28,252 nt of DNA, from positions 1 through 28,252 of the forward strand of contig JAJFTY010000057.1 in assembly GCA_021372695.1 (NCBI GenBank). Reading direction: 5' to 3'. The DNA is from Deltaproteobacteria bacterium. Lineage in GTDB: Bacteria > Desulfobacterota > Syntrophia > Syntrophales > UBA5619. Position numbers and translations under genes: made by a program. Shown in pieces: positions 1-28,252 of this stretch. Under the pieces are notes generated by a model, which saw nothing but the letters and a program-made list of their open reading frames with translations, was not told the DNA's origin and ran no database searches. Each line of letters begins with the position of its first letter. Positions within the stretch are counted from its first letter, which is position 1.

Positions 1-181
1 TGACGATATCGATGCTTTGTGCGATAAACTCGCTTCTCCAGGAATTGAACGAACAATAAATGAAGGGAAATGCGTCTGATTTTGGGGGTATGTTTGGGGG
101 CATTGCGAAAGGCGAGAATATGAAAAGTGCGTATAAAAGCCATACGATACTTTCCCTATTTGGATGACCCTCTCCCAGACG
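1..181. other. Upstream segment without a confident gene
   Basis: No gene can be supported here. Two short open tails run in from the window edge on the plus strand. One stops at TAA 57-59 and the other at TGA 77-79. Either could be the last codons of a gene lying outside the window, but neither is recognisable and their codons are less GC-rich at the third position than the real genes nearby. A short direct repeat of the form TTTGGGGG(T/C)AT occurs at about 80-103. A TATAAA hexamer at 132-137 has no convincing -35 partner. Confidence 0.4.
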
Positions 182-219
182 AACAGGGCACTCGGCCGCG
201 GCCGAGTGCCCTGTTTTTC
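182..219 (+). terminator. Intrinsic terminator, perfect palindrome plus T-run
   Basis: Positions 182-215 form a perfect 34-nt self-complementary sequence centred between 198 and 199. The stem is GC-rich and T-rich sequence (TTTTTC) follows it, which is the classic Rho-independent form. It ends about 60 bp before the aminotransferase start. It therefore either ends transcription of the gene outside the left edge or acts as an attenuator for the aminotransferase. No clear promoter was found between it and position 281. Confidence 0.8.
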
Positions 220-280
220 ATTTTCCGGTGCGGTCTCGTAGAAATCAGGATCGATCGTGGATCGGAAAAGAGGATGAAAA

Positions 281-1579
281 ATGGCACTGTACTCGGACAG
301 GGCGATGCGTATCGACAGTGAAAATGCATTCAAGATCGGACCTCAAATCCGAAAGCTTGAGGAGAGCGGCCGGGAGATCGTCAAGTGCAATATCGGCGAG
401 CCCGATTTCCCCGTTCCGGGTTTCATCAAGGAGGAGGTCAAACGCCAGATCGATCTGGACAACACCCATTACTGCGATCCCCAGGGGATACCTGCCCTGC
501 GGGCGACGATCGCGAAACAGATTTCCGACACGCGGGGGATCAAAGCCGAGGCGGAGCGGGTGGTCGTTTTCCCGGGAGGGAAACCTCCGATCGGCCTTTG
601 CCAACAGACCTATTGCGGTCCGGGGGACGAGGTGGTCTATCCCAGCCCCGGTTTTCCGATCTACGAATCCTTCGTTCCCTACGTCGGCGCGACGCCGGTC
701 CCCCTCCATCTAAGAGAGGAGAACGAATTTTCCCTCTCCGGCGAACAGCTCGCGTCGGTCCTGACCAAACGGACCAAGCTGATCTTCCTCAATTTCCCCT
801 CGAACCCGACCGGGGGCGTGGCATCCCCCGAGCAGCTGGCCGAGATCGCTGCGGTCATCCGGAGTCGGTGCAGCGGCGACGTCCGCATCTACTCCGATGA
901 AATCTACGAGCATATCCTCTTCGACGGCCACGTCCACCACAGCATCGCCTCCTGCCCGGGCATGGAGCGCGACACGATCATCGTCAGCGGCGCCTCCAAG
1001 AGTTTCGCCTGGACGGGCGGGAGGATCGGCTGGGCCCTCTTCCCCACGCGGGAGGAGGCGGAGGTCTTCAAGAACCTCAACATCAACTACTTCTCCTGCA
1101 CCGCCGCCTACAATCAGGAGGGGGTGCGCCTGGGGCTGGAATCTCCCGAGGGGCCGGTCGCGATCCGGAAGATGGTGGAAATCTTCCAGCTGCGCCGCAA
1201 TCTGGTCGTGGACGGACTGAATGGAATTCCGGGGATCCGCTGCCTGAAGCCGAAAGGGACCTTCTACGTCTTTCCCAACGTGGAGGGGGCCTGCCGGTAC
1301 CTGGGGATCCTGAAGGCCTTCGCGGGGCTCCCCGAGGCGATCCGGGGGAAGACCAGTCCCTCGACCCTGTTCCAGATGTTCCTCCTGTACGTTCACGGTG
1401 TGGCGACGATGGACCGCAAATCCTTCGGCCGGATCGGCGCGGAGCCGTTCCACTACCTGAGGCTTTCGATCGCCACGGGCACGGAGGAGCTGAAAAAAGG
1501 GGTGGCGAGGATCGCGGCCGGGGCCGTGGACCGGGACGGGTTCAAGCGGTTCTTCGACGCCGGCGAACACCTCTTCTAA
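281..1579 (+). CDS. Class I/II pyridoxal-phosphate aminotransferase
   Basis: This is a fold-type I PLP aminotransferase of the aspartate/alanine/aromatic group, 432 residues and full length. Visible landmarks are NIGEPDFP near residue 37, the NPTG loop at 175-178, SDEIYE with the pyridine-nitrogen Asp near 206, and SGASKSFAWTGGRIGW with the Schiff-base lysine K240. A C-terminal LRLSIA supplies the substrate-carboxylate Arg. The start at 281 is preceded by AGAGGATG; an in-frame ATG at 305 is less well placed. The gene converges on lpdA and their stop codons overlap by a few bases. It sits beside the glycine cleavage genes, so a role in amino-acid nitrogen transfer linked to glycine or serine is plausible. 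Substrate specificity cannot be read from sequence; aspartate, alanine and glyoxylate are all possible partners. Confidence 0.9.
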   Translation: MALYSDRAMRIDSENAFKIGPQIRKLEESGREIVKCNIGEPDFPVPGFIKEEVKRQIDLDNTHYCDPQGIPALRATIAKQISDTRGIKAEAERVVVFPGGKPPIGLCQQTYCGPGDEVVYPSPGFPIYESFVPYVGATPVPLHLREENEFSLSGEQLASVLTKRTKLIFLNFPSNPTGGVASPEQLAEIAAVIRSRCSGDVRIYSDEIYEHILFDGHVHHSIASCPGMERDTIIVSGASKSFAWTGGRIGWALFPTREEAEVFKNLNINYFSCTAAYNQEGVRLGLESPEGPVAIRKMVEIFQLRRNLVVDGLNGIPGIRCLKPKGTFYVFPNVEGACRYLGILKAFAGLPEAIRGKTSPSTLFQMFLLYVHGVATMDRKSFGRIGAEPFHYLRLSIATGTEELKKGVARIAAGAVDRDGFKRFFDAGEHLF

Positions 1580-3021
1580 AGACTCAGCACCTCGCTCAGC
1601 GTTGGGTGGGGAATGATCCATTCCTCGAGCTGCCGGCGATCGAGGCCCGCGGAGATCGCGAGGCCGAGCGGCGCGATCAGCTCGCCGGCTTGGTCGCCCA
1701 CGATTGTCGCTCCCGCCAGCGTCTGCTTCTCTCCATCGAAGAGCAGCTTGACAAAGCCGGGGCCCAGAAGCGCGGTGCGGGCGGTGATGTTGGCGGCGAA
1801 ATCCGCCCGGTGGACCTCGGGAACGATGCCCTGTCGGCGGGCCTGCTCCTCGGTCAGGCCGACCCGGGCGACCTGCGGGTGGGTATAGACCACGTCGGGG
1901 AGCGCCTCCTCCCGATAGACAGCTTGGCCGCTGCCGCAGAGACGGTCGGCCAGGATTTTCCCCTGCCGCATCGCCCGGTGGGCGAGCATCATCCCGCCGG
2001 TGACGTCGCCGATGGCGTAGATCCAGGGAACGTTCGTCATCTGCCGCTCATCGACGTTGACGCCCCGCCGGTCGTAGCGTATCCCCAGGGCATTCAGTTG
2101 CGCTTCATCAAGCCGCGGTTTTCGCCCGGTGCAGATCAGCGCATAATCCGCGGAGAGATCGAGGGTGCCGGATGGTGAGATCCCCGGGGCGTTTCCGGAG
2201 CCGCTGTCCGGCGTCCCGGGGCCGGAAGCCTCCCGGGCGGGCGGGATCTCGCCAGCGCGCCCAGCCGGAACGGCGAGGAGCTGCACCCCTGCGCCGGTCT
2301 CCCGGATCGATTCCATCCGTACATTCGTGTGGACAACGACCCCCAGCTTCTTCAACTCCTGCGTCAGCAGCGTCGCTGCTTCCGCGTCTTCGCCGGGAAG
2401 GATCTGCCCCAACATTTCGATCAGGGTCACCCGGACGCCCAGTTCCGCGTAGAGTGTCGCGAACTCGACGCCGATGACGCTCCCCCCGACGATGAGAAGG
2501 CTCGCCGGCAGCGTCGGAAGGGAGAGGAGGCCGTCGGAGGTGAGGATCCGCTCCGAGAGGATCACGCCGGGCGGCAGGCTGGGTTCCGACCCCCAGGCGA
2601 CGATCAGATTCCGGGCCGAGAGAGTGGAAGAGGCTCCATCCGGGGCGGTCCATTCCACCTCGCCCGGGGAGAGGATGCGCCCCGTGCCGTTCTTCATCAC
2701 GCAGCCGCTCTCCGTCAGGGACTTCCCGACGCCCATCGCGGAGATCTTCACGATCTGCTCCTGATGCCGCTTCATCGCCGCATAATCGAAGGTAGGGTCC
2801 GCCACCCGAACGCCCATCCGCCCGAGCTTCTTGAGCTCCGCGTAACGCTTACTGCACGAGAGCAGCGCCTTGGTGGGAATGCATCCCCGATGGGTGCAGG
2901 TTCCGCCCCACCCCTGCTGCTCGACGATCGCCGTCCGCGCCCCCCGTTGGGCCGCCCGAACCGCCGCCGCATGGCCTCCGGGCCCTGCCCCGACCACCAC
3001 GATGTTGAATTCCTCCGGCAT
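1576..3021 (-). CDS. lpdA: Dihydrolipoyl dehydrogenase (E3 / glycine cleavage L-protein)
   Basis: This FAD- and NAD-dependent oxidoreductase reoxidises dihydrolipoyl groups, here most likely on GcvH. From the start at 3021 the protein has 481 residues. It shows the FAD dinucleotide-binding GAGPGG at 11-16, the redox disulfide GGTCTHRGCIPTK with C42 and C47, the NAD-binding GGSVIGVEFA near 180, and the C-terminal HPTLSE with the His-Glu base pair. The start was chosen because AGGAGGAGG lies just upstream; an upstream ATG at 3087 lies in the promoter region. An odd Gly/Pro/Ser/Ala-rich insertion occupies about residues 251-285, before the conserved ICTGRKP. The gene diverges from the Lrp-glycine cleavage operon, which fits service to that complex. 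Confidence 0.95.
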   Translation of the reverse strand: MPEEFNIVVVGAGPGGHAAAVRAAQRGARTAIVEQQGWGGTCTHRGCIPTKALLSCSKRYAELKKLGRMGVRVADPTFDYAAMKRHQEQIVKISAMGVGKSLTESGCVMKNGTGRILSPGEVEWTAPDGASSTLSARNLIVAWGSEPSLPPGVILSERILTSDGLLSLPTLPASLLIVGGSVIGVEFATLYAELGVRVTLIEMLGQILPGEDAEAATLLTQELKKLGVVVHTNVRMESIRETGAGVQLLAVPAGRAGEIPPAREASGPGTPDSGSGNAPGISPSGTLDLSADYALICTGRKPRLDEAQLNALGIRYDRRGVNVDERQMTNVPWIYAIGDVTGGMMLAHRAMRQGKILADRLCGSGQAVYREEALPDVVYTHPQVARVGLTEEQARRQGIVPEVHRADFAANITARTALLGPGFVKLLFDGEKQTLAGATIVGDQAGELIAPLGLAISAGLDRRQLEEWIIPHPTLSEVLSL

Positions 3022-3062
3022 GAGACACCTCCTCCTGTTTTCTGAAAACGATGTTTGGCGAA

Positions 3063-3091
3063 ATATTATCACAATTTTTTTATGCAAACAA
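3063..3091 (-). promoter_or_regulatory. Promoter of lpdA
   Basis: On the minus strand TTGTTT (3091-3086) and TAATAT (3068-3063) are separated by 17 bp. This is a good sigma70-type match in an AT-rich stretch about 40 bp upstream of the lpdA start. It is back-to-back with the promoter for the Lrp gene, so one regulator bound between them could control both directions. Confidence 0.6.
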
Positions 3092-3109
3092 CAATATGCG
3101 AGTATTTAA

Positions 3110-3138
3110 TTGACAGATAGATCAATCGGATGTATGTT
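3110..3138 (+). promoter_or_regulatory. Promoter of the lrp-gcv operon
   Basis: TTGACA at 3110-3115 and TATGTT at 3133-3138 are spaced exactly 17 bp apart. Transcription would start near 3145, just ahead of the GAGGGGA ribosome-binding site of the Lrp gene. Because the -10 element overlaps an in-frame ATG at 3130, it argues for translation starting at 3160. No other promoter of this quality was seen before gcvH, so it may drive the whole glycine cleavage operon. Confidence 0.65.
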
Positions 3139-3159
3139 GCCCACCTGAGGGGAAGAACA

Positions 3160-3603
3160 ATGAAAATCGATGAAACCAACCTGGCCATCATCAAGCATCT
3201 GCGGGACGGCCGCAAATCCTTCAAGGCGATTGCCGATGATCTGTCGATCACGGAAAACACGGTCCGGGCGCGGGTCAACCGTCTGACCGAAGAGGGGGTG
3301 CTCGAGGTGACGGGGCTCGTGGACCCCGAGGCCATTCCGGGGCATCGGCTGGTTATGGTGGGCATCAAACTCGGTACGATGGATCTGGTCAACAAGGGAG
3401 AGGAGATCAGCCGCCTGAAGAATGTCGTCTCGGTCTGCGTGGTGACCGGACGGTACGACCTGATCCTGACGGTGCTTTTGAACGATGAGCACGATCTCCT
3501 CTGGTTTTTCACCGAGGAGATGTCACGGGTTTCGGATGTGCAATCCGCGGAAACCTTCGTGGTCTACAAGAGCTATAACCTGAGGGTTCCGTATATTCTT
3601 TAG
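3160..3603 (+). CDS. Lrp/AsnC-family transcriptional regulator
   Basis: The protein has 147 residues from the ATG at 3160, which has GAGGGGA about 7 bases upstream. The N-terminal third is the Lrp helix-turn-helix (DETNLAIIKHLRDGR, then ADDLSITENTVRARVNRL). The rest is the RAM/AsnC effector domain (VVSVCVVTGRYDLILTVL). Members bind DNA as dimers to octamers and sense small amino acids. The gene is first in the glycine cleavage operon and diverges from lpdA, so it is most likely the local sensor of glycine, serine or a related amino acid, acting on the shared 138-bp promoter region. That target and ligand are inference. Confidence 0.9.
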   Translation: MKIDETNLAIIKHLRDGRKSFKAIADDLSITENTVRARVNRLTEEGVLEVTGLVDPEAIPGHRLVMVGIKLGTMDLVNKGEEISRLKNVVSVCVVTGRYDLILTVLLNDEHDLLWFFTEEMSRVSDVQSAETFVVYKSYNLRVPYIL

Positions 3604-3713
3604 TGGTCCGTCCTGCCGGGCATTTCGCGGCATCTCGACAGAGGCCGGCGGCGGATCGGCGGACCGCAAAACGATTCTGAATCCCCGCATGGGAGATGGA
3701 AGAGGAAGAAGTC

Positions 3714-6359
3714 ATGGGTGACCTGAATAAGACCGTTCTGCACGACCGACACGTCGCCCTGGGGGCGACCATGGTCGATTTCGGCGGCTGGCACATGCCG
3801 CTCCAGTATAAAACCGGGATCGTGGAGGAGCATCTTGCCACGCGGAAGTCGGCGGGCCTCTTCGACGTCTCCCACATGGGGCGATTCGTCGTCCGCGGGG
3901 CCGGGGCCCTGGCCTTCCTGCAGCACGTTCTCTCCAACAATGCCGCTGCGCTGGATGCCGGTTTTGCGCAGTATACGATGATCCCGGACGACCGGGGGGG
4001 CGCCATCGACGACGCCTATCTCTACCGTTTCTTGCCGGACGAATACCTGCTCGTGGTGAATGCCGCCAACCGGGCCGCCGATTGGCGGCATCTCTCCGCT
4101 CTGCTGCCCCGCTTTCCGGGGGCGGAAATGGAGGATGTCTCCGGATCGGTTGCCATGATCTCGCTCCAGGGTCCTGCTTCGCGGGCTATTCTCGAGGCGC
4201 TCATCGGCGCCGACGGTCTGCCGGAGCCCCTCAAGAACGCCCTGACATCCGCCTCCTTCCAGGGGAAGACGCTGCGGATCTCCCGGACCGGGTACACGGG
4301 AGAGCCGCTCGGTTTCGAATTCTTCTTGGATGCGGCCGATGCGCCGCGGTTCTGGGACCTCTGCCTAGAGAGGGGGGCGGTCCCGGTGGGGCTGGGGGCG
4401 CGGGACACCCTGCGGCTGGAGGCGGGCCTGCCCCTCTACGGCCATGAACTGGGCAAGGACCCTGCAGGCAGTGAGATCCCCATCTTCGCCTGTCCGCTCG
4501 CCCGTTTCGCCGTCAGTCTCTCGCCGCTGAAGGGGGAGTTCATCGGCCGCGAGGTCCTGACCCGCCAATGGGATGCCTGGAAGGGGATTCAGAAAGAGGA
4601 TTACCGCTTGTTGACGGATCTCCCCCGGAGGATCGTCCCCTTCGCCCTGCGCGGAAAGGGGATCGCCAGGGCGGGATTTCGCGTCTTCAAGGGCGCGGAG
4701 GAGGTCGGCTTCGTGACGAGCGGGACGATGGTCCCCTGCTGGAAGACCGACGGCACCGGGCTTTCAACCCGTTTCACCGGCGAAAGGGAGATGCGGGCGA
4801 TAGGCCTGATGCTGGTGGACAGCCGCCTGAAGAAAGACGATTTGGTCGGGATCGAGATCCGGGGAAACCGGGTCGATGCCGTCGTGGTCCCCTGGCATCT
4901 GCGCTCCGATACGCCGCCCTATGCCATGCCGATTCTGCCGCGGCCGGCGGAGGGCGGGAAGGAACCGCCTACCGATGCGTGGCCGGGAAAGGCCCTCGAC
5001 CTGCTGACCCGGGCGGTCCGGAACACCCGCTGGCGGCAGACGGAGTGCGTCAATCTCATTCCATCCGAACAGACCGTCTCGCCGATGGTGCGGCGCCTGA
5101 CCATGATGGACCCGGCCCACCGCTATGCCGAGCACCGCGCCGTCCGTTCGTACTACGATGCGGACATCTTCTACTATCAAGGAACGGCGTTCATCGAGGA
5201 GGTCGAGAACCTTCTCCGGACAGAGATGACGCGCTACCTGGGATGCCGGAAGGTCGAACCCCGGGTGATCAGCGGGCAGATGGCCAATGCCGTGGTCTTC
5301 AGCGCCCTCGTCGACTATCTCAACCGCGGCGACACGAAAGCGGAACAGCGGCGGATCGGCCCGGTCCTGAACAACCATCTGATCCGGGGCGGCCACCTGA
5401 GCGCCCAGCCCATGGGCGCGCTGCACAACTTCGTCAGGATCGATCCGCGCACGGAAAAGCCGGCGGTCGTGAACTTTCCGGTTCTGCCGGAGAATCCTTA
5501 CAAGATCGACGTGGAGGCAGCGCTGCGGGTCATCGACGAGCACCGGCCCGAGCTGATCATCTTCGGCAAGAGCATGGTCCTGCACCGCGAACCGGTCCGG
5601 GAGATCCGGGAGTTCCTCCAGGAGCAGAAGATCGGGTCCATCATCCTCTACGACATGGCCCACGTTCTGGGACTGGTCGGACCCCATTTCCAGGAGCCTT
5701 TCGCCGAAGGGGCGGATCTGGTCACCGGCTCCACCCACAAGACCTTTTTCGGCACGCAGCGGGGCGTCGTGGCCGGGAACTGGCGGGAGGAGGAGAAGGA
5801 GTACGCCCTCTGGGAGTTCGTGGAGAACCGGACCTTCCCGGGGAGCGTCAGCAACCATCACCTGGGGACCCTGCTCGGGCTGCTCATGGCCGCCTACGAG
5901 ATGAACGCCTTCCGGGACCCTTACCAGCAGGCGGTCATCGGGAATGCCAAGGCCTTTGCCGCGGCGCTCCGGGAGACGGGGCTGCGGGTGGCGGGGGATC
6001 CGGCGATTGCTTTCACGGAGACCCACCAGGTGGTCGTGAAGGTGGAGTATGCGAAGGGCGTGGAGGCGGCACGCCGTCTCGAAGAAAGCAACATCATCTG
6101 CAACTACCAGGCGGCGCCCGACGAAGAGGGGTTCACGGCAGCCGGTGCACTCAGGCTGGGGGTGCAGGAGATGACCCGCTTCGGTATGGAGCCGGACGAT
6201 TTCCGGACCCTTGCCCAGTACATCCATGATGTCGTGACGGACGGCCGATCGGTCCGGGATGAGGTGGCGGCATTCCGGAAGCGGTTTCTGACGATGTGCT
6301 ACTGCTTCACCGAGGAACGGTTTGGCGACGTGATGGACAAGCTGCACCGGCTGATATAG
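3714..6359 (+). CDS. gcvT: Aminomethyltransferase (GcvT) fused to serine hydroxymethyltransferase
   Basis: One uninterrupted frame of 881 residues carries two enzymes. Residues 1 to about 405 are the glycine cleavage T-protein: GGWHMPLQY near 24, FDVSHMGRF near 50, GGAIDD with the catalytic-type Asp at 99-100, RTGYTGEPLGFEF, GLGARDTLRLEAGLPLYGHE and a GcvT C-terminal domain ending at PWHLRSD. After a short Pro-rich linker, about 420-881 is a diverged SHMT: NLIPSEQTVSPMVR, LYDMAHVLGL, and the PLP site TGSTHKT with K676. GcvT makes 5,10-methylene-tetrahydrofolate from aminomethyl-lipoyl-GcvH; SHMT combines that with glycine to give serine, so the fusion joins consecutive steps. The start at 3714 was preferred over 3696 because GGAAGAGGAAG precedes it. 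The SHMT half is longer than the roughly 415-residue norm and could have altered specificity. Confidence 0.9.
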   Translation: MGDLNKTVLHDRHVALGATMVDFGGWHMPLQYKTGIVEEHLATRKSAGLFDVSHMGRFVVRGAGALAFLQHVLSNNAAALDAGFAQYTMIPDDRGGAIDDAYLYRFLPDEYLLVVNAANRAADWRHLSALLPRFPGAEMEDVSGSVAMISLQGPASRAILEALIGADGLPEPLKNALTSASFQGKTLRISRTGYTGEPLGFEFFLDAADAPRFWDLCLERGAVPVGLGARDTLRLEAGLPLYGHELGKDPAGSEIPIFACPLARFAVSLSPLKGEFIGREVLTRQWDAWKGIQKEDYRLLTDLPRRIVPFALRGKGIARAGFRVFKGAEEVGFVTSGTMVPCWKTDGTGLSTRFTGEREMRAIGLMLVDSRLKKDDLVGIEIRGNRVDAVVVPWHLRSDTPPYAMPILPRPAEGGKEPPTDAWPGKALDLLTRAVRNTRWRQTECVNLIPSEQTVSPMVRRLTMMDPAHRYAEHRAVRSYYDADIFYYQGTAFIEEVENLLRTEMTRYLGCRKVEPRVISGQMANAVVFSALVDYLNRGDTKAEQRRIGPVLNNHLIRGGHLSAQPMGALHNFVRIDPRTEKPAVVNFPVLPENPYKIDVEAALRVIDEHRPELIIFGKSMVLHREPVREIREFLQEQKIGSIILYDMAHVLGLVGPHFQEPFAEGADLVTGSTHKTFFGTQRGVVAGNWREEEKEYALWEFVENRTFPGSVSNHHLGTLLGLLMAAYEMNAFRDPYQQAVIGNAKAFAAALRETGLRVAGDPAIAFTETHQVVVKVEYAKGVEAARRLEESNIICNYQAAPDEEGFTAAGALRLGVQEMTRFGMEPDDFRTLAQYIHDVVTDGRSVRDEVAAFRKRFLTMCYCFTEERFGDVMDKLHRLI

Positions 6360-6383
6360 GCGCTTTCATGACAGGCGTGGATC

Positions 6384-6411
6384 GACTCCGGCAGGCACTC
6401 CTGCCGGGGTC
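6384..6411 (+). other. Stem-loop between gcvT-SHMT and gcvH
   Basis: A 12-bp stem with one G-U pair closes a CACT tetraloop; its core is CCGGCAGG/CCTGCCGG. No T-run follows, so it is unlikely to be a simple terminator. It lies in the 76-bp gap before the strong gcvH ribosome-binding site and could adjust message stability or expression of gcvH relative to the fusion. Confidence 0.5.
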
Positions 6412-6435
6412 CTATCATAACTTACTGGAGGAACG

Positions 6436-6840
6436 ATGAAGAAGATCGAGGATGTCCGGTTGCCCGAGGAGCTCAGGTACAGTGCGGATCATGAATGGGT
6501 CGGTCTGGAGGGTGACCTGGCGCGCGTGGGTCTGACCGATTACGCCCAGGACCAACTCGGAGACGTCGTCTATGTGGAACTGCCCGCCGTCGGGGCGCGA
6601 TTCGCGCAGGGTGCGGTCTTTGCCACGGTGGAGTCGGTGAAATCGGTCTCCGAATGTTTCATGCCCCTTTCCGGGGAAATCGCCGCCGTGAACGGCCCGC
6701 TCGCGGACAACCCCGCCCTGCTGAACGAGAGCCCCTATGGCGATGGTTGGATGGTCCAAGTGAAACCCGACGACCCCGCGGCCTTTACCCAACTCCTGAC
6801 GGCGGAGGGCTACCGCGCCCGTTTGAAGGGAGGGGCTTAG
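6436..6840 (+). CDS. gcvH: Glycine cleavage system H protein
   Basis: The lipoyl-carrying shuttle protein of the glycine cleavage complex, 134 residues and full length. It shows YSADHEWVGLEG near 15, GLTDYAQDQLGDVVYVELP at 32-50 and the lipoylation site VESVKSVSE with K69. NESPYGDGWMVQV is the usual C-terminal motif. The aminomethyl group made by the P-protein is held on K69-lipoate and passed to GcvT; the reduced lipoate is reoxidised by LpdA. TGGAGGAACG sits just before the ATG. The gene is followed two bases later by gcvPA and is almost certainly co-translated with it. Confidence 0.97.
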   Translation: MKKIEDVRLPEELRYSADHEWVGLEGDLARVGLTDYAQDQLGDVVYVELPAVGARFAQGAVFATVESVKSVSECFMPLSGEIAAVNGPLADNPALLNESPYGDGWMVQVKPDDPAAFTQLLTAEGYRARLKGGA

Positions 6841-6842
6841 GG

Positions 6843-8174
6843 ATGCGCTACCTGCCCCACACCGAGGCGGATATCGCCGCCATGCTCGACGTGGTCGGCC
6901 AGAAAAAGCTCGACGACCTCTTCTCTTCAATACCGGCGGATTGCCGTTTCGGGGGTGCGTTGAATCTGCCTACCGCCATGAGCGAATGGGCGCTGGAGGG
7001 GCATGTCGGCGAACTCGCCGGCCGGATGGCTGTCCCACCGGACCATTCCCTCTTCCTGGGTGCCGGGAGCTACGACCATTACATCCCCGCGACGGTCTCG
7101 GCGCTTCTGGGCCGTTCCGAGTTCGTCACCTCCTACACGCCCTACCAGCCGGAGATGCTCCAGGGGACGCTGCAGGGGATTTACGAGTACCAGACCCTGG
7201 CGGCCCGGCTGCTCGGGATGGAAGTGGCCACGGCCTCCCACTACGACGGCGCGACGGCGCTCGCCGAGGCGCTTCTGATGGCGATCCGCATCACCGGCCG
7301 GAAGAGGGCGGCGATCTCCCGGGCGATCCACCCCCACTACCGCCAGGTCGTCCGGACCTACTTCGCCCCCACCGGGTATGAACTCCTGGAGATCCCCTGT
7401 CTGGAAACGGGAACGACGGACATCGGACGACTGGCAGATGCGCATGATCTGGCTGCGATCGCCATCCAGTCGCCGAACTTCTTCGGCTGCATCGAAGACC
7501 TGCAGGCAGCGGCGGAGCAGGCCCATTCCGGGGGCGCGCTCCTGGTCGCGGGCTTCACCGAGGCGCTGGCGTACGGGCTCCTGAAGAGCCCGGGGAGCCA
7601 GGGGGCCGATATCGCGGCCGGCGAGGGGCAGAGCCTGGGGATTCCCCGCTCCTTCGGCGGCCCGGCCCTGGGCATGCTCGCCAGCCGGAAAAAGCACATG
7701 CGAAACCTGCCCGGGCGGCTCGTGGGACAGACGAAGGACCGGGAGGGGAGGCGGGGCTTCGTGCTCACGCTGGCCACCCGGGAGCAGCACATCCGCCGGG
7801 AGAAGGCGACCTCGAACATCTGCTCCAACAACAGCCTCTGCGCGCTTGCCGCGGCCATGTACATGGCCTCCCTCGGCGGCACCGGCTTCCGGGAACTGGC
7901 CAGACTCAACCACGACAAGGCGGAATACCTGAAGAGCGCGCTTCGGGATGCGGGATGCGCGATCCCCTTTTCCGGCCATACCTTCAACGAATTCGTCGTC
8001 CGCTTTCCCGGCGGTTTCGACTGCGGGTACCGGCGGCTGCTCGAAACGAAGATCGTGGCCGGGTTTCCGCTCGGCGCTCACTATCCCGAACTGGCCGATT
8101 GCGGTTTGATCTGTGTCACCGAGACGTGCGGCCGGGAAGAGATGGACCGTCTGGTCCGGGAGGTGGCATCATGA
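6843..8174 (+). CDS. gcvPA: Glycine dehydrogenase (decarboxylating) subunit 1
   Basis: The N-terminal half of the glycine decarboxylase P-protein, encoded separately as in many bacteria and archaea; 443 residues. Typical stretches are MRYLPHTEADIAAML at the start, FLGAGSYDHYIPATV, FVTSYTPYQPEMLQGTLQG, YQTLAARLLGME and the C-terminal REQHIRREKATSNICSN. This subunit helps form the active site, but the PLP lysine is on subunit 2. The start at 6843 is set by GGGAGGGG upstream and by the close match to the family N-terminus. It overlaps gcvPB by ATGA, a sign of coupled translation and a 1:1 product ratio. Confidence 0.97.
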   Translation: MRYLPHTEADIAAMLDVVGQKKLDDLFSSIPADCRFGGALNLPTAMSEWALEGHVGELAGRMAVPPDHSLFLGAGSYDHYIPATVSALLGRSEFVTSYTPYQPEMLQGTLQGIYEYQTLAARLLGMEVATASHYDGATALAEALLMAIRITGRKRAAISRAIHPHYRQVVRTYFAPTGYELLEIPCLETGTTDIGRLADAHDLAAIAIQSPNFFGCIEDLQAAAEQAHSGGALLVAGFTEALAYGLLKSPGSQGADIAAGEGQSLGIPRSFGGPALGMLASRKKHMRNLPGRLVGQTKDREGRRGFVLTLATREQHIRREKATSNICSNNSLCALAAAMYMASLGGTGFRELARLNHDKAEYLKSALRDAGCAIPFSGHTFNEFVVRFPGGFDCGYRRLLETKIVAGFPLGAHYPELADCGLICVTETCGREEMDRLVREVAS

Positions 8175-9628
8175 GCGAACCTCTAGGCACGACAGGGCTT
8201 GTCCTCAACGAGCCGCTCCTCTGGGAGCGGGGGAAGAGAGGGCGGTCGGGCTTCTCGATGCCCGCGGCCGATGTGCCGTCGAATCCGCTCCCCGCGGAGA
8301 TGGCGGGCGAAGGGCCCGATTTCCCGGACCTGAGCGAAATCGAGGTGGTCCGCCATTACACGAGGCTCTCCACCTGGAACTTTGGGGTGGACACGGGCCT
8401 CTACCCGCTCGGCTCCTGCACGATGAAGTACAACCCCAAGATCAACGAAAAGCTGGCGGGGCTCCCGGAGTTTGCTGCGGCCCATCCGCTCCTCCCCTCC
8501 GGTCTCTCCCAGGGCGCTCTGAAGGTGATGTTCGACCTGGAGCGGTTCCTCGCCGAGATCACGGGGCTCGACGCGGTGACGCTGCAGCCGGCGGCCGGCG
8601 CCCAGGGGGAGCTGACGGGGATGCTGATCATCCACGCCTTTCATCGCGACCGCGGGAGGCAGAGGACGAAAATCCTGATCCCCGACACGGCGCACGGGAC
8701 GAATCCGGCGAGCGCCGCCCTCTGCGGCTATGCCCCGGTTCCGGTCCCCTCCGGTCCGGACGGCGTCATCCTTCCCGAGACGGTGGCGGCGTTGATGGAT
8801 GAAGAGACCGCGGGGATCATGATCACCAACCCCAACACCCTGGGGCTTTTCGAGACGAACATCCGCGAGATCGCCCGGATCGTCCACGACCGGGGCGGCC
8901 TCGTCTATGGCGACGGGGCCAACATGAACGCCGTCATGGGCATCGTCCGGCCGGGGGAGATCGGCGTGGACATCCTCCACCTGAACCTCCACAAGACCTT
9001 CTCCACCCCGCACGGGGGCGGCGGGCCCGGTGCGGGTCCCGTGGCTGTCCGAAAGGAACTGGCCCGGTTCCTTCCCATTCCCCGCGTCGTCGAACGCAAC
9101 GGGACCTACGAACTTTCCGATAATTTCCCGGAATCAGTCGGTCGGGTCATGGCCTTCCACGGCCACTTCGGCATCATGCTGCGGGCGTACGCTTACATCC
9201 TCAGCATGGGCCCGGACGGACTCAGACAGGCGAGCCGGCTGGCGGTCCTGAACGCCAACTACATCCGGGAAAAACTGAAGGACGTTCTGCACCCGGCCTT
9301 CGACCGCCCCTGCATGCATGAGTGCGTCTTCTCCGACCGGAACCAGCACGAAACCGGAATCACGACGCTGGAGATGGCCAAAAGGCTGATGGACTATGGA
9401 TACCATCCGCCGACCATCTACTTCCCGCTCGTGGTCCACGGCGCGATGATGATCGAGCCCACGGAGACGGAGACGAAGGAGGATCTCGACGCCTTCATCG
9501 AGGCCTTCCGGTCTATTGCGCAGGAGGCGAAGGAGAATCCCGGGGCGCTCCGGGAGGCGCCGGTCCGCTGCAAGGTCAAAAGACTCGACGAGACAGCCGC
9601 GGCCCGGAATCCCTGCCTGACAGGGTAG
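8171..9628 (+). CDS. gcvPB: Glycine dehydrogenase (decarboxylating) subunit 2
   Basis: The PLP-binding half of the P-protein, 485 residues. It decarboxylates glycine and loads the aminomethyl group on lipoyl-GcvH. The sequence shows TGLYPLGSCTMKYNPKINEK near 75-95, QPAAGAQGELTGML, DTAHGTNPASAA, YGDGANMNAVMGI and the PLP lysine K275 in HLNLHKTFSTPHGGGGPG. Its ATG overlaps the gcvPA stop by four bases. Gene order T-H-PA-PB with lipA behind gives a compact glycine cleavage operon. The reaction is reversible, so the complex could also run toward glycine synthesis in an anaerobe. Confidence 0.97.
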   Translation: MSEPLGTTGLVLNEPLLWERGKRGRSGFSMPAADVPSNPLPAEMAGEGPDFPDLSEIEVVRHYTRLSTWNFGVDTGLYPLGSCTMKYNPKINEKLAGLPEFAAAHPLLPSGLSQGALKVMFDLERFLAEITGLDAVTLQPAAGAQGELTGMLIIHAFHRDRGRQRTKILIPDTAHGTNPASAALCGYAPVPVPSGPDGVILPETVAALMDEETAGIMITNPNTLGLFETNIREIARIVHDRGGLVYGDGANMNAVMGIVRPGEIGVDILHLNLHKTFSTPHGGGGPGAGPVAVRKELARFLPIPRVVERNGTYELSDNFPESVGRVMAFHGHFGIMLRAYAYILSMGPDGLRQASRLAVLNANYIREKLKDVLHPAFDRPCMHECVFSDRNQHETGITTLEMAKRLMDYGYHPPTIYFPLVVHGAMMIEPTETETKEDLDAFIEAFRSIAQEAKENPGALREAPVRCKVKRLDETAAARNPCLTG

Positions 9629-9680
9629 GGCATCCCACGCGCTCTCCCCAAGGCCATCATTGCTTCTCGTGAGTCTTGAC

Positions 9681-10568
9681 ATGACGAACCAGAGACATCA
9701 GCCGGAAGGACCCATCCGGAAGCCGGGCTGGCTCGGGCGTCCGCTGCCGTCCGATCCGGCCTTTTCCCGGATCCGCTTTCTTCTGGAAGAGGGGCACCTC
9801 CATACGGTCTGCCAGGAGGCGCGCTGCCCCAACCAGGGGGAGTGCTTTTCCCGGGGTACGGCGGTCTTCCTGATCCTGGGCAATTCCTGCACCCGCCGCT
9901 GCCGCTTCTGCGCCGTGACCCAGGGAGCGCCGGAGAAACCTGACCCTGACGAACCGCGGCGGGTTGCCGAGGCGGCAGCCCGGATGTCCCTCGATTACAT
10001 CGTCGTCACGTCGGTCACCCGCGACGATCTGGCCGACGGCGGCGCCGGTTTTTTTGCGGAGACGATCCGCTGTCTGCGCGCCCGCAGCCCAAGGGCGCGT
10101 GTCGAGGTGCTGATTCCCGATTTTCAGGGGGATGAAGCGGCCCTCCGGACGGTTCTCGATGCCCGTCCCGACGTCCTGAACCACAATCTGGAAACCGTGG
10201 CGCGCCTCTACCAGGAGGTTCGCCCCCAGGCGGTCTACGCCCGCTCGCTGGAGCTGCTCCGGCGGACCGCCGCCTGGGTGCCGGGCGTCGCGGTCAAGTC
10301 GGGATTGATGCTCGGGCTTGGCGAACGTGCCGAAGAGGTCGAATCAACGCTGCACGATCTTCTCGATGCCGGGTGTCAGATCCTGACGCTCGGGCAGTAC
10401 CTTCAACCGAAAAAAGAGTGTCTCCCGGTTGTCCGCTACATTCCGCCCGTGGAATTCGATCAGTGGCGGGAGGCCGCCCTCGACATCGGTTTTGCGCAGG
10501 TGGCGAGCGGACCCCTGGTCCGCAGCTCCTATCATGCCGAGGAACTCTTCCGCCCCCGATGGGAGTGA
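9681..10568 (+). CDS. lipA: Lipoyl synthase (radical SAM)
   Basis: Inserts two sulfurs into the octanoyl chain on GcvH or E2 proteins to make lipoate. From the ATG at 9681 it has 295 residues. The auxiliary cluster motif is C44-x4-C49-x5-C55 (TVCQEARCPNQGEC), the radical SAM cluster is C70-x3-C74-x2-C77 (SCTRRCRFC), and the C-terminal RSSYHAEE has the conserved Arg-Ser-Ser-Tyr at 281-284. All are intact. The start is uncertain: TTG at 9660 and GTG at 9669 are in frame, and no ribosome-binding site is strong, but the ATG matches the usual N-terminus. It follows gcvPB by 52 bp, which ties cofactor assembly to the glycine cleavage operon. No lipB or lplA lies in the window. Confidence 0.95.
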   Translation: MTNQRHQPEGPIRKPGWLGRPLPSDPAFSRIRFLLEEGHLHTVCQEARCPNQGECFSRGTAVFLILGNSCTRRCRFCAVTQGAPEKPDPDEPRRVAEAAARMSLDYIVVTSVTRDDLADGGAGFFAETIRCLRARSPRARVEVLIPDFQGDEAALRTVLDARPDVLNHNLETVARLYQEVRPQAVYARSLELLRRTAAWVPGVAVKSGLMLGLGERAEEVESTLHDLLDAGCQILTLGQYLQPKKECLPVVRYIPPVEFDQWREAALDIGFAQVASGPLVRSSYHAEELFRPRWE

Positions 10569-10614
10569 TGGGAGATCCCCGAGAGCGCAGGGGGTTCAGC
10601 AAAGCGGGGGAACC

Positions 10615-13296
10615 CTACCCGGCGAGCGAAAGGGTGACCCGCACGAGGTCGTCGGAAACGCGGCTGCGGGTCATGCCCAGCCGTTCGCACAGGGCGGTCA
10701 TCCGGTGGTTGGTCGGCTCCACGAAGCCGTAGAATTCCCGCAGGCCCCGCTCCGAGGCGATCCCGACAAGGACGTCCAGGAGCTTCGTGGCCAGCCCCCG
10801 CCCCTGGAAATCGTCGTGGACGATGATCGCAAACTCCCCGGCGGCCCCGTTGGCATCGATGATCAGGTTCCCGATGCCGATGAGCCTCCTTTTCTTCTCC
10901 TGCCTGATCTCGGCAACGATCGCCATTTCCCGGTCATAATCGATGTTGACGGAGCGCACGTGCATCGCATGGCTGATCTGCTTGGGGCTGTGGTAGAACC
11001 GGGAGCGGAGCGTCTCCGGCGAGACGGTGGTGAGCATCTCATGCTCCAGCGGTTCGTCTTCGGGGCGGATCGGCCGGAGGATCACCTCGGTCCCGTCCGA
11101 GAGGCGCCACGGGGTCACATAGCGCGTCGGATAGGGGGTGATGACGAGGTGGGGATAGGCCGATGGGCCCGTCTTGCCTTCGATGTTGTCCATGCCCAGG
11201 ATGATTCGGGCGTCCAGCGCAAAGGCCTTGCCCTCGCTCACGGCGATGGGGTTGATGTCCATCTCCGCGATCTCGGGAAAATCGATGATCATGTTGGAGA
11301 AGCCCACGAGGATTTGTTCGATCTGGCGCAGGTCGGCGGCGGGCTTGCCGCGGTACCCCTGGAGCAAGCGGTAGACGTTGGTCTCCTCCATGAGCCGGCG
11401 GGCCAGGGTCTGGTTCAGCGGAGGCAATCCCACGGAGAAATCGCGGAACAGCTCCACGCCGATTCCCCCCATGCCGAAGAGGATGACTGCCCCGAAGTCG
11501 CGGTCCTTCCTTGCCCCCAGGATCAGTTCATAGTCGATGCGATCGACCATCTTCTGCACGGTGACGCCCCGGATGGTCGCCTCAGGGGCGAGACGGTGGA
11601 CCCCGTCGAGAAGGCGGTTGTAGGCCGCCTTCAGCGCCTCGTCGGAATCGATCCCGATGATGACCCCTCCCACGTCCTGGCGGAAGACGATCTCGGGAGA
11701 GGCGACCTTGAGGACCACGGGATAGCCGATCAGGCGGGCGTGGGAAAGGGCTTCCTCCCAGGTGAAAGCCATCCGGGACGAGATCACGGGGATTCCGTAA
11801 TTCCGGAGGAACTTCCACGAATTCTCCTCAGTGAGGATGAAGCAGGACTCCCGGCAGGCCTGGCGGACCAGCGCCTTGAGATGGTTCTTCGGCGGCGCCT
11901 CATCCATGGGGAGTTCCGAAGGGGTCTCGTTGAGGAGCTGCAGGTTCCGATCGTACTGGGTCATGTAGAGATAGGTCCGGACGGCATCCTCCGCCGTCTC
12001 GTAGGCGGGGATCCCCCTTTCGGCCAGAAGCTTCTTCCCCTGCTGGACCTCGCGTCCCCCCATCCAGGTCGTGAGCAGGGGCTTTTCGGTCCCGGCGGCC
12101 TTATCGATCAGGGCTGAGGCCACCTCTTCGGAGCGGGCCGAATCCTGGGGCGTATAGATCGCCAGCAGGCCGTCCGTTCCCGGATCGTTGAAGCAGATGG
12201 CGGCCGCCTCCGCGTACCGCCGGACATCGGCGTCGCGGAGCAGATCGATCGGATTTCCCGGTTTCCAGTAGGGCGGCATGACAGCAGCCAATGAGCGCAG
12301 GCTCGGCTCGGAAAACTGCGCCAGCACGCCTCCGGAGTGCAGGAGGAGATGGGTGGCCATGATCCCGATGCCGCCGGCGTTCGCCATGACGGCCAGACGC
12401 GGCCCCTTGGGACGGTTTCTGGCATAGAGCACGCTCGCGGCATTGAAAAGGTCCTGCGCCTCCCGGACCCGGACCACGCCCACGCGGCGGAACAGGGCGT
12501 CATAGACCTCTTCCGGACCGGCCATCATGCCCGTGTGAGTCAGGCCCCGGCGCTCTCCCCCTGTGAGGAATGGCGGCTTCAGCAGAACAATGGGCTTGTT
12601 GCGGGCGAAGCCCCGCACGGCGCTGACGAAACGCTTGACGTTGCCGATGACCTCTTCCATGTAGATGATGATGCTCTTTGTATGCGGATCGTCGCCGAGG
12701 AAGTCGATCACATCTCCGAAATCGACGTCGATCGCCGAGCCCAGGGAAACGATCATGCTGAAACCGATGTGGGCGTTGATCCCCCAGTCGAAGAGGGTCC
12801 GGCCGAACGCGCCGGTCTGGGCGATGAAGGCGATGTTCCCCGCTTCAGGCGTCTCCCGGAGAAAGGTCGCGTTGAAGCCGAGATTGGGCCTCATGACCCC
12901 CAGGCAATTGGGGCCGACGATCCGCATCCCATAGGCCCGGTTGATCCGGACGATCTCCTCCTCCAGCCGTTTCCCCGCCTCGCCCGTCTCGCGGAAACCC
13001 GCGGAGATGACGATGATCCCCTCTGTGCTTGCCCGGCCGCAGGTATCGACGATGGCCGGCACGGTCGCGGCAGGGGTGACGATGATGGCGAGGTCCACCG
13101 GTTCGGGCAGCGCTTCGATGCCGTTCCAGCAGGGGCGTCCCAGGACCTCCTTGCGTCCCGGATTGACGGGGTAAACCGTGCGGTCGCCGGAGGCCAGCGT
13201 GTTTTCCAGGATGGTCCGTCCGAAGGTCCCGGCACGGTCCGTTGCGCCGATGACGGCGATCGTTTTTGGATTGAAGAGTTTCCGCAGATCACCCAT
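10615..13296 (-). CDS. Acyl-CoA synthetase (ADP-forming) fused to GNAT acetyltransferase
   Basis: An 893-residue protein. The order is CoA-binding domain (PKTIAVIGATDRAGTFG near 10), succinyl-CoA-ligase-like domain with GPNCLGV near 140 and THTGMMAG with H254, ATP-grasp domain about 484-705 (IPVISSRM, GYPVVLKVASPEI, MDINPIAV) and GNAT domain about 728-893 (VILRPIRPEDE, DDFQGRGLATKLLDVL). The synthetase type converts acyl-CoA, ADP and phosphate to acid, CoA and ATP. H254 fits the phosphohistidine of archaeal acetyl-CoA synthetases (ADP-forming). Related Pat/YfiQ protein acetyltransferases have the same layout with a degenerate synthetase half, so the product could be an energy-conserving ligase, a lysine acetyltransferase, or both. 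GGAGAAACGGC precedes the ATG. It is convergent with lipA and is a separate transcription unit. Confidence 0.85.
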   Translation of the reverse strand: MGDLRKLFNPKTIAVIGATDRAGTFGRTILENTLASGDRTVYPVNPGRKEVLGRPCWNGIEALPEPVDLAIIVTPAATVPAIVDTCGRASTEGIIVISAGFRETGEAGKRLEEEIVRINRAYGMRIVGPNCLGVMRPNLGFNATFLRETPEAGNIAFIAQTGAFGRTLFDWGINAHIGFSMIVSLGSAIDVDFGDVIDFLGDDPHTKSIIIYMEEVIGNVKRFVSAVRGFARNKPIVLLKPPFLTGGERRGLTHTGMMAGPEEVYDALFRRVGVVRVREAQDLFNAASVLYARNRPKGPRLAVMANAGGIGIMATHLLLHSGGVLAQFSEPSLRSLAAVMPPYWKPGNPIDLLRDADVRRYAEAAAICFNDPGTDGLLAIYTPQDSARSEEVASALIDKAAGTEKPLLTTWMGGREVQQGKKLLAERGIPAYETAEDAVRTYLYMTQYDRNLQLLNETPSELPMDEAPPKNHLKALVRQACRESCFILTEENSWKFLRNYGIPVISSRMAFTWEEALSHARLIGYPVVLKVASPEIVFRQDVGGVIIGIDSDEALKAAYNRLLDGVHRLAPEATIRGVTVQKMVDRIDYELILGARKDRDFGAVILFGMGGIGVELFRDFSVGLPPLNQTLARRLMEETNVYRLLQGYRGKPAADLRQIEQILVGFSNMIIDFPEIAEMDINPIAVSEGKAFALDARIILGMDNIEGKTGPSAYPHLVITPYPTRYVTPWRLSDGTEVILRPIRPEDEPLEHEMLTTVSPETLRSRFYHSPKQISHAMHVRSVNIDYDREMAIVAEIRQEKKRRLIGIGNLIIDANGAAGEFAIIVHDDFQGRGLATKLLDVLVGIASERGLREFYGFVEPTNHRMTALCERLGMTRSRVSDDLVRVTLSLAG

Positions 13297-13650
13297 GCCG
13301 TTTCTCCGTTCGGGCTCATGATGATCCCGGGTGAAGAGGAATCAAACCCACCAGTCCACCGTCCTCACAACACGGTGCTGAGGCCTTTGGTGCGACGCCG
13401 TTACCGTTACCATGGTATAAGCCAAAATATGGAAATGCAATCCTTTTTGTGTTTTGCGGATCCCGACTCGACCGCGGGAGAAAGGGCGGCGTCCTTAGCT
13501 TGCACCTCCGAATATGCTCCTCTCGAATCCCCATTCCCCACAATCGGAATCTGCATTATGCTGCCTGTAGGGTTGTGTTCTTTTCGTGTGCACGCGGGTG
13601 GGAGACGGAGGTCGGGAATGGCAAACACGGGTCAGGAATCGGAGGTGAAC
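13297..13650. other. 354-bp divergent intergenic region
   Basis: This region separates the minus-strand acyl-CoA synthetase from the plus-strand universal stress protein and must hold both promoters. It contains a perfect 10-bp palindrome TACCATGGTA at 13408-13417 and a nearby GTTACCGTTACC direct repeat. Candidate promoter elements are weak: TTGCAT/TATACC with a short 15-bp spacer on the minus strand (13440-13414), and TATGCT at 13557-13562 on the plus strand without a good -35. No coding region is supported. Confidence 0.4.
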
Positions 13651-14136
13651 ATGTACAGGAAGATATTGATACCCCTGGATGGGTCGGAATTGGCGGAATG
13701 TGCTTTGGATCATGCAAAGACCCTTCTGGAGGCTGGTCCCGCCGCAGAGGTGGTCCTCTTGAATGTCGTCGTTGTCGATATTCACTGGAGGGAATTGAAT
13801 GTGGGAGAAGAGGGCCATTCCATAACCTTCGACATCAACACCATCATCAAATCATACATGGATAAGTCCAGAAAATACCTGGCAAAAGTCAAATACCGGT
13901 TTGCGTCCGGACTTCCTTCCGCGGATATGAAGGTCAAGACGGAAGCCCTGGAGTCCGACCGACCTTCCGAGACGATCACGGATTATGCCCGGAAGAACGG
14001 CGTAGACCTGATCGTCATGGCGACCCACGGGTACACCGGCATGAAGAAGATGATGCTGGGCAGTGTCGCGTTCAAGGTCCTGAGCGAGTCGACGGTGCCG
14101 GTGCTCCTGGTCAGGCCGGAGGCTTGCCGCAGTTAA
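13651..14136 (+). CDS. Universal stress protein (UspA family)
   Basis: A 161-residue single-domain Usp. It opens with MYRKILIPLDGSELAECALD and ends with the ATP-binding-type signature ATHGYTGMKKMMLGSVA followed by STVPVLLVRP. The glycine-rich loop is intact, so nucleotide binding is likely. The ATG at 13651 has GGAGGTG six bases upstream; the frame stays open far upstream without a start signal of similar quality, so the short form is preferred. Usp proteins are usually induced by starvation, redox or membrane stress; no partner can be named here. The two small genes that follow may belong to the same stress-related set, but a promoter candidate lies between. Confidence 0.9.
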   Translation: MYRKILIPLDGSELAECALDHAKTLLEAGPAAEVVLLNVVVVDIHWRELNVGEEGHSITFDINTIIKSYMDKSRKYLAKVKYRFASGLPSADMKVKTEALESDRPSETITDYARKNGVDLIVMATHGYTGMKKMMLGSVAFKVLSESTVPVLLVRPEACRS

Positions 14137-14224
14137 CGGACTATCGGCCGGAGCCGGCCCCTGCCCGTTGTCTATGGCGTCCAGGCAGGCATGGAGGTCC
14201 GGGAAGGTCTCCGGAAATCTCCAT

Positions 14225-14253
14225 TTGACGAGAATTCAAAAGTATGCAATATC
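14225..14253 (+). promoter_or_regulatory. Possible promoter before the ABM-domain gene
   Basis: TTGACG at 14225-14230 is followed after 17 bp by AATATC at 14248-14253, with a TG dinucleotide in the extended -10 position. The -35 is good and the -10 is weak. It is about 40 bp upstream of the ABM gene. Confidence 0.35.
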
Positions 14254-14295
14254 ACACTCCATTCCGATTAGATCGGAGATGGGGGAGGAGATTCC

Positions 14296-14607
14296 ATGAT
14301 CTGTATGCTGATCGAAGTTCATGTCAAGCCGTCGAAGATAGACAAATTCCTGGAGGTCATCCGATACGACGCAAAGCACTCCGAAAGCGACGAGCCGGGG
14401 TGCGTTCGCTTCGATGTACTGCGGGACGGCGATGATCCCCTGAAGTTCTACTTCTATGAGGTTTACAGGGACGAAGCATCACGACAGGCCCATCAAACGA
14501 TGCCGCATTACGCAAAATGGGCAAAATTCAAGGAAGACGGTTTCGACCGGGAACTGGTTCGTCATTCCACGACCAACGTTTATCCGACGGACGAAGAGTG
14601 GCGGTAG
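14296..14607 (+). CDS. Antibiotic biosynthesis monooxygenase (ABM) domain protein, YgiN/LsrG-like
   Basis: A 103-residue ferredoxin-like alpha-beta-barrel protein. Typical ABM positions are seen: an N-terminal strand MLIEVHVKPSKIDKFLEVI, then EPGCVRFDVLRDGDDPLKFYFYE and DEASRQAHQTMPHYAKW. Relatives include quinol monooxygenase YgiN and the phospho-AI-2 isomerase LsrG; many are uncharacterised. Cofactor-free oxygenases are odd in a strict anaerobe, so an isomerase or stress role is equally possible. The ATG has GGGAGGAGA upstream. The next gene starts 51 bases after its stop and may be co-transcribed. Confidence 0.8.
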   Translation: MICMLIEVHVKPSKIDKFLEVIRYDAKHSESDEPGCVRFDVLRDGDDPLKFYFYEVYRDEASRQAHQTMPHYAKWAKFKEDGFDRELVRHSTTNVYPTDEEWR

Positions 14608-14658
14608 GAGCAGATTATCGCTGCGGCGGGCGATTTCTCATCCCTGTGGGAGGTCAAC

Positions 14659-14949
14659 ATGGACGATCCATTGAAAACCGACAAGATGCATCAAATCCAG
14701 ATCATGACCGGCGACGACCTGTCGAGGGGAAGGTACAGCAACAGCATGATGGTATCCCACAGCGCAGATGAATTCATGATCGACTGGCTGTTGAACTCGC
14801 CGAACGGTGCTCATCTTCTCTCGAGGATCATCGTCAGCCCGGCTCATGTGAAGAGGATCATCAGCGCCCTTCAGGAAAACCTGGATGGCTACGAAAAACA
14901 ATTCGGGCCCGTCAGAGAAAACCACGCCGGCGAGCCAAAGTTTCACTGA
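14659..14949 (+). CDS. DUF3467 domain protein
   Basis: A 96-residue protein matching the small DUF3467 family, recognised by GRYSNSMMVSHSADEF near 24-39, then IDWLL, the SRIIVSPAHVKRI stretch near 55-67 and LQENLDGYEKQFGP. Family function is unknown. GGGAGGTC lies just before the ATG. No signal peptide or membrane segment is seen. It is placed after the ABM gene and before a long non-coding gap. Confidence 0.8.
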   Translation: MDDPLKTDKMHQIQIMTGDDLSRGRYSNSMMVSHSADEFMIDWLLNSPNGAHLLSRIIVSPAHVKRIISALQENLDGYEKQFGPVRENHAGEPKFH

Positions 14950-14963
14950 TCCCGGCCGCCCTC

Positions 14964-14992
14964 TTGACAGCGATGACGGCGGTTAATAGATT
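14964..14992 (+). promoter_or_regulatory. Promoter candidate, TTGACA box
   Basis: A consensus -35 TTGACA at 14964-14969 and TAGATT at 14987-14992 are 17 bp apart. It lies just after the DUF3467 stop and points into the non-coding gap. Confidence 0.4.
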
Positions 14993-15356
14993 ACGATAGA
15001 ATAAGTGATGACTCTGCGATGAGCGTGCGGAGTGCTTCCTCCCCTTCAAGTCTGATCGGCAATGTGCCGATAAGTGAGGATAAGCGGACGAGAAGCTGCG
15101 ATGCGCGTATTGAGTCTATCTGCTGGATCTTAATGAAAAGAGAAGCACGGGGTCTTTGTGGTGATTGCCACCCAGGATGGACCAGATCTTGAATGAAAGA
15201 CTCCAGCTGTAAGGCAAGACGGCATCCGCGGCTCTCGTCTTTTCCCGGGAACCGTTCTCCTTATTCATGATTCATGGAATGCGGTGATACTGCGGAACGG
15301 CTGAATGGCCGTCTTCCAAGCTCCTGGCTTGGCCCTGATCGGGATGTTTTTTTACA

Positions 15357-15385
15357 TTGCTCTGACGTGCACCTTGTGGTATAGG
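15357..15385 (+). promoter_or_regulatory. Promoter candidate for the orphan 168-residue gene
   Basis: TTGCTC at 15357-15362 and TATAGG at 15380-15385 are spaced 17 bp. The predicted start site is about 75 bases before the gene at 15469. Confidence 0.4.
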
Positions 15386-15468
15386 GCTTGGGCGACGTGA
15401 GTAACCGGGATTATCTGCAGCAAAAAACCCTAGTGATCACAGTGAGAAGAACGCGAAAGGGGAATTTT

Positions 15469-15975
15469 ATGCCCAGCATAAAATTTAATCTGTTTACCAG
15501 AGAAATCGAAATGAGGGGTCCGGAATCCTTCATTGAGTCGAATTTTGACAAGATCCGGGATCTGTGGATCGAAAGTTTTGGAGTGAAGGAAGAAGTGAAA
15601 GAAATGATGTTATCGAGGAGGAAGAATCAGGAACCCATGTCAGCTGTTGAAACCAGAAAAATCCAGGAAGGCGTTGAAATTGAAGGGCATCCGTTATCCG
15701 CGGCGTCTCGAGAGTTGTCGGCAACCGGATCTCCCATCCCCCGGGGCGACGGAGCCAAGAGACCGCCGTTGAGGAAATATATCCGGAAAGAGGGGCAGCC
15801 GGGCCAACAAAGGACTGTGGTCGAAGTGGCCGAGCAGAAACCGAAAGAGATTTCAATCGCGTCCCTGAAGGAGAAATTTGGACTGTCCGAATCCAAAATC
15901 GGAGGAATCATGCGGGACGCTGAGAAGCTAGGTAAGATCAAAAGAGGGACTGGCGGCGCGTACTCGTGGGGATAA
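15469..15975 (+). CDS. Uncharacterised protein with winged-helix-like C-terminus
   Basis: A 168-residue protein I do not recognise. The N-terminal 40 residues read as two beta strands and a helix (IKFNLFTREIEMRG, then ESFIESNFDKIRDLWIESFG). The middle, about 55-120, is charged, Pro/Gly-rich and probably disordered. The last 45 residues (ISIASLKEKFGLSESKIGGIM, then RDAEKLGKIKRG) look like a small winged helix. AAAGGGGA precedes the ATG at 15469; a TTG at 15388 in the same frame lies against the promoter and is less likely. A DNA-binding or adaptor role is a guess. Non-coding sequence of about 500 bp flanks it on both sides, so it is probably monocistronic. Confidence 0.65.
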   Translation: MPSIKFNLFTREIEMRGPESFIESNFDKIRDLWIESFGVKEEVKEMMLSRRKNQEPMSAVETRKIQEGVEIEGHPLSAASRELSATGSPIPRGDGAKRPPLRKYIRKEGQPGQQRTVVEVAEQKPKEISIASLKEKFGLSESKIGGIMRDAEKLGKIKRGTGGAYSWG

Positions 15976-16035
15976 AGAGTGCCCAGGCGCATTCGCCTTC
16001 CCGTTCGTCTTCCCATGACGGCACAGCATGAAGGG

Positions 16036-16194
16036 TTCCCCGCCCTGAAGGAGAATCCTGCTCTCGCGGCAGGATGAACCGTGGCGCAGTCTGCTTGGCC
16101 GGCTCATAGACTTGGCCGGGAGCGCAACCCGAAAGCCCCGCCCTGTGGTCGCGGAGCTTCACTTTCCTCGCGTCCGTCAGTCTATGGGCCGTGA
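16036..16194 (-). ncRNA. Candidate structured RNA or mobile-element end, class unknown
   Basis: Several complementary segments are packed here. A perfect 7-bp hairpin has arms at 16055-16061 and 16069-16075. TTCCCC 16036-16041 faces GGAGAA 16050-16055; the mismatch on the plus strand becomes a G-U pair on the minus strand. The 8-mers at 16105-16112 and 16179-16186 are complementary. CTTGGCCGG is repeated directly at 16094-16102 and 16111-16119. The G-U evidence favours the minus strand. Possible explanations are a relic of an IS200/605- or IscB-type element with its guide-like RNA, or an unassigned ncRNA. No tnpB or iscB gene lies beside it. Confidence 0.3.
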
Positions 16195-16385
16195 CGCTCA
16201 AAGCTTACCCACTTACTATTCCGATTGCAACGCGGGGCCGAAACCGCCTGTGCGGATTAATGCGCCCATTCAGATCCGTCCTGCCGGGCGGGGCCGCGGC
16301 GCTCGTTCCCGATCGTTTCGAACCCATCCTCTGCTCAATAAAGGCGCCACTTCACGTGCGAAGTCAAAAAATCAGAAAAAAGTGA

Positions 16386-16414
16386 TAGCATCTGCCTGTG
16401 ATTTTCCGTATAAT
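16386..16414 (+). promoter_or_regulatory. Promoter of the OmpA-type porin
   Basis: A perfect TATAAT at 16409-16414 lies 17 bp after TAGCAT (16386-16391), a weak -35. The position leaves a leader of about 70 nt, and flanking AT-richness supports promoter activity. Confidence 0.55.
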
Positions 16415-16493
16415 ACGCCTCACCATGTCGGGCTCTTGATCCAGAGGGGAGGTCAGTCTCCCGAAGATATCATTCCGAAAGGAGAAAGCAGCT

Positions 16494-17576
16494 ATGAAAA
16501 AAATCCTTTTAATCTTGTCCCTAATCCTTTTATTGGCTTTCACGACCGCTGCGAACGCGGAGATGAAGGCGGGTGCCTTTTCGGTGACCCCCTTCATCGG
16601 CGGGTACCTCTTCCAGGGCGAGGAGAACCTCAAAGACCCCCTGATCTACGGGCTCAGATTCGGTTCCAACATCACCCGGCACTGGGGTTTCGAAGGGGTA
16701 TTCTATTATGGGCAGTCGGAAAACAAGGCGCTGGCCGGGAACCCCGATGTCGATCTGTACAGCTATGGCGTTGAGGCCCTTTACAACTTCATGCCCGGAA
16801 GTAAGTTTGTGCCCTTCCTGGCAGCCGGTGGCGGCGGATCGCTTTTGCATGAATCGGGAGTGGGGACCCGCAGCCATCGGGGCATGCTGGATTATGGCGG
16901 CGGTCTCAAGTATTTCGTGACGGAGGACATCGCGCTCCGGGCCGACGTCCGCCACGTGATTCCTCTGAATGAAAGCAACAACAATCTGCTTTTCACCTTC
17001 GGGGTGAACTTCTTCTTCGGCGGTGTAAAGAAGGCTGCACCGGTTGTCGAGACGGCACGGGCCGCTGAGCCGGCGGCCGCTCCCGTGGTCGTGGCTCCGC
17101 CTCCGCCTCCCCCGCCTCCTGCTCCGGCACCGGAGCCTCTGCCCCCGCCTCCCCCGCCGCCTCCTCCGGTCGTAGAGAAGGCCGCGCCACCGGCGAGCGC
17201 CATGGAGAAGTCGATCACGGAGAAGGGAAGGGTGACCCTGAACGTGGAGTTCGACTTCGGCAAGGCCACGATCCGGAAGGGTGAACAGGCTGATATCGCA
17301 CAACTTGCGGACGTGATGAAGAAATACCCCGACCTCAAGATTACGATCGAGGGTCATACGGATAACGTGGGGAACGCGAAGTACAACGAGAAGCTTTCGT
17401 TGCAGCGGGCCAATGCCGTCAAGAAGAACCTGGTCGACAAGTACGGCATCGCGGCGTCGCGGCTGGACACGAAGGGCTACGGCATGACCAAGCCCATCGC
17501 CTCCAACAAGACGAAGGAGGGGCGCCAGAAGAACCGGCGGGTGGAAGCCTCCGCGGAGTACCTGATCAAGAAGTAG
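16494..17576 (+). CDS. OmpA-family outer membrane protein with polyproline linker
   Basis: A 360-residue outer membrane protein. Residues 1-22 are a signal peptide (KK, a hydrophobic run, cleavage at ANA-E). About 23-177 is an eight-strand beta-barrel domain of the OMP_b-brl type, with alternating aromatic and glycine strands such as GLRFGSNITRHWGFEGVFYY. A linker at about 182-235 contains runs of eight (202-209) and nine (217-225) prolines. About 245-355 is the OmpA C-terminal peptidoglycan-binding domain: VEFDFGKATI, IEGHTDNVGNAKYNEKLS with D290, R304, and KGYGMTKP. It anchors the outer membrane to the cell wall. AAAGGAGAAAG lies before the ATG and a strong terminator follows the gene. Confidence 0.92.
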   Translation: MKKILLILSLILLLAFTTAANAEMKAGAFSVTPFIGGYLFQGEENLKDPLIYGLRFGSNITRHWGFEGVFYYGQSENKALAGNPDVDLYSYGVEALYNFMPGSKFVPFLAAGGGGSLLHESGVGTRSHRGMLDYGGGLKYFVTEDIALRADVRHVIPLNESNNNLLFTFGVNFFFGGVKKAAPVVETARAAEPAAAPVVVAPPPPPPPPAPAPEPLPPPPPPPPPVVEKAAPPASAMEKSITEKGRVTLNVEFDFGKATIRKGEQADIAQLADVMKKYPDLKITIEGHTDNVGNAKYNEKLSLQRANAVKKNLVDKYGIAASRLDTKGYGMTKPIASNKTKEGRQKNRRVEASAEYLIKK

Positions 17577-17654
17577 GTCTACGAAGTCGCGGGGAGAAAA
17601 GCGCACGGAGCGCTCCAGGCCTGCGAATCCCATAGCGATAAGGAATCGATCGAG

Positions 17655-17692
17655 AAAAGAAGGGTGAGACCATGGTCTCGCCCTTCTTTTTT
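17655..17692 (+). terminator. Intrinsic terminator after the porin gene
   Basis: A 13-bp stem with one T-G pair (GAAGGGTGAGACC facing GGTCTCGCCCTTC) closes a tiny AT loop and is followed by TTTTTT. Flanking A and T runs extend the stem, so it could act on both strands, though no gene approaches from the right. It lies 80 bases past the porin stop. Confidence 0.9.
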
Positions 17693-17749
17693 AGCATACA
17701 TCGCAATATTCGAACTGTCAGCCCCACCTTTTTCCCCGAGCTTTTTTTC

Positions 17750-17778
17750 TTGACAATCGAATTTAGAGCGTTTAGAAA
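17750..17778 (+). promoter_or_regulatory. Promoter of the PHP gene
   Basis: Consensus TTGACA at 17750-17755 is followed after 17 bp by TAGAAA at 17773-17778. The surrounding sequence is the most AT-rich in this part of the window. It lies about 90 bp before the PHP gene and may also be the main promoter for the thiolase/DUF35 run. Confidence 0.55.
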
Positions 17779-17865
17779 GGAACCGTTGGTTGGCTGTCCA
17801 ATCAAAATTCTCTCACGATCCAATCACTGCTCATTTTCTTCAGAATTCACAACAGGCAGGTATCT

Positions 17866-18414
17866 ATGCTCTTGAAGGGATGCCTCCATACCCACACAAC
17901 CCATTCGGACGGGCAGCTCTCGCCCCAGGAAGTCGCCGACGCGTATGAATCAAAAGGATATGATTTTATTGCATTTACGGATCACGATTACCTGCTGAGG
18001 CAGAATTGCCGGGAGACCTACGGGCAGGTGAAAACGAACCTGCTTCTCTTCTACGGCGTCGAGCTGACGGTTTTTGTGAACGGATACGTCCATGTGGCGA
18101 AAATCGAAGGCGACCGCGAGGAGCTCCATGTCTTCTGCCACATCGGCGAATATGACCTCACCCCGGATCAGCTCTCTGCCCGGCTGGCGAAACTCGAAAA
18201 GATGTATCCCCTGGATGCCGTGGAGATCACGAAAAAGGGATTTCGTGACAAGGCTTTCGAGTCCCTGGAGATCGCCTATCCCAAAATGGCGTCCGACGAC
18301 TCGCACACCCTGAGCGGCATCGGCAGGGCGTGGATCGAGCTGGACGCGGAGCCGTCGAAGGATGCCATCATCCGGGCCATCCGGGCGGGGAAATTCTGGA
18401 ATTGTTACCTGTAG
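17866..18414 (+). CDS. PHP-domain metal-dependent phosphoesterase
   Basis: A 182-residue PHP domain protein. The metal ligands of the family are visible: H8, H10 and D15 in LHTHTTHSDG, D39/H40 in FTDHD, E66 in YGVELTV, H92 in CHIGEYD and D145/H147 in ASDDSH. Stand-alone PHP proteins hydrolyse phosphoesters such as 3',5'-bisphosphonucleotides or histidinol phosphate; the short length and lack of other domains leave the substrate open. GGCAGGT stands upstream of the ATG. A 108-bp gap containing a stem-loop separates it from the thiolase run, so co-transcription is possible but not certain. Confidence 0.85.
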   Translation: MLLKGCLHTHTTHSDGQLSPQEVADAYESKGYDFIAFTDHDYLLRQNCRETYGQVKTNLLLFYGVELTVFVNGYVHVAKIEGDREELHVFCHIGEYDLTPDQLSARLAKLEKMYPLDAVEITKKGFRDKAFESLEIAYPKMASDDSHTLSGIGRAWIELDAEPSKDAIIRAIRAGKFWNCYL

Positions 18415-18429
18415 CGGAGAAGGGCGGGG

Positions 18430-18471
18430 CGAATCGCGCTTCAAACGGAAAGGCAGCCGGAGTGCGATTCG
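18430..18471 (+). promoter_or_regulatory. Stem-loop or operator ahead of the thiolase/DUF35 run
   Basis: CGAATCGC at 18430-18437 and GCGATTCG at 18464-18471 are perfect inverted repeats, and the pairing extends inward three more positions with one G-U. No T-run follows. It could be a leader stem-loop controlling read-through from the PHP gene, or a widely spaced dyad for a regulator such as the TetR protein at the window end. Confidence 0.4.
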
Positions 18472-18522
18472 GATGGGCTGGTCCTTTCGTCATATCAGAG
18501 CAAACGGGAAGGAGGATTGACC

Positions 18523-19668
18523 ATGGGCAGGCGATTGGCCGTCTGTGCGGTGGCGCAGATCAAGAATCATCCCAACTACGATTATCTGCGCTTTCAAAAC
18601 ATGCTTCTGGAGTGTTTCGAGCCCATCATGGAGCAGACCAGGGTGACCTTCGATATGGAGAAGGGCATCCGGACGATCATCACCTGCTCGGATGATGTGT
18701 TCGATGCCCGGACCATCTCCGACAACGGCATCACCGATGTCGTGGGCGCCCACTTCCGCGGGGAGGAGAAGATGGCGCAGGAGAGCATCAACGGTCTCGG
18801 CTACGCGATGGCATGCGTGCTCTCCGGCCATGACGACGTGATCCTCTTCATGGGGCACTGCAAGGAGTCGCAGGGGGAGAGCCGCCGGATGGTTTCCAAC
18901 CTTGCCTATGACCCCTTCTACTGCAGGCCCCTGGGCATGGACTTCCACAACGTGGATGCCCTGCAGGCCAGGGCCTACATGGAAAAATCGAAGGTGACGG
19001 ACGAGCATCTGGCGAAGGTCGTGGTGCGCGCCCGGAAAAACGGACAAAGGAACCCCTATGGCCGCGAGAACAAAATCGTCGATGAAAAGGAGGCCCTGAA
19101 TTCGCCGATGTATGCCGACCCGCTCAGGGAACTCTATGTCTATCCGGTGACCGACTGGGCCTACGGCATGCTTCTGTGCTGCGAAGAGCGGGCCCGGGAG
19201 TTCACGAAAAATCCCGTCTGGATTACCGGGTATGGGAGCTGCGTGGACCGGTATTTCCTCGGAGACCGGGATTTGACCTCGAACTTTTCGCTCAAGAATG
19301 CCGCCGAGCGCGCATACGCCATGGCGGGCATCCGGGATCCCGAAAAGGAGGTCCAGCTTTTCGAACTCAGCGACCAGGCCGCATACCAGCTTCCGATGTG
19401 GGCCGAAGGCGTCGGGATCGCACCGGAGGGCCGGGGGGGGCAATGGATCGACGCAGGCGGCATGGACCGCTTCAACGTCAACCCGTCCGGGGGACAGCTG
19501 AACGGCAATCCGCTTCTTCTCGGCGGCGCGGCCCGGGCCATCGAATGCTACTACCACCTGACCGGCCAGGCGGGCGAACGCCAGGTGAAGGGCGCAAAAC
19601 GGGCCGTCGCCCAGGCGGCAACCGGCGGGGCCGGGCAGCATCAGGCCGTAATCGTCATGGAAGCGTAG
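18523..19668 (+). CDS. Thiolase-fold protein A (SCP-x thiolase-like, no catalytic Cys)
   Basis: A 381-residue member of the SCP-x/lipid-transfer thiolase group. Family marks are AYAMAGIRDPEKE near 265, NVNPSGGQLNGNP at 319-330, and a C-terminal QHQAVIVME strand. The usual nucleophilic Cys segment is replaced (the matching region reads EEKMAQESINGLG), the GHP histidine is N329, and the second histidine region reads QAATGGAG. Normal thiolysis chemistry is therefore unlikely. It is closest to protein C here (shared FDARTIS/WDGRTIS and FFLGDRDL/FFFGDRDL-like stretches). GGAAGGAGG precedes the ATG at 18523. Its partner B starts 12 bases after it. It probably forms a complex with B and a DUF35 protein, as Cys-less thiolase folds do in steroid aldolases; the substrate is unknown. 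Confidence 0.85.
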   Translation: MGRRLAVCAVAQIKNHPNYDYLRFQNMLLECFEPIMEQTRVTFDMEKGIRTIITCSDDVFDARTISDNGITDVVGAHFRGEEKMAQESINGLGYAMACVLSGHDDVILFMGHCKESQGESRRMVSNLAYDPFYCRPLGMDFHNVDALQARAYMEKSKVTDEHLAKVVVRARKNGQRNPYGRENKIVDEKEALNSPMYADPLRELYVYPVTDWAYGMLLCCEERAREFTKNPVWITGYGSCVDRYFLGDRDLTSNFSLKNAAERAYAMAGIRDPEKEVQLFELSDQAAYQLPMWAEGVGIAPEGRGGQWIDAGGMDRFNVNPSGGQLNGNPLLLGGAARAIECYYHLTGQAGERQVKGAKRAVAQAATGGAGQHQAVIVMEA

Positions 19669-19680
19669 GGAGGTCTGACT

Positions 19681-20880
19681 ATGACACATCGCAAGAAAAA
19701 CAGGAATGTCGGGATCATCGGGGTCGGACAGACGAAGCATTCCAGCCATCGCGAGGATGTGAACCAGCCGGAATTGATCCATGAGGCCGTGAGCCTGGCC
19801 CTGAAAGACGCGAACCTGACCCTGAAGGACATCGACTGCGTCGTGCACGGCAACATGGAGCTCTTCGAGATGGTGCACCAGCCGGACCTCTGGCATGTGC
19901 TGGGAACCGGCGCCTACGGCAAGGCGGCCATCCGGATCACCACCGGCGGCACGGTCGGGGCAACCCTCTCCTGTGCATCGGACAATCTCGTGGCGTCGGA
20001 AATGTACGATATCGTCATGGCGATCGGCTTCGAAAAGCTGCAGGAGGGGCACACCACGGGCGGCATCACCAACATGGCGGACCCGCTCTGGTTCAGGAAG
20101 ATCCAGGCCGGGGCCCTCACCGGCTCCTCGGCCTATGACGTCGAGCGGGAATTCGGCCTGGAGCGCGCGAACCGGGCCTCGCTGACCTACCGGATCATCA
20201 TGGACAAGCACGCGGGGCTGAACCCCAACGCGCACCGCGCCTTCGGCCTGGACTTCAGCCAGATCGACGACCTCATCCGGACCTCGCCGAAGCTCGTGGG
20301 CGAGCTGAAGCTCATCGAAATGTGCTCCCAGTCCGACGGGGCGTGCTGCGTCATCTTCGCCTGCGAGAAGAAGGCCAAAGAGCTTGCCAAAACCCCGGTC
20401 TGGATCCGCGATCATATCACCGTCCACAAGGAGGAGACCTTTAACATCTTCGGATACGACCGCAAGTTCCCGGTGCTCAAGTCGCATAAATTCGCGGCCG
20501 AGCAGCTGTTCCGGCGGAACGGGATCTCGGATCCGCTCGGCTACTTCGATGTCTTCGAAATGTACGATCCCGCCTCATGGTGGGCCATCGACTGGATCCG
20601 GGACTTCTTCGGCCTGAAGGGCGACGAGGCTCTCAAACTCATCGAGAACAGGGAGATCATGATCGGCGGCAAGATGCCCATCAACCCGTCGGGCGGCGTG
20701 ATCGGATCGAATCCCATCGGCGCGACCGCGCTGATCCGGGTGGCCGAGGCGGCGATGCAGGTGCGCGGCAATGCGGGGCCGCACCAGATCCCGACCCCGG
20801 TCAACCACGCCCTGGCCTCGGGGTTCGGCGGCACCATGTGGACCGTGCTCACGATGCTCGAGAAGGAACTGAACTGGTAG
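19681..20880 (+). CDS. Thiolase-fold protein B (SCP-x thiolase-like, no catalytic Cys)
   Basis: A 399-residue thiolase-fold protein. The N-terminal GIIGVGQTKHSSHREDVNQPE and the pattern INPSGGVIGSNPIGATALIR at 334-353 match the SCP-x thiolase group. Where thiolases have the acyl-binding Cys, B reads ITTGGTVGA, with Gly at that place. The GHP histidine is N344, and the C-terminal catalytic loop reads HALASGFGG, without His at the expected site. B is clearly related to D, not to A. GGGAGGT lies before the ATG. The gene is tightly packed (12 bp after A, 9 bp before the SCP2-DUF35 gene). It may be the non-canonical active subunit or a structural partner of A. Confidence 0.87.
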   Translation: MTHRKKNRNVGIIGVGQTKHSSHREDVNQPELIHEAVSLALKDANLTLKDIDCVVHGNMELFEMVHQPDLWHVLGTGAYGKAAIRITTGGTVGATLSCASDNLVASEMYDIVMAIGFEKLQEGHTTGGITNMADPLWFRKIQAGALTGSSAYDVEREFGLERANRASLTYRIIMDKHAGLNPNAHRAFGLDFSQIDDLIRTSPKLVGELKLIEMCSQSDGACCVIFACEKKAKELAKTPVWIRDHITVHKEETFNIFGYDRKFPVLKSHKFAAEQLFRRNGISDPLGYFDVFEMYDPASWWAIDWIRDFFGLKGDEALKLIENREIMIGGKMPINPSGGVIGSNPIGATALIRVAEAAMQVRGNAGPHQIPTPVNHALASGFGGTMWTVLTMLEKELNW

Positions 20881-20889
20881 GAGGGAGCC

Positions 20890-22080
20890 ATGGCAGAATA
20901 CTGGGGAGTCAAGGTCGAGGAGATCTTCAACACGATGAAGGAGCGCTTCCGTCCCGAAGGGGCCAAGGGGGTCGACGCCATTTTCGGATACGACATCCGG
21001 GACGAGGGCAAGTGGAAGCTGACGGTCAAAAACGGTACGATGGCGATCGAGAAAACCGACGACCTGTCCGGGTGCGCCGCGACCATGGCGGCCGACGGCG
21101 AGACCTTCGTCGGAGTCAACACCGGCAAAGTCGACGCGACGAACGCCTTCATGAGCGGAAAATTCACGGTGGAGGGCGACATGGCCCTCTTCGGGAAGAC
21201 CGGAAAGCTCTTCCGGAAATTCGTGATCGCCAAAAAGGAGATGACGACGAAGGAGTACCTGGCCGACATGTTCGCGACCGTGGTCCCGCGTTTCAGGCCG
21301 AAGGAGGCCGAGGGGCTCGAAGCCTCCTTCGGCTTCGATCTCGGCGGTCCGGACGGCGGAAAGTGGACCGTGTTCATCAAGGACAAGGTCTGCACGGTCA
21401 CGACGACGATCGAGGGCAAGCCGACCGTTACGCTGGAATTCAACGACGCCAGGGACTACGTCGATTTCATCCTCGGGAAGATCGACGCCCAGAGCATCCT
21501 GGCGGCCGGGAAGGCGGCCGCGAAGGGCGACATCAACATGATGGCCTCGAAATGGCCCATCCTGTTCGAGAAGTACAAGGACCCCCTGGCCGCCAATGTC
21601 CCGCAGCAGGAGCTGCTGGTGCTCAAGAAGACCATCTCCCTGGACCAGAAGTTTTCGACCGGCCCCGTCATGGGCAAGTTCCTCAAGGGGCTGAAGGAGA
21701 AGAAGATCTACGCAAACCAATGCCCCAGCTGCGGCCGCCTGCAGCTGCCGCCGCGGGAGGTGTGCGCCGAGTGCCGGGTGCGGGCGGGGGAGTTCCGGGA
21801 GGTGGGGCCCCGGGGCGAGGTCCGCTACATGGACGTCGTCTACTACGCCATGCCCGATCCGCTGACCGGCGTGGCCCGGGAAACCCCGTACGGGTCCATC
21901 TTCGTCCTCCTGGACGGCTGCAAGGGCAACGAGACCCTGCCTCACTTCATCCGGAAGGACCAGATCGAAAGGATCGAGCGGGGCTGGAACGAGAAGAAGG
22001 GCACCCGCGTCCGTCCGGTGTGGGAAGAGAACCGGATCGGCGACATCTGGGACATCAAATATTTCGAAATCGATGAGTGA
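20890..22080 (+). CDS. SCP2-SCP2-DUF35 fusion protein
   Basis: A 396-residue three-domain protein. Residues about 8-112 and 122-230 are two SCP2 (sterol carrier protein 2) modules. Both begin with similar helices and share WKLTVKNG/WTVFIKDK, with AATMAADGETFVGV/TLEFNDARDYVDFI as the second landmark. From about 255 a DUF35 unit follows: a lead helix FLKGLKEKKIYANQ, a zinc ribbon with C278, C281, C292 and C295 (CPSCGRLQLPPREVCAEC), then an OB-like barrel. SCP2 domains bind acyl-CoA or sterols in a hydrophobic pocket. DUF35 proteins bind and complement thiolase-fold enzymes. The fusion suggests delivery of a hydrophobic CoA ester to thiolases A/B upstream. AGGAGGGA is the ribosome-binding site. 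I know of no characterised protein with this layout. Confidence 0.85.
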   Translation: MAEYWGVKVEEIFNTMKERFRPEGAKGVDAIFGYDIRDEGKWKLTVKNGTMAIEKTDDLSGCAATMAADGETFVGVNTGKVDATNAFMSGKFTVEGDMALFGKTGKLFRKFVIAKKEMTTKEYLADMFATVVPRFRPKEAEGLEASFGFDLGGPDGGKWTVFIKDKVCTVTTTIEGKPTVTLEFNDARDYVDFILGKIDAQSILAAGKAAAKGDINMMASKWPILFEKYKDPLAANVPQQELLVLKKTISLDQKFSTGPVMGKFLKGLKEKKIYANQCPSCGRLQLPPREVCAECRVRAGEFREVGPRGEVRYMDVVYYAMPDPLTGVARETPYGSIFVLLDGCKGNETLPHFIRKDQIERIERGWNEKKGTRVRPVWEENRIGDIWDIKYFEIDE

Positions 22081-22091
22081 GGAGCCGGGAT

Positions 22092-23519
22092 ATGACGACC
22101 ACGCCAATGAAGGGATTTGAAGACAGCTACGTCATCGAGGGGAAAATGGCGCTCCCCTACACCTATTTTGCCGGCCGGGTGGGGAGCAAGTTCATCACGA
22201 CCCTCCGGGACGAGAAGAAGATCATGGGGGTGAGGTGCCCTGCCTGCAACATGGTCTATCTGCCGCCGCGGCAGGTCTGCGACAAGGACTTCACAGACAT
22301 CCGCGATCGATGGGTCGAGGTCGGAAACGAGGGCCGGGTGGTGAACTTCACGGTGGTGCGCTACGACGACAAGCACCTGCCGCGGAAGGCCCCTTCTGTC
22401 CTCGCCCTGATCAAGCTCGACGGCGCGGATACGCCGTTTGTGCACATCCTCGAGGAATGCGCGATCGGAGAGGTCAAGGTCGGCATGAAGGTCGAGGCGG
22501 TCTTCGCGAAGGAAACGACGAATACGATCCTCGACATCGACCATTTCAAACCCGCGCCGGAGAGGCTTTCGATCCACGAGATCAACGCGGCGCGGAAGCA
22601 GTGGACCCCCGCGGACGAACCCGAAACCCGTGAGAAAAGGAGAGGAGGCAGACCCGATATGTCGAAACCCGTCATCATCACCGCGGCGCTCACCGGAGCC
22701 ATCACCATGAAGGGCCTGAACCCGGCGGTGCCCTACAAACCGGAGGAATTCGCGGAGGAGGCTTACAAATGCTGGAAGGCCGGGGCCGCCATGGTGCATG
22801 TCCATGCCCGCGACGACAGCGGTTCGGCCACCCACGATCACGCCAGAATCCGGGCGACATACGACGCCATCAAACAGCGGTGCCCGGAGCTGATCGTCAA
22901 CCTGAGCTCTGCCGTCGGCATGCAGGTCACCCCGGAGCAGCGCATCTCGCAGATCGTCGCGGTCAAACCCGACATGGCCTCGCTCAACACCAACACGATG
23001 AACTTCGGCGCCATCGAACGGAAGACCGGGAGGATCTTCATCGACTACGTCTTCGAGAACACCTTCACCATGCTGCAGGATTTCGGCAAGGCCATGGAGG
23101 AAAACGGCGTGAAGCCGGAGATCGAATGCTACGACATGGGCGGATTGGACAACATCCTGCTCATCGGAAAGCAGGGGTTCTTCAGCGATCCGATGAACTT
23201 CAACTTCGTCTGGGGTGTCGCGGGCGGCCAGGCCTTCCGGACCGAGTCCTTCATCGCCATGATGAACGCGATTCCGGCCAGGGCAAACTTCACCACCTGC
23301 GGCGTCGGAACCGACCAGTACCCCTGCATCATGCAGTCGTGCATCCTGGGCGGGCACATGCGGGTCGGCCTCGAGGACAACGCCCGGATGCCCGACGGCC
23401 GGCTCGCCAAGGGGAGCTACGAACAGGTGGAGGTGGCGGTGACCATCGCGAACTGTCTCGGACGCCCGGTGGCGACGCCGGCTGAGGCGCGCCTGATCAT
23501 GGGACTCAGGAAAAAGTAG
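22092..23519 (+). CDS. DUF35 (zinc ribbon/OB) fused to BKACE beta-keto acid cleavage enzyme
   Basis: A single open frame of 475 residues. Residues 1 to about 155 are a DUF35 domain (CPACNMVYLPPRQVC, C49, C52, C63); the fourth zinc ligand is Asp 66 rather than Cys. A 35-residue charged linker leads to a BKACE (DUF849) TIM barrel from M190: metal-site HVH at 236-238 (MVHVHARDD), KPDMASLNTNTMNF, EIECYDMGGL, and the hallmark MRVGLEDN. BKACE enzymes convert a beta-keto acid plus acetyl-CoA to acetoacetate plus a new acyl-CoA. The usual TTGG loop reads SSAVG, so substrate range may differ. The start at 22092 follows GTGAGGAG; a second strong site precedes M190. The fusion would let DUF35 dock the BKACE on a thiolase complex. 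Confidence 0.87.
   Translation: MTTTPMKGFEDSYVIEGKMALPYTYFAGRVGSKFITTLRDEKKIMGVRCPACNMVYLPPRQVCDKDFTDIRDRWVEVGNEGRVVNFTVVRYDDKHLPRKAPSVLALIKLDGADTPFVHILEECAIGEVKVGMKVEAVFAKETTNTILDIDHFKPAPERLSIHEINAARKQWTPADEPETREKRRGGRPDMSKPVIITAALTGAITMKGLNPAVPYKPEEFAEEAYKCWKAGAAMVHVHARDDSGSATHDHARIRATYDAIKQRCPELIVNLSSAVGMQVTPEQRISQIVAVKPDMASLNTNTMNFGAIERKTGRIFIDYVFENTFTMLQDFGKAMEENGVKPEIECYDMGGLDNILLIGKQGFFSDPMNFNFVWGVAGGQAFRTESFIAMMNAIPARANFTTCGVGTDQYPCIMQSCILGGHMRVGLEDNARMPDGRLAKGSYEQVEVAVTIANCLGRPVATPAEARLIMGLRKK
22638..22661 (+). promoter_or_regulatory. Internal ribosome-binding site and ATG inside the DUF35-BKACE gene
   Basis: AGGAGAGGAGG at 22638-22648 lies 10 bases before an in-frame ATG at 22659, exactly where the BKACE domain begins. 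It is a better start signal than that of the full-length frame. It may produce a separate BKACE in addition to the fusion, or be a remnant of two genes that fused by loss of a stop codon. Confidence 0.6.
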
Positions 23520-23590
23520 AGCATCGGAATGCAGCCCTTCCCGGCGGATGGACCGGGGCCTGAAGCCGAAAGGCACAAAGGAGAAGCATC

Positions 23591-24058
23591 ATGTCGGATC
23601 CGTTCCAAGGCATCGAGCCGATGGTCTACCAGAGCCGGATCAACGTTCCCTACTCCTGGTGGGCCGGCGACACGGCGAGCCGATTCTTCGTCGCCCTGCG
23701 GGATGAACGAAAAATCCTGGGGACGAAGTGCGGCGCCTGCAACAGGGTTTTCCTGCCGCCGCGCAAGGTGTGCCCTGCCTGCTTCACCGAGAACAGGGAA
23801 TGGGTGGACCTCTCCGACGAGGGGACCCTCCTCTCCTTCAGCGTGGCGAGGCGCCATTTCGCCGCCATCCCCGCAGACCGGAAGGTGCCGGTCATCTGGG
23901 GCCTGATCCGGCTCGACGTCGCCGATACGGCGCTCCTGCACTACCTGGACGAGGTGGAGCCGGAGCAGGTGGCGATCGGAATGCGCGTGAAGGCGGTGTT
24001 TGCGGAGATGAGAAAAGGCGCCATCCGCGACATCACACACTTCAGACCGGTCAGATGA
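23591..24058 (+). CDS. DUF35 zinc-ribbon/OB-fold protein
   Basis: A 155-residue stand-alone DUF35 protein. A leading segment with YSWWAGDTASRFF precedes an intact zinc ribbon, C47, C50, C61 and C64 (CGACNRVFLPPRKVCPAC). An OB-fold-like barrel follows, with the family pattern VIWGLIRLDVADTALLHYL and RDITHFRPVR at the end. Such proteins act as a subunit of thiolase-fold enzymes, organising the CoA site. It lies 71 bp after the DUF35-BKACE gene and 16 bp before thiolase C, so C is its likeliest partner. AAAGGAG precedes the ATG. Confidence 0.9.
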   Translation: MSDPFQGIEPMVYQSRINVPYSWWAGDTASRFFVALRDERKILGTKCGACNRVFLPPRKVCPACFTENREWVDLSDEGTLLSFSVARRHFAAIPADRKVPVIWGLIRLDVADTALLHYLDEVEPEQVAIGMRVKAVFAEMRKGAIRDITHFRPVR

Positions 24059-24074
24059 CCCAGGAGCCCGAGAG

Positions 24075-25220
24075 ATGGAGAGAGCCGCGATCATCGGCGT
24101 CGGAACGACGAAAATCGAAAAGAGAAAGATCGGAGAGACCTTTGCCGACATGGCCTGGGAGGCCGTGAACCAGGCCCTCGGCGACGCAGGCATGACCATC
24201 GACGACATCGACAACGTGGTGACCACGTCGAGCGATTTCTGGGACGGCAGGACGATCTCCTGCATGGCCGTGGGCGACGCCAGCGGCGCGGCCCACAAGA
24301 ACGTCTCCTGCGTCGAGGGTGACGGCACCTACGGCGCATTCTACGGCATGGCCCGCTGCCTCTCCGGACCCTACAAGACCACGCTGGTCACCGGACACTC
24401 CAAGGGGTCCGAGAGCGTCTCCAGCCTGATCACCAACGCCGCCTTCGACCCGATCTACGAGCGGGGCCTGGGCATGGACATGGTCACCGCCTGCGCCATG
24501 CAGGCCCGGTCGTACATGCACCGCACCGGCACCACTGCCGAACAGCTGGCCCTGGTTTCGGTTAAGAACCACGGCAACGCGCGCCGGAACCCCCTGGCCC
24601 AGCTTCCCATGGCGCTCACCGTCCGGGACGTGCTGGAATCCGAGATGATCGCGGATCCGCTCCACAAGCTGGACTGCTCGCCCATCTCCGACGGGTGCGC
24701 GGCGGTCATCCTCGCCCACGAGTCGGTGGCCGCGAACTTCCGGCGAAAGCCGGTCTGGATCCGGGGGGCGTCATTCTGCGCGGACAGCTTCTTCTTCGGC
24801 GATCGGGACCTCTCCCGGCCCCGATCTCTGACCGAGGCGGCCAAAAAGGCGTACGCGATGGCCGGGATCGAGGACCCGAAACGGGAAATCGACCTCGCGG
24901 AACTCTATGACGCCTTCACCTATCAGGAGCTCATGTGGATCGAGGGCCTGGGGCTGGCCGAGGACGGGGCCGCGGGAAAACTCCTGGAGCAGGGCGCCTT
25001 CGACCTCGACGGCCGACTGCCGGTGAACCCGTCCGGCGGCCTGCTTTCCGGGCATCCGGTGATCGCGGCCGGCCTCTACAGCATGGCCGCGGTGGTCCGG
25101 CAGCTCCGGAACGAAGCGGGCGGCTTCCAGGCGGCCAGGGCGAAAACCGGTCTGGTGCACGGCGTGAACGGGCTTGCCGGCCAGTCCCACTGCGTGTTTG
25201 TTCTCGATCAGGAGAGATAG
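24075..25220 (+). CDS. Thiolase-fold protein C (SCP-x thiolase-like)
   Basis: A 381-residue member of the SCP-x thiolase group. Of the four paralogues it keeps the most catalytic features: NPSGGLLSGHP with H327 and LVHGVNGLAGQSH with H362. The Cys position is still changed; VEGDGTYGAFYG replaces the usual VExACASGG, with the nearest Cys several residues upstream in SCVEG. It resembles A (SSDFWDGRTIS, FFFGDRDLS, KAYAMAGIEDPKRE). AGGAGCC lies before the ATG. The downstream gene D starts 10 bp after its stop. Possible roles are a retro-aldolase, an acyltransferase or a thiolase with a relocated nucleophile. Confidence in the fold is high and in the reaction low. Confidence 0.88.
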   Translation: MERAAIIGVGTTKIEKRKIGETFADMAWEAVNQALGDAGMTIDDIDNVVTTSSDFWDGRTISCMAVGDASGAAHKNVSCVEGDGTYGAFYGMARCLSGPYKTTLVTGHSKGSESVSSLITNAAFDPIYERGLGMDMVTACAMQARSYMHRTGTTAEQLALVSVKNHGNARRNPLAQLPMALTVRDVLESEMIADPLHKLDCSPISDGCAAVILAHESVAANFRRKPVWIRGASFCADSFFFGDRDLSRPRSLTEAAKKAYAMAGIEDPKREIDLAELYDAFTYQELMWIEGLGLAEDGAAGKLLEQGAFDLDGRLPVNPSGGLLSGHPVIAAGLYSMAAVVRQLRNEAGGFQAARAKTGLVHGVNGLAGQSHCVFVLDQER

Positions 25221-25230
25221 GAGGAGAAGC

Positions 25231-26388
25231 ATGGCCAGACGGGTTGCGATCGTCGGAACCGGACAGACCTTCCACAAGAGCCACCGCCCGGACGTCAACG
25301 GACAGGAGCTCATCAACGAGGCGGTCCGGAGGGCGCTTACGGACGCCGATCTCACGATGCACGAGATCGATGCCGTGGTCATCGGGAACATGGACCACTT
25401 CGAGGGGATCAACTATGTCGACTGCTGGAGCGTCGACGGCTCCGGCGGAACGATGAAGCCGATCATCAAGATGACCACGGGCGGAACCACGGGGTGCACG
25501 GTCGCGATCGGCGGATTCCACCTGGTGGGGTCGGGGATGTTCGACCGGGTCCTGGTGATCGGCTGGGAGAAGAATTCGGAGTCGGACACCACCGGCGCGA
25601 TCACCACCGCCTTCGATCCGGTCTGGGACCGCCTGGTGTTTGCCGGCGCCATCTCGGGACTCGCGGCGGAGGCCCAGGCCTACATGGCCCGCTACGGTGC
25701 GACCGACCGGGATGCGGCGCGCGTGAGCGTGCGGGACCGGAAGCACGCCATGAACAACCCCCACGCGCAGCTCCGGAAGGAGGTGACGCTCGAACAGGTG
25801 CTCGCCTCCCCGATGCTGGCCGATCCGATCCACCTTCTGGACGTTTGCCCGCGGTCGGACGGCGCCTGCGCGGTCATCATGGCCGCGGAGGAGGTCGCCG
25901 AAAAGATCTGCCCGAAACCGGACTGGATCTGGGCCACGGCGGCACGGCACTCCTATAGCTACCTCGGCGACGCCGATTACGGCCGCCTGACCAGCATGCG
26001 CGAAGGCGCCCGGGAGATCTGGAAGAAGGCGGGCATCAAGGAGCCGCGCAAGGAGCTGGACGTGGCCGAGCTCTACCAGCCCTACTCGTTCGGCGGCCTG
26101 ATCTGGATCGAGGACATGGGCCTCGTGGGCCCCGGAGAGGCGCCCCAATACATCTGGGACGGCAACACCGACATGGGCGGAGAGCTGCCGATCAACCCCT
26201 CGGGCGGCGTGATCTCCTGCAACCCCATCGGGGCGACCGGCCTGATCCGGTGCGCCGAGGCGGCGATGCAGGTGATGGGCAAGGCGGAAGGGCGCCAGGT
26301 GCCCGACGTCGAACTGGCGTTCAGCAGCGGATTCGGGGGCTGCTGGTGGACGGACATGATCCTGCACGGCAGGAAAAAACCCACATGA
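25231..26388 (+). CDS. Thiolase-fold protein D (SCP-x thiolase-like, no catalytic Cys)
   Basis: A 385-residue thiolase-fold protein paralogous to B. Shared stretches are GTGQTFHKSHRPDVNGQELI at the N-terminus, MTTGGTTGCT at the site where a Cys nucleophile would sit, and INPSGGVISCNPIGATGLIR at 321-340 with N331 in place of the GHP histidine. The last loop reads AFSSGFGGCWW, without His. The start at 25231 has TAGGAGGAG eight bases upstream; a start further upstream in the same frame lies inside gene C and is not needed. The stop overlaps an ATG of the following DUF35 frame. With C and the two flanking DUF35 genes it forms a second copy of the A-B type module. Confidence 0.88.
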   Translation: MARRVAIVGTGQTFHKSHRPDVNGQELINEAVRRALTDADLTMHEIDAVVIGNMDHFEGINYVDCWSVDGSGGTMKPIIKMTTGGTTGCTVAIGGFHLVGSGMFDRVLVIGWEKNSESDTTGAITTAFDPVWDRLVFAGAISGLAAEAQAYMARYGATDRDAARVSVRDRKHAMNNPHAQLRKEVTLEQVLASPMLADPIHLLDVCPRSDGACAVIMAAEEVAEKICPKPDWIWATAARHSYSYLGDADYGRLTSMREGAREIWKKAGIKEPRKELDVAELYQPYSFGGLIWIEDMGLVGPGEAPQYIWDGNTDMGGELPINPSGGVISCNPIGATGLIRCAEAAMQVMGKAEGRQVPDVELAFSSGFGGCWWTDMILHGRKKPT

Positions 26389-26408
26389 GCTGGATAGGAG
26401 CAGGGACG

Positions 26409-26897
26409 ATGGCCGAGAAGGAACAGATCATCATACAATCGGGGGATGTCGAACAGCCTTTCGCCTATTCGGTGGGGATGCACGGGAGCAAATTCTTCAC
26501 GGAGATCCGGCACCGTTGCCGGTTCATGGCCGTCCGGTGCCCGAGGTGCGGGAAGGTGTACATCCCGCCGCGCGCCGTGTGCGGCGACTGTTTCACCGGG
26601 ATGGAGGAGTGGGTCGAGGTGGGCCCGAAAGGGAAGATCGGCACCTTCACGATCCTGCGTTTCGCCTTCATCGATCCGGAGACGGGCGCCCAGAAGCCGG
26701 TTCCGTACGGGTACGGCTTCATCAAGCTGGACGGCGCCGACACCCTGTTTCAGCACTACATCAGCGTCGAGGACGAAAAGCGGATCCGGATCGGCGCCCG
26801 GGTCGAACCGATTTTTGCGAAGGAGCGGAAGGGGAGCATCCGGGACATCGAGTATTTCAGGGTCGACGAACTCGTAAAAAGTCCAAAACCCCTGTGA
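26409..26897 (+). CDS. DUF35 zinc-ribbon/OB-fold protein with repeat-derived C-terminus
   Basis: A 162-residue DUF35 protein. Zinc ribbon residues C44, C47, C58 and C61 (CPRCGKVYIPPRAVCGDC) are intact. The barrel part includes YGFIKLDGADTLFQHYI and RDIEYFRVDE. The start at 26409 is preferred because AGGAG lies eight bases upstream; an ATG at 26385 overlapping the stop of D is in frame and would add eight residues. The last eight codons and the stop (from 26871) lie inside the left arm of an inverted-repeat element, so the natural C-terminus was probably replaced by the insertion. It most likely partners thiolases C and D. Confidence 0.87.
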   Translation: MAEKEQIIIQSGDVEQPFAYSVGMHGSKFFTEIRHRCRFMAVRCPRCGKVYIPPRAVCGDCFTGMEEWVEVGPKGKIGTFTILRFAFIDPETGAQKPVPYGYGFIKLDGADTLFQHYISVEDEKRIRIGARVEPIFAKERKGSIRDIEYFRVDELVKSPKPL

Positions 26898-27010
26898 TTG
26901 TCATGCTGAGCTTGTCGAAGCATGACCTGATATCAATGACTTCCGTCGCCCTTCGATGGCCCTTCGACAGGCTCAGGGTGACTTGGGTGACAGGGATGAC
27001 TTTTTACGAG
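26871..27010. repeat. 140-bp MITE/REP-like inverted-repeat element
   Basis: Perfect 13-bp terminal inverted repeats, CTCGTAAAAAGTC at 26871-26883 and GACTTTTTACGAG at 26998-27010, bound the element. Inner arms at 26900-26920 (GTCATGCTGAGCTTGTCGAAG) and 26962-26982 (CTTCGACAGGCTCAGGGTGAC) pair at 18 of 21 positions. The inner motif is of the dispersed 'TTCGACAGGCTCAG' kind common in many anaerobe genomes. No transposase and no clear target duplication are visible. It overlaps the end of the last DUF35 gene and separates it from the PP2C gene. Confidence 0.8.
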
Positions 27011-27030
27011 GCCATCCGGGTCGTCGAGGG

Positions 27031-27930
27031 ATGACCGCGACGGACGCTCATGCTGTCTGGATCAACCCGTCCCGGCGGATCTTGAAGAAGAAAGGGGCGC
27101 TATGCGGGGGGATCCGGACCGGGACCGACCAGATTCGGAACGGCTACGGAAACGGCGACTGCCTCTACTTCGATTTCGGGAACTGGGTCTTCGCCGCGGC
27201 GGACGGTTCGGAGCGCGCCCCCTGGTCGTCCCGCGATCTCCTGCAGCGCCTGGCGAAAAGCCTCGCGCTCTGCGGCGTGCCGGACACGGTTTCCGGCTGG
27301 CTTGATCTGGTGAATGAAAAGGTGTACGCCGGGCAGGCCTATCCGCACCGGGCGACCTTCAGCTGCGTTGCCCTTAGGCGCGACGGTGCAGAGATCCGCC
27401 TGATCGTCGCCCATGGCGGCGACAGCGCCGTGGCGGTGATCGACGGCGCCACCGGTTCTTTCCGCCGGCAGACCGGATGCGATATGAATTTCGCCGGCAG
27501 GAGCCGCGCGATCGCGGACGTGACCGAGTACCGCGTCGCTGGGCCGGACGAGCGGCTGCTCATTGCGACCGACGGGTTCGACGACCTCTGGCGTTCCGGC
27601 ACCCGCCGCTCCCTGATCGGCGGCACGGCCGAGGCGTTCTGGCAGGGGCCGGTGGAAGGCATCTGCGAGCGGCTGCACGGGGCGCTGGAAGAGAGCGGGA
27701 ACGGGGTCGAGCACGATGACATCGGACTGATCCTGCTCGACCCGAACCGGATGGAGCGGATCCCGGGATTGGCCGTGATGATCGGGGGGACGCGGCCTTT
27801 TGAAGAAGAGCGTTACCGGGAGGAATATGCTGCGGGATCCCATGACCGATGGCTCCCCGACCGGTGCTGGAGCGAACACGAACGGGAATTTGCCGGGGCG
27901 GGAATCGGGCTTCTGATCGAGGCTCGGTGA
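27031..27930 (+). CDS. PP2C-type protein serine/threonine phosphatase
   Basis: A 299-residue PP2C-like domain. Metal-site segments are GNGDCLYFDFGNWVFAAADG near the N-terminus, VAHGGDSAVAVIDG in the middle, LIATDGFDDLW and HDDIGLILLDP near the end, so the Asp ligands are largely present. No membrane segment or sensor domain is seen. The start at 27031 lies just outside the repeat element; the upstream in-frame ATG at 26956 is inside the element and was rejected. No strong ribosome-binding site is present (GAGGG directly abuts the ATG), so expression may be low or coupled. Its role beside a catabolic cluster is unclear; its expression may have been altered by the inserted repeat. Confidence 0.75.
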   Translation: MTATDAHAVWINPSRRILKKKGALCGGIRTGTDQIRNGYGNGDCLYFDFGNWVFAAADGSERAPWSSRDLLQRLAKSLALCGVPDTVSGWLDLVNEKVYAGQAYPHRATFSCVALRRDGAEIRLIVAHGGDSAVAVIDGATGSFRRQTGCDMNFAGRSRAIADVTEYRVAGPDERLLIATDGFDDLWRSGTRRSLIGGTAEAFWQGPVEGICERLHGALEESGNGVEHDDIGLILLDPNRMERIPGLAVMIGGTRPFEEERYREEYAAGSHDRWLPDRCWSEHEREFAGAGIGLLIEAR

Positions 27931-27977
27931 CCCGGGCCCGGCCACAATCCGGAAAGAAATGGAGGAGTGGCAGAACG

Positions 27978-28252
27978 GTGACGAATGGAAAGAGCAAGAG
28001 TGATTTGACGCAACTGAGACGGTCCCAGCTGACCCAGGCGGCGTACAAGGTCGTGGGCGAGAAGGGGTACAACGATTTCACGATCCGGGACATTGCGAAG
28101 GAGGCGGGCCTCTCCACGGGCCTGGTCCACTATTATTTCAAGAACCGGGAAGATCTCCTTTTCAAGCTGCTCAAGGAGATGAACGCCAACCTCAAGAGTC
28201 ATCTGACGCAGGCGCTGGCGGCGCTCCGGGAGCCGCGGGAGATGCTGATGGC
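27978..28252 (+). CDS. TetR/AcrR-family transcriptional regulator (partial, 3' end beyond window)
   Basis: The first 91 codons of a TetR-type repressor, cut by the window edge. The GTG start at 27978 has GGAGGAG ten bases upstream. The N-terminal helix-turn-helix is clear: AAYKVVGEKGYNDFTIRDIA, then KEAGLSTGLVHYYFKNREDLL near 42-61. The ligand-binding domain is missing here. Members commonly sense acyl-CoAs or hydrophobic compounds and control adjacent catabolic genes, so it is the best candidate regulator of the thiolase/DUF35 run. That link is positional inference. Confidence 0.9.
   Translation, partial: MTNGKSKSDLTQLRRSQLTQAAYKVVGEKGYNDFTIRDIAKEAGLSTGLVHYYFKNREDLLFKLLKEMNANLKSHLTQALAALREPREMLM

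Follow-up and report, generated by a model that had tools for sequence, protein, structure and literature searches.

We consider it moderately likely that the eight genes at 18523-26897 of the window (the whole stretch of 28,252 nucleotides that was analysed) encode two heteromeric C-C lyases, in which thiolase-fold subunits are scaffolded by DUF35 proteins and act like the Ltp2/Sal aldolases, the form with a BKACE domain included. The first-pass annotation had proposed a CoA-dependent C-C bond system. We do find a conserved system, in which lipid-binding domains and a BKACE accompany two modules of thiolase fold and DUF35; thiolysis is unlikely, as there is no nucleophilic Cys. The annotation had also recognised no pathway in the run, and in the openly licensed PMC literature (most subscription journals lie outside this scope) we found neither a published pathway for the cluster nor an account of a DUF35-BKACE or an SCP2-SCP2-DUF35 protein.

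Gene content of the run

The run consists of eight closely spaced genes on one strand, as initially described, with intergenic gaps of 9-71 bases between the ORFs. Together with their neighbours, the genes are as follows:

17866..18414, + strand: PHP-domain protein of 182 aa, directly 5' of A (Pfam PHP, 31.7 bits against a cut-off of 26.4)
18523..19668, + strand: A, alpha-type thiolase-fold subunit without a Cys nucleophile; Ser replaces Tyr at the NEAF position
19681..20880, + strand: B, beta-type thiolase-fold subunit, YDPA motif at Tyr295; candidate catalytic aldolase subunit
20890..22080, + strand: C, SCP2-SCP2-DUF35 fusion with four zinc-ribbon Cys
22092..23519, + strand: D, DUF35-BKACE fusion, start at ATG 22092 (GTG 22077 is also open)
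23591..24058, + strand: E, stand-alone DUF35
24075..25220, + strand: F, alpha-type thiolase-fold subunit with a YDAF motif; GHP His kept
25231..26388, + strand: G, beta-type thiolase-fold subunit with a YQPY motif; candidate catalytic aldolase subunit
26409..26897, + strand: H, stand-alone DUF35, start at ATG 26409
26956..27930, + strand: c8, weakly PP2C/SpoIIE-like protein after H; start uncertain, homology from 27007-27031
27978..28252, + strand: TetR-family regulator, truncated by the window end; family assigned via Pfam of the copy in the related locus L039

Pfam finds the thiolase C-terminal domain in A, B, F and G, two SCP2 domains and zf-ChsH2 (the DUF35 zinc ribbon) in C, OB_ChsH2_C and BKACE (310 bits against a cut-off of 24.8) in D, and both DUF35 halves in each of E and H. 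From these matches it follows that the run holds four thiolase folds, four DUF35s, a tandem SCP2 and one BKACE, which is the domain content that had been read from the sequence beforehand. AlphaFold single-chain models of A (pLDDT 86) and B (pLDDT 77) both have the SCP2-type thiolase fold. In D of the window the HxH and ED motifs are kept and zinc ligand no. 4 is Asp; its BKACE domain stays under the cut-offs of the four NCBIfam models that it matches (best 263 against 382). The protein c8 reaches 23.3 bits with Pfam SpoIIE, below the cut-off of 25, and its copy in L039 has no Pfam match. ARAGORN and Rfam gave no matches on the window.

Conservation in relatives

A chance gathering of the genes was rejected because their synteny is kept in the loci of relatives, of which we kept 77 among the matches listed (80 listed; 95 confirmed matches). 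A search for conserved synteny across genomes had been suggested as a check, and it bears the cluster out: A, B, C-DUF35 and D-DUF35 occur together in 61 of the 77 listed loci, from hosts in the Smithellaceae, Spirochaetota, Desulfobacterota, UBP15 and Syntrophomonas, and all eight genes in 16 of the 77, many of the loci being cut by contig ends. The conserved unit is wider than eight genes and takes in the upstream PHP gene (17866-18414) as well as the downstream c8 and TetR genes (26956-28252). The PHP protein, whose ORF is present in 49 of the 77 listed loci, is 77% identical to the copy of L001; identities to the relatives' copies are 52-55% for c8 and 62-73% for the TetR protein.

Both halves, i.e. 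the D fusion and E-H, are present in 19 listed loci. These hold an acyl-CoA ligase ORF (17/19), a glutaconate-type CoA-transferase pair that is absent from the window (15/19) or a crotonase ORF (9/19), and the three kinds of ORF sit between D and E (18 of the 19 loci mapped; L008 not included). The first-pass annotation had noted that the run lacks dehydrogenase, hydratase and ligase genes and had placed these steps elsewhere. For the window the observation is correct, but it does not extend to the relatives, and the idea that the missing steps are encoded elsewhere fails for these 19 loci, where the ligase, the CoA-transferase and sometimes a hydratase lie inside the run. Another genome has a separate E-F-G-H locus (L086), where GctA and GctB are fused and are accompanied by a BKACE gene of its own, two genes of MaoC type, a ligase-like gene and ACADs. 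The cultured strains Desulfosarcina alkanivorans and D. widdelii (L060/L083 and L074/L084) each have an A-B-C-D locus and a second locus with ligase-E-F-G-H-c8.

The Glu in the FEAGG motif of the relatives' GctB is kept in 17 of 17 sequences and aligns with the Glu of chain B of 1poi, a glutaconate CoA-transferase and the best solved match of these proteins. We take it to be the catalytic Glu of that enzyme. An IpdAB-like ring hydrolase and an AibAB-like decarboxylase were rejected as readings of the CoA-transferase genes, given the kept Glu and the match to 1poi.

The cargo of DUF35 is exchangeable. It is a BKACE in the window, a MaoC hydratase in Desulfobacterota, where DUF35 is followed by MaoC in 26 of 88 D-type ORFs, and a ligase on the SCP2 protein, where an acyl-CoA ligase stands ahead of SCP2 and DUF35 in 21 of 89 C-type ORFs. 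The HxH and ED motifs of BKACE are kept in 36/36.

Active sites and subunit lines

Residues were counted in MAFFT alignments of 68 A, 75 B, 23 F and 21 G sequences, leaving out ORFs with a match span of 300 residues or fewer. Cys occurs in the thiolase nucleophile column in none of the sequences of the four families; the column holds mostly Asn/Gln in A, Thr/Val in B, Tyr/Phe in F and Thr in G. Counting by hand and without gaps, backwards from the end of the helix, gives Ala, Gly, Glu and Gly in A, B, F and G of the window, the four proteins to which this was applied, so that neither method places a Cys at the nucleophile; F of the window has a Cys two residues before the Glu. B and G carry TTGGT at this place, and the corresponding residue of CtSal is Gly, according to the available text of PMC12329534.

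At the NEAF motif, B has Tyr-Asp-Pro and G has Tyr and Pro, each with Asn in place of the GHP His, in 75/75 and 21/21 sequences, respectively. The Tyr at place 1 of the YDxx motif is thus found in all B and G sequences, and further in 19/23 of F and 0/68 of A, where the residue varies (Ser 35, Asn 20, Cys 6, Met 4, Lys 2, Gly 1). Place 3 is Pro in B and G (75/75 and 21/21), Ala in F (22/23) and mixed in A (among others His in 21 and Cys in 3 of 68), i.e. neither the His of Ltp2 nor the Cys of Sal is conserved there in any family.

Could the four proteins be true thiolases nevertheless, performing CoA-dependent thiolysis of a beta-ketoacyl-CoA as their annotation suggests? They have the thiolase fold, their nearest structures are mostly thiolases, and BbsAB and the archaeal thiolase likewise use DUF35. 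However, since all four families are without the nucleophilic Cys, thiolysis is unlikely. The GHP His is kept by F alone (22/23) and lost in A, B and G, and Cys at the CxG place is found in 1/68 A sequences and in none of B, F or G. We rejected true thiolases on this loss of active-site residues and regard them as highly improbable.

In the tree, A/F and B/G form two old sister lines (support 97/93 and 98/97), and topology tests reject A+B as one clade (p-AU 2.6e-6) as well as F+G (6e-62). The split into alpha and beta lines predates, by these trees, the duplication of the module. Each module is therefore likely to be heteromeric and to have two DUF35 partners, C and D for A/B, E and H for F/G. 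An actinobacterial thiolase-like pair falls in the same alpha and beta lines and adjoins a double-DUF35 protein.

Proposed cleavage and its alternatives

TcLtp2 (YDHF) and CtSal (YDCY) use the Tyr at the YDxx place as their base, as given in the accessible part of PMC12329534. Because B and G have their Tyr at this place and the nucleophilic Cys is gone, a retro-aldol reaction like that of Ltp2/Sal fits better, by analogy, than thiolysis. Two points count against it: the proton donor is without explanation, and the fold is closer to thiolases than to Ltp2/Sal. In the structural ranking of B, the archaeal thiolase, BbsB and SCP2 thiolases stand above Ltp2 and Sal (which reflects shared fold only), i.e. 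the two aldolases are not its closest structures.

In the retro-aldol reading, the SCP2 domains would hold a lipid-like acid, which a ligase and a glutaconate-type CoA-transferase (genes found in relatives) would convert to its CoA ester. Acyl-CoA dehydrogenases would desaturate the ester, and crotonase or MaoC would hydrate it to a beta-hydroxyacyl-CoA. B or G, with the conserved Tyr as base, would then split this compound, releasing acetyl-CoA (or propionyl-CoA) and leaving a carbonyl product. In the variant seen in the window, DUF35 would bring BKACE to the cleavage site. BKACE enzymes turn a beta-keto acid and acetyl-CoA into an acyl-CoA and acetoacetate (PMC6365646, available portion), and it is plausible that the domain in D acts on a beta-keto acid. 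If the substrate were of the 3-hydroxy-3-R-glutaryl-CoA type, cleavage would yield exactly its two co-substrates, and BKACE could form a shorter R-CO-CoA and acetoacetate without ATP cost. More tentatively, the whole may be a DUF35-built metabolon of syntrophic anaerobes, in which a Cys-less two-subunit aldolase opens a tertiary or beta-branched carbinol of the 3-hydroxy-3-R-glutaryl-CoA type and passes the unstable beta-keto acid and acetyl-CoA directly to the fused BKACE; we see this as a possible, rather doubtful extension.

Potentially, A and F (or all four proteins) serve as scaffolds that bind CoA but are inactive, and all of the chemistry falls to BKACE, hydratase and CoA-transferase. 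The missing Tyr and varied motif residues of A (n=68) would agree with this, and DUF35 is a known scaffold. Yet the Tyr and Pro of the motif, as well as the Asn, are invariant in the 75 B and 21 G sequences, a conservation beyond the needs of a mere scaffold, and we think this explanation unlikely. Slightly less likely still is the joining direction, i.e. a DUF35-assisted aldol or acyl transfer that builds a branched lipid or secondary product in the manner of PhlABC, since the ligase, CoA-transferase, acyl-CoA dehydrogenase and hydratase genes at the loci, and the aldehyde ferredoxin oxidoreductase in some of them, suggest breakdown.

An anaerobic steroid side-chain pathway, analogous to the igr operon or to ltp3/ltp4, would account for the parallels to Ltp2/Sal and Ltp3-Ltp4, the SCP2 domains and the ACAD pairs; ltp3 and ltp4 are termed aldol lyases for C24-branched sterols in the available text of PMC7807495. 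On the other hand, the 3-ketosteroid dehydrogenase model NF005882 was over its cut-off in 0/26 cluster genomes, two complete Desulfosarcina chromosomes included, with weaker matches in 5/26, of which the best, from the L025 genome, reached 433 of 788 bits; for 11 of these 26 genomes no more than 35 of the candidates were scored, and the test had no positive control, as no control genome passed either. A steroid-nucleus pathway was thus dropped as first choice, and we give the steroid explanation very little probability. The acetone metabolism of sulphate reducers was likewise rejected: its locus has a DUF35 protein, but activation is described as running via a TDP enzyme and a B12 mutase (PMC8084838, in the part available).

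The nearest parallels to the retro-aldol reading are Sal-Shy and Ltp2-ChsH1/H2, which share the thiolase fold without nucleophilic Cys, the YDxx Tyr base and a DUF35 partner; relatives further share DUF35 joined to MaoC (in Desulfobacterota) and have ACAD pairs close by. The hydratase Shy, which binds Sal, is described in the available text with the order DUF35-MaoC, the same as in the D-type DUF35-MaoC ORFs of relatives. The cluster differs in having two subunit types and two DUF35s per module, anaerobic hosts, Pro, Ala or mixed residues at motif place 3 instead of Cys or His, and DUF35 fused with BKACE, or with SCP2 and ligase. The probable DUF35 partnership of A, B, F and G is seen as neighbourhood and fusions.

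Ltp3/Ltp4, which act on C24-branched sterol side chains in actinobacteria, are likewise encoded by two adjacent thiolase-like genes, and actinobacterial pairs beside a tandem-DUF35 gene share the alpha and beta lines of the cluster, without a BKACE or SCP2 fusion. We presume that PRK07937 and PRK08313 are the families of Ltp4 and Ltp3. A Nonomuraea pair passes both cut-offs, whereas the window proteins stay below them (B 259 and G 369 against 514; A 162 against 419). The benzoylsuccinyl-CoA thiolase BbsAB also combines thiolase fold and DUF35 in anaerobes, but the Cys nucleophile is missing in A, B, F and G, which score 59, 58, 151 and 130 bits with the BbsB model NF053628 (cut-off 750). In the archaeal thiolase/HMG-CoA synthase/DUF35 complex (6esq), the best structural match of B, DUF35 ties the thiolase-fold protein to a second enzyme; in the cluster this enzyme would be BKACE, MaoC or ligase, and none of the run's named genes encodes an HMG-CoA synthase. 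D holds the full domain of the BKACE family (Kce, PF05853), yet fused to DUF35. The limonene ring-cleavage operon of a methanogenic member of the Syntrophobacteraceae has LrcC, which is described as belonging to the HMG-CoA-synthase superfamily. The ipfDE genes of ibuprofen degraders encode a sterol-carrier-protein-like thiolase and an OB-fold (DUF35) protein, with release of propionyl-CoA; they have a single thiolase-like subunit in an aerobic aromatic pathway, and the available part of the source (PMC11347016) describes no BKACE or SCP2 fusion.

Little is known about how anaerobes pass carbons that are tertiary or beta-branched, be it in lipids, terpenoids or acids derived from rings, and the cluster offers a testable route. 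Common to several anaerobic groups, it may be one way of breaking down bulky molecules without O2. Through DUF35 it links ligase, hydratase, lipid carrier, probable aldolase and BKACE, and supplies BKACE with a partner. It also presents DUF35 as an adaptor of modular use outside the handful of complexes with known structures. Annotations as SCP2-type "thiolase" or "lipid-transfer protein" may hide aldolases where the Cys is missing. If the metabolon were true, skeletons that block beta-oxidation (isoprenoid-like or ring-derived acids) would have an alternative to thiolysis that needs no ATP and saves CoA, and DUF35 would be a general exchangeable plug for a hydratase, ligase, lipid carrier or BKACE.

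The eight-gene run and its conservation

Positions 18523-26897 of the window hold eight genes on one strand, with intergenic gaps of 9-71 bases. Pfam assigns a thiolase domain to each of A, B, F and G. C has a pair of SCP2 domains plus a DUF35 zinc ribbon, D (start at ATG 22092) combines DUF35 with BKACE, and E and H (start of H at ATG 26409) each have DUF35. The description in the first-pass annotation, eight closely spaced same-strand genes with these domains, is thus borne out by both coordinates and Pfam. The zinc ribbons of C, E and H have all four cysteines; in D of the window the fourth ligand is Asp. Among relatives, BKACE-fused D proteins carry Asp at this place in 23 of 30 cases and Cys in six (one had no match), and Cys is found in 26 of 26 MaoC-length and 29 of 32 short D proteins.

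A protein search with C gave 479 matches, and an alignment of C with 19 of the 120 listed was used to search the genome collection. The best 80 of 95 confirmed matches gave 77 loci, whose content was determined by gene calls and homology searches. Among these 77 loci, from the best 80 of 95 matches, the C fusion occurs in 70, A and B together in 62, A and B with the DUF35 parts of C and D in 61, a D fused to BKACE (the D fusion) in 30 and the complete eight-gene set in 16. The record titles name Smithella, Smithellaceae, Syntrophaceae, Spirochaetes, Desulfobacteraceae, other Deltaproteobacteria, UBP15, Syntrophomonas and a Bacillota bacterium. The synteny is conserved in several lineages. E-F-G-H is present in 19 of the 30 D-fusion loci; nine of the other 11 reach a contig or locus end (in L010 and L017 once E and F have started), and two, L015 and L021, continue without E-H. 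The system is real and conserved, and no published description of it was found in the openly licensed PMC literature.

Three further window genes belong to the relatives' cluster: the PHP gene upstream of A (17866-18414; up to 77% identical to the relatives' copy), the weakly PP2C-like gene c8 3' of H (52-55%) and a TetR gene (62-73% over the portion that lies inside the window). A small PHP-domain protein accompanies A in 49 of the 77 loci, both in lineages that have the BKACE fusion and in others that lack it. Elsewhere the window holds:

3696-6359, plus strand: 887-residue ORF, glycine-cleavage T-protein domain and serine hydroxymethyltransferase domain
6654-9628: two glycine dehydrogenase (P-protein) ORFs, adjoining the former; a pyridine-nucleotide-disulphide oxidoreductase lies near these glycine-cleavage ORFs on the opposite strand
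12337-14136, plus strand: 599-residue ORF, universal-stress domain at the C-terminal end (439-593), the remainder without a Pfam match

Active-site residues and the two subunit lines

We aligned the window's four thiolase-fold proteins with references and with the locus ORFs that matched over more than 300 residues (A, 67; B, 74; F, 22; G, 20). None of the A (68), B (75), F (23) or G (21) sequences has a Cys in the nucleophile column, and the earlier view that the four proteins are thiolases was therefore replaced by an aldolase-like one. All 75 B sequences have Tyr-Asp-Pro followed by Ser or Ala, and Asn instead of the His of the GHP motif; all 21 G sequences likewise have the motif Tyr and this Asn. 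In F the Tyr is found in 19 of 23 and the His is retained in 22 of 23, and at the Tyr place the 68 A sequences have Ser in 35 cases, Asn in 20, Cys in 6, Met in 4, Lys in 2 and Gly in 1. By ungapped count, a Gly of TTGGT occupies the nucleophile place in window B and G, as Gly does in CtSal (PMC12329534). The third motif residue is a catalytic Cys in Sal and an oxyanion-hole His in Ltp2, both steroid side-chain retro-aldolases, whereas it is Pro in B and G; this leaves their proton donor unexplained, and they cannot be filed as members of either. Our best reading is an aldolase-like variant of the DUF35-scaffolded thiolase-fold kind.

In a tree of 44 sequences picked from the loci, one branch separates the 21 A-/F-type proteins from the rest (support 97/93), and another does so for the 22 B-/G-type proteins (98/97). 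Constraining A and B to one group was rejected (p-AU 2.6e-6), as was constraining F and G (p-AU 6e-62), and a quick 53-row tree shows this alpha/beta split too (SH-aLRT 94 and 99). Actinobacterial pairs, each adjoining a double-DUF35 protein, fall in these two lines:

L079, Streptomyces clavuligerus, 11116-12135: tandem-DUF35 protein
L080, Nonomuraea, 10399-11298: tandem-DUF35 protein

Of the two DUF35 domains in the S. clavuligerus protein, the second alone matched the zinc ribbon. Since such pairs fall within the two lines beside a double DUF35, the ancestral unit is alpha, beta and two DUF35. Two such units are present in the window, and we infer that alpha, beta and DUF35 subunits assemble as one complex.

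Separate units, exchangeable cargo and genes of the relatives

The second unit can stand alone. Desulfosarcina alkanivorans and D. widdelii have ligase-E-F-G-H-c8 at a locus of its own (L083, L084), away from A-B-C-D, and in the genome of L022 E-F-G-H (L086) is also separate. The neighbours of this L086 unit are a stand-alone BKACE gene (304 bits), a large acyl-CoA dehydrogenase, a weakly ligase-like gene, two MaoC-type genes (one confirmed by Pfam) and

L086, 6571-8364: fused GctA-GctB CoA-transferase, 597 residues, two CoA_trans stretches, adjoining E-F-G-H and the BKACE

In 17 of 26 genomes that carry A-B-C-D, G has a relative at 60% identity or more; in the other nine, all matches to G are at most 45% identical.

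The DUF35 cargo is exchangeable. The 88 D-type ORFs comprise 30 DUF35-BKACE, 26 DUF35-MaoC and 32 with neither, and in 21 of 89 C-type ORFs an acyl-CoA ligase precedes SCP2 and DUF35 (Pfam check on one MaoC and two ligase examples). BKACE is a separate neighbouring gene in L036, L041 and L042. The DUF35-MaoC order is shared with Shy, a bile-acid hydratase whose DUF35 is described as binding the aldolase Sal (PMC12329534; PMC10398937). In Desulfobacterota loci L045, L048, L061, L063 and L066, a crotonase and an aldehyde ferredoxin oxidoreductase come after a second module, as if an aldehyde were produced and then oxidised.

The first-pass annotation saw no dehydrogenase, hydratase or ligase in the run and placed those steps elsewhere. 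This holds for the window, where tblastn queries from ligase, CoA-transferase, crotonase and acyl-CoA dehydrogenase, up to five per family, gave no match at E 1e-4, but not for the relatives. Of the 19 loci that combine the D fusion with E-H, 17 have an ORF for an AMP-forming acyl-CoA ligase, 15 a glutaconate-type CoA-transferase pair (six-frame search) and nine a crotonase ORF. In the gene maps of 18 of the 19, these genes lie between D and E, which in the window are 71 bases apart. Several relatives have two acyl-CoA dehydrogenase genes further along the cluster.

Possible chemistry and substrate

A steroid nucleus is disfavoured as substrate: 3-ketosteroid dehydrogenase was above the cut-off in none of the 26 genomes and matched more weakly in five (best 433 of 788 bits); in 11 of the 26 genomes 35 of the candidates were scored, and no control genome passed. 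L082 and L088 share a cluster of two FG-type units, ordinary thiolases, a hydroxyacyl-CoA dehydrogenase, CrtI-like oxidoreductases (far under the curated cut-offs) and a CrtC-like protein (above cut-off in L088 only), a faint hint of isoprenoid-like substrates and perhaps isoprenoid breakdown. All 17 glutaconate-type CoA-transferases of the relatives retain a Glu, and such an enzyme would suit a dicarboxylic substrate or acetoacetate.

BKACE is reported to convert a beta-keto acid and acetyl-CoA to an acyl-CoA and acetoacetate (PMC6365646), and cleavage of a 3-hydroxy-3-R-glutaryl-CoA would give a beta-keto acid and acetyl-CoA, that is, both of its inputs. For a methanogenic syntroph that degrades limonene, an intermediate of the same type has been proposed, with a different enzyme (PMC12583861). 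The best reading of the system is a scheme in which a lipid-like acid would be activated, desaturated and hydrated, and then undergo retro-aldol cleavage by B or G.
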